DNA of 64,000 nucleotides. It comes from Zymoseptoria tritici IPO323. Taxonomy: Eukaryota > Ascomycota > Dothideomycetes > Mycosphaerellales > Mycosphaerellaceae. Positions 1 through 64,000 of this stretch are shown one piece after another. Positions within the stretch are counted from its first letter, which is position 1. Every line of letters begins with the position of its first letter. The translations under genes and the position numbers were made by a program. The notes beneath the pieces are model-generated. The model made no database searches. It worked only from the letters and a program-made list of their open reading frames with translations, and had not been told where the DNA came from. Location of the stretch: positions 2,046,001 to 2,110,000 of the forward strand of contig NC_018210.1 in the NCBI RefSeq assembly GCF_000219625.1, in the 5' to 3' direction.

Positions 1-2131
1 GACCTGGTGCGCATCGACATGAAGGACTATGCGCTCTGCTATCAATTCCCTTCCGCACCAACGGGCTTCCAGAACTTTGCCATGTGGCCTCTATTCTCCT
101 GCCTGTCGATTCCCAACATTGTTGGGATCCTCGAGGCTGCGGTATCACCTACACGCCGCATCATTTTCATCTCTCACTACCCTGCGATGCTCACCGTGGC
201 CACGGAGACTGTTCGTTACATGGTCCGTGTATACGAGTGGAGCGGTCTTTATGTTCCCGTGGTGCACGCTCGCCATGCCCGCGAACTTGTGCAAGAACCT
301 GGTCCATATATCCTTGGGCTGACTGCGGAATGCCGGACTCTCTTCACAGCACCATCAGATGCTCTGGTTGTGGATCTCGACCGCAACTTCGTGCTCACCT
401 CAAGTCCGCCCACAGCATGGACCGCCCGCCAACGCTCCAAGCTCATCAACCGGATGACTCAAGCTCTCGATGGCGATGTTGCTCCTTCGGGCGTGCCTTC
501 TCACCTCCGGTCAGCATACGGCGGCGGCAAGCTCATTCCGGCTGGTCAGATCATCGTCATGCGTGGCGAAGTCGAGAGTGTTCACGATCCAGAATGGTGG
601 AACCAGGACGAGGTCATGAAGGTCATGGACCACGCGTGTGAGAAATTGGTGAGTATTCCTTGATGTGAATAGTCACAATCGATTGCTGACATTGTTGATT
701 CAGGGCAAAAACACCGGCGTTAGAGCCGTCTTTGGTGGAGCGCAAAAGAAGCCATTGACGACCAAGGTCTCCATGCGACACTTGAACGAGATTGTCCGCG
801 AGCGAAATCAGTACTCTCGCGATGCCATGGAAGCCTGGCAAGATTTCATCAACCTCAAAGGACGCATGGATATGGAGCTCTCCAAGGTTTCGAAGCGCAA
901 CAACTACCTTGTCGAAGAGCTGGAGAGCTGGAAGCAGCAGTTCCTCAAGTTCCAGACATTTGCTGAGCAGCTCACTAAGGAGACGAATGAGCTCAAGATC
1001 AAGATTGAAGGCCACAAGCGGGAGAACCGTCGCCTGAATTCCATGATCGATCAACACAAGGACGATTCTCAAAGGTTGACGGTCCGTCTTTCGGGCACGG
1101 AGAAGCAGAGAGACGATGCTTTGCAGGCATTGGTCTTGCAGCAGGAGATTGCAGAAGAGCTCGAGCGAGAACGGAAGAGAAACAAGAAGGATCTGTCTGC
1201 CCTGCAGCACACCAACGTCACGCTTCTCCGCCAGCGGGATGAAGCTCAACGAGTCGTTCTCCATCTACGTGCGTTGATCGACGGGCAGGCTCACCACATG
1301 GAACACATTGTCAAATCGATTGGCGATGTGCCTGAGGCGGCTGAACTGACGAATGCTACGGGAGTGGAAGGCGCAGAGAAGGACCAAGCCGAGATCAGCC
1401 CGGTCCGTCCACAGAGTGCCGCCTGGTCAAGAGCTTCCTCTCGAGCAAGCACGCGCATGTCGCAATACCGCACAGATGGTGAGGAAGCCTCCTCCCCATT
1501 GGAGTCGCGGATGTCCATGACTACCGCGGCACGCAAACGTGGATCTGGGTCCAACATGGCTGACGTTGCAGACCGTCACCTCCGAGACAAGACGGACGCC
1601 ATCGCCTACATCATCCGCAACATTTCCGAGCAGTGCGCCGCCGCTGTGGAAGGTTTGGACCTGGCCCGCCGCGCCGAGACCGTCAGCAGTGAAGGCGGCG
1701 ATGACGACTCACGATCGGAATCCGGAAAGCAGCGTGGCAAGCGTTCGAAGAAGCGCATGTCTGCTGACTCCATGTCCGGCCATGGCGACAACGACAACGG
1801 GTCAGATTTCGACTCTGGCGACAACAGATCCGAGGCCAGATCCAGCTATCTTCATCCGAAGCGAGGCTCGTCCAATGTGCCGCCCACGCCTGAGCTGGTT
1901 CATGATCGTAGCTCTACCAGCATGAGTGTCGCTAGTGAGAGTACCACGGCCACACCCCAGCGGTACAGCCTTCAAAGCCAGTACCGCACTCATGAGGAGG
2001 GCATTCCTGAGGTGCCCGCTCAGATCGTCGATGGTGAGCTGCTCGAGGCGCTGGAGGAGGAGCAGCCTGTCACCAAATTCAACGCACGTGGCCTGGAACG
2101 TCAACAAGCTGTTGCCGAGCATGGTCAATGA
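1..2131 (+). CDS. DENN-domain protein with C-terminal coiled coil, 5' partial
   Basis: The frame is open from base 1, so the gene starts upstream of the window. Two exons are visible: 1..648 and 704..2131, joined by a 55-bp GTGAGT...CAG intron that keeps the frame. The first 215 visible residues resemble the central part of a DENN module (IPNIVGILEAA, RRIIFISHYPAML, GPYILGLTAECR, VVDLDRN). DENN proteins are usually Rab GTPase exchange factors. Exon 2 starts with a long charged stretch predicted to be coiled coil (roughly visible residues 235-420, many EL/KR heptads), then a Ser/Arg/Asp-rich, probably disordered tail to the TGA at 2129. DENN assignment is by motif look; the Rab partner cannot be told. 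The missing N-terminus would hold the upstream DENN part. Confidence 0.8.
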
Positions 2132-2658
2132 CTACCACGCCCCCTCAGCAAGCGTATATCACGAGGCAGATTCCCTGTCCTTACAATTGTTGATTGATCG
2201 AAGGGGGCTTGAGGTGGCGAAGGGCGATACCTGCTCCGCCATCATCTGTCTGCGAGCTTCACTGCGCAGCATGGCACCACTGTCATGCTGTCAACCTTTT
2301 CTCACGGCCTATCTAATACCCATCCTTGCGCGGAGTCTTTGAATTTGGGTCGGGCAGGCAAAAGTTGTCTGGATGTGCCCTCATCTTCGGGCGATCTACG
2401 AAGGAGCACTCATTTATTTTGTATGTAGCTGGAATGAGAAGATTGCACCTCGTGTCGAAAGTGGTGTCCGTCAAATTTGTGAGTCGCACAGTCGTACCTT
2501 CTCACGCTTCTTTCCTTCACATAGTTCTACTCGACTGCCTACAAAACCTTATTTTCACTTCAGCATATTCGAATCTCGCGTCTGGTTTCTGCGCCTTCCA
2601 TCTCGACTTTACATTGTTCAACTCTCTCCCACGCACTCCGACATCACCGCCGCCCGCC
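2132..2658. other. intergenic, no gene seen
   Basis: This is the 3' flank of the DENN gene and the promoter region of the RING gene that follows on the same strand. The only open frames here are short and overlap the next gene's leader. The last 60 bases are C/T-rich, as is common just upstream of fungal start codons. Confidence 0.5.
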
Positions 2659-3958
2659 ATGGACGCCACACTTCACTGCAACGCCATCAAATGCCGCGCA
2701 GAGTGCTTGGATCAGGCGGTGGTCACCACCTGCAGCCACATCTTCTGCCTCCGATGCGCCGACGACCTTGGACTCACCAATCCCAAAGACGGCCATCGCA
2801 TATGCCCGGCATGCTCCGCACAGCTCGAACTCCTCGTGAGGGTGACGAATGCCGTGGCGTGTCGTCCATCACTGACACCGACCGACACAGGATGACGCCG
2901 TCTGCACTTCACTGAATCCGTCCGAAGACTACAAGACCAGCATCCTCAGTGGACTTTCACCCACTATCATCATGGACTGCGTCAGTCGAGGACTCGGATT
3001 CTGGAGCTACCAGATGTCGCAGGAGATGTGCGGGTCGCAGCGCTGCTGGGTGTGGATGCATGCTGACTGACCTTCACCAGCAATTATCAGCAATTCCTCG
3101 GAAAGAAGCTGACGCAGAGCTACCGATCCATCAGCGAGCAACTCGATAGCAACGCACGTCAGGCGAATGAGGACATCCAGCGACTCAACGAGAAGATCGA
3201 AGGTCCGTGAAGCCTTTGCGATATCGCAGTACGAATACCGCTGACGTGACAAAGGCCTCACACTGAATCTCCACGACGTCGAACGCAAGCATCAGCGACT
3301 GCACGGAGAACTTCAAAAGACAGCGGAACAGCTCAAACAATGTCGCGCTGTGAATAGGAACTTCGTCCAAAAGAACAATGTGGCTGGGCTTGAAGCTGCC
3401 GCCGAGCATGACGCTGAGCACGTTTTGCAAGCAGCCGCTGCCGCCGACTCCCGATATCGCGATCCAGGTCAACGTCCGGCCGGTCATCGATCCGGCCGTC
3501 AGAATAGCGATGGAAGTGCTGGTGCGGAGGATCGTCGACCACGTTTGACTCTCGGAAATCCTGCTCAAAACCATCGCAGTACTCAAGGCAGTCGCGCTGG
3601 GCAAGGTTCATCTCGTAAGTTTTCAATGTTGTGTTGATGTTGATCCAAGTTGACATTCCACCCAGACAGCTTCCCGGGTCAGATTCCGGGTGGCGCCAAT
3701 CGCACACCTTTGTCCAACGCTGGCTACGGTAGCTATGTTTCGAATGTGTTGAGCAACCTGGGCGGTCAGCCATTTCAGACGAATTCGAATCGTGCGAGTT
3801 TCCGAAACGCCGACCATGGTAGATACCGGAATGAGCGCAGTCCAGCTGGAGGCCAGGGCTTGACCTCGAACATCAAAGTCGGTCGACCTCCACAGCAATT
3901 TGCCCAGCAGAGCCGGCCGTATGTCGGTGGGTTGCCGCTCAACATGACTGCTCGATAG
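2659..3958 (+). CDS. HEI10: HEI10/CCNB1IP1-like RING and coiled-coil protein
   Basis: Five exons assemble in frame into 362 residues: 2659..2835, 2891..3027, 3081..3202, 3255..3614, 3666..3958, all with GT..AG introns of about 50-55 bp. Residues 7-55 form an atypical C3HC4 RING (CNAIKC, CSHIFCLRC, CPAC). A conserved patch follows (NPSEDYKTSILSGLSP, FWSYQMSQE), then a coiled coil (SEQLDSNARQANEDIQRLNE), then a Gly/Asn/Arg-rich tail with RTPLSNAGYGSYV. This architecture is that of the HEI10/Zip3-like group, SUMO/ubiquitin ligases that mark meiotic crossover sites on the synaptonemal complex. The start is the first ATG before the RING and sits after a pyrimidine-rich leader. The identity rests on domain order and the SGLSP region; a generic RING ligase is the alternative. 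Confidence 0.75.
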
Positions 3959-4526
3959 AAGCCTGTTGGACACATGGAGTGGAACATATCCGAACGTTGA
4001 TCAGTGGCGGTCTTGCGGAGGAGTGACGATTCAGCGATGAGAGATCGCGAGCGAGCATGCAAGTCGGAAGTGCAGCGATCACATGGTCTGGGATGTTTGA
4101 ATGTATGAGTATCAAAGCAGATATTGCTATTTCTATGAGGTCGGAAGGGGTCTTCAGCAGTCTACAAAGGTTCAAAGCTGACGATCTGGCTGCGTCTTCC
4201 TTCCTGGTGACTCACAAGATTGATGTAAGCTGACTGCATGAGACTTTCCTCCAGTACCTTCGTCGCGGCGACACTTGTCGGTGTCGAACGGAAACAACAT
4301 GCAGAGAACGCAAGTCCAGAATCTGTCGTGCTTGCCCGCCTCGCCTTGAAGATTCGAGTGGCGGCCAGCTTCGGAACGTCTTTATGGTTTAGTCGCCCGC
4401 GAGGACCGAGCCGACACCTAAAAATGTGCAACAGCACTGCACTACGATGTTCCCAAGAATAATTCCACCGCCTTCAGCAGGTCGAGATAATCGCCCAGCG
4501 GCGGAGTCTCGCTCTGGCACCTCGAA
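3959..4526. other. intergenic, no gene seen
   Basis: It separates the HEI10-like gene from the TPR-SET gene on the same strand. Short open frames occur on both strands but none carries a recognisable motif. Confidence 0.45.
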
Positions 4527-6569
4527 ATGGCGTCCGCCGAGAATAGAAATGTCATTCACATGACCCAAGAGGTGCGATGGACGTCGATAACGCATGTATC
4601 TATTCATCACTGCTGATGTTTTGAAGGAAAGCGATCGCATGAGAGAGACTGTGCAGAACAGACTGCGAAAATGTCAAGAACTGAAGGGCCAAGCACGGGA
4701 GAAGAGGGACCGGAAAGATGCCATCAGTTTTGCGACACAGTCTTCTCTCATGGCAGATATGGCAGGCCAGATTGAACCTGGCATGTCCGTGAGCTCCCGA
4801 CCTGACGCTATGGTTGCCTTGGCCGTTGGCAATCCTTTCCCGCCCAGCACGACCAAGCTGGATGATCTGAAGCCGATGTTAATCTCGGAGCTGCAGATCG
4901 ACACGCATCATCAAGGTCGAGTGCTGGATGTCAAGCGGTGTGCTGCTGTCGTCGAGCTCGTAGCTTACTCGTGGACCATTGTGGAAGACAAGGCAGGTGA
5001 TGTCGAGCGGATGGAAGTCTACCTGCATAAATTCAAGCGAGGCGAAGAAGCCCTGGACTGCGGGCCGAACTTTCGAATCAAGGAGCCTTATTTCACCATC
5101 AACGAGCAAGGAGAACCCACAATTCGAATACATCATCCGTCAGATCTCGTTCGTCTTGATACGGAACCTGTGCCGAAGACTGCTCAGAAGTGCAAAGATC
5201 TGGGCAATGCCGCGCTCAAGCGGAAGGAGTACTTCGATTCCATCCGACGATACACGCAAGGACTGGAGCTGTGCGGGAAGGACGGTGGGGAGGACATTCG
5301 ACATGACATCTACCGAAATCGAGCGCATGTCAACCTCTTGCTGAATCGTTTCGACGAGGCTAAAGCGGACGGACTGGCATCGGTGACTGGTGGTGGAGAT
5401 GAGAAGAGTCGACTTCTCGACAGCAAAGCCCAATATCGAGCTGGATGTGCTGCCTACAGTCTGGGGCAATTCGAGGATGCGCAGCGATCGTTCAAGGCTG
5501 CGAAGGAACTGGCGCCGGAAGACAAGGATACGAACACGTTCTTGCGTAATATCGAGGCCAGGCTCCGCGAGCAAGTTTCGGGAGACTACAACTTTACCAA
5601 AATCAGGCTGAAGCTTTCGAAAGCCCGGCCTCGGGTCGATGCGGCCACCTTCGTTGGGAATGTTGATGTCCAAGACAGTCCTCTTGGTGGTCGTGGAGTG
5701 TTTGCTACGAAGGAGATCAGGGCCGGGGAGCTCATACTTTGCGAGAAGGCGTTCTGCGTCGCATGGGGCCACGAGGAGGAGTCATGGACCGCTATGACTT
5801 ACGATGCGAGAGACGACAGGATCAGAGCGTATCCTGCCGGGCTGACCAAGGTAATCGTACAGAAGCTTCTGAACAACCCGTCGCAGATTGAGAAGGTCAT
5901 GGATCTGTTCGGTGACTGGAGGAGCATCGGAAAGGAGGTGCTGATTGGGGAGGATGGTCCGGTAGTGGTGAGTTCTGATGGGCTGCCTGCCTGCTTGCCG
6001 TGATGCTTTGCTGACCTCGGAGACAGGAAGCCTTTCAAGTTCACGACGTGGTTTGCAGGAACGCATTCGGCCCTGGTGCGGTCATCGCTGGCGAGGCCGA
6101 GAACATTAGGAAGGCTAGCACGGGACTCTGGCTGATGGCTGCATATATTAACCACTCGTGTTTGCCGAATGCGGAGAAGAGCTTCCTCGGCGATTTGATG
6201 GTGGTCAGAGCAACGAGGAACATTACGGCCGGAAGCGAGATCACACACAGTTACGACTCCTCGTCGGATTACGACGCACGACAGGAGGCGTTGATGAAGA
6301 CTTGGGGTTTCCGCTGCCGCTGCGAACTGTGTAAAGCGGACGGTGGTGATGCTACCGAGGTGAGAAAGAAGAGGAGGAACTTGGAACAGCAGGCTCTTGC
6401 GGTGGTGGCGAAGGAGCATCCAAGCAGTGCGAGACGGACGACAGTATTGAAGGTGGAGCGTTTGGCGAAGTTGATCAACGAGACCTATGATGATGAAAGA
6501 TACAAGGACCTTCCGCGGATGGCTCTCGCGCAGATCGAGGCATGGCTGGGTCAAGCGGTAAGGCGGTGA
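4527..6569 (+). CDS. TPR and SET domain protein (putative lysine methyltransferase)
   Basis: I prefer a three-exon model: 4527..4571 (MASAENRNVIHMTQE), 4627..5967, 6027..6569. The first intron (GTGCGA...AAG) is inferred; without it translation could begin at ATG 4594. TPR-like helices lie around residues 200-340 (KCKDLGNAALKRKEYFDSIR, AQYRAGCAAYSLGQFEDA). The SET domain begins at SPLGGRGVFATKEIRAGELI and, after the second intron, has the signature NHSCLPNAE, then THSYDSS and a post-SET cysteine cluster GFRCRCELC. Proteins with this order resemble fungal SMYD-like methyltransferases without a MYND finger; substrate unknown. The ending QIEAWLGQAVRR is short: relatives usually continue with more helical repeats, so a further 3' intron (a donor-like GTAAGG lies at the end) or a truncation is possible. 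Confidence 0.8.
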
Positions 6570-6978
6570 GTGCGAAGAGCTATTTGGACTGAAATGCGCT
6601 GGACACATCCTAGCGGCGAAGCTATTTTCATCGATGAATACAAACAAAAAGCATCACCTGGTCAACAATTTTTCACTGCCTGTTACGAAGTGATGTGGTT
6701 TCACCGGTGCCTCAGGCCTCTGCTGAGTCACCTATCGATAAGCTGAAGCTACCCTTCTAGCTTTCACGTTCACAGACATTCATAGATTCGTACAACTACA
6801 AGTCTATTCATCAAATCAGTCCCTTTACCCTCTACCGTGTGACACTGCCCGGCTCAAACAGGGTCAATGACGCCACACCGAAGATGCGGACCAGCGGTGC
6901 GAGGCAACAGAGAGAGACAAACATCGACAGGTCGGGATCGTGTCGCAAAATCGATTCAAGATGCCAATTTACAGACTC
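6570..6978. other. intergenic between convergent genes
   Basis: It holds the 3' ends of the TPR-SET gene (plus strand) and the arrestin-like gene (minus strand). No coding or repeat signal was seen. Confidence 0.45.
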
Positions 6979-8151
6979 TTAGCCATAGTTTGGCGGCAAT
7001 GAGCTCGGGTTGACACGGGCATCCTGGTAGGATGGCAGATTTTCGTCCACAGATTCAAGCTCAGGCCCTCCTGGACGCGGGCCCAGCGTCGTTGAATATT
7101 CTTGGTCAAAGTTGATGCTCTCATGGCCGATTTTCATCTTCATCTTGATTCGCAAGCAGTATCTTCGTGAGAGCATGCTGTGCTTGAAAGAGCTAGGCCA
7201 GCCATAGATCGCATCCACCTCGAGGTTCACGCTGTGCTCATTCGCTTTCGAGAGCTGCAGCGGCAGCAATGTCTTGCTGACCAGCCTTTGGAGACTCCGA
7301 CGATCACTCCGCTCGTACGGACCTTTGATCCGCTTGTCCGTCTTACACCAGGTGTAGGCGACGAGATCGGCGCGGAAGGATGTCAGAGATACTTCGGGAA
7401 GACTATCACCGTGGATGCTGATTGAGAAGCGCGGTCTGTAGCCGGGGAAGACACGCTCCATGTTGCTGCAGTGCATCTGAAGGGCTGTCGTTTGTGAAGA
7501 TGTAAAAACAGCTCTGAGCTTCTCCTGCGGTTTTGAAGAGCGCTTGCTCTGCGGGAGCAAGGCTCGGCTATCGATCGAGACTTTCTGTGTGATCATGGTA
7601 CCCTCGGCATCGACGCTGCCTTCTGGTCGCGGGAGATTATACTCAATCTCAGGCTGGCTGTTGTGTTCGGGAATGACCGTTTTGATGTCAATGCCAGGCA
7701 CCTCCAGCTTCACCCCCACTCGGTACACCGCATCCAAGCTGACGCTGTCTGGAAATTCGGAGAAGTAATAGCTGAACGTCGGCGGTATAGCCTCGCCTGA
7801 GACGGAGGAAGGAAACGTGATGCGAAAAGGGAACTCCCGACAGTCGCCGGCTTCGGCTTTGAATGTGCCTTCGAAGACTGGGAAGGCGACGAGAAATAAG
7901 AGGCATCCATGCTCAACCGGCATATCTCGTTCCTGCTTTACGATGATCTTGATCTTTGAACGCAATGTGACTTCAATCTTGATCGGCGCAAAAAGAGTCG
8001 CGGCCGGCGCGGGCGATCGGAAGAGGCTGGTCTGTGGCGAATATGTAAGAGTGATCTTACCGGTGATGGCGTCTCTAGGACCAAAGTGTGGGCGAGTTTC
8101 ATCATCGATGAGTATCTTTGCGATCAGGATTCCTAGCTTTGCGGTTGACAT
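6979..8151 (-). CDS. arrestin-like (ART/alpha-arrestin) trafficking adaptor
   Basis: Intronless, 390 residues from ATG at 8151 (MSTAKLGILIAKILIDDE). The frame stays open upstream for 63 codons, but that leader is low-complexity and the chosen ATG starts the beta-strand pattern of an arrestin N-domain. The N-half (residues about 3-180) has GKITLTYSP, a long loop, FPFRITFP and AVYRVGVKLEVPG. The C-half (about 215-360) has a second beta-rich block. The tail ends LPSYQDARVNPSSLPPNYG, which contains an LPxY and a PPxY motif. In fungi alpha-arrestins bind the WW domains of the Rsp5-type ubiquitin ligase through such motifs and direct endocytosis of plasma-membrane transporters. It is smaller than most ARTs; family call by fold pattern and motifs. 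Confidence 0.72.
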   Translation of the reverse strand: MSTAKLGILIAKILIDDETRPHFGPRDAITGKITLTYSPQTSLFRSPAPAATLFAPIKIEVTLRSKIKIIVKQERDMPVEHGCLLFLVAFPVFEGTFKAEAGDCREFPFRITFPSSVSGEAIPPTFSYYFSEFPDSVSLDAVYRVGVKLEVPGIDIKTVIPEHNSQPEIEYNLPRPEGSVDAEGTMITQKVSIDSRALLPQSKRSSKPQEKLRAVFTSSQTTALQMHCSNMERVFPGYRPRFSISIHGDSLPEVSLTSFRADLVAYTWCKTDKRIKGPYERSDRRSLQRLVSKTLLPLQLSKANEHSVNLEVDAIYGWPSSFKHSMLSRRYCLRIKMKMKIGHESINFDQEYSTTLGPRPGGPELESVDENLPSYQDARVNPSSLPPNYG

Positions 8152-8413
8152 TGTGTGGATGTGTGAGGTACATGGTCTGCGGGGTGAGGTTGGATGTTTG
8201 TGGATTATAGTTCGATCTTCGTTGTGGTGGGGAAGGTCTGAGGTAGGCCGATCATGTTTGTCTCCACGTACCTTCTCTGCAGATGCGCTGTGACAAGTTC
8301 TTGATGTGATATGCGATATTGACCACGTAGCCGAGGTCACCGAAGCTTGTTAGAGCTCCGGCACTTAGTGCATTGCACAATCTCCTCGATCAACGAGGAA
8401 AGCACGTCCCTCT

Positions 8414-9748
8414 TCAAGCTCTCACTTCTGATCCATATCTCAATCTGGCGAGGCGAAAATGCTCAGCCTCGAGCTTTTTCGGCTCCAGATCCTCAAAAGC
8501 CATGCTCCAGACTGCCTGAGCTTCATCTCGCTGCGTCTTCCGTGCAGACTCCAGGCCTGCAGACTGTCAGCTTGCCACGGGACTTTGTTTTGCCTTCACA
8601 CAGAACTCACCAATATGCTGAGCTTGCACAGGGTACAAGGCATATCTAGCATAGCCACGCTCTACTGCGAGCTGGTCAAGCATGAGATCAACCTGCCCGC
8701 TCTTCCGCTCTTGTAGATAGTCCATCATTGGGGGAATGCTTTCCCTTGGGAAGATCAAAGCTTGCGAGCAACAGCCAAAGGACTCTTCGACTACTCCGGG
8801 AGAGGGCGGCAGCAGGGAAGCTTTTCCACATTGATAGAACAGGATCACCAGGCCGGGAATGAGGATTCCGGTAATGGCCAAGAGCGTTCCAACATCTAGA
8901 TATCGCCGCGTCCACTGCCATCTCCGTCGGATTGCCATGCTGGAAAGTGATACGAATAGCGTGATGCCAAAGATGATCGGGTACTCGTGATTCTCTCCAA
9001 TGTTCTTCCCGGCCCAGCCGATCGATCGCTCTTGATTGAAAAGTCGCATGAACAGGTATTGATCAACGGTCGTTGCTGCGATTTTGTCGAGACCGGAAAG
9101 TGCCTGCATCAACCAGCCATTGGCGAGTAGCACGTCATCTTCGAAGACCGCAACATAGCGGGCGTCGGTGTCGAGGCATCTTTGCAGAGCTGTTCTGTAG
9201 TCGTAGACGCCCTTTTCGGCAAACTCTTCCTTCTCCGCGAGGCCTGTGATGTAAGTCTCTTCTTCTGGATCTTTGAATGAATAACCGTCAAAGCGATCGA
9301 CGGCATCATGAAGCCAGGATCTGTTCCAGCTAGGGTGATGACTGGGATCTGGTTCGGCGTTGAGGATGTTGATGTACAGTTCGCTTCTCTCCGGTGTTGT
9401 CAGGCCTTGAAGGATGCTGGCTATGGTGGTCTGTATATCGTCAGTCTATGTAGTGGAGACCTACAGACGACCTCGCACTTCTAAGTAACTCGTCTCCTTC
9501 CTGCCCACCGAGCTAAGCGAAATGCAGAGGCTTCGATTCTTCGCGGCCTCGGCCGTTCGTCCAGCTTGGAAATCGGCGATGAATTGCTGAGTTTCTGCCT
9601 TGCGCAAGAGGCTGTATCGCTGCTCAAAAGCTCTGGTCCTATCGAAGAAGATGCTTCCCGGATCGCGGTAAAAGTGTATCGAGCCGTACAGTACAAGGAT
9701 AAGCAGAAAGATGACGGAGAGTGTGGCCTTGCACAGTAGTAAGATCAT
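8414..9748 (-). CDS. PGAP4-like GPI-glycan glycosyltransferase, membrane protein
   Basis: Three exons on the minus strand, 9748..9479, 9430..8611 and 8556..8414, give 410 residues. An N-terminal signal-anchor (LLLCKATLSVIFLLILVLYG) is followed by a GT-A type domain with the acidic motif VAVFEDDVLLANGW. Two membrane segments (IIFGITLFVSLSSMAI and LLAITGILIPGLVILFY) sit inside the catalytic region, then YPVQAQHIG. Tandem membrane segments inside a GT domain and a QHIG end are hallmarks of the PGAP4/TMEM246 group, Golgi enzymes that modify GPI glycans. The last intron matters: reading straight through gives an early stop at 8567, whereas splicing gives the C-terminus ...AVWSMAFEDLEPKKL, which looks like the family. 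It lies 262 bp upstream of the arrestin-like gene on the same strand. Confidence 0.75.
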
Positions 9749-11491
9749 GTCGGCAGGGGTCAGTTCGTGTTACCCCGGCGGTATGATGCCTCCAAGAGGT
9801 AGGGGTTCGAGAGTTTGTTCATGTCAGCAATTTGCCAAAAGTCGTCTTTCGACTTTGAATCGCATTCACTCGCTCTGACAGTTTGCAATGTTCTACAAAA
9901 GTAGCTACATATTGTCTCAAAGATAGTGACTGCCGTTTCATGCCCATCTGAGCCTGTCGAACGAAGAGTACAGCTCCAAGGTTGGTGGATATCTCAAGTA
10001 GGCTTAGTAGGGCAGGCGGTCGTGGTATGCCAAAAGTCATCGGCGGAGGACGGCTGATCCCGCCCCCGCGTTTCGGAGAGCGTACATAACGCCTGACAAT
10101 TTCTCTTCTTCAACTTCTGTCTTCACTGCTTCAGCGCTCGGTCTGCTGTCCCCGACACTCGTACCTGGACGTTCCATTGACCAGAGGTCAACGAGACGGC
10201 CCATTGTCCTCGACTTTCGTTGCATACGTGTTCTCGCCGTCCGAGCGGGGGGCCGATGTTACACATCCGACAGGGTACGGTGGTAGGTATCATGGACCTG
10301 CTGTTAGCCATACATTGATTCTGGCATTGCCGGCTTCGATCGCTGTACAACTAAGGTGTTTGCATGCCTACTTGGCCGTATATGTACGTTGTGGGTAAGC
10401 CGGGTCGAACAGCTATATTAGTACGATACCTGCACGGAGCCGTACAAGCACGCTAGCATGTCGGGCTAAATACCTACACGTCTTGATAGGCAGCCGCGGA
10501 TGCGTACATGTACTGTAGCATGCCGGCTTATGTACTCGTTCACATTACCTTATCTTCGCACCCGGATAGTCGTGTAGGTACGGTGCTACGCCGGACTCTC
10601 TCGCCGTGTGAATTAATAACCTGCACGCCTTGAAAACCATCTTTGTGCGGTTTCTAAGGCGTGCGGGTAAGTCGATCGGCCACGGTCCTAATGAAGACAT
10701 GTAAAACGCCACAGCGGCCTATACAGCAGTACAGATAACTCGCCTACACGCCTGTTTGCCGGTACAGCCAACTTGGCGGGACTCCTTGATTGCCGTGCAG
10801 GTAATGGCGACGTGTATTAATGTTATCGGTCAGATGTCAAGACCCCATCCACTGCCTCTCAGTCAAGACTGGCGTTACCGAGACCTGCCTCTCAGAAACC
10901 CGGATTGATTGCAACCTTCGCCAGTCTGGAGAGACGAGACGGAGCGCCTGCCAACACTAAAAGCACGAAGCCTTCTCCTGGCATATCCATCTCGCTTGTC
11001 CATCATTTCCTCATTTCCTGACGAGCCTTCTTCTGCCTTTCCTCTGGCGGTTCATTCCATGCTTTGATGTCGGTTGCCCTTGTACTCCAAATTGTGTTGT
11101 GTACCGTTGTGGTCGTGTTCCGATCGACATTGTATCGGTTCCAGCTTCGGGAGATGGCCGGCGTTCGATCGTGGATGACGTGTTAGGCGTGCGGCGCCGG
11201 TGGGCAGCATCGGTCTAGTCACGGCAGCTTCATAATCTGTTCTTAAATGTCAATGGATGTCCAGGTAGAAGGATCGCCTTCAGTCCTGGCCATACCGATT
11301 CGTGCCGCTTGCTTCTGTTCCATTGCGGACTGCCGAAAACAAATGCCCAGTTCCTGCATAGCTTACCTGCAGCGTGGCGCTGTTCTTCTTCATAGCTCTC
11401 CGGGCACCATTGTCAAATCTTCGGTATCTGCTTGGCCTTGTCGCGGCTTGGGCAGGTGGTCTATCGGTGAGGTCCGATTGAGTTTCTTTGG
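9749..11491. other. gene-poor stretch with weak repeat-like sequence
   Basis: No convincing gene. From about 10350 to 10830 the sequence repeatedly contains variants of TACCTGCACGG, GTACGG and CATGTCGGGCT. The same word reappears in the 12-bp repeat at 21.73-21.86 kb, which suggests remnants of one dispersed, decayed repeat. Open frames in this stretch look like chance frames. Confidence 0.35.
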
Positions 11492-11724
11492 TCACGGGCT
11501 GTCGCCATCCTGGACAAGGAGTCCGTTGGCTTGGAGGACAAATGCGCCTCCATCTCCACCGATGCCGCCAGTGTCGTTTCCTCCCGCAGACTTCGTGGTG
11601 GTCTTGCGCTTCTTCTTAGCAGATCCGTTGCCCTCAGTTGCAGCTTTGGACTTGCCGCTGGCGGCCTGCTCCGACGCGGTATTGACTTTGAAAGCCCACG
11701 CCGCAAAGAAATGCGGGGCTTAGC
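11492..11724 (-). pseudogene. possible orphan 3' exon, unrecognised
   Basis: On the minus strand an acceptor-like CTAAG near 11725 opens a 75-codon frame ending at the TGA 11492. It starts PHFFAAWAFKVNTASEQAAS, has a basic KKKRK cluster that looks like a nuclear localisation signal, and ends in a Gly-rich stretch. Base composition and codon choice look coding. No start codon or upstream exon could be found, so this may be the tail of a gene whose front has been lost. It may also be chance. Confidence 0.3.
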
Positions 11725-12641
11725 GCGACTTATTAGCGCGACCGGGTTTTGCCCGATTGCTAAGGTATCGTCGTGAACTTCACCTCCTCTTCCCTCGACA
11801 ATATCAATCACCTGGCTTTTGTATCATAAGCCGCGCGGTCCCGAGATACTGTATTGCAATCGCATGTGAGTGCATCAACCCCAACGAGCGCGTGAATCGC
11901 TACGAGCAGCTGGAGCTCGCAATGGGATAAGAATCACAGATCGCGCATCACTCTCACGTCCGTTCCTCATCCATTGATCACGCGCGGCTCCTCTATGAGG
12001 GCGCGATCGAGTAGATTTTTGGAATTCCCGGCCGAAATCGGGTGCTGATCCCGACTCTTCCCACCGCGCGAGTGAGGAGCTGATTGAGGAGTGCTTCCGC
12101 GCATCATATGGGCGCATTTGATGATCACAAGATCAAGATCGAAGTTGAGTTCGGGCGGAATGCACCCATTTCACCGCAAATTTGCACAATTCTTTCCCAA
12201 ACCTCACTCGATTCACCTACACCTACGTGCGAACAAGCCCAATGATCAGCACATGCTCGTTGATTGAGCTGCCGGCGCGGACACAAAACCTTTTCTTTCT
12301 CTCAAACCAATCCTTCTCTCTTACCACCACTACCCTTCCCCCCCCCCTCTTCCTTTCTTCGTCCAGCTCCAACATCCACACTGGACTGCACCACCAACTC
12401 CATCAACCACGACCTGCGCATTCGCTCACACCGCCTATCCTCTGCGACGCGGCCACTCATCGCCTTCATTGGCAACCCTTGGCTTCACAAGTCTGGCGAC
12501 TTGTTCACAACATCGACACCCCCACGGCGGCGCAACTCGCGCAGCGCAACTATAACGTGCCAATTCGAGTGTTCGCATTGGCACATTGCCCGAACAGCTT
12601 CCCACATCCTTACGATACCTACGAGAATACCGCCTGGCTAG
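11725..12641. other. no confident gene; upstream of the unrecognised gene
   Basis: Pyrimidine-rich blocks (12290-12370) precede the next gene. The 5' exon of that gene is probably here, but no frame with a good ATG and donor could be joined convincingly. Confidence 0.35.
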
Positions 12642-14467
12642 AAGTTCCCTATACCAGTCTGGACGCACCCGAAGGACACGGCGCCCAAAGCCGAAGCTCT
12701 CAATCGTGTCGCCAAGGCCATCGCCTGGCCGGCCAAAAATATCAGCTTGGCGGACGTGCCTTCTAACTTCACCCTTGGGTGGAACAAGACATGGAAGAGC
12801 GACAACGCAGCAGACGCAGCTCGTATCACATTCCCGGACAAAGATTTCGACCCAGAGATATGGAGACCGGTATGGATGCGAGAGACAGTTCGAATGCGAG
12901 CGTCGCAGTGCCAGAACCCATCGTGGCGCGACTGATTTCCCAGCTTCGCCCTCGTAAGCTCATCGTGCATCACTCTGATATCAACGACTATGGTCCCACC
13001 GGCTCCAAGACGTGGAAATTGGACCGCGAAGAGCTTGATGCTTTCAAAGTTGACTTCGCCGAGGAGAGCTTCTCAGAGCTGTGTGACCAACCGCTGCCGC
13101 CGCAGCTCGACCTTCGCAACAATCCCTGGGCCGAACTCACCCGCGATCAGTTACGGCAGTACTTTGACTTTGAACCCAAGCGTGCGATTTTGCGTGGATT
13201 GAGCCTAAGTATCGCGGATCAGCCGTCCAAAAAGGGCCGGATCATATACGATCGGTCGGGAAATGCGGACATGACATGGGCTCAAGCGCTGCAGTTCATT
13301 GAAGATCAGGATCCCGAAACTACCATCATGCTCAACGTCGCAGTCCAGTTTCCGGACGAGAATGACCCCCTCGACACGATTCAGTTCAACGACATGGAGA
13401 GTGGTGTTGATATGGATGCCGACTCTGGGATCAGAGTGGCCATGGGTGGTGACTTTGTCGGTCCAGGTGAGGAAGCGGTCCTGCACCCCGATTTCGTTCC
13501 GCCAGTGGAACTTCCAACAGCCCCGGAGGTCGACCCGGAGGAGCGCCAGCGGCTGAAGGAAGCAAGAGAAGAGCACGCCACCGAGGTCCACAACCTCCTC
13601 CACAACAACAATCGGACCATTCGCAATATCCCACAGCCTGCGAACTTGAGGCGTCACAAGGACGATGCAATAAACCGAAAACTAGTCGAGGATTACTACG
13701 GACGCAAATGGAAGTACGGAGACCTTCCGAAAGTCAACGATCCTGCTTTCGAAAAGCATCAATCGGACGTGATTGATGAGGTCCTGCTGCAGTTCCCAAC
13801 GCCAAAGCACGCCAAGGTCAAGGACAAGTTCCACGAGGAGGTGGATCCGGCGGATCTCCGAGCGCTGATCGCCAGGAGCAAGAAAATGACCCCTGCCAAC
13901 CGTAACGAGGCAGAGACATTCCTCGCTAGCATGACGTCGGACGCCGACACTGATCGATCGATGTCAGGTGGCAGCGGCGGCGGTAACCTCCTAGACAACC
14001 TCAATTAGAAACTCGAAGGCAGTCTGGTGGGGTAGGACAAGGAAGGAGCCAAACCGAGTCGCCTTTCGACTCTTCTGGCTGGAAACTCAGGGCCACCACT
14101 CACACAAGCAGACTTCCAACAGACCCGAACTACGTCTACTGGGGTCGGAAAGCTCGGCAAACAGCTTCGACTCGAGCGTGCTGAAGGCGACAATTCCATC
14201 AAAGCAGAAGCATACAACTCTGGTGGAGAGGTCGACGACGCCGAATCGTTGCGGTCAACCGCGAAGGATCCGTTCAAGCCACAGCTCAAGCGTGCTGGAG
14301 AAGACGTCTCTGCACTGGAAGTCGAAACATGCAAGTCTGGCGCAAAGGTCGACGAAGGCGAGGAGGAGGAGTCAGGATGGACACGGGAGTTCAACAAGGC
14401 AAGGGCTAAGTCACAGGTGCTGTTCGAGGAGCAAGCCGAGTCTCAACGCTCGCGCCGCAACTTCTAG
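12642..14467 (+). CDS. unrecognised conserved-looking protein, 5' end unresolved
   Basis: Three stretches join in frame: about 12642..12869, 12944..13982 and 14091..14467 (548 codons). Intron 12870..12943 is clear (GTATGG...CCCAG) and links DFDPEIWRP to LRPRKLIVHHSDIND. The last intron (GTAACC...CTCAG) is my choice among several acceptors; without it translation stops at 14006. The last stretch ends WTREFNKARAKSQVL...RSRRNF. The protein is hydrophilic and acidic, with no signal peptide, membrane segment or motif I recognise. The middle has many D/E residues, the C-third alternating K and E. The 5' exon could not be found: an in-frame stop at 12639 precedes the first stretch. I cannot assign a function. 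Confidence 0.5.
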
Positions 14468-14566
14468 AACGCCAACGCACAAAGGGTGATGGAGTCCAGG
14501 CATAAACGACGATCAGTCCTTCGACATAACCGCAGCTTCTTGACACAGCTACACACCGCACCATAC

Positions 14567-14567
<1 letters not shown>

Positions 14568-14597
<30 letters not shown>
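14568..14597. repeat. (AC)n microsatellite
   Basis: Fifteen consecutive AC dinucleotides just 3' of the unrecognised gene, probably in its 3' untranslated region. Confidence 0.95.
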
Positions 14598-14599
<2 letters not shown>

Positions 14600-14739
14600 G
14601 ATAGTTGCAAAGCTCTTGGGGGAGCAGTGCTCCAAACATGACATCTGGGGCGGATGCAGGGGAGTTCGAAACCCTGAGTGGAACGCTTTAGTTTGTGGGT
14701 TACTTCAATGTCCCTCCTCCAAGAGTGACGTGTGCTGTA

Positions 14740-15890
14740 TGAATACCTCAAAATTCCAATTGTTGCACGCAGTGCAATATAAAGTTGTGGGTGGTCAGCA
14801 AAAAACTGGTTTGGCCGCTACTCGCGTCTGATTGGTCGCTCAATTCTGCAAGCGCCTTGGCGGCTTTCCCCGCGGAACGTCGACTTCGTCGCTTCGGCTA
14901 CCTCTCTCTACTTAGATAACTTAGTAACTACTTATCCGATAACAACGATATTAATATAGAGTATACTATACGTTAGTAGAAGTCGGAATATATTATAAAA
15001 TCTAGCTATTTACCTATATAGTAGCTAATATAGCTTAAAACCCCTTAAAAGCCCTAAGAAACAGGCGAATTAGATAGATAGACTATATATAATAGTCGTG
15101 TATAGTCTAGTATATAAGAGCGGACGTATTCTAGCCTCTAGATATATTAACGTTCTACTTAGAATCTTTAGCTATAGTTTAAAGTAATAAAAGCGCTTAG
15201 ACATAGACATATTAAAGTAAGAGTATACTATCTAGATTAGTAGCCGATATTATAAGAGACTAAAGATACGCTATAAAAGCATTAAGTTTATAATAAAAGT
15301 TAATAAACAAGTAAATAAATAGATTAATAAACTAACAAACTAACAAACTAACGGGCTAATAGACTAATAGACTAATAGACTAATAGACTAATAGACTAAT
15401 AGACTAATAGACTAATAAACTAATAAACTAATAAACTAACAGACTAATAGACTAATAAACTAATAAACTAAACTAACGGACTACCTTACTACTAAATAAG
15501 TCGTATTAAAATATTTAATAGAACTAGTATAGCTAAAGTAAAAAATAAGATGTAGTATAAAACGCTAAAATAAAAATGTCTCGACCGGACGATTTATTAG
15601 GCACTTTCCTAAAAGTACGCAATGCCTAACAAAGATCGACCGGCCGGGGCATTACCACCTCTTACTTAAAGAAGCTGCACAACCCTGCTTCCGCATAGCG
15701 GTTCCCTGAATACCAAACAGAGCCTCTTATATTAAACCTAATCGAGACTAGGCTATAAGCGGGGTGAAGGGGTCAGCCAGCGAGTAATAAGCCGAGAAAT
15801 TTTGCCCGTATATATACCCTTAATCTTTTAGCCCGGAGTAGCCGAGTAGTTAACGCGCTACCCACAACTTTGCACTGCGTGCAGCCTATT
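14740..15890. mobile_element. AT-rich, RIP-like decayed repeat block
   Basis: From about 14890 the sequence turns AT-rich and full of TA steps, the look of a repeat worked over by RIP; no open frame survives. Its two sides carry matching inverted sequences: TGCACGCAGTGCAA...AAGTTGTGGGT near 14764-14793, and ACCCACAACTTTGCACTGCG near 15859-15882. This suggests terminal inverted repeats of a dead element. A second, smaller inverted repeat lies at 15577-15650 around CGATTTATTAGGCA / TGCCTAACAAAGATCG. The element type is not identifiable. Confidence 0.5.
15320..15480. repeat. 8-bp minisatellite (AGACTAAT and variants)
   Basis: About 20 tandem copies of an 8-bp unit, most often AGACTAAT, with AAACTAAC and AAACTAAT variants at the edges. 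It sits inside the AT-rich block. Confidence 0.9.
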
Positions 15891-16939
15891 CGGATTCCAA
15901 AATACGTATCTCCCTCGTCAATTATCTCCTTTCCATTCACTTGAGAGAGTCCCGTCGAAAGAAGCAGAGTGAAGAAAGGCCAAGTTTGCACTAGCACATG
16001 CCCCCCATCCCTGTCTTGATCCGTCCCTCTCACCTCATCGTCTATCGTTCCCGCAGCGAAGAAGATGACTGCCATATAGGTCTTTGCCGGATAACATGGC
16101 CATCATTGCGTCGTAAAAGTGAGCAGAGGTGGCAGCCTCGATGCCAATGACAGCTTCGCATCGGCGGCCTTGCTCTTGGTCGTTGGCTTGGTGATGAGGT
16201 TGTCCCGCTCGCTATATGAAGGTGCAGTCAGTAAGACAGGATGGAAAAATGTATGAGAGACAGAGAGACATCACGACATCGTACACCAACAAGCCCTTCC
16301 TCGACAAACTGCGCCGCGACATCAACATAGCTGGAGAGCATTCATACGCTGATACATGCGAAGCCCATCCCTTTGCTCCTGCAACGGTGAATCCGGTGAA
16401 AAGCCGAGGAACTTAGCGCGACGGCTGTCCCATGTTAGTGCAGAACTCTTACCTATTTTTGGTGGTGAACAAGGGCCCAAGTGGGACGTGCATCCACCTT
16501 AATCTTGGTAGATTTCCTTACCTCTCAAACCCTCAGAATCGCTCCAAATGGTGTATACAGCTCCAAATCCAAGGTCATAGCTCTAGTGGTTGTAAAGGAA
16601 GAGGTTAGCAAGGGCTGGGACTGTCGTACACGCTTCTAAGCTGACTGTATACAAAGATTGGTGACAGCGAGCCTGACAACGATACCCTCGGCCCATTAAC
16701 TAACGACGGTGACCTCGATCTACTACCTGTTATCGACACTTAATTCGTGGAAGATCCTCATCCATCCGACCGCTCTACTATTGTCGACAACATTGCCACT
16801 GCCACTTATTGGACTGATTCCTTACCGCTAGGGTCTGGTCTACTACTATTGTATTTAACACCGCCGGCACCGGTGCCGCCGGAGCTTGTGCAAGCTCTTA
16901 AAGGGGGTGTCGAAGGAGCAGTTGATAAGGCCGGCGCGG
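15891..16939. other. repeat-derived, no intact gene
   Basis: It lies between the AT-rich block and the piggyBac remnant. A short minus-strand patch near 16090-16210 reads CEAVIGIEAATSAHF and DAMMAML and looks like a gene scrap. The plus-strand frame at 16747-17061 has no recognisable motif and overlaps the transposase tail. Confidence 0.3.
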
Positions 16940-19462
16940 CTAAGGGTAGTAGAGTTTTGGAGGCTCGGATCGTGGCAATAGAGTCGGAGTTAAGAGCCCT
17001 GCGTGAGGAGCTGAGAATGGTGTATTTGGTGTTGTTGGAGGTGCGCGAGAAGGTAGTGTAGCTGGTGTGTTGGTCAGCGCAGTAAGGATATCAGCCTCTG
17101 AAGAGATTGAGTGCCATATTAGTCGACAGGGCTTGCAAAGCGGATACCTGATGCTACAGCATAAGCAATAACACCACGCCTTCTTCACCGCGCGGTTGAG
17201 CTTTATGCTTGTGGAAGCCCAGCGGCAAAGGAAGCACTTCTTGTTGTTTGGTAAGGAGCGGATGTTGTAAGTGAGGCCAGCAATAAGGCGAAAGGTCACC
17301 GGAAGATGCTCACCCTTCTTAAATTGGTGCCTCCTTCCATGCCTTAATAGCTGACCAAAGCGGTTACCAACCATAAATGTGCCCGTCTCTGCATTGCGGT
17401 GTTCTCCGGCTTCTGGTGTATATAGCGCCTGTTTATAGAGAACCTCTTGTCTGCCGTCCAGGACGAGCTCCGATGCGAGGCAGATTCGGAAGTCGCGTTG
17501 TTAAGTAAGGAGTAGCACGGTAACGCCGGTAGCCTTATAGAAGTCTCTGCAAAGGATAAAGGCGTTAATAACCGCTGCATCAAGCAGGAAGTAAAAGAGG
17601 GCATGCTATAGCTTGTTAGCCTTGTGCTAAGTCGAGCAGTAGCTTCTCAACTGGTCGTGAATGTCGACACCGCCTATGTAGTCGTTGTAGTAAGCGGCCA
17701 CGAGAGGCACTAGCTTGTGCTCTCGAGCCTCTTGCCAATGTGGTCGCACGTGCTCTCGAATGAAGGCGTTGACCGGCCGTGGCTTCCTTCTGAGTCGATT
17801 AACGCGCTCGTCGATAGTGTATCCAGTCGTGAGAAACTGCACAAGCTGCCGGTCTTGCCAGAGCACCGCCGAGACGTTGTAAAGTGGTCGGTAAAGGATT
17901 AAATCGAAGGGAAAGTTGGTAGTTTTGCGAGCGAGCTTTACGAGCTTAGTCACCCCCTTCTTAGTGCGTTTAAACTCAGCTCCTTGCCAAGGCCATAACT
18001 TCGAGTTGTTTCTGATAGTGCCTGTCGCGGCGATACCGTACGCACGTAATACAGCGTAGAGCGGTACATTGCTGAACAGATTATCTATGTATATATAGAA
18101 GAACTTGCCTTGCGCGAGAGCCACACGTAGTGTATGCAAAATGAGGCATACCACTGCTTTTGAGCGATCCGCTAGCTCGGAAGTCAAATTCACAGAATCG
18201 TCCGGATTAGGAAGGAGCGGAGGTGGGGGTAGAAGGGTCGCTGCTGCGGGAGCGGCCGGTGCGGCGACGACCTCATTTCTCGTCGAATTATCCTTCTTCT
18301 TCCTCTTAACCACCACCTTCTTAGCTGCCTTCTGGGCCTTAGCAATGGTCACCTCACGCGGCCGGACCACACCAGCAATCTCTACGCCGAGATCCTCATG
18401 CCCCAGCTTCTTGTTCGGAGAGAAATACGACTAACCGAGCAGGTAGCCGCGCTCGCAGAGGGCTAGGATGTAGTATCCTATAGGTGTCGGTTTGCTACGC
18501 ATGTTCACGACGTAGAAGGAGCGTCCGGTGAATCTAATCAAGACCTCATCCAGACTAACTGCCGTGCCAGGTGTAACATACTCCATAAACTTCTTCCGCA
18601 GATAATCAGACAGCCACCTTACCCACGCCTACGGCGGCAAGCCCTTACCGGACGGCGTCGACGAAGGATCCTCGAGATGCAGAGCCGCCTTGATCTGCTG
18701 GAAGCGATAACTTGACATACTACTCTCCCTAACAACAGCATGCTCTGGCCACCAAGTGTCGAACTTCCAGAAGTCCTTCTTATCGGCCATTTGGATAGCT
18801 GACATGTATATGATTAGGCCACACTATACCTTTATCTTAGCAGCTGTGACCGGCTTGAAGGCATTGCCATAAACACGAGTCTGGCCAGTCTCATTCCACT
18901 TTGGCTTGGAAGCAGCATAAAGGTTAGTGCATGTGGCCATTCGCTCGTAAACTGACTAATCAAAGAACGCACTAAAGAACGCCTTTGGAATGTCCTCATC
19001 ATCACCACCGACTACTGCTACAGGCTTCACAACGCGCTCGTGTGCCTCACCAAGCAGCGGCTCGAATCGACTACTACGAGGCTCTGTATCCACCGGCTCG
19101 CAGAGGCCATGATCCTTCTCGTCCACAACGATATTTCCACCTCCTTCCGGCTCCTTAAGAGGCACTCGCTCTGGCCGTTCTTCAACTTCCACACCACCAC
19201 CAGCCTCATCAAACTCGTCCTCGAATACACCCTCAAACGCCTCTTCGAATGCCTCCTCATCCGACGACTCAGCCTCGTCGCTAGAGCTGCCCTCATTAGG
19301 GTCATAATACACTATGTCGTCTATTAGAAGAGCTGGAAGGTCAGGTAACCATGCAATTGTTGGGGGTAATTGATAAGAGATAAGAGAAGGTGTTTGAGGG
19401 CGGCAATCGACGATTTGGACCAAAAGAGGTGTATACAACAGCAGGAGAGGTGAGGGCAACAC
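16940..19462 (-). pseudogene. piggyBac-type transposase, RIP-inactivated
   Basis: One minus-strand reading frame runs from about 19462 to 16940, broken only by point stops. An acidic N-terminal region (SSSDEAESSDEEAFEEAF) leads into a DDE_Tnp_1_7 domain with VSLDEVLIRFTGRS (first Asp), FYIYIDNLFSNVPLYAVL (second Asp), an ATGTIRNNS motif and YNDYIGGVDIHDQLRSY (third Asp region). It ends in a cysteine-rich zinc region (CFLCRW, CYCLCCSIRYPLCKPC) typical of piggyBac C-termini. The stops I see (after CST, after KANKL, after LLLT, after GYLLG) fit CAG, TGG or CAA changed to TAG/TAA, as RIP does. The catalytic aspartates are still present. Terminal repeats and a TTAA duplication were not located. 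Confidence 0.85.
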
Positions 19463-19977
19463 ACGCGGGAAGTAGTGGGCAGAGCCCTAACTCTACCATA
19501 CTAATTTTGGTGTAGTGCTGCTTATAGCGCCCGTTTAATCCCAGTTCTTGCATGAACGAGTCCCCACCGGCCGAGTTCTCAAAGGAATGGAGGAAGAGGT
19601 CACTTTCAAGCTGTCAAGCTGTCTCACTCGGCCAGCGACCAAATCGCGCCCGCGTTGTCGCAAGCACGCCAAGCCCCGGAGATGCCCACTTGCCGCCCAC
19701 TTGCCGATATCTTACCCCCACCATCCCACCTTCTTCAACCCAGCATCTCAACTTCTCCACCGGAACTCAATCACACTCACACCAATCATTTCTCTCTCAC
19801 TGCCTTGCTCGATCCATACCCTTCCGACACACAGCCACACCGGTCACGCCACGTTCGCCGAAATCTCCACCTCCACATTCGTCATCATCGTGCGGGCTTC
19901 ACCAGGACCAAGGAAGTACCCGGCAGGTTGGGTCGACGCTAAGCTGTGGGTTTTGACCTCTTTCGTTCAAAGTTGTG

Positions 19978-21720
19978 CAGATGCTGATCCTGTCGTATCC
20001 AGAGCCGAAGAGAAGTAGGCTGGCTGAGAAAGCTGAAGAGGCCAGAAAGATGACTGACAAAACCGGACAAGCCACTTCGTTGATCGGTCACCCATCTCAC
20101 CCTACGCGAGAGTACGTCTACGGCGATGGATTTGAAGAGCACGAGGTTCGACCAGGGTCGTCCAACAAGCGGCGCCACAGCACCACCGTGGAAGAGGATG
20201 ATTCTGTCAAGAAGCGACGCGTGGGACAAGGTGAACCGGTAAGTGGATGAGGAGCATGGACAACTTGTCACGATCTGACGATGCAGCAGCGTGGTATCTT
20301 GACGATGCAGCAGCGTGGTGAGAAGGATGAAGGACACCGTTCCCATTCATCGGCGAGCAAGCGCCGTGATGAGAGCGCCGCGACACATGCCTTGACGAGG
20401 ATGAACCGCCTGCTGCCCTTAAGCCGACCAGACCGTACCGCAATACTTTGTCTGAAGTAGCTGAAGCACGCAAGTCTTCATTGGACATCTCCTTCGACGA
20501 CATTGCCAGCAACAAGTCTACGAAGCAACATCGCGGTAGATTCTTTGGTCAGCCTGCCTCGGTCGTCGATGACCTAGAGGCATCTTCACATCGCAAGACG
20601 AGCAAGCCAGACCGCATCTCTCGAGACAAGGAGGATCCCAACTGCGGCAGCTTCCTGACTTCTGCTAGCAAGACGAACACATCAAACCGTGGCAGCTTCT
20701 TCGACGTCGGAGACATCGGATCGACATCCGCTCACCGAACACATCAAACCGTGGCAGCTTCTTCGACGTCGGAGACATCGGATCGACATCCGCTCACAAG
20801 ACCAGCAGACCACAATACAGCACTTCCTTTAACAAGTCGGATCAGCTGGAGAATTCTAACCGCCGCAGCTTCCACCTCGACGGAGCACCAACCTCTGCTC
20901 GCAAGACCAGCAACACCTCCCTGGACAAGCCTGACAAACCGAACCGCGGCAGCTTCTTTTCGACAAGCGAGACTGTCATGGACAGCTATCTTCAGGATCT
21001 TGAAGATGTCGAAACAGCGTCCGCATCGAGGAAGAGCAACAAGTCCCGCCGCAATACCTCACTCGGCAAGGATTAAGCATCGTCTGCGTACAAGACGAGC
21101 AAGCCGGACCAGGACTCCTTTCTCGAGGAGGATCGATCGCCGTACGCTCGCAGCATTACTGCACTGGACAAGGGAGGCGAAGACGTACCCTCGAGCTATA
21201 CTTTGGGCAAGCGCTCGTCTTATGTACCACCTCAGCCCGCTGGACAGGAGATTGGAGAGATCGTCCGTGACAGGTCAACCAAGTATGTAAACCTTGCCGT
21301 CCGAGGAGCACAGCCAGCTGTCACACGTCTCACAGGAAGCAGCGTGCTGTTGAGTACGATCCCGAGGAGTTCGTCCATGAGCAGCCCGTTCAAGGTCACA
21401 GATGCCACCTTCCGGGATGGTCGTCTTGACACTCCATTCGACCGCGAGGAGGATGACGACAAGGAACCAGAGCTACGCGGATTGGCGGACCGTCTCGCCA
21501 AGATCGAGAAGCTGCTCACTCAGATTGCCGCAAGCTTGTCGAAGAAGCAGTCCAAGGGCGCATCAGAGCACACCGTCGACTTCTCGACCGAGCTACCTCC
21601 CAAGAAGACTTCCCGTCGCGGACGCGAGGCTGACCAGGCTGTCCAAAAAGCCAAGATCTACTATATCGAGCCCGAGGACATCTCGACCAAGAAGGCTCCC
21701 GGTCTGATTGCAGACGAAGT
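19978..21720 (+). pseudogene. Ser/Lys-rich repeat protein, multiply broken
   Basis: Reading frames here share a motif family, K-T-S-[KNR]-P-[DN]-[RQ]-x-S-F and N-R-G-S-F-F, and together would make one hydrophilic protein. The first exon-like part ends GQGEP at a GTAAGT donor near 20239. A frame slip near 20385 separates HSSASKRRDES from DEDEPPAALKPTRPY. A 62-bp tandem duplication (20674-20735 and 20736-20797) shifts the frame again. A TAA at 21074 (in the place of a likely CAA) interrupts GKD and ASSAYKTSKP. The last 170 residues include RLAKIEKLLTQIAASLSKK, an amphipathic helix. From about 21720 the frame runs into a repeat. No function is recognised. Confidence 0.6.
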
Positions 21721-21734
21721 CTTGCTAACTTATT

Positions 21735-21862
21735 TGTACGACTATTTGGCATGTATGCTAACTTACCTACACGGCTACCTGCATGCTTATTTAGTATATA
21801 TGCTAACTTACCTGCACGGCTACCTGTACGGCTACCTGTACGGCTACCTGCACGGCTAATAG
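21735..21862 (+). repeat. 12-bp tandem repeat, TE-like junction
   Basis: Units of the form GGCTACCTGTAC/GGCTACCTGCAC are repeated, and a longer block (TATGCTAACTTACCTGCACG) occurs twice. The pseudogene upstream fuses directly into it and gains a meaningless YLHGYLYGYL tail before a TAA. Related words occur at 10.35-10.83 kb. Confidence 0.75.
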
Positions 21863-22549
21863 TATGTCCTACTAACTTGCCCGGATCGTTACCTGCACGG
21901 CTATTAGGCACGTCTGGTCGGTTGCAGACCATCTACTAGTGCTATGCTACTAAGCATAACGAGGGGGCAGTCTTCGCATTGCTAACGGCATCTGAACGAG
22001 GACTTCGCTGTCTACTAATGTCTAGAGAGGAAACGCGGGTGCTGCTAGGGCAGAAGTAGCTATACACTCGCCCTTCTTGAACAGGTGTCGGTATGTCCTC
22101 GAGGCTCGACTTAGCACGGACCCGCCGGTGTTACCCCTAGAAGTCGGACAGAAGACACGGATCGGAACGGCATAGTTTGCGCCAACCCTCCTTCTTCTAG
22201 CTAAACATCCTAGACCAAGCTACCTAGCGTAAAATGCTAAGGGAGGTTCGGCAACGTAGATAAGAAAAGTGGCCGGATGTCCTCGTAGCTACAGAGAAAA
22301 TTATATCTATACAGCCCGCCTTTCGCTTTACACATTACATTTACAAGCCTGTAAGATGCCCTTTCTAACTCCTTTCTCGCGCGACGAAATATCGTATTAA
22401 TGTTCTTCTATAGCTAGCGTAGTCCGACTCTAGGATAGCGATTGCCGCGCTGTTGCCTAAGTCCCCGGAACGTCGGCGACAAGTTCCGCTTCATAGTCGA
22501 TAACTCGATGTCTATACCCTCCGAGTCGATAGGCTAGGTCGACTTAGAG
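21863..22549. other. non-coding, probably decayed repeat
   Basis: No gene-like frame. The words TACCTGCACGGCTA and CTACTAA continue into the left part, then the sequence becomes unique up to the palindrome array. Confidence 0.35.
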
Positions 22550-25500
22550 CATGGCGTAAATCCTTTTCAGTCGCTATATAATCTCGTTCATTTAGTGTAA
22601 ATGAAGCACATCTAAACGACTCTTGCGTAGAAAAGTATACTTAGAAGTTCTCTGTCCCGGAAAAGCTAAGTATAAGAGCAACGCGTACGCCGCTTACATA
22701 ATCCAGATCATCTGCCTCGGATGAACGAGATTTAAGGGCGAATGAAAGACAATGTCGTCGTCGCCGGGACTAATATACAAGTCTCGAGCATGGGGTAAAT
22801 CCTTTTCAGTCGTTATATAATCTAGTTCATTTGGGGTAAATGAAGCACATTTAGATAACTCTTCCGTGAAAAAGCCTACTGTCGTAGTTGGAGAAGTTTT
22901 TATCTAGGACAAGCTAGATATTGTTGCAACGCGCACGCCGCTTACATAATCCTTTTCATTTGCCTCGGATGAACGGGATTTGAGGGCGAATGAAAGACAT
23001 TGTCGTCGTCGCCCGGAGTAACATACAAGTCTCGAGTAAGGCGTTGATCCTTTTCAGTCGTTACATAATCTAGTTCATTCAGGGCAGATGAAGCACATTT
23101 GATCGACTCTTGCGTAGAAAAGCACGCCGTCCTAGTTAGAGAAGTTTTCCAACCCTAATAAGCCGAGTCCTGTAGCAACGCACACGCCGCTTACATAATC
23201 CTTTTCATTTGCCTTAGATGAACAAGATTTGCGGGCGAATGAAAGACAATTCCCGCCTACCGCCGAACTTTCACAAAACAGCGAAACTTTCGAAATGCAT
23301 TTCAGTCGACCTTGGAAGCTCTTCATTTAGGTCAAATGAATTGGTATTTACCTTGTCTCTCTGCTAGGAGGTCGTCGTTGTCTCGGTAGGAGTATTCTAT
23401 ACGTATCTTCTCGAGGAGACGACCTGCGACCCCGCCGCTTACATAATCTCTTTCATCCGAGGCAAATGAACTTGTTTTGCAATCGAGTGAAAGAGATTGT
23501 CGATGGTGTCGCCGCTACCAAATTTCGATATCCTGGTGGATTATAGGATCTTCGAAATGTCTTTCAGTCGGTATATATTGTCTTTCATTTAGGGCAAATG
23601 AACAAGAATATGCATAATTCCTTTACTAAACAGTCGTCGTCGCGTTGGAGGGGTTATTTTATGTTCAGCTTGCCAGGGGAGGAAGTCCCACCCCTGGCGC
23701 TTACATAATCTCTTTCATCTGCCTCGAATGAACTGCTTCTTATGCCGACTAAAAGAGATTGTCGATGCTGTCGCTACCAAATTTCGACATCCTGGTGGAT
23801 TATAGGATCTTCGAAATGTCTTTCAGTCGGTATATATTGTCTTTCATTTAGGGCAAATGAACAAGAATATGCATAATCCCTTTACTAAACAGTCGTCGTC
23901 GCGTTGGTGGGGGTATTTTATGTTCAGCTTGCTAGGGGAGGAAGTCTCACCCCTGGCGCTTACATAATCTCTTTCATTTGCCTCGAATGAACTGCTTCTT
24001 ATGCCGACTGAAAGACATTTAAATGTTGTTGCTAGAATAAATTTATATGCTACAGGGTCTTCGAAATGTCTTTTAGTCGGTGTATAATCTGCTTCATTTG
24101 GGTCAAATGAAAGAGATCTGTACAAGAGTAAATTGCATCTTCCTGTCGTTGGCCTAACAAATTCAAAACATGTTTTCCCGGCTTATAGCAAAATTTGTAA
24201 CGAGTTTCTCTAGTGAATGTCTTTCATTCTACGCTAATGAACAGCATTCTAAGATGTCTGTAGTCGAAACGGCGATGTACAGATAGGGGTTAACTAGGCC
24301 TTTAGACGCGCGAGATCGATTTATTTTTCGACGGATTGTACTTTATTTGCCCTGAATGAAGCCGTTTCCGCTGCACAGAGGCATCGGAATGTCGTATGTC
24401 GTTTTGGAAGGTGCGGACCTCTGTTCTTGGCAGGTACGGCTGTCTAGCTTGTCAAATGGGGCGGCGTCTAGACGTGCTAAGCCGTGTTCAGAAGCCCTAG
24501 ACAGTTGCTCCTTCCCTGCTCCACGCCTTCCCAATTTACGTACAACGTCGTTGCGGCCTCTCTTTGTACATAATGTAGTTCATTCGGGTTAAATGAACTC
24601 GTATTCGTCGTAACTTGAAGGGATTTTCCCTCGGATGTCATACTGTTACTAGAATCTTTCCCTTGCGACTGCTAGCTATTCGAGTTAGCAAATGTCGTTC
24701 ATTTGGTCTAAATGAACTACAATATATAGCGACTGAAAAGGATTTGTAAGCACCCTACCGTCCTATCGACCCGGGTACTTAGAACAGCGAGTTTTGCGAT
24801 AAACGTAGACGATCCTTCTAAATCTCGTTCATTTGGGCTAAATGAACCAGATTAGCAAGCGAATGAAAAGGATATCTAAACACCTCGCTGTCGAGCGTTA
24901 AAAATTAATCACGCGACAATAGAAGCGTTCCGCTACGGAGCGACCCTTAAAAGCCGTTCATTTGGTCTAAATGAATGAGATTAGTAAGCGAATGAAAAGG
25001 ATCTACACGTCCCTGTCGCTGTCGTATATATATTCACTTAACGAAGCAGACTCTGTCGGCGACTTGTTCTCGATCTTTGAAAGCAGTTCATTCGACCCAA
25101 ATGAAAGAGTATATAATGCGACTAAAAGAGATTTCGCCTTGCTCGTAGATTCCCCCCTTTCTACCCGCACATATGTTCGGGGCAGCAACGGCAGGCATAT
25201 CCGTTTCATTGCCTATCGAATCTCGTTCATTTAGGCTAAATGAAAGACATTAGTAACCGAATGAACTAGATATCGCTGTCGATACTCGTTTGTAGCTATA
25301 GGACTTCTAGGGAAGCGACGGTAAGCATATCCGTTTCATTGCCTATAGAATCTCGTTCATTTAGGGCAAATGAAAGACATTAGTAAGCGAATGAAACGGA
25401 TTTACTGCGGCCTTGTCGTCACTTGTCTATATTGCAGGTAGCGACGACGGTAGGGATATCCATTTCAATGTCGACTAGAAGCAGTTCATTTGCCCTGAAT

Positions 25501-27745
25501 GAAAGAGATTAGTAAGCAGTTGAAAGACATTGTTACACCGCTGTCGTTATATCTTCGAAATTTCCCTCGAGACCTAGGCAATACACTATACGACGCGGAG
25601 ACTGTTTTATGTACTTCATTCAGACCAAATGAAGACGAATATCCAAAGACTAAAACAGATTTAGACATGCCTACTGCCGGCATAAATCGATTAGGGCTGG
25701 CATAGCGAAATTTGACTTTTATACCCCGCCAAACCTAATTTGCACTTCATCTGGGCAGAATGCAACGCAATATCGCGCGACTGAAAAGGATTTGCACGGC
25801 AATTTAACATACACCTCTGGAAGCGACGACAACACCGCTACGCTCGTATACTCTTCGGTTTCTCTTTCATTCGGGGCAAATGAAATAGTATATACACCGA
25901 CTGAAAAGCATATCGTGCGAATGAAAAGGATTTGTACTGCAATTTAACACTCATCTCTACAAGCGGCGGCAACACTGCTATATACGTCTGCTCCTCGGTT
26001 TCTCTTTCATTCGGGGCAAATGAAAGAGTATATACACCGACTGAAAAGCATATCGCACGAATGAAAAGGATTTGTACTGCAATACAACATTCGCTTCTAG
26101 AAGCAGCGACAACACCGCTACGTACGTTTACTCTTCGTTTTCTCTTTCATTCTAGGCAAATGAAATCGAATGCCGGCAGACTGAAACACATTTCCATGTC
26201 GTCGCTACCGTCCTTGCCTGCTCTTTCGCGATACTACAACACGGCGACAGCAGCGTAATCTGCACTTCTTTTTGTTATAATGTGCTTCATTTGCCCTAAA
26301 TGAAAGAGAATATTAATCGGTTGAACGAGATTTGTCCATCGCCGTCGCTGCCCCGAGGAGTACCCTAAAAAACGGCGACGGTAATTACGACGACATTGCC
26401 TACTATGTATTCTCGTTCATTTGATCTAAATGAACGACAATATATTAAGACTGAAACGGATTTCCGACCTTGCTGCCGTCGGGCTAATATATGCTCTAAG
26501 CGGCGACAGCGAGGTTTAACACTACCCTATCTCTTAGATTGTATTTCATTTGCCCTAAATGAAAAGCTTTATATATAGAATGAAATACAAAACCTTGCTT
26601 CTGTTGCCGCCCCTTTTTACATCCTAAGACAAATATCGACAGCGACAGTAAGCAAATCTCTTCCAGTCGTGTAGGAATCTGTTTCATTTAGGGCAAATGA
26701 ACTAGAATACAGTAAGACTGAAATGCATTTCGACTAGTAACTGTCGTTCCTTGCGAGATTGTACAAGTTGGCGACGGCAAGGTCTCGAAGGTTTAGACCT
26801 TTAAAATGTCTTTCATTTGCCCTAAATGAACGAGATCTTAATACGAATGAAATGCATTTCTATCGTTGTCGCCCTTAAGGTAGGATGTTTACAAAAAAGC
26901 CGGCTATAGACAGAAATCCTTTTCAGTCGGTAGCTAAAGTATTTCATTTGCCCTAAATGAACGAGATCTTAATACGAATGAAATGCATTTCTATCGTTGT
27001 CGCCCTTAAGGTAGGATGTTTACAAAAAAGCCGGCTATAGACAGAAATCCTTTTCAGTCGGTAGCTAAAGTATTTCATTTGCCCTAAATGAACGAGATCT
27101 TAATACGAATGAAATGCATTTCCATCGCTGTCGCCCTTAAAGTAGGATGTTTACAAAAAAGCCGGCTATAGACGGAAATCCTTTTCAGTCGGTAGCTAAA
27201 GTATTTCATTTGCCCTGAATGAACGAGATCTTAATACAAATGAAACGCATTTCCATCGTTGTCGCCCTCTAGACGGGTTAAGTAGAGAGCCACACTTGTA
27301 GACGAAGATGTCTTTCATTCGCTAGCAAAAGCCCTTCATTTGCCCTGAATGAACGAGATATTAACACGAATGAAACGCATTTCCATCGTTGTCGCCCTCT
27401 AGACAAGTTGAGTAGAGAGCCACACTTATAGACGAAGATCTCTTTCATTCGCTAGCAGAAACACTTCATTTGCCCTGAATGAACGAGAAATTAACACGAG
27501 TGAACTGCATTTCCATCGCTGTTGCCCTCTAGACAAACATCCACTTTGAGACGAAAATCTCTTTCATTCGCTAGTAAAAGCTTTTCATTTGCCCTTAATG
27601 AAACAGATCTACATACGACTGAAAAGCATTTCTTACGTCGTCGCCTTCTAGACAAATATCCACCTATATATGAAGATCTCTTTCATTCGCTAGCAAAAGC
27701 CCTTCATTTGCCCTTAATGAAAGAGATCTGCATACGACTGAAAAG
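22550..27745. repeat. tandem array of about 40 palindromic units, ~130 bp period
   Basis: A near-palindromic core, typified by TTCATTTGCCCTAAATGAA, recurs about 40 times (for example 22587, 22827, 23583, 24696, 25355, 26285, 26810, 26940, 27070, 27707). Spacing is mostly 117-142 bp, with one double gap after 24345. Most cores are flanked by a second pair of arms, such as ATCCTTTTCAGTCG on the left and CGACTGAAAAGGAT on the right, so each unit can fold as a 70-80 nt nested hairpin. Between units lies a second dyad (GCCGTCGC...GCGACGGT). The left part (22550-23290) repeats as about 240-bp dimers; units at 26810-27200 are nearly identical, so expansion there was recent. No frame stays open. Function unknown. 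Confidence 0.9.
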
Positions 27746-27783
27746 ATTGTTCTAATACCTAGTGGCAGCGTCCACCGGCAGCG

Positions 27784-28074
27784 CCGACCGTCTATCTCGC
27801 GGGCGATTCGACTATAGCGGCGAAAGGAAACAAGTCAGATATAGGAACATTTGCTCCAAGATGACGGAACCAGGCTGACGAGTTTTCTGCAACTTTGCAG
27901 CGACGGCGCCACCGCAGAATGGGGCGCTCATCTTTCTACGCACATTAGTCTTGCCGTGGTAAACCATGCGCTAGGCGGCCGTTCAGCCCGCAGCTTCACG
28001 CGAGAGGGATGATTCGACGCTATTGCCGCACTGGTCACAAAAGAGGACATTGTCGTTATCGAGTTTGGTCACAA
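27784..28074 (+). pseudogene. rhamnogalacturonan acetylesterase (CE12), 5' fragment
   Basis: The fragment carries the SGNH-hydrolase block I with the catalytic serine (APTVYLAGDSTIAAKG), then WGAHLSTHISLAVVNHALGG, the RSARSFTREG block and FDAIAALVTKEDIVVIEFGH. These are the signatures of secreted rhamnogalacturonan acetylesterases, which deacetylate pectin. The signal peptide is missing: the palindrome array ends about 40 bp upstream. A TGA at 27862, a frame change after it and a second TGA after REG (in place of a likely CGA) kill the frame. The fragment ends at a good donor (GTATGT at 28075). The rest of the gene lies 2.7 kb downstream. Confidence 0.85.
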
Positions 28075-28129
28075 GTATGTAGCGTTCTGTGATTGGACCA
28101 CGTGTCCTTAACTTTCTAAACCAGATCCG

Positions 28130-28693
28130 GGTAGTCGAGTAGAGCCGCAGACCTACGATGATGAGCTGTGTACGGAGCAGGCCGCAAAATCGGTACAATA
28201 GCAGCAATCGTGTAGCAGCTATGCTCCATAATTAGATGCCTACGGTCTTCATTGTCGCTCAAGTCGTCCAGGCGCTGGCGAAGGCCATCCAGAAAGGCAA
28301 CATCGCTAAACGTAACCGCCAGCACGCCACTAGAAGAGCTTCTTTAATGGCGTTAGCAGTGTCCTCGAATGTCTGGCTGTTCGAGGCTAGTAGAAGAGAT
28401 CTACGGTAGGAAGCCAGTCGTTTAACGTTTCGGCATCTTGATACATTCCTCCGCTTGGGTGATGTCGGAATTCTGTGCACCCAGGCTGGCGACGAACTTA
28501 AACTCTTCGAGGGCTAGTTCGCCTTGTGTGTACCGATCGCGGAATGTTCTGGCCCTTTGTCTCCTCACAGACCAGGTCAATCACCTCGCCTGGCCAGATG
28601 GCATAGCGAATACTGCTAAAACAAGTGACTCTAGTACGTAGAGTCCCTCGTCCGTCACGTCAAGGGTAGCCGGCCCAAGTGCCATCTGCGACC
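28130..28693 (-). pseudogene. decayed continuation of the antisense unknown gene
   Basis: Coding-like patches on the minus strand switch frame and contain stops: ALEEFKFVASLGAQNSDITQ with AEECIKMPKR near 28440-28530, then LAVTFSDVAFLDGLRQRLDD and NEDRRHLIMEHS near 28220-28330. They continue the direction of the unknown gene upstream and may be its C-terminal part or a second, dead gene of the same insert. No function recognised. Confidence 0.4.
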
Positions 28694-30145
28694 TCACAAA
28701 GCGTCAAGTTCCCGGTGTCCCACATTATACCGTCGATTGCTATTAAGAGCAGTACGACGAGGCGAGGACAAAGTAGCATCTAGGACGGCCGATTTCCAAT
28801 GAGACTGGGAGAGACGGCGGCGATGTGGCCAGCGATTTCTTTGGTCGAAACGTCTCGAGGGAGGTCGACGGAAACAAGCTGATCGACGACGAATTCCACT
28901 AAAAGGAGGGTTGCGCATGAGTGCCCTGCTTGTCAATGGTACTTGTTCCGTTGCAATGGCATAGGCAGAATGGTTGTCGGATGGGACAGACCAGGCAGCA
29001 ACGACAGCAGTGTCCAACCACTTCCTGATGAGTCTGGTAGCTATTTTCGCGAGCTTGTCCGCGTTCTCTCCCTGACTTGACGTTTTGGAAGGGAGCTCGG
29101 GACCTACCTGAGGCATGCCTGCGCACACAAATGTCCATTCCGAGGCGAACGAGTAATTGCCTGCAGACAGCTGGCAGAAAGACTCGTCGTTATTATGACC
29201 AAGGATTGGCATCAAGCCACGGCACAGACATACGAGCCTCAGGGTGTAAGTGTCGTACACGGTATGGTGCCTGCCGTACGTGACCGGCCGGTTGGTGATG
29301 AGGAGCTTGCACAGATGAGCAAGTTCGGAGAGCTGCATGGCGTCGAGCCCATAAGCGAGGCTTTGGACGATGAGTTGAGTCAAGATCGGGATGAGCTTCT
29401 CGAGTAGATCATGATAGGACGCGAGGATGTCCTTTCCCCCAACGGCGAGGATGTCCTTCTCCCCAACGGGCTGATTCTCCCGGCCGGCTCCATTCTCGTC
29501 TAAGATGAGGGTGGCGTCCGTTGGAGTAGTGGAAGAGGCGACAGGTGCAATGAAGTCCAGACCAGTGCTCGATTTGTAGTCAGTCTCGAACTTGGAGCGG
29601 AAAGCGTCCGACAGGCAATGCCATTCGAAGCAGCCATATGAGGTACGGAAATAGGCCGCCTCGATGGCGAACCAGGCCTTCCGATGCGGGCATGTATTGG
29701 AGTGCTCTCCATGGAAAGTGGAATCCTCTCCACACACCGCTTTGTGGTCCTCATTACCCGCCTTTCCGTTGGTCGCCAGGTATTTGAAGACTTGTTGCCC
29801 AGAGATGAGCATACCAAGGGGTAGATCTGTGGGAGAATCCACAGAGTATGTGTTGAAGAATATGGCTGTGGTGTAGATCTCCGGGACAAGACAGGCAAGA
29901 ACTTTCGGTAGCGTCTCGCGAGTGAACAGAAGAGTGTCATGCCCGTTCATCAGACAAAATGCGGCGAATTCCAACTCCGGATATTTTTCATGTGCCACTC
30001 TAAAGCGCAGAGCATTGAGTGCCGGCGACGGCACAGTGTCGGTATCCTCGTTGCGCGTGACCGTGGTAGTTGCGGTCTCCTCATTTGCGATGGCTGTCGA
30101 TGTCCAATGGACAGTCTCCGATGACTGCTCCTCGAGAGCTGCCAT
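28694..30145 (-). CDS. unrecognised protein lying antisense inside the split esterase gene
   Basis: From ATG 30145 (MAALEEQSSETVHWTSTAIA) a 483-codon frame runs to 28694. Recognisable local features: a hydrophobic core FAAFCLMNGHDTLLFTRETL, a His/Cys-rich patch (HGEHSNTCPHRKAWFAIEA, SYGCFEWHCLSDAF), a twice-repeated GEKDILAVGGKDILA, and LIPILTQLIVQSLAYGLDAM. The frame is open further upstream, but there it is read from an 11-bp minisatellite and is not credible. Near 28905 a better-looking continuation lies in another frame (VEFVVDQLVSVDLPRDVSTK, HIAAVSPSLIGN), so the last 70 residues are probably out of frame through an indel or missed intron. No family recognised. It may be a lineage-specific gene carried in by the insertion. 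Confidence 0.5.
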   Translation of the reverse strand: MAALEEQSSETVHWTSTAIANEETATTTVTRNEDTDTVPSPALNALRFRVAHEKYPELEFAAFCLMNGHDTLLFTRETLPKVLACLVPEIYTTAIFFNTYSVDSPTDLPLGMLISGQQVFKYLATNGKAGNEDHKAVCGEDSTFHGEHSNTCPHRKAWFAIEAAYFRTSYGCFEWHCLSDAFRSKFETDYKSSTGLDFIAPVASSTTPTDATLILDENGAGRENQPVGEKDILAVGGKDILASYHDLLEKLIPILTQLIVQSLAYGLDAMQLSELAHLCKLLITNRPVTYGRHHTVYDTYTLRLVCLCRGLMPILGHNNDESFCQLSAGNYSFASEWTFVCAGMPQVGPELPSKTSSQGENADKLAKIATRLIRKWLDTAVVAAWSVPSDNHSAYAIATEQVPLTSRALMRNPPFSGIRRRSACFRRPPSRRFDQRNRWPHRRRLSQSHWKSAVLDATLSSPRRTALNSNRRYNVGHRELDAL

Positions 30146-30426
30146 GGTTTGTGATGTACTGCGCTTCGAGGCGGGTCTGCGCTGGATGTTGGCGAACTTT
30201 GTGAGGATGTCTTGGGCTGAGCCGAACTGGCCAGACTCGTACTCCCTATTGGACGGGTGAGGCGAGTGTGCTGTGCACGCGCGGTCAGTCTCTTTGTAGA
30301 ATGTGAAAGATCTGCGCGAAGAGAGTTTTACCCATGCAGCCACGGTGCTGTCTTGAGGCTGCGCGACGAGTCGGCAATTGTTGGCGCGCGGTGTTGTTGA
30401 TGTTGTTGTCCAATGTCGGAGTAGTG

Positions 30427-30536
30427 ATGGATGAAGGGTGGATGAAGGGTGGATGAAGGGTGGATGAAGGGTGGATGAAAAAGGGTGGATGAAGGGTGGA
30501 TGAAGGGTGGATGAAGGGTGGATGAAGGGTGGATGG
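30427..30536. repeat. 11-bp minisatellite (GGGTGGATGAA)
   Basis: About nine copies of GGGTGGATGAA with one AA insertion near 30479, followed by two GGATGGAGT variants. It sits upstream of the antisense unknown gene, i.e. in its leader or promoter. Confidence 0.95.
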
Positions 30537-30806
30537 AGTGGATGGAGTAGAAAGTTGAAAGTTGATAAAGTTGATAAAGTGAAAACAGTGGGGGATGTGC
30601 GAAAAAGGGACATAATTCAGGTGACGGACGGCGTGCTCCCGAAAGAAGTTCGGGGAAGCGAAACGTGAATTCTGGACGTCCTGATGCGCGTGAATGAAGT
30701 GGCGTCTTTGCGGCGAAGCACATGGGAGGCCTCTCACATGCTTCAAAACATTCCTTCCCTCCTCGACAATGACCACACTCGCTGACCAGTAACCACCTCA
30801 ACTCAG

Positions 30807-31179
30807 AGGCAAGGCTGAAACCGTCCTCACATGCGAAGCCGACCTCATCAATGCAGCCAAACTCTTCACTTCCAAAGGCGCCAGGGTCATCATCAGCAGC
30901 GCTACGCCCGAGAATCCGTTCGACACGGGCAAGTTCATCTATAGCCCTCATCGATTCAACGCCTACGTGTCCGGCGCCACGTTCATCGACCATGGCGGAT
31001 ACACGGCGGATGCGTTCGAGAATGCGGGTATGAAGGTCGTCGATGGGTACTATTCGAAAGATCATGTGCATACCAGTCCTGAGGGCGCCAGAGTTGTTGC
31101 GAGCGCGTTTGTGGACGCTGTCGTAGCGGCTGGACGGCCTCTCAAGCCGTATGTCATTCGAACGGCAAGTCATGCCTAA
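30807..31179 (+). pseudogene. rhamnogalacturonan acetylesterase (CE12), 3' fragment
   Basis: An open stretch of 123 codons starts at an acceptor with a branch-like CTGAC (30782-30806) and reads GKAETVLTCEADLINAAKLF, ARVIISSATPENPF, then SKDHVHTSPEGARVVASAF with the catalytic Asp/His pair. These are the last two thirds of the same esterase family as the 27.8-kb fragment, on the same strand and in compatible phase (aa|a). About 30 residues that normally link GHND to GKAETVLT, including a disulphide, are absent. This part has no internal stop, unlike the 5' fragment. Confidence 0.85.
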
Positions 31180-31835
31180 GTAGGAGGGCGCGACGGTGTT
31201 GTATAGTAGGATTGTTGGAATGTCAGGCCGGAATCTCGTCGTCCACGCTTCTTCGCTCTGACGGGCGCCTCGATCGCCTTGAACAGGAATTGATACAGGC
31301 CAGTCTCGTCCGTACTCATATGTGATGCTTCATCTCCTCTGGTGATGAGTACAATATGAATGTGCAAGCCTTGGTCGGCGTGTGAGGCGATGCGGCAGTG
31401 AAATTGACAGACGCTGGGGTCGGCGGCTGCGCGAACGGCAATTGGTTCCTCCCTTCCAATGCGCACCGCTTCAATAACGCCAAGATTCTACATCTTCCAT
31501 TGCCGGTTCACGTCCTCATCCTCTGGAGCAGGTCATGGTCAGCAACGGCAGCTCAGAATTCGCGCCGAAGACCTGACGACTGGACCCACAAGTCGTATGG
31601 CCCTTGGCATTAATCTGGCGATTAGCCTCCACGCGGAAAGAGCGCACCTCGGGCTTGGCGAGAGGGATGGCGCGGAAGGAATCCGTCTTTGTGAGAGGAG
31701 CATCGCACTATTCATCAGGTCGGGCGGGAGGAACGAGAGGTCGCCAGCCAGTGGGGACGGAGTTGTGGTAGACTGCGAAGGGAGGAGGTAGAGCAGAAGA
31801 GCAAACGACTTCTCGGTAAGATGGATCGCCATATC
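31180..31835. other. intergenic, no gene seen
   Basis: It lies between the esterase 3' fragment and the thioesterase stop codon. Short frames on both strands have no recognisable motif. Confidence 0.4.
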
Positions 31836-32957
31836 TCACAGCTTCTCCCTCCGAACAGAGCTCCACTTCCGAGTCGTCGAGTCCACGAACTTCAATTCGT
31901 CGTCAGTCGGTCTCTGTGGGTTCGCCGCCAATCGGATCATCCCATCCTGGATCGAGGTCGCAACATGCTGTCCATCGCTGTTCCATATCCTACAATGGTG
32001 CACGCCTCGCCCACCGCCCAACCGGCTGCCCCAGATCTCCATACAAAACCAGCGGCCGCTTTGGTCATGCATCGGCGACTTTGACCTATCGTCTGCGCCC
32101 GTCGAGCCAAACATCATCGCTCTAGCCGGACTGTGGAAGATGAAAGTATGCGCCAGACTCCCCATACCGGTATAATGGTCCGCCAACTCAAAGTGATTCG
32201 CAACAATATACAGACTGTTCCGATCGGAAGCGTACAGATGAGCGCAGAGATGCATGTTGTGTTCATCCGGTAGGTCGCCGATGGTGCGGAAGAAAATGAG
32301 CTGTCTCCGGTCGAGAGGATGTCGATCTCCGTTGTACGCTGACATGTCGACCTTGCGACACTCCAGGCCAGGAAATTTGTCGTTGATGCCAGTCTCCTCG
32401 CGAAGCTTCCGATAGAAAGGCAGGTCCATGCCGGGGACTTCTGGGAAGTCGGTTGGTTTCTTCCCTTGTAGTGCGGAAGAGTACTTCTCATACAAGTTGA
32501 GATCTTCCTGGGCGTCGAACTGGTCGTGCTCCGGCGTTTTGAAGGAGCAGATGCAAGTGAAGCAGATTCCTTTGCCCTGGCTTTGAGTGACATTGACGAT
32601 GCGAGTGCAGTATGACCGGCCATTGCGGATGATGTGGACTTTGTACACGAAGGGGACGTTCAGCTCTCCGCCGAGGAGGAAGTTGCCCGAAACATTGTGT
32701 AGTAGGAAGCCTGGAGCAACTGTTTGCGATGCCGCCCATGCCGCTTGACTGTAGACATGAGCGCCGTAGGATCGTCCTGCGCCGAGAGGTCCACCTGGGG
32801 AGAATGCTGGTGCGATGCTACGATATGTTCGGTCGTCGATCTTCTCAATGTCGATGAGCTCCGCGAATGGCCGGTATATATTTCCCGGGTGCTCAGGAAG
32901 TGGCGTGATTCGAGTCGACCGTCCGCCGCGACCGGGAGTAGGCATCGCGAGACGCAA
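31836..32957 (-). CDS. acyl-CoA thioesterase II (TesB/PTE1-like), probably peroxisomal
   Basis: Intronless, 373 residues, normal length for the family. It is a double hot-dog enzyme that hydrolyses acyl-CoAs to free acid and CoA, in fungi mostly in peroxisomes alongside beta-oxidation. N-terminal half: GGPLGAGRSYGAHVYSQAAW (typical of TesB, with GQ/S and helix) and a strand with RNGRSYCTRIVNVTQ. C-terminal half: HLYASDRNSLYIVANHF, the conserved SLAHTFIFHSP and then GRWFCMEIWGSRLGGGRG. The C-terminus is REKL; a -KL end is a weak match to a type-1 peroxisomal signal. Start could also be the Met at residue 5. Confidence 0.87.
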   Translation of the reverse strand: MRLAMPTPGRGGRSTRITPLPEHPGNIYRPFAELIDIEKIDDRTYRSIAPAFSPGGPLGAGRSYGAHVYSQAAWAASQTVAPGFLLHNVSGNFLLGGELNVPFVYKVHIIRNGRSYCTRIVNVTQSQGKGICFTCICSFKTPEHDQFDAQEDLNLYEKYSSALQGKKPTDFPEVPGMDLPFYRKLREETGINDKFPGLECRKVDMSAYNGDRHPLDRRQLIFFRTIGDLPDEHNMHLCAHLYASDRNSLYIVANHFELADHYTGMGSLAHTFIFHSPARAMMFGSTGADDRSKSPMHDQSGRWFCMEIWGSRLGGGRGVHHCRIWNSDGQHVATSIQDGMIRLAANPQRPTDDELKFVDSTTRKWSSVRREKL

Positions 32958-33876
32958 TAGAGGGAGTGGTCGTGGAAAAGGCTGACTTGTGCATCTTGAA
33001 CGCGAACAATGCGATTCGTGATGATCGCAGCCATGTTGCCGATGTCACCGACAGCCGAGGCGATGGAATTTTGATGTGTGCCTGAGGCATAAATCTCCTG
33101 AGCGAATTTCACAAAGCTGTCAACAACGGGCTCCTCTCTCTCGCCTCTGGAACATGTTGTTGATGTCCTCTGCTCTCAACGACGTTGACTTCCCGACTGA
33201 CGACGTGATGTTGTTCTCGAGGCACGCATATCTTGACTGCGTTGCTGATCGGCGCGCCTCTGCGCATCACCGCCGCACCGCGCGACTTCCGACACGAAAC
33301 GAAAGGAGGAGGCATGAAAGAGCAAAGGATTGGGTCATGGCATGTCGGCCTCCACAGAAGGGCTACAGCACAATCGCAACAGCACAAGCTTCAGTATAAG
33401 GGCGAACGATTGGCGGTCGACGATGATCGGAAGCATGTTCACCTCCACGCAAAGGACGGAGAGCACACCGCATCGCATCTCCACATCCCGCGAATGCTGT
33501 CCGGATAAATGCGTCTTTCCAGGTTCTCCTCCATCACACCAACCGGCACAACCAATACCGTGACAATTGATCACGGCATCTCCAGCTCCGCAGTGCGCCA
33601 GGATCACCCAAGTAGCGGTGGATGTTCAATGCGCCCCCGCAGGGCGAAAGCTTCGTGGTTACATCACCAACACCGACCATCATCTCAATGTGCCTGACGC
33701 TACTATTGCTACCCTTGCATGACATGAGGGGAACAACACGGACGCACAACGATGCGTTCCGTTTCGGAACAAAAAGCAGCGAGGTAAGGAAGCTCACATA
33801 AAGGCTATTGCGCCGTGTTCAAGGTAAACTGGATCCCTCCTCTTCACTTGCATGCATTCGCAGCACAGCGTTCACC
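32958..33876. other. shared divergent promoter region
   Basis: The thioesterase (minus) and beta-galactosidase (plus) are transcribed away from each other from this 0.9-kb stretch. No gene or clear site was recognised. Confidence 0.45.
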
Positions 33877-36800
33877 ATGTTGTTCCGCACTCTCTGTCGG
33901 GCAGCTCTGCTGTCCCTAACAGCTCTTCAAGTGGCAGGTCTGGCCATCAGTGGGAAGCCGAACCTCATGATCAAACCATACAAGCGGGAGGTGCTGCAGG
34001 ATATTGTCACCTGGGATGAGGTATTTCCATTCCGCCCACAACGATTGCAGCACGCTGAACCTCCTTCGCCAGCACTCCATCTTCATCAACGGCGATAGAG
34101 TCATGCTCTACTCGGCCGAGTTCCACCCATTCCGCCTCCCAGTCCCGTCTCTCTGGCTGGACGTCTTCCAAAAGATCAAGAGCATGGGCTACAATACAGT
34201 TTCTGTTTATTTCGACTGGGCTCTCGTGGAAGGAAAGCCAGGAAACTACACCGCCGAGGGCATCTTCGCTCTGGAGCCCTTCTTTGAAGCCGCAAAGACT
34301 GCCGGCATATACATCCTCGCTCGACCAGGTCCCTACATCAACGCCGAAGTGTCTGGCGGAGGATTTCCAGGATGGCTGCAGCGTACTCCTGGTCGACTGC
34401 GCACGACTGACAAAGGCTACATCGATGCCACCGAGAACTATATTGCGAACATCGGCAAGTCCATCGCCGCAGCGCAAATCACGAATGGCGGACCCGTCAT
34501 TCTTGTCCAGCCGGAGAATGAATACAGCGGAGCCGCCAAGAACGTGCCTGAGTTTCCCGATCCTGTCTACTGGTCGAAAGTTGAGGAACAGCTTCGCGAC
34601 AGTGGCATTGTTGTCCCGTTCATCAGCAACGAGTAAGCATCTCGAGGAGCACAAGGCCTGCAGCGGTTCGAGATTGTGCTCTGGGCCGCTCTGCAGGTCT
34701 TACTATGAAGATCCTGCGCCCGAGCAGTTACTGACCATCCTGCCTTTCACTTCTAGCAACCACAACCATGGATACTTTGCCCCAGGTCCACCACCACAGA
34801 ACCCTGCTGTGTCTGTCGACATCTACGGACACGATGGATACCCTCTCGGTGGGTATATCGTCTCGAAAAGAAAGCGCCGAGGCTGACTACCAACAGGCTT
34901 CGACTGTGCCAATCCCGAGACGTGGCCCGATAATCATCTACCGACCAACTTTGGCGAACAGCACCTGAATCAAAGCTCCTCCACACCTTTCTCTCTTGTC
35001 GAATTCCAAGGAGGCTCCTTCGACCCCTGGGGCGGGCCGGGCTTCACAAAGTGTGGTCAATTGCTTGGACCTGAATTCCAGCGTGTGTTCTACAAGAACG
35101 ACTTCAGCTTCGGCGTCACCTTCTTCAGCATCTACATGACATATGGCGGGACCAACTGGGGTAAGCAAGGCTCGTTCTCCCTCACCTACACGCGCTGACC
35201 ACCGCAGGAAACCTCGGACATCCAGGCGGTTACACGAGCTACGACTACGGTGCCGTCATCTCCGAAGAGCGACTCGTCGGACAAGAGAAATACAGCCAGG
35301 CCAAACTGTTGGCCAACTTCCTCCAAGCTTCCCCTGCCTACCTGACCGCGGCATACCAAAACAACACATATGCGAACGGCTCCTACACCGGCAACAGCGC
35401 CATTGCAACCACCGCTTTATTCGGCGAAGTCACCAAATTCTTCGTCGTGCGACATGCGTTCTTCAACACTCTCGAAAGCACCGACTACACCATCACTCTG
35501 CCCACGAGTCAGGGGAACATCACCATTCCGCAACTAGGCGGCAGTCTCACCCTGCACGGTCGCGACTCCAAGGTGTACGCCACTGACTACGATGTCGGTG
35601 GGGCGAATCTGCTATACACCACCGCTGAGATCTTCACCTGGAAGCAATACGGCGATACAAAGGTGCTCATCCTTTATGGAGGTCCTGACGAGACGAATGA
35701 GTTTGCAGTCTCTGGCTGCGGTGGGGCGAAGATTGCTGAAGGCGAGGACGTGAAGATCGAGGCCAAGAATGAGGCCATTGTTGTGCAGTACTCGAGCAGC
35801 TCCACCCGCAAGGTGGTTGAGTTTGACAATGGCTTATGGGTCTACCTTCTTGGTCAGCTGTGAGACCTGCTTGTGGGCTGTACCTTGCTGACTTTGCTGC
35901 TAGACCGCCAGTCGGCATACAATTACTGGGTTGTCGACTTGCCCAACGACGATGTGACGGCCAACTTCACGAACCACAAACACGCAATCTCGGCACCCAT
36001 CATCCAGTTCGGCTACCTCGTTCGAACTGTAACAGTGGATGGCAACAATCTTCACCTCACCGGTGATCTGAACGCGACCAGCTCTCTTGAGGTCATCGGT
36101 GCGCCTCACTGTCTTGAACAGCTGACATTCAACGGGGAAAGCTTGGACTTTGAAGAAGGCGATTCTGGAATTGTAACGGCCACTGTGGTCTACAACGAAC
36201 CTGCTCTGGTTGTGCCGGATCTTGCGAAAGTACAGTGGAAAGTCCTGGACAGCTTGCCCGAGGTCAAAGCCGACTACGACGACAGTGCGTGGACAGCGGC
36301 GGATCTCACTCAAACCCCGAATGACTATCGCAATCTGACGACGCCTACATCACTCTACTCAAGCGACTACGGCTATCACACAGGAAGTCTCATCTACCGT
36401 GGCCACTTCACCGCAAACGGACAAGAGTCTTCCTTGTACCTCGCGACACAAGGCGGGTCTGCTTTCGGCCACTCCATCTGGCTAGACGACACCCTAGTCG
36501 GCTCATTCTACGGCGCCGACTTGTACATGACCTGGAACGAGACCTACACTCTCCCACCCATCACCTCAGGCAAAACCTACGTCCTCACGATCCTCGTAGA
36601 CAACATGGGTCTAGACGAGAACTACAACACCGGCGAAAACCAAATGAAAGCCCCTCGCGGCATTCTCGACTACAATCTCTCCGGGCACAGCAAGTCCGAC
36701 ATCACCTGGAAGCTGACCGGGAACTTGGGTGGCGAAGACTACCTCGACGCCGCCCGCGGTCCCTTGAATGAAGGTGGACTGTACGCCGAACGACAAGGCT

Positions 36801-37267
36801 ACCACCTTCCCAACGCTCCCACGTCTTCCTGGAGAGACAGCGCCGGTCCAATGGAAGGCATCGCGAACGCCGGGGTGGCATTCTACACCACCACATTCGA
36901 CCTCGACATGCCGTCCGGCTACGACATTCCTTTATCCTTCTCTTTCAGCAATGCCACCGATGGCGTGCAAGACGCAGTTCCCACCGATGGGCAAATCTCC
37001 AAATACCGCTGTCAAATCTACGTCAATGGTTATCAGTTCGGGAAGTACGTGCACAATATCGGACCTCAAGATGTTTTCCCGGTGCCGGAGGGGATTTGGA
37101 ATTATCACGGTAGCAACTACGTCGCGGTGAGCCTGTGGGCGCTAGAGGCGTCAGGAGCAAAGGTGGCGAATCTGAGTCTTGTCACTGGGCCTGTGATTCA
37201 GTCTGGGTTCGGGCCTGTTGAGCTCAGTCCTGTGCCAGCGTGGGAGCAGCGGAAGGGTGCATACTGA
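33877..37267 (+). CDS. secreted beta-galactosidase, GH35 (LacA-like)
   Basis: Six exons: 33877..34020, 34073..34632, 34757..34848, 34897..35160, 35208..35852, 35904..37267, together 1022 residues, the usual length for fungal GH35. It hydrolyses terminal beta-galactosides in plant polysaccharides outside the cell. A signal peptide is visible ([18 protein letters not shown]). The catalytic barrel has [40 protein letters not shown], the acid/base Glu in VQPENEYSG and the nucleophile Glu in [14 protein letters not shown]. Beta-sandwich domains follow to [14 protein letters not shown]. Introns all have GT..AG with preserved phase; the second one (124 bp) is the least certain, because the joined sequence [13 protein letters not shown] is unusual for the family. 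Confidence 0.93.
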
Positions 37268-37425
37268 TCGCAGGGCTCAAGCATCCCGCGAACAATAAGT
37301 GCCTCGAGGGTCAATGGAGGAAGAGCAACATGGTAACAAGCATGATGCATGTCCTGCTTCAATACCCAAAAGCAATTGAAGCCAAGAAAAGTCATAATTC
37401 ATCAAAACCATCCCGCAGACCACAG

Positions 37426-38787
37426 CTACAACATATCCTTCAGAGCATACCTCTTCGGCGTCTCCACCCCCGTCTTACTCGATTCCGAATCCTGATTCGT
37501 GTCCTGCATTGTCGACCCCCCCTTGTCACTTGATAAAGCGAGCCCCAAAGCCTGTGGTGTATCCTGCTCTTGATGTGCGGTCTTGTCCGGCGCTGTGACC
37601 CAATGGAGGACGATGGCGGATATAAGAGCTAAGAATCTCCGTTAGTATGGTCGTGCGATGATGTGAACCGGTCTGGCAGGACATTACTGGACGTACCATC
37701 AACTTTGCAGCTCATACAGCAGAGCCAGGCTGGTTCGCCATCGAAGAATGTCAGGGACAGCTTGACCGTGAAGGTGGATATCATGGCGACGACTGTGAAG
37801 GTTGTCAGTTGAGGAAGTCTTATTCCAGCAGGGTCTTCGACGACTTGTACGAACATGTTCCAATGGTAGTCCGAACCATGACTCTTTTGAGCGGTGGCAG
37901 CAATCCTTGGCCGTCGCGATGGACCATGACTAAAGGATAGAGGAAGCGCAGCGCAAGGTAGAGCTGGAAGGGAGATGGTCAGCCTCGCAGTTCTGAACTC
38001 AATGGGACGCCAACTCACGTATGAGAGAACCTCCACGCAAAGCAATGGCAGTAACACAAACATCTGCAGGCCGATGATGCAGACTCCTGTTTCGGTCCAG
38101 AATGCCACACGGCTGTCAATATGATGTCAGCAGACGGCCAGATCTTGTCGGTCAATGAGTGAATGCTCACTAGACGAAGCAAAGAATTGTGACGACCAAG
38201 TACGGTACGAAGATGAAGACGCAGTTGAGGACGTATTCCAGCGTCTTGTGTCGAGGTTCGTTGGGCCATGAAATGATGTAGACTCTCTCAATCAGGAAGA
38301 GGAAACCCGATGCTTTCGATAAAACGTAAAGTGATAGACCTGTCCGTTCGCCGTCAGTCGGATGCTGTCAGTCTCGAATTGGTTGTCCAGCGTACATGTC
38401 GTAATGGTAGCATCGCACCAGGGCTGATTGTCTCCGATGTGTATGTGAATGAACACTGTCGTGATCAAAACGAACATGAAGGCCCAGAAGTAGCTCTGTC
38501 GTCAACGACGTCAGCGAGACGAAGCGGTTCCGCAGTGGTCGAGATCACGTACAGCTAGTAGAGATATACCAGCAACGTTCCATCGTTTCTTTCTTGCATC
38601 TTCGAAACGCTGCCAGAAGAGGACTGCGATGATGGGAAGCGACAAGAGCGAGACGAGCATGGAGACGATCTCTGCGGAGCAATGTATCAGCACATGTGAC
38701 GAGGTCCTTACATCTTTGGAGTATGTCCGTACCTCCGCTCACCACGAACTCTTGTCTCACGATGTTGTCATTACTGATGACCGGCAT
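37426..38787 (-). CDS. seven-pass fungal membrane protein of unknown role
   Basis: Eight exons on the minus strand join in frame: 38787..38733, 38671..38553, 38495..38396, 38339..38171, 38112..38019, 37963..37931, 37883..37697, 37628..37426 (319 residues). Hydrophobic segments in order: IVSMLVSLLSLPIIAVLFW, SYFWAFMFVLITTVFIHI, SLYVLSKASGFLFLIERVYI, VFIFVPYLVVTILCFV, TGVCIIGLQMFVLLPLL, TTFTVVAMISTFTVKLSLTF, LISAIVLHWV, with a hydrophilic Ser/Thr/Asp-rich cytoplasmic-type tail (ESSKTGVETPKRYALKDML). Cysteines flank the first loop (WCDATITTC). This resembles GPCR-like fungal membrane proteins but no named family is clear. The frame is also open to an upstream ATG at 38859, so the N-terminus may be 24 residues longer. 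Confidence 0.65.
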
Positions 38788-38859
38788 GGCTCGTCCGTCA
38801 GGCCTTCCAGAGGAGCAGTGTGCAAAGAGAAAAGAGATATACTCAATACCGGACCCCAC

Positions 38860-40709
38860 GACGAGGAGTTAAAGAAAGAGCAAAGGGTTCGCACTCAGAC
38901 AGATATCATCCCGGCGTGCAGTCCATGCTGGGGTTTATGGTTGGATCTAAAGACTGCCGATATCACTCCGGCACATGAGATTGGCTGACCCTGGATGTTG
39001 GGGACGAGACAACCAGACAAGGAATGTTCGTCACTGCGAGAACGCCGTGGAAAGCTTGTGTTCTTGTTTCCAGATGTCGCAACCTGGGAGCGAGATCTGC
39101 TTGTACGAACATTGATATCGCCGCCATAGTGGGACTTCCGCGGCTCATTTTGGGGCCAACCTGTATGCCACACTCTTGCCATGCTCAATGAACAAGACCA
39201 GCAAGCATCGGTTGATGTAGGTGGGGTAATCGACAACCAGGTCGAACGCCTATAGACAGTAGGTAATCAGCGAGCGGGGGGTATCATGTTCGGGTTGAAG
39301 GAATGACCGAGGGACCTAGTGAGCTGCATCACTTGGGGTTTGCAGGATATGCACCGTACCTTGTCTGGAGTCGCATTTCTGGCAGCTCGACGCCGTTAAC
39401 GGCGGATTCGATGTGATGTGCCGTCTTGACTTCCCACTGCTGGTACAATTCCACTGCCTTTCGTCAAGACGTGCGAGCTCGCAGACATATCGCCGTCTCC
39501 ATCCCAAAGCTACAGACCGTGCTGATGGCTGGATTATCTTCGGCAAGATAGCGACTCCGGGGTATTCGTCACAAGTTGTGTGTGGGGCCGTAAAAACGAA
39601 AGAGGTCAGTGATTTTCCCGGGGGAGCACATCCGTTGGTTGGCCGATCCGAGAGACACGCTTAGGAACTTGACTCCCGTCTTTTAGCCAGACATCGCACC
39701 GGAGCTCTAAGTGACTACGCCGAGCCAGCGACCAGGTTCGTATTCCGGGTCGGAGTGGGTCAATAGCAACATCGGACCCCACCGGAGCGAGGTGTGGTCA
39801 AAGCCATACGCCGGTCGTGTATTGGTCTCCTGGTGCGCTGCCTGACAGCTCGAGGGTTGCAAAGCGGCCTCTGGGAGTGATTTTCGATGCGATTGCACCG
39901 TTCATGTCGGAGCAGATTTCTTTCGTCTCGCCGGTGGCCGCGGAGTTTGATGGCGAGCGATCGAGCAGCATACTTGCCACGAGGCTGGGGTGATCTTCGG
40001 CCTCACTTGCTTCATACCGATCCCTGTTGTGATAAGTGGGGTCCACGTCCGGGGTCCGGAGCGGGCAGACGGCCAGCTGTCTTTGGTCGTCCACGACCGA
40101 CTTGACAGAGTGTCGTCAAATGGTAAGAACACCGGCCAGCTGTTGTTGACATCGTAAGGTAAAGCCTGGCTTCGCGTCCAGACTCATGGCAAGCAGACGA
40201 TTGTTCCGCTTCGAGAGCAACAACCTTGATGCTTTGGAATTGGCGTCGCGAACTCGACGAGCGTCGCAACAGTGCCACTCAATCACCCATGGGCTGCTCG
40301 GACTTTCGTGGTCGACAGGATGTTCTGTGGGTGTCACGTCACAGTCTGTCTCCTGGGAGGCCTGCTCTGGATGGCACTAGCGAATACCACGTTCCGAGGG
40401 ACAGCTTGAAGAAAAACGATGAAAGGAAGCTGATGCTTATAAGACTGCTTACGCAATCCTGGCCGGCCGTCAGACGGCAGTGGATGTATCGGGAGCGCGT
40501 GCTCGATGGTACTGTAACGGCAAGTGTCGACCTGAGGCTGAAGAAGAAGGCGGTCCACCGTCCCTGATCTCCGGCCAAGTCCGGCCTACGACATCATACC
40601 TTAGCGCTTGCCGCAAAAAGTTGCTCGCGGGTGCCTTGCTGTTGCATTTACTCGCTCTGACAGTCCAAACTGTTACACAATTGTCTCATCGTGCAGAAGA
40701 GCAGTCGAA
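38860..40709. other. 1.85-kb intergenic stretch, no gene seen
   Basis: Several overlapping frames on both strands reach 80-130 codons without motifs or splice logic; none looks real. It contains the promoters of the seven-pass protein (minus) and the ceramidase (plus). Confidence 0.45.
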
Positions 40710-41907
40710 ATGTCTCTTCCCTGGTCAATTCCGTATGGTCCGCCTTCGGAAACGCCATATTGGGGAGCTCCGACTGCAGCTGTCAAGTGAGTCAGGTCGA
40801 TGCACGATTCAAGCAACCCACGAGGATGCACGCGAGAAACTGTCTCCAATCATAATGCCCGCTGACAGAAGATCTTCTGACTTGTAGTTTTTGTGAGGAG
40901 GTTCGTCTCGTGGGCAACCCCATTCAGCATTGCTTCGGCTGATCAGGAACAACTCAGGACTATGTCATCACGAAGTATGTCGGCGAGTTCTTCAATGCTC
41001 TCACGAGTCTGGTATACGGTAAGCCGCTTTATCGTCAAAGCTCCATGATACAGACTGATCCTCGCTGCAGTCGCATATGGCATCATCGGCATCCAACGCT
41101 ACAAGCGACAAGACATCGGCATCTTTGCCGGAGTCAATGTCTCCTACTGGGCCTTGATCGGAGTCGGAATCTGCTCGGGCTTGTATCACACCACGCTCAA
41201 GTATCATACTCAGATGTGTAGGTGGGAGGAATCGTTGCCGGCCTAATGGTCCTGTTCACTGATGGTTGTCTAGCGGACGAACTGAGCATGCATTTGGCCA
41301 TTGGCACCGTCCTGCAGCAAGTCTTCACCTTCAAGGAGCCGCCACGGATACAGCTGCGAAACACGGCGATCATTGTTGGAATCCTTGTTCCGTTCGTCAT
41401 CTACCGTGAGCACTGATGTCCTCCTTTCCAAAGACCAATTCTGACCCCCTCCCAGACTGCGCCACAGACGAATTCATCGCTCATGTGATCCTCTTCTTCT
41501 GCATGTGCTGGGTCGTAGCATGGAAGGTCCGGAAGCTCATCCGCGAGCGGATTATCGAAAAGGGTCATCGAGACAAGATGCGCGGCCTCCTGAAGTTTGC
41601 CACCTTCAACGCTCTGTTCGCCTACTTCCTCTGGAACATCGACGTCCACCTCTGCTCGACCTTGACCGGCTGGAAGCACCGACTGGGAATGCCGCTTGGG
41701 ATCCTCCTGGAGTTCCACGGATACTGGCATATCCTGACAGCTCTCTCGTCGTACACCTTCATGGCCCTGATCGAGTTCCTGGTCAGTCCGGAAGACACCT
41801 CCAACTATGGCACCGGTTTCGTCTGGCCTGCAAAGCTCGTCCTCCAGGACTTGGCTGCATCCAAAGGCGACGTCATGCATGCGAATGGCAACAAAAAGAG
41901 CAACTGA
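40710..41907 (+). CDS. alkaline ceramidase (YPC1/YDC1 family)
   Basis: Six exons: 40710..40786, 40888..40900, 40958..41018, 41071..41217, 41274..41405, 41456..41907, 293 residues. The second exon is only 13 nt and restores the hallmark VNFCEEDYV. Alkaline ceramidases are multi-pass ER/Golgi enzymes that release a fatty acid from ceramide or dihydroceramide. Family residues are present: the N-terminal FCEEDYVITKYVGEFFN, GICSGLYHTTLKYHTQMSDE followed by LSMHLAIGT, and a C-terminal HGYWHIL. The His residues in these blocks and nearby Asp/Ser form the zinc-type active site. It ends DLAASKGDVMHANGNKKSN. It converges on the SDR gene with only 64 bp between the stops. Confidence 0.92.
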
Positions 41908-41971
41908 ACGACTGAACGACGAAATGAATGCACATACATACGACAGAGCCAACAGAATGTCACCCATAGAC

Positions 41972-42878
41972 CTAGAACCCCATGAATCCACCATCGACCA
42001 CAGTACCAGTCCCGCTGACATAGTCACTCGCTGGACTCGCCAGGAATATCACAGCGCCCGCCAGATCCTTCGGCTCTCCCCATCGCTTCGCCGGCGTGCG
42101 AGACATGATGTAGTCGTTGAAGTCTTTGTACTTTGGATCAGTGGAGTATTGCTCGGTGAGAGGCGTGCGGAAGTAGCCGGGGTGGATGGAGTTGACTTGA
42201 ATTCCTCTTCCGGCCCATTCGTTGCTGAATGCTTTTGTGAGTTGCATCACGCCTGTCATTCGAGGTTAGTATCTATTTCGCGGGGGACGATTGTGCTTTC
42301 CCTCACCTCCTTTGCTGGCGGCGTACGGCGTAATGTTCTTTCCACCAATGAACGAGATGATACTGGCAATATTGATGATCTTCCCAGGACGTCCTACACA
42401 CATGTCAGCAACATCCCAGAACAAAACCTCATCGCCACCAAAACTCACCCTCCTTCAACAAGGGCTTCGCAAACTCCTGACAAGAAATCAAAATCGCCTT
42501 CAAATTCACATCCAACACCAACTCAATATCCTCATCGGTAAAGTCCTCCGCCTCTGCCCGTCTCTGCACACCCGCACAATTGAGGAGAATATCCGCTTTG
42601 ACTCCATCATTCCAGATGGTCTGATAGATACCACGCAGAGACTTGGGATCCCGCACGTCGCAGTGGTAGGACTTGAAGTTGCGACTGGTTTGACCGACGG
42701 CGGACTTCAAGGCTTCGCTGCCGGGGTCGGAGGGCAGCTCGATGGAGATGATGTCGGCGCCGCCGGAGGCGAGGGCGATGGTCATGGCTAGGCCGAGACC
42801 GCCCGTGCCGCCGGTGACAATGGCGGTCTTGCCAGAGAGCGAGAAGAGAGTGGAGATGTCTACGATTGAAGCTGCCAT
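41972..42878 (-). CDS. short-chain dehydrogenase/reductase, 2-deoxy-D-gluconate 3-dehydrogenase-like
   Basis: Three exons on the minus strand, 42878..42449, 42393..42307 and 42252..41972, give 265 residues. It is a classical SDR: NAD(P)-binding TGGTGGLG near residue 22, LLNCAG, the serine block IINIASIISFIGG, the catalytic YAASKGG and the C-terminal LASPASDYVSGTGTVVDGG. Sequence style (SIHPGYFRTPLTEQYSTDP, RTPAKRWGEP) is close to KduD-type dehydrogenases used for uronate/pectin breakdown products, but SDR substrates cannot be fixed from sequence. Phase is kept at both introns (GTGAGT..GTAG and GTGAGG..ACAG). Confidence 0.9.
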
Positions 42879-43358
42879 GCTGAGGGAAATGCTCTATCGG
42901 TCCAATTGCTGTTGAATCGATGCTGTTTGATGTATCTGGGAATGTCCGGTCGAGGTGAGGTCGAATAGGTATAGCAACTGCTAGCCACTACTGCATGAGG
43001 CTCCGTTCATGCTGCGGGGTACGTACAAGGAGGAGCAATAGCTTATCTCGCGGGTCATCATTGCGTATGTGACTGCATGGGAGGCCACTGGAAAGTTCAC
43101 TGTCAAAGGGACCATTGGACGTTTCAGTTATATCTGAGTTCATGGCTGATGCGGTCAAGGCAGAGCATCGATACTGGCTTACAATGTGCGACGGAGCGTG
43201 TTCTCGACCAAGTGGCAGACAGCTGGTGCAACCCATTGACCGCCGCGAGTGTGAAAAGCAATCGATGCATCAATCATCAAGAAACCTCATCTTCGTTGTA
43301 TGTGTATAGTACATCCACATCTTCCCTCGCATCTCTTTTGGAACCCTCAACCTCCTCC
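42879..43358. other. intergenic, no gene seen
   Basis: It holds the promoter of the SDR gene and the 3' flank of the acetate-transporter gene, both on the minus strand. Confidence 0.45.
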
Positions 43359-44382
43359 TCACGCCGCCTTCGACTTTGGCTTCTTCGCCTTGATCACCTC
43401 GCTCAAATCGAACACTGGCAGCAACGGAATGGGCAGCTCCATGATCTGGAACATGAGCGCCGCCAGTAAATACCAACCAAACATCGCAGCACCCCAGAAA
43501 GCTCCTCCCGCTCCGACAAGCAAGTTCGTGCCGAGCACCGTGTTTCCCTGCGCGAGTTGAAAGAAAGCGCCGGCAGCGCAGCCGAAGCCGATGGTCGCAG
43601 CGATGAAGATGAGGACGAAGACCGCGTTGGTCCGGAAGGAGCAGATGAGGAAGATGAATGAGAGGATACAGAGGGAGAGAGGGTAGAAACCTGTTGGGTC
43701 GTTGTCAGCAATGCGTGAAATCCGAGATGGGAATGTTCCTTACCATAACTGGCAGCGAACGCCGGAGTCTGCTCCTGCGAACCAGTCTCGTAGGGGTTGC
43801 CCGTGGTGTACGCCGAGACGGAGTTTTACCACGGGATGAACGACGTGGCAAACACCAGGAAGTGAGATCCGTAGCCCATGAAGACCACGAAGGGAAAGGT
43901 ATTACCCAGGACGAATTCCAACAGGCCAGCGATGATGAGAAGCATGCCTCCGAACCAGATGGATGCTGTGTTGGTGGCATTGGCCGCGCCGGCACCTCCG
44001 GAACCTGATTGATGAAGTGTCAGTGTTGCTCTGAGTTGTGTTGGCCAGCTCGAAAGGAGTGCTCACCTCTCCATCCCATCAGTGCCGCTGCGATTGGTGT
44101 GAGGGCCACCGAGAAGCCCATGACTGCCACCGGCGTTGGGTTGGCGAAAGTGTTGCGCAGATGACCCTCCTGTCGTGCGTTACGCGGAGACAAGTATAGA
44201 CGCTCGAATTGCTCATTTGAGATGGTGACATTGGTCGGCGCCTGGGTCAGACCGTAGCCATTGCTGCCTCCGTTGCTATTTGTCTTGAAGGCGTAGTCTT
44301 CTTGTCTGTACTCGTTCTCTCGAGGGTAGTGGCCGTTGTTCTCAAGGTCGCCTTTGACGGCGTCGTGCGTGCCTGTTGACAT
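43359..44382 (-). pseudogene. GPR1/FUN34/YaaH acetate transporter with one internal stop
   Basis: Three exons on the minus strand, 44382..44067, 44004..43744 and 43690..43359, would give 302 codons. It has the family signature FANPTPVAVMGFSV, six hydrophobic segments (for example MLLIIAGLLEFVLGNTFPFV, LCILSFIFLICSF, VFVLIFIAATIGFG), and a C-terminal KKPKSKAA. Relatives import acetate across the plasma membrane. A TAA at 43826..43828 interrupts the conserved FIPW-x-NSVSAYTT stretch, where relatives carry an aromatic residue; it is one base from a tyrosine codon and is not a RIP-type change. Everything else is intact, so this is either a very recent loss, a polymorphism or a sequence error. Confidence 0.88.
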
Positions 44383-46403
44383 GGTGGATGCCCGTTGGTG
44401 GGGATATGCTGGAAGAGAGGGATAGTGGATGGTCAATGGAGAGAGGGGAGAGCGGAAATCGCCTGATCGTGCAGCAGACCGTCCGACCTTTGTATCGACT
44501 CCTCTTTTCAGAGTGTCGGTGATCCACTTGACAACGTGACCGTTCCAAAGCCACCTCCGCCTACGAGGCTGGTCCAGATCATAACTGGCGTCGGTGTGGT
44601 TCCGCTTGACCTTGCCATGGCCAAAGCAAAACATGGCTTCATAGCCGATCGCGTCGAACCTTGAGGGACTGGTCCCTCGCGGTACATGGCATCGGGATAT
44701 GCAATACCGGCTACTTGCTCGTCAAGTCTGCCATGGCACATTGCTATTGGTCGGCTTTAACTCTGCATGATTTGATGCATCCGAGCGGACCTTCAGCTCG
44801 CGTGTGGGTCGATAGTCCTCGCACTGGCCCGCGGGGTCTGATGATGGGGAATCTGGGGAAATCGGCGCGATGTGGATTCAGAGGCGTATAGCCGGTACCC
44901 GATGGTATGCCAACCTTTCGAGGTCTTGCGATGAACAGATTACTGAGAAGATGAGGCATCTCTTCCTTCGCAGTATGATCAGGTCAGCGTGAGGTGCTCG
45001 ATCCTCGGTGGGAGCTCCGTGAAATGGAAGATTTCGAGCAGATCTACAGGTACTGCGTAAGGGCGGGAGAGCTCCGAGGGTGAAGCTCGCCGATCGGAAA
45101 CACGGAAGAAGGGACTCTTCGGTAATAAGGTAAATGCGGTCCTTCCATGCAGACGGAATCGCGCGCATCAGCTCCATCGCGTCGCTCGGAAACGGAACCA
45201 CAACTGCACAGCTTGTGTCTTTGTCGGAGTCTGCTTGCCAACGGCAAGCTTCGATGGTATTGAGGCAGCATTTTGATGGCTGGAGAGAGGAGATGCTCAT
45301 CTTGGCGACATACAGCATCATTCTTGAACGTCTGTGTAATCGGTAGAGCCGGTGAGGTCGAGCGTCTCATTCTTCGAAAGTTCTCGACGGTCCAGGATGG
45401 CAAGATGGAGAAGCGGACGGAGTCGGACTGGCCACGTTCCGCTCGTGCTAATCAGGTTCCGGCCTGCGGATTTTGTGCTACTTGGTGTGATTCGAGTAGT
45501 ATACCAGTTCCCAACATGTCGTCAAACAAGGGCTGATGAAGCACACCATCGATGAAGAGAAGGAGGAAATGTAGACGATGAGAGACCGTAGCGTCGCAAG
45601 ATTTGCAGCAAGGATCAAAAGTCTGAGCGACATGGATGGGCAGCGACGAATGAGCAGGCTAGGCATTGTGCGAGACTTTTCCTTGAAGAAAAAAGAAAAA
45701 AAGACCTCAAGCGTTGCACGGAAGGACAGGTCGATCGCTTGATTTGCCCCAGTGACAGCGTCGAAGCGAGTCCTGTTCCTCCTTTACCGCCTCCTCCTCC
45801 ATCGCGATACGCTTCTACGAACACCTCTCAGCCAAGGGCAAACATTGTCGAAAGATCGGACATCATCCTCCTCTCCAAGCACGACCACGGTATCGCGCCC
45901 CAGGCGAGTCTGCGGGACCGATCGCTTGCGTAAGGACCGACACCTTGTCGTGAAGAAAAGAGCCAATAGCAGAGTCATTTCCGCCTGCTAATGGGCCAAA
46001 AACATTCCTCAAGCAGGGTGAAAGAATCCCATCGACCTCTGACTCAGTCTGCTCCAGCCGATAACAGCATCCCTATCCATCCCTCAATCGGCGCGTCCAG
46101 TCCATCTCGTGGAGGAACCTCTGCGCACGAAGCGATCGTGCAATGAGCAGCGCAGGAGTTCAAGCTCTGGTGATGGGCAGGATCATGTCGACCACTTCGG
46201 AACCACTGACGACGTGGTCATGGATCTATCGGCCTGTACCCTCCACTCGTACTGAAAAGGTTCCAGGCAGACCAGCGCCCACTTCTGGAAGAACCTTTCT
46301 GGACCACTGAGGATGAACGGTTCTGGCACCTGTCCAGTGATTTCGGCCGTCCGGATTTTGCATGCAGCATCTGACAGACCAGCCAGGTCACACGCCGGCC
46401 CCT
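44383..46403. other. 2-kb stretch without a confident gene
   Basis: A 147-codon minus-strand frame (45321-44878) includes FPSDAMELMRAIPSAWKDRI and YLITEESLLPCF and might be a short gene, but I see no family and no support beyond length. The rest shows nothing. It includes the promoter of the acetate-transporter gene. Confidence 0.35.
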
Positions 46404-47119
46404 CTACCGCTTGCGCGAGCCCAGCTGCACCCTCCCATCCCTCTCAAGTTCCCGCCCCTCCTCCTCCTTGAACCTCTCAACCGCCTCTCTCGCAACCTGC
46501 CTCCACGCTCTCCTCTTACCCTCCTCCGGATCCGGTCTCCTCGGACAACTCACCGAATAACACTTGCCTCCCTTCCTACACGTCGACGAATAGCACTTCG
46601 TCAGCATCTCACAAACACCATGAACCTCCACCGGCCCCTGAACAAACTGATACAACTCAAACCGATTGTCTATCAGCTTACATCTACCTTCAACCTGGCG
46701 GAACATCCCCTCGACCTCTAGCGCTCGACCGACGAAGCATGCGAGATTTCGATCCGACGTTCGGAGGATGGAGGAGAGAATGCCGACAGCTTGGAGGCCG
46801 GTGAAAGTGTTTTTGTAGACTTTTCATCGCGGACGCGGGTCTGCAAGGTGAGACGATGGAACAGAGCTGCTGCGACTTCGGATAGGAGTGCGCCGTGGAC
46901 TTGGGAGAGATGGGAGTTCGTGGCGGCGACGTGGACTCTCAGAACGAGCGGGCTTGGAGGGTTCTGCGATCCTGCCGGCGGGTCGGTGGTACATTTCATG
47001 TGTAGATCGATGGCGTCGAGGTTCATCCATGGCCAGTAGGATTTAGCAGTAGTCGTGGTGTGCAGATGATTGTTCACGATGCTAGTCAGCTGTTTCTCCG
47101 TCAAGCGATAGAACGGCAT
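46404..47119 (-). pseudogene. Rom2-like Rho1 GEF fragment (DEP region), frameshifted
   Basis: From ATG 47119 (MPFYRLTEKQL) the frame reads LLSEVAAALFHRLTLQTRVR then, after a one-base slip near 46820, VYKNTFTGLQAVGILSSILR, TSDRNLACFVGRALEVEGMF, IDNRFELYQF and a CYSSTCRKGGKCYSVSCPRR cysteine motif, ending in a charged helix at 46404. This order is that of the DEP segment and the region just before the DH domain in fungal Rho1 exchange factors of the Rom2 type. The DH, PH and CNH domains that would do the exchange reaction are absent. The slip is in a run of A residues (four where five would keep frame). It looks like a partial gene duplicate that has decayed, or a short DEP-only derivative. Confidence 0.65.
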
Positions 47120-47161
47120 TGTGGCGAGGTGGGCTGACGGAGTGTGAGCTCTGCCTCGCAA

Positions 47162-48103
47162 TCCCTAGAGCGAGCAGCAAAGTAGCGAGGTGGATGTAGA
47201 AGAGGTGAGGTGAGTTCGAAAGAACAGGTCCGCATCAAGGCAGATTCACACAATCCTCGTACAACGCCACCACCACTAGTGCTCGTCCTTTCCTCCTCTC
47301 TTCTCATCCCTCTTGTCCCTCTCCGTCCTTGCTCTCCGCCTCGTATACATCCTTGCGGATTATCCTCTCCAGCTTCTCCCTGTCCTCCATCCTGCTGGTA
47401 TCTCCAATCGCTCATCCCAGCCCGGCTTCTCACTCCATCGTCTCGTCGCTCTCTCTTCCCACTTCCCATCGACAAGCTCAATGACCTCCATCATCGACTC
47501 TCATCTTCAACAGACCGATCAAACCGCCTACCAGCCACCAAGACATCACATCTTCACATCTTCACATCTTCAAATCTTCACACAGCTGCTCAACGAAGGA
47601 AGACCGTGATCGCAGGTTTCAGGTTGTTATCTACAGCAGTAAGTGGAGAGCACAGACGACACACCGCGCACCGGCCCAAATTACATCCAACAACAAGAAA
47701 AGAAAACCCGGGGGGAGAATCAAAATCATGCACAATCCAAAAAAGGACTCGAAGCCAGAGAAGAGCAGGAATCGTTGCACCAGAAGGAAAAAGAGTACAT
47801 CGAACTCGAGCGCGAGCAGTTATTCCTTTGAAAAAAATCTTTCATTCACTCTTCTGTCCATTCTCTCCCTCTGTCGGATTCCTATGCAACTATGCATCTA
47901 TGCAAAAAAATTACACATGACACATCATCTGCCTTCTGCCGTTGACTTGACATCCATTGCCACCCTTGGGCAGGCCTCCTCCTCTATCACTCTCCGACTG
48001 CGCTGTCTCGCAGCCATTCATTCTCGCCCATCCACAAAAAAAAAGGAAAGAGGAAAAATATACAAATGCCAAAAGAACAACAGTCACAAGGAAAACGTCG
48101 TCT
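47162..48103. other. low-complexity intergenic
   Basis: C/T-rich and A-rich tracts dominate. No credible gene; it contains the 3' flank of the tyrosinase gene. Confidence 0.45.
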
Positions 48104-51100
48104 CTACAAGCAGAAAGCAATCATAGCACCCATGCCTGCAATCACCACACCCGCAGTCTTGACACTGCTCGCCGCGCCGGTGTATGAGACTGGCTTGGTC
48201 GGGTTGACTTGTCCACCAGTTCCGGTTGTGTGATACATCGGTGCGGTTCCGTTGCCTGCAGAAGGAGTCGGGTAGATCGCGTCCGCTTCGGAGGATGAAG
48301 CAGCGCTGGGAACGGGGTATGGTGCGGCAATGGGTTGGGTTCCCGCTGGTGATGAGGCGATTGGGTGGCTCTCGACGGCTGCGGGGGGTGTCTCGACAGC
48401 AGGAGCGGGAGCAGAAGGGTATGCAGCTGGTGGCGCCTCTTGAGCAGGAGCGGGAGCAGAAGGGTATGCAGCTGGTGGCGCCTCTTGAGCAGGAGCGGGA
48501 GCAGAAGGGTATGCAGCTGGTGGCGCCTCTTGAGCAGGAGCGGGAGCAGAGGAGTATGCAGCTGGCTGCGTCTCAACCGCTGGGTGAGTCTCGACGGCCG
48601 CTTCTGGGGTAGAAGAGGCAGTGACGTAGATGGTCTCGGTCTCCTGCACAGTGGTAGTGGTCGTGATGGCGACGCAAGCCTGCTCAGTGGGAGCAGAGCC
48701 GGTGGGAGCGACCTCAGCAGGAGCGGTGGCTGGGCCAGAAGGAGCGCCCATGGGAGACGGGGTAGCAGTGCCAGGCACAATGTCAGTACCGTAGGCTGGC
48801 GCGGAGCCGTGAGCCTTGGTTGCGTAAGCTGGAGCATTTGCGTTGGCGGTTGAGCTGCCAGAGTTGCCACTGTCATAGCTGGGAGCAGAAGAGGAAGATC
48901 CGCTGTCAGAAGAGACGCCGCCGGACGAGGAGCCACTGTCAGACGAGCCACCTCCCGAAGACGATCCACTGTCCGAAGAATCACCACCGGAAGGAGAGCT
49001 ACCATAGCCAGGAACAGAGACTGAGTTTCCAGCCTGGTTCTGCTCGACACTTCCAAAGATGGCCTCGTTGGCACCACCCTTCTTGTCCTTGGTGACATCA
49101 AGCTGAGGAGTAAAGTCGGACCAAGTAGGGAGGCTTCCGATGTCGTTGGACTGCGATGTGAGGGAAGAGTAGACGGAAGCCTTGAAGCCCTCGACAGAGT
49201 CGACGTCGACCTCCTGACCGTCCTTGACAATGCGCCACTCGACGTTCTTAGTGAGGTATGGGAGGATGATGTCAAAAGCCATGTTGAGGAGGTTGCCGAT
49301 GGTGACCTTGGAGCGAAGGGTGCGAGTGAGAGGGATGGATCCAGTGACGATGAGGTCGTTACCAGCCATGCCTTCAGGGTTGGCGAGCACACCCATCATA
49401 CCGGCGAGGTTGTCATCGGTAACCCAGGTGGAAGGGTTGTCCGAAGATGGCGCGCCGTTGAAGACAAAGACGTAGTACGAACCGTTGAGAGCGTAGCGAG
49501 GGGTTTGGATGTTGCAGGCATACTCGTACGCCGCACCGCTGCTGTCCAAGAAAGATTCCATCAGATTGTCGACACCGCCAACGAGAGAGGAGATCAACGG
49601 GAAGAAGCCGGAGGAAGTTGGGTAGCCGGGTGGCTTGATGCCAGATGCTGCTTGGGTGCCGCTTGGGAGGAGAGAGTTGCTGCCCGGGCGGGTGAGGTTG
49701 TTCAAAGAGCCGGTGATGGGGTCGAGGAGTCCACCCAGAGGGCCACCGTTGCTGCTGCTGCTACCAGAGTTGCTGCTGCCGCCGAGTGGGCCGCCAGTGC
49801 TGCTGCCAGCATCACTGCTACCTGCATCGCTGCTACCTGCATCGCTGCTGCCGGCGTTGCTGCTGTCGCCGACGTTGTTCTTGCTAGCGGTGCCTCGACC
49901 GGCATTGCTGGAGCTGTCGGAGGTGGTTTCGTTGGAAGCCGGAGAGGCAATCTGCGCCGAGATCGAGCCAGCGGTCAAAGACGGAGAGCGTCCATACAGA
50001 GCATTGACAAATTTGGTAATGCTGTTCTTGGAGCCATCAGAGGTGGTGAATTCAGGATAATCGTATCCCAAGTTGGTCCAGTCCTTGGCGTCGTTGGAAG
50101 TCCAGTAGCTGTTGGCGTCCTTGTTGAAGGGTTTGAGCGGGTAATCCATGTTCAGCTGAGCACCGGTTGGGATGGTCCAGGTGGAGTGAGGAGCCTTCTG
50201 CGAAGCGCCCCACTTGTCGGCGTGAATGGTCTGCCAGAGTGCAATGATGCGGTCGACATTGGCGTGATGGAGCCAGAAAATCGGATCGTAGGTGGACAAT
50301 GGGAGATAAGTCAAGTGACCACCAGAAACGCCGTTCGCGCCGGCACCACCGGCAAGAGTGTGGACGTTGTTGTGAATGCTCTCGATCGAGTTGGCGCACT
50401 TGGCAGTGGCACCAGCCTGGTCGTTGGAAAAGTGCATCCAATCATCACAAGCAGTCAACAACTGGTAGACCTGGTCGCGGAGGGAGGCACTCTGAGCGGC
50501 CATGTTGGCAGCCGCTTGGTCGTTGTTGGATTCGGCAGAGTTACCGTTGGTGCTCGGGTAGCGGTAGGTTTGAAGCCACGTGGTGAAGACCTCGTAATAG
50601 TTGCTCGAAACCTCCTGCGAGGTGAAGCTGAACTTGTAGAGCGGGTTGTCAATCGTCTCCTGGCCGTTGGGCCCCTCGATGGTGATTTGCGACTCGGTGA
50701 TGTATGTGGGAAGGGTGGTCGAGTTGGACTCTGATGTGGAAGCCCAGTCCCAGAATGGCAGACGAAGGACACCGGCAGCAGCGACCATGCGATCACGAGA
50801 TGCGGCCGGGTATGATTGGGCGACGGTCTGCGCAATGGCGAGGAACTTTTGCTCGAAATGGGCGAGGTAGACTCTGTGCCAGGTGGGAAAGATGATCATG
50901 TCGTGAGTACCGAAACCCATGGCGTTGCTGCAGGTATCGCACTTGCTGACACCGTTGGCATCCTCGTAAGGAACACCATGGATGGAGGACACGCCGTAGT
51001 ATCCATCCATGTCATCCGCGCCGGCCTGCTGCCACTTGCTCATGGCCTGAATGTAGAGAGACCACTCATCGGGACGAGTGGCCAGGTTGCCAATCTCGAG

Positions 51101-51268
51101 ACGGGGTTGGACGCCGCCAGTTGCGCCGGTGGTGATGTCGACAGAGCCAGCCTGTCGTTTGGCGAAAGCGTGTGGTGGGGAAGGAGAAGAAAAGTCGGAA
51201 GAAGCGCTGGCGCTGGCGGCGGCGGCGAAGAGAGTGACGCCGGCCGCGAAGGAGGTGGTGAAGAGCAT
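48104..51268 (-). CDS. tyrosinase with Ser/Pro-rich stalk and GPI-type C-terminus
   Basis: Intronless, 1054 residues from ATG 51268; the frame extends upstream, but this Met begins a signal peptide (SFAAGVTLFAAAASASA). Type-3 copper centre: CuA histidines in SSIHGVPY, GFGTHDMII and WHRVYLAHFEQ; CuB histidines in SIESIHNNVHTLAGG and PIFWLHHANVDR. Tyrosinases oxidise phenols to quinones, as in melanin formation. After residue about 500 come long Ser/Asp/Gly-rich linkers, a conserved-looking domain (about 620-790, as in large fungal tyrosinases), then a Ser/Gly and Pro/Ala stalk with 15-residue repeats. A hydrophobic tail (SVKTAGVVIAGMGAMIAFCL) follows a small-residue site. That end looks like a GPI attachment signal, which would place the enzyme on the membrane or wall. 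Most fungal tyrosinases lack it. Confidence 0.9.
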   Translation of the reverse strand: MLFTTSFAAGVTLFAAAASASASSDFSSPSPPHAFAKRQAGSVDITTGATGGVQPRLEIGNLATRPDEWSLYIQAMSKWQQAGADDMDGYYGVSSIHGVPYEDANGVSKCDTCSNAMGFGTHDMIIFPTWHRVYLAHFEQKFLAIAQTVAQSYPAASRDRMVAAAGVLRLPFWDWASTSESNSTTLPTYITESQITIEGPNGQETIDNPLYKFSFTSQEVSSNYYEVFTTWLQTYRYPSTNGNSAESNNDQAAANMAAQSASLRDQVYQLLTACDDWMHFSNDQAGATAKCANSIESIHNNVHTLAGGAGANGVSGGHLTYLPLSTYDPIFWLHHANVDRIIALWQTIHADKWGASQKAPHSTWTIPTGAQLNMDYPLKPFNKDANSYWTSNDAKDWTNLGYDYPEFTTSDGSKNSITKFVNALYGRSPSLTAGSISAQIASPASNETTSDSSSNAGRGTASKNNVGDSSNAGSSDAGSSDAGSSDAGSSTGGPLGGSSNSGSSSSNGGPLGGLLDPITGSLNNLTRPGSNSLLPSGTQAASGIKPPGYPTSSGFFPLISSLVGGVDNLMESFLDSSGAAYEYACNIQTPRYALNGSYYVFVFNGAPSSDNPSTWVTDDNLAGMMGVLANPEGMAGNDLIVTGSIPLTRTLRSKVTIGNLLNMAFDIILPYLTKNVEWRIVKDGQEVDVDSVEGFKASVYSSLTSQSNDIGSLPTWSDFTPQLDVTKDKKGGANEAIFGSVEQNQAGNSVSVPGYGSSPSGGDSSDSGSSSGGGSSDSGSSSGGVSSDSGSSSSAPSYDSGNSGSSTANANAPAYATKAHGSAPAYGTDIVPGTATPSPMGAPSGPATAPAEVAPTGSAPTEQACVAITTTTTVQETETIYVTASSTPEAAVETHPAVETQPAAYSSAPAPAQEAPPAAYPSAPAPAQEAPPAAYPSAPAPAQEAPPAAYPSAPAPAVETPPAAVESHPIASSPAGTQPIAAPYPVPSAASSSEADAIYPTPSAGNGTAPMYHTTGTGGQVNPTKPVSYTGAASSVKTAGVVIAGMGAMIAFCL
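48403..48582 (-). repeat. 45-bp in-frame tandem repeat in the tyrosinase stalk
   Basis: Four copies of a 45-bp unit, three nearly identical and the last diverged, encode PSAPAPAQEAPPAAY. The unit length is a multiple of three, so copy number can change without breaking the protein. Confidence 0.92.
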
Positions 51269-53455
51269 GCTGGCGATATCGAGGAGTATTCGAATAGAGG
51301 TGAGGTTTCGATGATGATCGCGCGCACTGATGCTCGTCGGGGAGGAGGTGAAGTCGAGTCGTATGAATCCCGGTGACTCGTGAGGTAAGTGCGTTGGAAG
51401 AAGCTGTTTCAATGAATGGCTAGCAGGGTCGATGCCCGCTGATGGTTGTTGGTGGTTGTTTGGTTTGTTGAAGGAAAGACTGGACAAAGAAAGCACACCG
51501 CGCAAAGGGAAAGAGCGGTGGTTTCACTGAGTGAAGAGAAGATGTCCGAGAAGAAGGGACAAGAAAGCGGGAAGGAGGGAAGGAGAGACGGGAGAGCAAA
51601 CAAATCAAGACGGGAAGGAGATGCGAGGGAAGTGGATGCGTCAAGATGGGATGATGTATGCGGAAAGACAGGCCGAGAAGAGAGAGAGAGAGAGAGAGAG
51701 CAGCAGCAGCGGAAACACCGACAGAGACAGTTCCATCGCTCCCGGCACCAACGGCAGAGCAGGACAATGGCGTTTGCAGGAGGAGGAGGAGCAGCGGCAT
51801 CCACTGGTCGTCAAGATGGATGATGAAGTGGATCCTCTCCAACGACGATGCACAACGCGTGTCACACCGATATTGATTCGAATCGTGAATCAAATGGACG
51901 ACATGTTCCCTTGAATCCACGTCAATATCGCATCCACTTGGGAGTGGTAGTTCAGGAGAAGTCGGTCGCGGATCGACGTTGGTCAATTCCACCAGCGGGC
52001 GCCAAAACGGACAGGGGTTTGGTTTTACAGGGCAGGGCAAGCCGACAGCCGGCCGAACATTGAGTTGAGATCCACCTTGAACTTCTTCATTTCGATGTTG
52101 AGGATCTCTCTTTCCCGTTGTGACAATTCTCCGTCGATTACGATCTTGCACACAGACATTTCTTGACAGAATCACAGCAAAGTGAAGTCGTTAACTCTCC
52201 TCGATCTTTAGCACTCAGCACTCTCACCCATCCAATGTCTCCCGTACCTGCATCACAGAGTCTTCCCTCCAAATCCCAAACGGGACCCTCCGACCAATGA
52301 CGAAGCCGCGCGGCACCGTGTCATGAAACGACCCACTGGACATCGGGCGTTTCGCTCGTTCGAGTGACGTTGAGGTACCCACTCCACTTCCACTGCTTCT
52401 CGCATCTCGCAAAGAAAGATGAAAGAGAGGCTTGGGCTTGGGGAGAGTACGACGTGCGACAGGCGATGATCTTCATCTGTCGTGCCGAGTGTCCATCACT
52501 TTCCACCATCTCATTTCTGTTCGCACAACACGGCTAGACCAACAAATGCCTCATCCGGGAGAAGCATCACAGCGCATTTGCATTCACCATCACCTCAAGA
52601 GCGGAATACTCTCCGTGCCTCCTCAACCTTGCGAAGCGCCGCAGCACCACAGCTCCACCATCGACAGATAAATTCTCCGCCGCCGTGTCACCAAAGTGCG
52701 GCTCACCGACATGACGCCTTCCAAGACACAAGATCCTTCTCCACTCCTTCGGGTTCGGACCACAACAATATATTGATTACGACAGAACAGAACGGCTGCG
52801 CCTCGAATTGCGTGTTCCTTTCTTCATCTCAATATTAATCCTTCTTCCTTCCCGTCAACTTCAAATCTCCTCCACATGTCGTGGCTTGGAAATCTTGCGA
52901 GTTTGTACTGCCGACTTATCCGGACGAGCCCTCACTGCTCGGATGTGGGAGATCAGGCGATGACTTTGGACATCAAGGAGATGTTTACTGATTCTTCTTC
53001 GACAAACCCTTCTTACGCGAGCTGAACTGGAACTGCGAGTCTGCTGAGAAAGCCACAGCCCTCAAAGTCCACGCGGCCAAGTCGCATTCTCCATTCAACG
53101 CACAACTCATCCGGACTGGTTGCCGCTCCATCGAAACTCTTCACAATCGCAACAGCACACCAAGCCCTGCCCTAGCCAAGCAAGACCGTTCGTATCACCA
53201 TCTTGGACAAGTCGAAGCGAGATGGCATCACTCCATTCTCCTCTTCCTTCATCGCGTGGTTCATCGTATTCCCAGATTCGTCTCTCATCCATCCGAGAAT
53301 AGGTGAGTCATCAAGGTGAGACCGTCGCACACGACTGCACGCAGTGTTTCGTACAACCATGTCTGCTCGAGCGAATGCAGTCACGATGAAGAGAGCCTCC
53401 TATGTGCGACGCGACGGCGGCCGTTCGGAAGTGAAACATGACGTTTCTGCATCTT
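51269..53455. other. gene-free stretch up to the retrotransposon
   Basis: It contains the tyrosinase promoter and leader. Frames of 60-125 codons occur on both strands but are low-complexity; no gene is supported. Confidence 0.4.
51679..51700. repeat. (AG)n microsatellite
   Basis: Eleven AG dinucleotides about 410 bp upstream of the tyrosinase start codon. Confidence 0.95.
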
Positions 53456-53460
53456 CAAGG

Positions 53461-53698
53461 TGTCGATCTGTTAGCGTTGATTTATGAAACAGGGTAAGAC
53501 CAGGGATATTGACTCCAACAGCCTAATTACGTAGTTAGTGTCCTATATGATATTATAGGATATTGGCGATAAGACCCTAACCCCTTTTGGGTATTTGGAA
53601 TCACGGCGTCTATATAGTCTTTAGGTCGATAACCTTAAGAAACATATAGTTTTTCTTAATCTTGAAGTTCACCCCTACATTGCACTACTTAATTAACA
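53461..53698 (+). repeat. 5' LTR of the copia element
   Basis: It begins TGTCGATCTG and ends AATTAACA; 238 bp, aligning base for base with the 3' LTR. It follows the target-site copy CAAGG. The primer-binding region that should come next (around 53700) is GTTATAAGCCCGGTTTCGAC; I could not match it to a tRNA with certainty. Confidence 0.95.
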
Positions 53699-53719
53699 GT
53701 TATAAGCCCGGTTTCGACT

Positions 53720-56700
53720 TAAACAACAAGATTAAAGACAAATTCGCATTAACAAGCAATAATAGAAGGTCTTAAGCTAGACTCGTTAGGTTTTCTAACC
53801 GTAATAGGACTAAAGCGTCGAGAAGTCGTCTGCACCGATTAAACTAAGTACGATAAATGGTACCTAAATACTAAGTCGGCGGCAATTAACAACTATGTGT
53901 AGCAATATATACGAGAGACAACCCTAACAGTTAAAGACGGTATAGCCGTAGACCGAACTCTAGAACTAAAGGTCCTAAACATACCGAACAAGACGGATTT
54001 GGGCCTTATAGACACTTAACTTCTGGAAGGCGAGAACTTTATAAAGTAGCAACAAAATGAAGCTATTTTCGACTCTAAAATAAAGAACTATACCAGAGAA
54101 TCTATTATCTACGAGACGTTTAGGAAGAAGAAAGAAGATTTCAAAAAATACTTTAGCCGGACTATTCCGTTAACGTACCTAGACGACCTTAACGATCAGT
54201 CTAGGATACTAGCAAGCTGGATAGACTTCGTAACTAAGACATTCGCGCCGGACGACGTAACGAGGCGTAGAATGCTTTTTAAATAACATAACGACCTGTT
54301 GTCTAGACCTAAGTCGTCTAACATCCTTATGCACCTGCAGAAGTGGATTAAGCTTAAAAAGAAGATGGTTAGAGGACACTATCCGGCCGCTAGCATCCTA
54401 AAAGACGACTTCGTGCGGATAGTAGAAGACAAGATTAATGTTACTACAGGAAGACTGTTAGCGAGCAAGAATAATCTTAGTTAATACGTTTACGACGTAA
54501 CTATGTTTATTAACAGAGATCCTAGCAACTTGGCTAAGCAGTTCCGTGCAAACGCTACGTTTGGGTCTAAAGAGGCTTAAATTACCGGAACAGGTTAGGT
54601 AACATTTAACGTAACGACTAATTCAGGGGATTAAAACAGAGGGAACAGGCCTAATAACAAGGACAGGACCTGTCGACCGTATACGGGTAAAGACGCCGAC
54701 AAAGCGTATCTAAAACCAGGAGATTGTCCTATCGTCAACTATCGTCTTCGACCTAATAAAGCCGACATAACAAAAGAGGATAAGAAATTCCTCGACAACT
54801 ACCAGAACGTCCTTAAGAAGGACAAGGCCAAGTGCCTCTAGCAGATGAAGTTCAGAGACCCTATTGCTATAGGACTAAAGGATTACTATAAGATTACTAA
54901 GGTACTAAAGGAATGGACTAGGTCCGGAACACCTAGTTCAAGTGGGACAATCGTCTCTAACGAACTAAAGACGTAGTATAGCAGTTACGCTATTAGAGCG
55001 GTAACTTAGTTCAGAGTAATGTCGACTAAAGCTTACGACGAGAAAAATCGATAGCTTCTAGATAGTAGCTCGAACATTCATATCGTAAACAATCCAACTG
55101 TGGCGGGATTTAAGGTCGTTAATATACTATACAACGTGTCGATTTACACCGGGAACTAACAGATAAAGGCTGCTGCAAGAGGCACGGCAAAAGTGCAGTT
55201 CCTATTACCCTTAGGCAAGCCGATCACGCTATTACTAAGGGACGTCCTATATATACCCGGATTTCACGTTAACATCGTGTCGACTGGGCTGTGCAGAGAC
55301 TTCGGCCTCTTCTTAGACGAGAGGACCGACAACTAGATAGATGAATCCGGAGCAGTTGTTGCTAAAATCAAGCGATATAGCGGCTTACTATACCTAAACC
55401 TGGCGACTACGCCGAAAGTAAGGATTAAAATTATTAACTAGCTACTTAACGAGAACAGTTAACCCCTAAGCGTCGAGATGGCGTTAAAAAGGGATTGACT
55501 AGCTGATCAAACACGGCTCGTCGCCTTCGCGACGAACAGCAGGGCTGCGAGACGACCTAGAGTCCTCTCTCAGGCCTAATAGCACTAAGTTATAGGCCAC
55601 ATTGGGGGTGATTGTATATTAGAACTCTATCGAGCCGCTAAAGGCGTAGAGTATCTAAAAGATAGAGATGCGGCCCCTAAAATGTATAAATGCTACTTAT
55701 GCGCCTAGAGCAAGTCGAAAAGAATCGTTTCTCGAAGAAAACCGGTTAAGATCAGGATGCTAGCACCTTTTTCCGACGTTGCGGCCGATATCGTAGAATT
55801 CAACATAGCAAAGAACGGAGATAAATACATGTTTTACGCCGTAGATTTAACGACATACCTACACTTCGTTTGGACGATGCCGAACACTAATTAAGCGAGC
55901 CTGGTACGATGCTTCGAGGAACTTCAGACCTTTATAAAGAGTATAGGTCGTGAAATATTCGCCCTTAGATCGGACGTAGACCCCAAGTACGGATTGATGT
56001 TTTAGTCCGCACTCCGCAAGGGATTAGTAATGTAGAAGCCCTTAGCACCGTATACGCAAGCACAGGACCTAGCAGAACGAGCCGGCGGCGTTATCGTCGA
56101 GATGGCAAGGACACTAATTATTAAATTAAGGCTCCTAAAGGATCTCTAGAATAAAGCCTGCGTAATAGCAGCCTACATTATAAACAGGGCCCTAACGCAA
56201 GTATTAGGTTACAAATCCCTATAGGAAATAGCGACAAACTAGAAGCTAGATATCGCCTACATCTATGAGTTCGGGTCGAGAGCGTATGCACACAAAACTA
56301 ATCCAAAAGACGTCCCTAAAAGGGAGAAGATAATAGAGCGAGCAAGAATCGGATACCTAGTCGGGTTCGAGGGACACAACATATTTCGAATCTAGATTCT
56401 AAGCCTAGACAGGGTGATTAGGACAAGAGATATAGTGTTTAACGAGAAGATGAAGTACGAAGGACTCTACGACTTTAATCTGAACATAGTAGTACTACTT
56501 AATCTTGCGATTAATGTCGAACTAGACTACGCTGCAGAAGCATATTAATTTTATAACCTACAAGAGGCTATGTATATAAGCTACATCGCTAGATAAGGTA
56601 ATAAGGTCGAAATTCCGGAATCCTTCCGAAGAGGTGCTCTAATTTAAGACGACAGTAATGTCGAATACACAATCCCCTACAACAGACCTAAAGAGATGCG

Positions 56701-58690
56701 AGAGGACATCGTAGAAACGTTTGTTAGTGTCCAAGGCATCGAATACACAGACAATCAACTCTTCCCCTTCTATTAAGCTTAGAAGCGGGGACCGGAACAG
56801 ATAGATCCGGACGATAAGCTCGATAAACTAACGTTATCAGCTTAACGGCAGAGAATAATCGACTACTAGCCACCTCCAAGCTTTAACACTAAGGTTATAG
56901 ACTTTGACTTCGGCGAAATGACCTTATTCGACACTACGGGAATGTTCGCGACTTATACGACGATGGCTAAAGTCTACGCTATTACTGCGATAAAGGCGGT
57001 TATAGAGGAAGGAGCATCCGCAAAAGACGCACCTGTCCTTATCGGAGATTTACCGCCAGAACCAAAACGCTAGAAAGACCTTATTATGTATAAGTACTTA
57101 GAGGAATTCGAAAAGGCTGCTAGAGCAGAGTTTTAAAAGGCTCTCGACACTAGAACGTTCTATTAGATCCCTAAAAGTTAAGCAGGAAACAACCTAACCG
57201 TCCCGTTAACGTAGGTGTTTAAATATAAGCAAGACTTAAAAGGACACTTAGAGAAGTTTAAGGCTCGAATTTGTGCAAGAGGAGACTTGTAGTTAACCGA
57301 GCTTGACACGTACGCAGCTACCCTCGCAGCGAGGCTGTTTAGGTTGTTAATAGCGATTATAGCACACTTTAACCTGGAAACAATCTAGATGGACGCTGTA
57401 AACGCCTTTCTAAACTCTGAGTTGCCGACGCTAATCTACCTTTAACCCCTAGACGGTTTTCGAGACCCGAACATGCTGTTGAAATGCGTTCGCGCCCTTT
57501 ACGGCTTTAAGGAGTCCCTAGCGCTGTAGTAGGGAGATCTAAGTAAAGGTGTCGAAGAGCTTAGACTACGGCAAGTCGTTAATTGCCTATACACCGATAG
57601 AAAAGTTATAATCTTCTTCTTCGTTAATAACATTGTGTTAGCATTTCATTATGAACACAAAGTTCACGCCGAAGATATACAGAAAAGGCTGATGGCCAAA
57701 TACGAGATAAGGGTTATAGGCCTAATCGACTACTTCTGTGGAATTAAAATCATCCGGAACAGAGAGACTGGGGATATGTAGCTCAACTAAGACACCTATA
57801 TTAAGAAGGTCGCTAGAAGATACAATGTCTTATTAACTAAAAAAAGGGCGGATACACCTCTACCTATGAACTTTGATTAAGAACCGGCAAAAGAAAAAGC
57901 GAAACCCTACATAATTAAGGAGATGCAGTTAAAAGTTGGTTCTCTTAACTTCGTAGCATCCTACACGAGACCGGATATCGCTTTTGTAGTTTCTTTGCTA
58001 GCACGTTATCTAGTGAATCTAGCCGAATATTATCTTAAAGCAGCAGATTATTGCATTAGATATCTGCTACAAAGCTCTTAATTAAGCGTTTAGTATAGCA
58101 AAGACGACAGTAGGCTTACCTACCTGTCGCAGCCGCTGGAGTTCTTCGGAGCCTTAGATGCTTCGTTCGCAGACGATCTAGAGACGCGAAGAAGCTTAGA
58201 GGGTATGGTTTTCTTCTTGTTTAGAGGGATTGTCGACTAGAAGTCTACGAAGCAGACTATAGTTACTAAATTATCTACGGAGTTAGAGCTGTATGCACTT
58301 AGCCATGCTGGAACAGAGATAATTTGGTAGGAACGAGTGTTCAAAAACATAGACCTAAGCCTTAACAGCAAGGGCAGGTTGTTATATAACAACAAGCAAA
58401 CTATTCGAGTCGTTACTGCATAAGGCCAAAAGCTGGACACTAAGATAAGGCATGTAGATATACAGTAGTGCTAGCTGCGTAAAAGGTACTAAGCTAGAGA
58501 CCTTAAGGTCGAATAGGTTAAAACCACCTTAATGCCCGCGGACGGGATGACCAAACTGCTGTTAGCACAACGGCATCGCGCCTTTCTAGACCAGCTCCGA
58601 ATAACAGTACCACCGGATCTAGGGGGTAAGGACTGCGCTGACAGAACTTCACTACCGGATCTCGGGGGTAAGGGCCAGGCAAATGCCTAG
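53720..58690 (+). pseudogene. copia gag-pol polyprotein, many in-frame stops
   Basis: All parts lie in the same frame, so there was one polyprotein. A gag-like N-terminus (MHLQKWIKLKKKMVRGHYPA) is followed by a retropepsin-type site (LLDSSSNIHIVNN), then VLYIPGFHVNIVSTGLC and the integrase core (DLTTYLHFVWTMP, ALRSDVDPKYGLMF, LAERAGGVIVEMARTL). Next come reverse transcriptase (KARICARGDL, MDAVNAFLNSELP, LLKCVRALYGFKESL) and RNase H (LDASFADDLE, STELELYALSHAGTEI). The reverse transcriptase active site, normally ...VDD, reads FVNN at 57620-57631; both D-to-N changes are TG-to-TA, the RIP direction. The frame ends at TAG 58688. Start codon not identifiable because of decay. Confidence 0.9.
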
Positions 58691-59082
58691 CCTAACATTA
58701 CTATTAGAAAGAAGTCTGCACAACGATTAGGAGCTATTATATAGCCTTATATGCACATCACATGCGGACTTAAATTATTACGTTTACCACCTTAACAAGT
58801 GGTCTAGGACGTATATATCTAGGGATCTATCGACCGGATTACCCTTTTGAAGCCAAATTCACTTTACTTTTTGCGCTAAACTGAAATTGGCAGCTACTAA
58901 AGACCTAAACAGCTATTACATGCCGAACTACGCGTACTTCTGAACCCGTAATGCATTCCTTAGCACTGGTCTGTGCTTATTCTCAGAGCTTATATCTTTT
59001 CTGTTTGTACTTCCACTTTCTCTTCTTTTCTTCAACTACCTTATTTTACATTAGTAGAGGTGTTAACATTAGCACTATTACG

Positions 59083-61437
59083 ATGGTAAACACTAGAAAC
59101 AGGCGCAACCTCAACCCCGAGAACGAGGCACTACTTCTGGACTTTAACGCACTCGAAAACGTCCCCAAATTAACCAAGAAGTCGAGAAAACACTCGAAAA
59201 CTACCTCTACGATAGGCGACAACTAGTCTAGCATCGACGCTAACGACCCGAACGCGCGCGTCGACACTCCTACCAATCTAATTACTCTAGAACAGCTACG
59301 TTAAGTTACCGCTAAGACCGCAACCGCTCGTGCGTAAGATAAAGTTTAGGACAACTAGTAGGGTGCGCAGCCTTATCTAAGGGAAGAAGACGTAATCGAC
59401 GCAGTAGCTGAAGCTGAAGTTAACCGCGAGTTGTTAGCGGCCGAAGATTAACCAAGCGATAAGGACGACATGTTCCGACACCGCTACCTTAATTAGCGCG
59501 TAGTAAGCAATGCGCAGATACCGGATTAAAGCGCACAAGTCCTAAACGACGGGAACACACAGGAGGATACTATAGCAGCTAGAGCTGAAGTCCTAAATAA
59601 GGACAACGCTCCTCCTTAAGAAACAGTTATCCTCGACAAAAAGGAGTTTAAGAATTACGCTGTAATACTTTATTAAGCTGATCTAGTTACTGGACAATCG
59701 GATAAGGCCTTTTAGGCCTAGCAAGCCAGGGACCTTAAAGCTATTTAGTTATACGAAATAAAGTTAAGAACGAATAGTTACACAACCGAAGAGGACCTAA
59801 TAGCATACTAGGACGCAAAGGCAAGAGAAGCGGCTATCCTAAAAGCAGAGAAGAAGGTAGAGAAACAACGCAAAGCTGCTAAAGAGGCCGAGTCCGAAGC
59901 CGCTAACGTTAAGAAGGAGTTGCAGGATAGATCCGAAGTCGACCCTATCTCTGCGAAGAAGGCTAGAAAGGGTGACTTTAACTAGGGCCCCTTACGTAGA
60001 ACCTTTGTAACAGAGACTTTACGTTGTTAGAACCAACCTTAGCAGACCCTAACGAAGAAATTAACTCGCACTCCTAAGACCCTACGCACAACTAGTAGGC
60101 AGTAGAGTGCTAAGAGGCCTACAACTCTTCTAGACAAACAACCTAAAATTACCGATTAGGTCGTTAAGACTTACTAAAATGCATTTAACGACTTCTCTAG
60201 AGAATTTGGGCGGTTTACCAACTTTAGCGTAACGAAGGAGTAGGCGTTCTGGTAGAATAAAGGAGAAGACGGAGTACTTTAACGCGACGCTGCGGAAAAC
60301 AAGTTAAAGCCTAAGAGGCAGTTAAAGTCTATCCTGCTTACCCTCCTTAACTCTATCGACTGCATAAAGGAGTTCAAGGCGCTAATTTCAGCAAAGCTTC
60401 ACCCGTTAGCTCCCTTTATTATTAACGTCCTGTATATCGACATTCTTACTTGGCTTAAACGCATCTATAACGATATTAAGAGCGGAGTTACTGTCTACTA
60501 CCCTGGACTTCTTTAGATTCTTAAGGACCTAGAGGCCCTCTGCACCTTTAAGGGCAAAGGAAAGGATCGAATTATTAAAAGCATCGACCCTATCGCTGCG
60601 TCCACGATGTTAAAAAACTACACTCGCGCCTACGCTACGCCGACCTGGGACGACTAAACCCTAAATGAGCCTAAAGCCGATGCTAGAAACAACCGGATCC
60701 TAGACATTAAGACTATGCGCCAGATGGTGAAAGAACATGATCGCAAGTCTAAGGCCTCTAAGGAACGTAAAAAGAGGAGACAGGTCGCTTAGGCTACCCT
60801 AGACGCCCTCGACGAAGAGTCTAAAGGAGATAACGATCTAGAAAACTTCCTTACTCCGTACGGTAGCTACTCCGGACTACTAGCTCGCCTACAACGCAAT
60901 TAGCCTGTTGACAACTCTTCCGACGAAGAGGAGAAGGAGCTTATACCTGTGCCTAAGCCGACTAAGAGAAAGGCACTAGCAAAGAAGCAACCTACTAAGG
61001 GCGTTGCCGTTAAGGCCGAGAAGCCCACGAAACGCAAACGCTAAGATAAGGACGAAGACGAAAACGTAATAGGCGTTAACACTAAGTCTAAGCAATCGAA
61101 GACTAAAAAGATTAACCGCAACGCTAGGAAGGTCACTCCCTTGCCTCTGCCTAAAGGACCTTAATTAAGTAACGTTACTACTCCCGACTAGATAATAAGA
61201 GACGCCTACGCCGAGGAGGACGCTATAACCGCGATAGCAGGGAACCAACGCAGAGGAGCCGCCGTCTTCAACGCTATGGCCAGCGGATCCGGCGAGTTCG
61301 AGCCAGAATCTCTCAAACTTCAACGCCGTCGTCAAGCCGCCGCCCTGGCGCTCATTAACATTCCACCACTGCCAAAGAAGGACCCCGAAATCGAAGATTC
61401 GGACGACGACTCTAATAGCGAGGAGAGCGAGGGTTGA
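59083..61437 (+). pseudogene. extra 785-codon frame downstream of pol (copia ORF3)
   Basis: From ATG 59083 (MVNTRNRRNLNPENEALLLD) a single frame runs to TGA 61435, broken only by TAG/TAA codons of the RIP type; no indels. The product would be very rich in Lys, Glu and Asp, with a likely coiled coil (AILKAEKKVEKQRKAAKEAE), a more ordered centre (RQLKSILLTLLNSIDCIKEF, LTWLKRIYNDIKSGVTVYY), basic clusters (KPTKRKALAKKQ, KPTKRKR) and an acidic end (EDSDDDSNSEESEG). No signal peptide or membrane segment, so not envelope-like. No zinc knuckle or chromodomain seen. Copia elements normally end after RNase H, so this is additional. Function unknown; nuclear or nucleic-acid binding is a guess from the basic clusters. 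Confidence 0.75.
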
Positions 61438-61457
61438 GATCGTTTAGTATAACATAA

Positions 61458-61473
61458 ACGGATCTCGGGGGTG
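61458..61473 (+). other. polypurine tract of the copia element
   Basis: ACGGATCTCGGGGGTG directly abuts the 3' LTR, the expected place for plus-strand DNA priming. Very similar sequences sit at 58613-58630 and 58655-58671, just before the end of pol. Confidence 0.8.
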
Positions 61474-61711
61474 TGTCGATCTATTAGCGTTAATTCATAA
61501 AACAGGGTAAGACTAGGGATATTAACTCTAACAGCCTAATTACGTGGTTAGTGTCCTATATAATATTATAGGATATTAGCGATAAGACCCTAACCCCTTT
61601 TAGGTATTTGGAATCACGGCGTCTATATAGTCTTTAGGTCGATAACCTCAAGAAACACATGGTTTTTCTCAATCTTGAAGTTCACCCCTGCATTGCACTA
61701 CTCAATTGACA
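61474..61711 (+). repeat. 3' LTR of the copia element
   Basis: 238 bp, TGTCGATCTA to CAATTGACA, followed by the second CAAGG target copy at 61712-61716. Confidence 0.95.
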
Positions 61712-61716
61712 CAAGG

Positions 61717-63381
61717 GTAAGATGGAAACATGTCCACGCGGGATTGCTCGAAACGCACATGCTTTCCACGGGGATGTCTGTTGCTTGCTTCTCTGACTTC
61801 TGACCTCATACCTTCGATCACAGCTGTCCCAGCTCATCTCTTCCCTTCTGACTTCAACAATCGGATCAGCTGTTCGACGCGTCCCCCTCATACACCATTC
61901 TCCTCATCTCCCTTTCCCTTCACCATCACTTCCAACGCTCCAACCGACATTACAAATCCCACCTTCACTCCCACGCCCGTAATCAAACACACCCATGATG
62001 GTCGATCCCCACCTCCGTCTCATGCGCCCCACACGCCTTGGCAACAGCCAGATGCGGTCACAACCAGCAAGCCACGAAACGGCTTTCAGATCCACGCTTC
62101 ATCGTCGACGCCACCGATGGGGAGAGAACAAAGAACCTCAAATTCGGTCCATCTTATCTCTACTTCGTAGTCCGTAGAAGCGGCTGATGTGAGTATGCGG
62201 CTGATGATGGGAGGATCCGAGATTAGGTTCTCTATCGTTCAGTGGGAGGTGGCACAGAGGCGGACATGGAATTGGACACAGAGATGGGCACAGAGATGTG
62301 ATCCTCACCGTCGCTGGACTGAGTGGTGTGATGCGAATTTGGGATTAGCATTGATCGATCTGTCAGCTATCGAAGCGAGATGGCCCGGGAATGGTGATGT
62401 CTTGTACATGTGTCGAGTGACGAGGTGATACCGTTTCGAGAAGGCGGCCGTGGAGAGAGTCTCGTGAACGACATTCTAGGGTGCAGTATAGCAGCTCAAA
62501 TAGATCTTCCACGCTCGGAGTGTATATTTATCCGTACCAGAAGGAGACAAAATAGATGGAGCCCTCCTCCCTCCGCAAGATAGACAAATTGCAATCACCA
62601 TCTACAGCGGTCCTTGAATGAAGTCCAGATCTTCGTCTCCAGCGACTAACAACTCTTTCGCATCACATTGACAAGACCACATTCTTTCTCTACACGGCTT
62701 AATCTTTCGCCGAAGCAAGTCTTATCTCGTCCGCCGCACTGTACCGCTTTCAATCCTCAATCCTCACCCCGTCTATACCCTCTCGCTCGCTTCCAAGTAA
62801 TGCGAGATATACAGCCAGATTACCTTACCTTAGGGTTAGGGTTAGGGTTTCCACAACCCAATCATGCCATGAACGATATCATCCATCCATCTATACTCTT
62901 CTTACCACTCACAGATCGGCCATTGGGCATCCGCGTTGACTCGGAATGTAAACATGGCATTTGTTAATCGAGAGTAGATGAAGGGGTGGGAAAGGAAAGT
63001 ATCGCAAGGCTACGGAGAACGAGTCTTCGATTTTGGGAGAGATCAGAACAATCTTGCTTGCTATTTCGAATAGCACTACTCGTCTGTCATGACGTGGCCC
63101 AATAATGCAAGCGCATGCCTCAACGACAAGAATCGACTGACGTGGCGTGCATACCGACAGTATCAGATGGAACAAGAGCACACAGAGCCAAATGTGGTGC
63201 GAATTCAATAAAACGAATTCAACCCGCTATATGAACAAAAAGATCACAAAACGCAAAAACTACCAGAAATCATCCCAACACAATTCCTTCCGCCCGGCGC
63301 GCACCCATTCCCAACTCCTGCGCCGACGCCATCGCTCATCAGCAGCCGTACTTTTCATCAAACCTGCAAGGTCTCTAGAAT
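61717..63381. other. intergenic, unique sequence with one telomere-type repeat
   Basis: It continues the sequence interrupted at 53455. No gene is supported; frames up to 146 codons are low-complexity. It carries the 3' flank of the sulfite reductase gene. Confidence 0.45.
62830..62849 (+). repeat. interstitial (TTAGGG)3 telomere-type repeat
   Basis: Three perfect TTAGGG units plus TT, the canonical filamentous-fungal telomere unit, in otherwise unique sequence. It could be a telobox-type protein-binding site or a scar of telomere DNA used in break repair. Confidence 0.9.
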
Positions 63382-64000
63382 CTACTCCTCCTCCACCTCC
63401 GCCGTATCATCATGGAAATCCCTCCCTTCCTTCGTAGCAACAATGATACCCGCCCGGATACACCAGTCTCCGAATCTCTCCTTCTCGCCCTCTTTCCTCC
63501 CACCATCATCCAACCGTTCCTTCGCGTACCGCCCCAACAGTCCGCGCATGATCTCCAAAATCTCCTCCTCCATAATCGAGCTGCGGTACAGCTTGTTCAA
63601 CCTCTCGCCATGGTATCCACCTCCGAGATACATGTTGTACGCTCCAAAGGCTTTACCGACGAAAGCGACTTCCGCCAACCACGGTCTCGCACATCCGTTG
63701 GGACATCCCGTCATGCGCATGACGATGCTATCCTGTCGCATACCGAGCTCCTCCAAGAGTCCCTCGACTTTGGTGACGAGGACAGGGAGGTAGCGTTCTG
63801 ATTCCGCCATGGCGAGACCACAAGTGGGGAACGCGACGCAAGCGGAGGATGATAGACGGAGAGCGGAAAAGTCGGTGTTGTCGAGTTTGTACTGCTTCAT
63901 CATCTTCTTGACGTCCGGCATCGCTTGATCGGGGATGTTCGATAGGATGAGATGTTGGTTACCCGTCAAGCGGAATTCGCCATGGTTGAGCTTCGCCAGC
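63382..64000 (-). CDS. MET5: sulfite reductase hemoprotein (beta) subunit, C-terminal part
   Basis: The frame is open through the window edge at 64000, so only the last 206 residues are seen. Siroheme/4Fe-4S ligands are visible as two cysteine pairs: CVAFPTCGLAMAESERYLP and MTGCPNGCARPWLAEVAFVG. Then come GAYNMYLGGGYHGERLNKLY, which is highly conserved, and a divergent acidic tail (FHDDTAEVEEE). The enzyme reduces sulfite to sulfide with electrons from the flavoprotein subunit, in sulfate assimilation for cysteine and methionine. All four cluster cysteines are present, so the gene looks functional as far as it goes. Confidence 0.95.
   Translation of the reverse strand, partial: LAKLNHGEFRLTGNQHLILSNIPDQAMPDVKKMMKQYKLDNTDFSALRLSSSACVAFPTCGLAMAESERYLPVLVTKVEGLLEELGMRQDSIVMRMTGCPNGCARPWLAEVAFVGKAFGAYNMYLGGGYHGERLNKLYRSSIMEEEILEIMRGLLGRYAKERLDDGGRKEGEKERFGDWCIRAGIIVATKEGRDFHDDTAEVEEE

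Follow-up and report, generated by a model that had tools for sequence, protein, structure and literature searches.

A dyad-symmetric, helically phased satellite array inside centromere Cen9 of Zymoseptoria tritici

Results

Chromosome 9 of the wheat fungus Zymoseptoria tritici IPO323 carries a 5.2-kb tandem repeat array that lies wholly within the CenH3-mapped centromere Cen9. We interpret this array, with a probability of roughly 0.7, as a satellite of the centromere in which dyad-symmetric, helically phased units serve as seats for DNA-bound particles, namely CenH3 nucleosomes, a sequence-specific dimer, or both. The array occupies positions 22547-27748 of the window (the whole 64,000-nucleotide stretch analysed, C9:2,046,001-2,110,000) and contains 40 recognisable units, placed from their inner palindrome. 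The published CenH3-enriched domain spans 8.5 kb at chr9:2,067,589-2,076,063, corresponding to window positions 21589-30063, and coordinates from the same source place a tandem repeat inside CenH3 chromatin in Cen3 as well as in Cen9 (PMC4589918, Table 1). Z. tritici centromeres were described there as unique DNA without a common motif, with a repeat content of 0.5% for Cen9 and 0.0% for Cen3 (PMC4589918), and we found no earlier report of these dyad arrays in the literature.

The array is genuine and greatly exceeds chance expectation. Its core pattern, at up to three mismatches, matched 63 times in the window compared to 0.5 expected from shuffles, a count that often includes both strands of one palindrome; the 40 units agree with the roughly 40 recurrences proposed by the first-pass annotation. 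Several blocks can be distinguished by TRF, including a left block of 248-bp double units (22547-23250) and a block of 259-bp double units that are about 90% alike (23429-24019). TRF and dyad spacings together define 2.8 copies of a 140-bp unit (25770-26166) and a right block of 131-bp and then 119-bp units (26811-27743), closely alike as recent tandem copies.

Each unit contains up to four copies of one TTCATT-like half-site, in pairs 21 bp apart and mirrored about the dyad. For example, in the unit with its dyad at 25365, the outer half-site ATCCGTTTCATTGC (25329-25342) and, 21 bp after it, the inner half-site ATCTCGTTCATTTA (25350-25363) are on the plus strand, and the mirrored inner (25367-25380) and outer (25388-25401, 21 bp beyond the inner) half-sites are on the minus strand. 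The inner TTCATT is intact in 35 of the 40 Cen9 units on each side. Of 80 arms, 43 have an outer TTCA at precisely 30 bp from the dyad; all 24 other shifts within 12 bp together account for two occurrences. This fixed offset bears out the second pair of arms reported previously, but not its presence in each unit: all four TTCA sites occur in only 10 of the 40 units, three in 21, two in 8 and one in 1. Matches of the GTCGYC type in the Cen9 array are all oriented away from the nearest dyad (33 of 33). Among 63 direct lags, 21 bp ranks first in Cen9, Cen3, Cen11, Cen2 and Cen5 (z 4.1-8.3); the same holds for Cen12 (z 2.4) and for one control locus, L031 (z 3.1), and we therefore limit this claim to z above 4.

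Spacings between unit centres are as regular as first proposed (mostly 117-142 bp): 38 of 39 in Cen9 are 118-140 bp, and the remaining one, 237 bp, is about two units long. They fall at 118-120, 129-132 or 138-140 bp, in steps of about one helical turn. At a period of 10.5 bp, R is 0.89 in Cen9 (n=38), 0.87 in Cen5 (n=34) and 0.88 when five centromeres are pooled (n=129, optimum 10.50 bp); the units are partly tandem duplicates and hence not independent in these statistics, and taking one spacing per spacer-sequence group in Cen9 gives R=0.91 (n=22, Rayleigh p ~1e-8). The test was limited to spacings of 110-145 bp (38 of 39 in Cen9, 16 of 17 in Cen3, 34 of 39 in Cen5, 20 of 20 in Cen2 and 21 of 25 in Cen11). 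Off-phase spacings of 134, 136 and 147 bp occur, the last among the values dropped. The 10.5-bp ladder is clear in Cen9 and Cen5 and weaker in Cen3, where 9.60 bp fits better (R 0.77) than 10.5 bp (R 0.72). Almost every spacing in Cen2 and Cen11 is 130 bp, so these two carry little information on the ladder.

Lag spectra of whole centromeres were noisy, peaking near 10 bp in Cen9 (P 26), at 10.3 in Cen10 (P 14), near 9.3 in Cen2 and Cen11 and at 18.35 in Cen5. Because of the last three and because a peak at 10.05 appears in two controls as well (L038, P 11; window 31-41 kb, P 5.5), we do not claim helical lag spectra as centromere-specific. An excess of lags of 116-142 bp was present in Cen9, Cen3, Cen5, Cen2 and Cen11 and absent in the other 11 centromeres (Cen8 being represented by part of its sequence) and 12 controls. 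A sequence-free dyad search that demanded spacings of 119, 130 or 140 bp returned few pairs per region.

The only other array of this sequence family (family I) that we found is a diverged copy inside Cen3. BLAST of the whole Cen9 array against the genome listed no locus other than Cen9 and Cen3, its counts being lower bounds. After removal of the opposite-strand duplicate of one palindrome (39 rows to 38 for the family I core; 46 to 45 in another site list), all 38 distinct core sites with up to one mismatch are in Cen3 or Cen9, as are 57 of 60 doublet matches with up to two mismatches, the other three being isolated two-mismatch sites. The two copies are only 57-66% identical in alignments over 700 bp, and most inner sites are still readable despite differences at 34-43% of aligned positions. 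C-to-T decay at CpA in the Cen3 copy (T in 21 of 57 TT?A sites, compared to 6 of 126 in Cen9) suggests that its upkeep is not strict.

Family II (Cen1, Cen5 and Cen6) and family III (Cen2 and Cen11, with matches also at Cen8, Cen16 and Cen17) differ from family I in sequence and share its 21-bp doublets and 119-140-bp spacing. This layout is found in 40 units in Cen5, 21 in Cen2, 26 in Cen11, 15 in Cen1 (2.2 kb) and 9 in Cen6 (1.5 kb). All 117 distinct sites listed for families I-III are at or near centromeres, 106 inside a CenH3 domain and 11 within 5.1 kb of one. Such domains cover 0.54% of the genome. At Cen8 the main block of family III, and at Cen6 four sites of family II, fall 2.4-5 kb beyond the published domain; a pair of family IV sites is 44 kb away from Cen4. 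No family occupies all or most of the 21 chromosomes; family I is on two, family II on three and family III on five. When profiles are compared in dyad register, the families resemble each other only weakly (z 1.9-3.1), and Cen5 and Cen9 are linked by a single weak blastn match, so a distant common origin of families I-III may be considered. Dyad density exceeds that expected from composition in 10 of 16 centromeres (z 3.3-10.3), compared to at most z 2.2 in 12 controls. Cen12, Cen13, Cen14, Cen20 and Cen21, five of the 16 examined, have no dyad excess and Cen4 reaches only z 2.3, suggesting that a centromere can do without such an array.

The two arms of a unit had been thought to match each other specially, as if the fold rather than the sequence were kept, and comparison with shuffled units had been set beforehand as the test of this idea. 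The arm pairs quoted in its support exist, each being a version of a single motif found again and again along the array. Whole-unit arm pairing did not exceed that of arms shuffled between units in any of five arrays (z -3.8 in Cen9, 0.5 in Cen3, 0.9 in Cen5, -1.6 in Cen2 and 1.3 in Cen11). The Cen9 value is a deficit (0.464 within units compared to 0.506+-0.011 shuffled) that is also seen in the outer arms alone (z -2.6) and persists when all units are turned to one direction (z -2.9); we have no full explanation for it. Three of 25 zone tests were nominally positive, namely the outer arms of Cen11 (z 3.7) and Cen3 (p 0.038) and the between-arm zone of Cen5 (p 0.036). Conservation of the fold is thus not supported. 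What is shared is an architecture, and it is shared between centromeres, not between the arms of a unit. Single strands do fold better than shuffles (mean z for RNA and DNA -1.2 and -1.8 in Cen9, -2.1 and -1.6 in Cen11, -3.3 and -3.0 in Cen5), with DNA z below -2 in 24 of 34 units in Cen5 and 18 of 40 in Cen9, but such scores are what palindromic sites give in any case.

Discussion

With half-sites 21 bp, or two turns, apart and dyads about 119, 130 or 140 bp apart, every unit is presented on the same face of the helix. Most likely, each unit would seat a single twofold-symmetric particle bound to DNA, and adjacent particles would touch or stack, in which case spacing could change only by whole turns. 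The particle may be a CenH3 nucleosome positioned by the dyad sequence. Families I and III have their A/T maximum 4.8-5.9 bp away from the dyad, the phase expected at a nucleosome dyad; family II lacks this phase, and the best-fitting A/T periods are 10.9-11.3 bp, not 10.5. The base specificity of the inner TTCATT pair exceeds what placing a nucleosome would require by itself, and this nearly invariant pair is probably read by a sequence-specific dimer. We infer that such an array would help CenH3 chromatin by supplying an evenly spaced CenH3 lattice to the kinetochore. What is preserved here goes beyond a decayed repeat.

It has long been asked what specifies a centromere whose DNA lacks a common sequence. 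We speculate, tentatively and at somewhat less than even odds, that Z. tritici centromeres are coded by geometry, with satellites of different sequence converging on or keeping one architecture (half-site doublets two turns apart, mirrored, with dyads on a 10.5-bp ladder of 119, 130 and 140 bp) that is read by CenH3 chromatin or its loader. If sequence does turn over between centromeres and architecture is kept, a genome said to lack a centromere motif would nonetheless possess a centromere grammar. Centromere-restricted dyad satellites spaced by whole turns, in several sequence versions and in a small genome with mapped centromeres, make such a geometry rule directly testable and provide a natural setting for telling dyad placement, spacing and sequence apart.

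Alternatively, the array could be coated only by a non-histone protein, as a tetramer or pair of dimers (for example, a domesticated transposase acting in the manner of CENP-B), with CenH3 following or coexisting. We consider this rather unlikely, even though near-invariant inner half-sites, two-turn doublets, mirrored order and whole-turn spacing would suit it and the genome encodes six matches to the HTH_Tnp_Tc5 (CENP-B-type) domain. None of the six is tied to the array, and the motifs differ among the three families, so that one protein of one specificity cannot read all of them. Nor do the units contain an exact CENP-B box (TTCGNNNNANNCGGG), with one single-mismatch site in the array and 10 in the window compared to 14.8 expected; a CENP-B box satellite was rejected on this basis. 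Two other candidates were set aside: a piggyBac transposase as the site reader, with matches on C9, C2 and C6 only and none near the Cen3 array, and a Ste12-like pheromone-response site, since the bases after TGAA vary.

It is improbable that the centromeres are coded by structure, with dyads extruding cruciforms or hairpins that recruit a CenH3 chaperone. This model of Kasinathan and Henikoff is already published, as described in PMC8997354 and PMC9070824, and the dyad excess in 10 centromeres, the folding of units (strongest in Cen5) and the matched outer arms of Cen11 are consistent with it. Cruciform extrusion, however, requires neither a 21-bp half-site repeat nor whole-turn spacing, and the five arrays lack whole-unit compensation. 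We likewise give little credence to a neutral satellite trapped in centromeres by low recombination and unequal exchange, its symmetry and phasing being accidents of a few founders. The tandem duplication blocks found by TRF are clear, the relatedness of Cen2 with Cen11 arrays and of Cen3 with Cen9 arrays indicates that spread between centromeres occurs, and a distant common origin of the three families would fit. Yet whole-turn lengths are kept by 22 spacer-sequence groups in Cen9, spacing and doublets are common to three families, and inner sites are readable in copies as diverged as those of Cen9 and Cen3.

A hairpin-producing non-coding RNA or small-RNA locus, or an array of MITE or TE ends, can be dismissed almost entirely: despite the palindromic units and a piggyBac relic about 3.6 kb upstream, Rfam gave no match at gathering scores in the window, whole-unit compensation is lacking, there are no terminal repeats at the array, its flanks share only short matches with those of the Cen3 copy (the best one is 38 bp long, with E 4e-4, and falls in a 12-bp tandem repeat), the genome-wide matches listed are two loci and not dispersed copies, and centromere restriction and helical phasing oppose it. 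Periodicities of 21 bp and ~10.5 bp indicate protein-bound duplex DNA rather than hairpin RNA. In line with the original statement that the array is no satellite or TE that can be named, neither Rfam nor the published repeat contents gave a match to a known family.

The dyad satellite that we favour resembles several known systems in part. Like CENP-B box arrays, it has a short site that recurs in each satellite unit, but it contains no such box, has up to four half-sites per unit and uses a different motif in each family. The budding-yeast point centromere (CDEI-II-III) is about 120 bp. Its unit length near one CenH3 nucleosome is shared by Z. tritici, which instead has tens of units arrayed in an 8.5-kb CenH3 domain. 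Alpha satellite and its like are also tandem arrays within the CenH3 domain, with units of roughly the length of a centromeric nucleosome, and are shared among some chromosomes; Z. tritici arrays differ in occupying only a few kilobases per centromere, in having diverged units and several sequence families per genome, and in being dyad-symmetric and spaced by whole helical turns. Short dyads are enriched at the dyad-symmetric centromeres of Kasinathan and Henikoff (2018), as described in PMC8997354 and PMC9070824, whereas Z. tritici dyads are ordered at 119, 130 or 140 bp, have half-sites repeated at 21 bp and have uncompensated arms. Finally, the macro-dyad satellites of Tribolium also place different satellites under one symmetry rule across related genomes, with a symmetry that spans kilobases of inverted sub-arrays, compared to the single ~130-bp unit within which it is contained in Z. 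tritici (PMC13081366).

Mirrored half-sites at helical spacing

The genome of Zymoseptoria tritici IPO323 was surveyed as 39,686,251 bases in 21 contigs, and the window, C9:2,046,001-2,110,000, belongs to chromosome 9. The family I array occupies positions 22547-27748 (C9:2,068,547-2,073,748), inside the centromere Cen9. The first-pass annotation had described about 40 palindromes with a recurrent core and a spacing of about 130 bp. The core has 63 matches in the window (at most 3 mismatches, both strands often counted) against 0.5 expected, and 40 units could be placed via their inner palindrome. Their arms are versions of a single half-site, ATSYNNTTCAKTYG, whose outer copy is followed 21 bp inward by an inner one and then by the mirror images of both. 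In 43 of 80 arms the distance between dyad and outer TTCA is exactly 30 bp, while the 24 neighbouring shifts together give 2, and the inner TTCATT is unbroken on each side in 35 of 40 units. All 33 GTCGYC-type matches in the array (overlapping ones counted apart) point outward with respect to the closest dyad, and 30 lie 40-52 bp from it. The 7-bp unit centre is directional (TGCCCTA or its complement), and the array contains both orientations of the unit.

The spacing proved to be a ladder: Cen9 dyads are 118-120 bp (10), 129-132 bp (23) or 138-140 bp (5) apart, with one double spacing of 237 bp and nothing in the gaps between these classes. Since tandem copying is common among Cen9 units, spacers were grouped by sequence and a single spacing was taken per group; the 22 groups give R=0.91 at 10.5 bp (Rayleigh p ~1e-8). 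Cen5 has the same ladder, its 34 spacings being 119-121 bp, 129-131 bp and one of 134 bp (R=0.87), and the spacings of Cen2 (20) and Cen11 (21) are almost uniformly 130 bp, with 121, 131 and 140 bp also present. The fit is poorer in Cen3 (16 spacings, R=0.72 at 10.5 bp, best period 9.60; p 0.007 over 11 spacer groups). Pooled over these five centromeres, the optimum is 10.50 bp (R=0.88, n=129).

Other repeats in the window are short tandem repeats of the 8-bp AATAGACT (15318-15471) and the 11-bp TGGATGAAGGG (30428-30535, inside a long reading frame), and a piggyBac-like transposase relic (DDE_Tnp_1_7; 17558-18988) with several in-frame TAG codons and other matches on chromosomes 2 and 6.

Restriction to centromeres

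Schotanus et al. mapped Cen9 to 2,067,589-2,076,063 and Cen3 to 3,348,307-3,356,535 by CenH3 ChIP-seq, and described each centromere as unique DNA without a discernible common motif, based on BLAST and MEME with repeat-masked sequence (PMC4589918). The repeat content published there is 0.5% for Cen9 and 0.0% for Cen3, so the arrays were evidently missed by repeat annotation. A single further family I copy was found genome-wide, at C3:3,348,365-3,350,700, inside Cen3. Its best alignment to the Cen9 copy is inverted, at 65% over 1.2 kb; alignments longer than 700 bp have identities of 57-66%, and short stretches reach 90%. Sites in the Cen3 copy carry the C-to-T changes at CpA that characterize repeat-induced point mutation (21 of 57 TT?A sites have T, compared to 6 of 126 in Cen9). 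In both array regions, CpA is rarer than in adjoining genic stretches. Elsewhere in the window, 54001-62000 is A/T-rich and strongly CpA-depleted, as after repeat-induced point mutation.

Sixteen centromeres were covered wholly or mostly (Cen2, 3, 4, 5, 7-14 and 18-21; Cen8 and Cen18 to ~60%), with small parts of Cen1 and Cen6. The TTCATT core was absent, at up to 2 mismatches, from ten other centromeres searched. Cen5 contains 40 units of a different palindrome (family II), shared with Cen1 (15 units) and Cen6 (9), and a third family is found in Cen2 (21 units) and Cen11 (26), with matches also at Cen8, Cen16 and Cen17. Both families repeat their half-sites at 21 bp, mirrored. The distinct sites listed genome-wide (family I, 38; II, 34; III, 45) fall within a CenH3 domain in 106 cases and at most 5.1 kb away in the remaining 11; CenH3 domains cover 0.54% of the genome. 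Reversed patterns matched once for family I and not at all for II and III. Kin arrays on separate chromosomes (Cen3/Cen9, Cen2/Cen11) show movement or exchange of these satellites among centromeres.

Three more families form centromere-linked arrays too, but without the 130-bp rule. Family IV is a 148-bp tandem array at Cen4 (stretch L044, ~8525-9433) and Cen16 (C16 336549-337154), with 14 sites, of which 10 lie inside, 2 are near and 2 are 44 kb away from Cen4; family V is a 153-bp array at Cen19 (L050, ~3679-5614) with 6 of 6 sites inside. Inverted arms were seen by eye in both. Family VI, at Cen10, has 6 of 6 sites inside. The Cen10 repeat GTCGCAGA (L045, 4287-5160, both strands) has many steps of 10, 11, 19, 22, 31, 41 and 51 bp, near helical-turn multiples, and a pattern from it was found six times, in Cen10 only. 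A 160-bp subtelomeric satellite that has inverted arms (CTACTATTTTT...AAAAATAGTAG; L038, ~6440-8000, chromosome 3 right end) served as control, and none of its 8 sites was at a centromere; its matches lie 2-18 kb from the ends of C3, C5, C12, C13, C17 and C18.

Counted irrespective of sequence, dyads exceeded the expectation from a centromere's own composition in 10 of 16 centromeres (z 3.3 to 10.3); five had no excess, and Cen4 reached z 2.3. The maximum among 12 control stretches was z 2.2, and a rank test gave p 0.005 for ratios to simulation and 0.013 for raw densities.

Several centromeres have further repeats or matches. In Cen7 (L046, 4250-4990), ACCGATTTGGC recurs every ~11 bp with inverted copies present, and a 34-base pattern derived from this motif gave two hits, both in Cen7. 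Cen13 (L039) and Cen12 (L041) have CACGAGCACGA-type repeats in common. One strong blastn match (229 bits) connects Cen9 (21589-30063) with Cen10 (L045). Strong mutual matches of ~600 bits link Cen12, Cen8 (L051) and Cen18 (L052), possibly reflecting a mobile element or recent exchange.

Sites on duplex DNA rather than a fold

The first-pass annotation had proposed that the array keeps its fold rather than its sequence, in which case arms should match better within units than between different units. No such excess was found in Cen9 (z -3.8), Cen3 (0.5) or Cen5 (0.9), nor in the family III arrays of Cen2 (-1.6) and Cen11 (1.3). Among 25 zone-wise tests, the outer arms of Cen11 were positive (z 3.7), a signal that accompanies a sub-block with another variant in both arms, as seen by eye; the Cen3 outer arms (p 0.038) and the Cen5 between-arm zone (p 0.036) were nominal. 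Units do fold better than shuffles (mean z with RNA/DNA parameters, -1.2/-1.8 in Cen9, -3.3/-3.0 in Cen5 and -2.1/-1.6 in Cen11), but mirrored sites alone would yield the same. Rather than a fold, the units keep a fixed layout of double-stranded sites.

Symmetric particles that bind one face of duplex DNA and touch one another would be expected to show doublets two turns apart, mirror symmetry and spacing by whole turns. In CenH3 chromatin, the CenH3 nucleosome would be the first such particle to consider. Nucleosomal DNA is 147 bp long. CenH3 nucleosomes are reported to have loose DNA ends: the human crystal structure has 13 bp disordered on either side, and the value for budding yeast is almost equal (PMC7475651). 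Subtracting 13 bp per end from 147 bp leaves ~120 bp, the lower unit length of the array. Yeast nucleosome positions have been described as differing by whole helical turns (PMC5807854), and a role of satellites in phasing nucleosomes has been described (PMC8997354). Families I and III fit in their A/T phase around the dyad; family II does not. The high base specificity of the TTCATT pair speaks against a purely nucleosomal reading, and we predict from the sequence that a sequence-specific dimer likely takes part.

Relation to known centromeres

Among the matches listed from the open-access literature, by title and start of abstract and with subscription journals mostly outside, no earlier report of these repeats was found. 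Dyad-rich centromeres have been published (PMC8997354, PMC9070824), as has symmetry common to unrelated satellites, in Tribolium (PMC13081366). What is new here is ordered, helically phased and centromere-restricted dyads, in several sequence families, in a genome whose centromeres have been described as motif-free.
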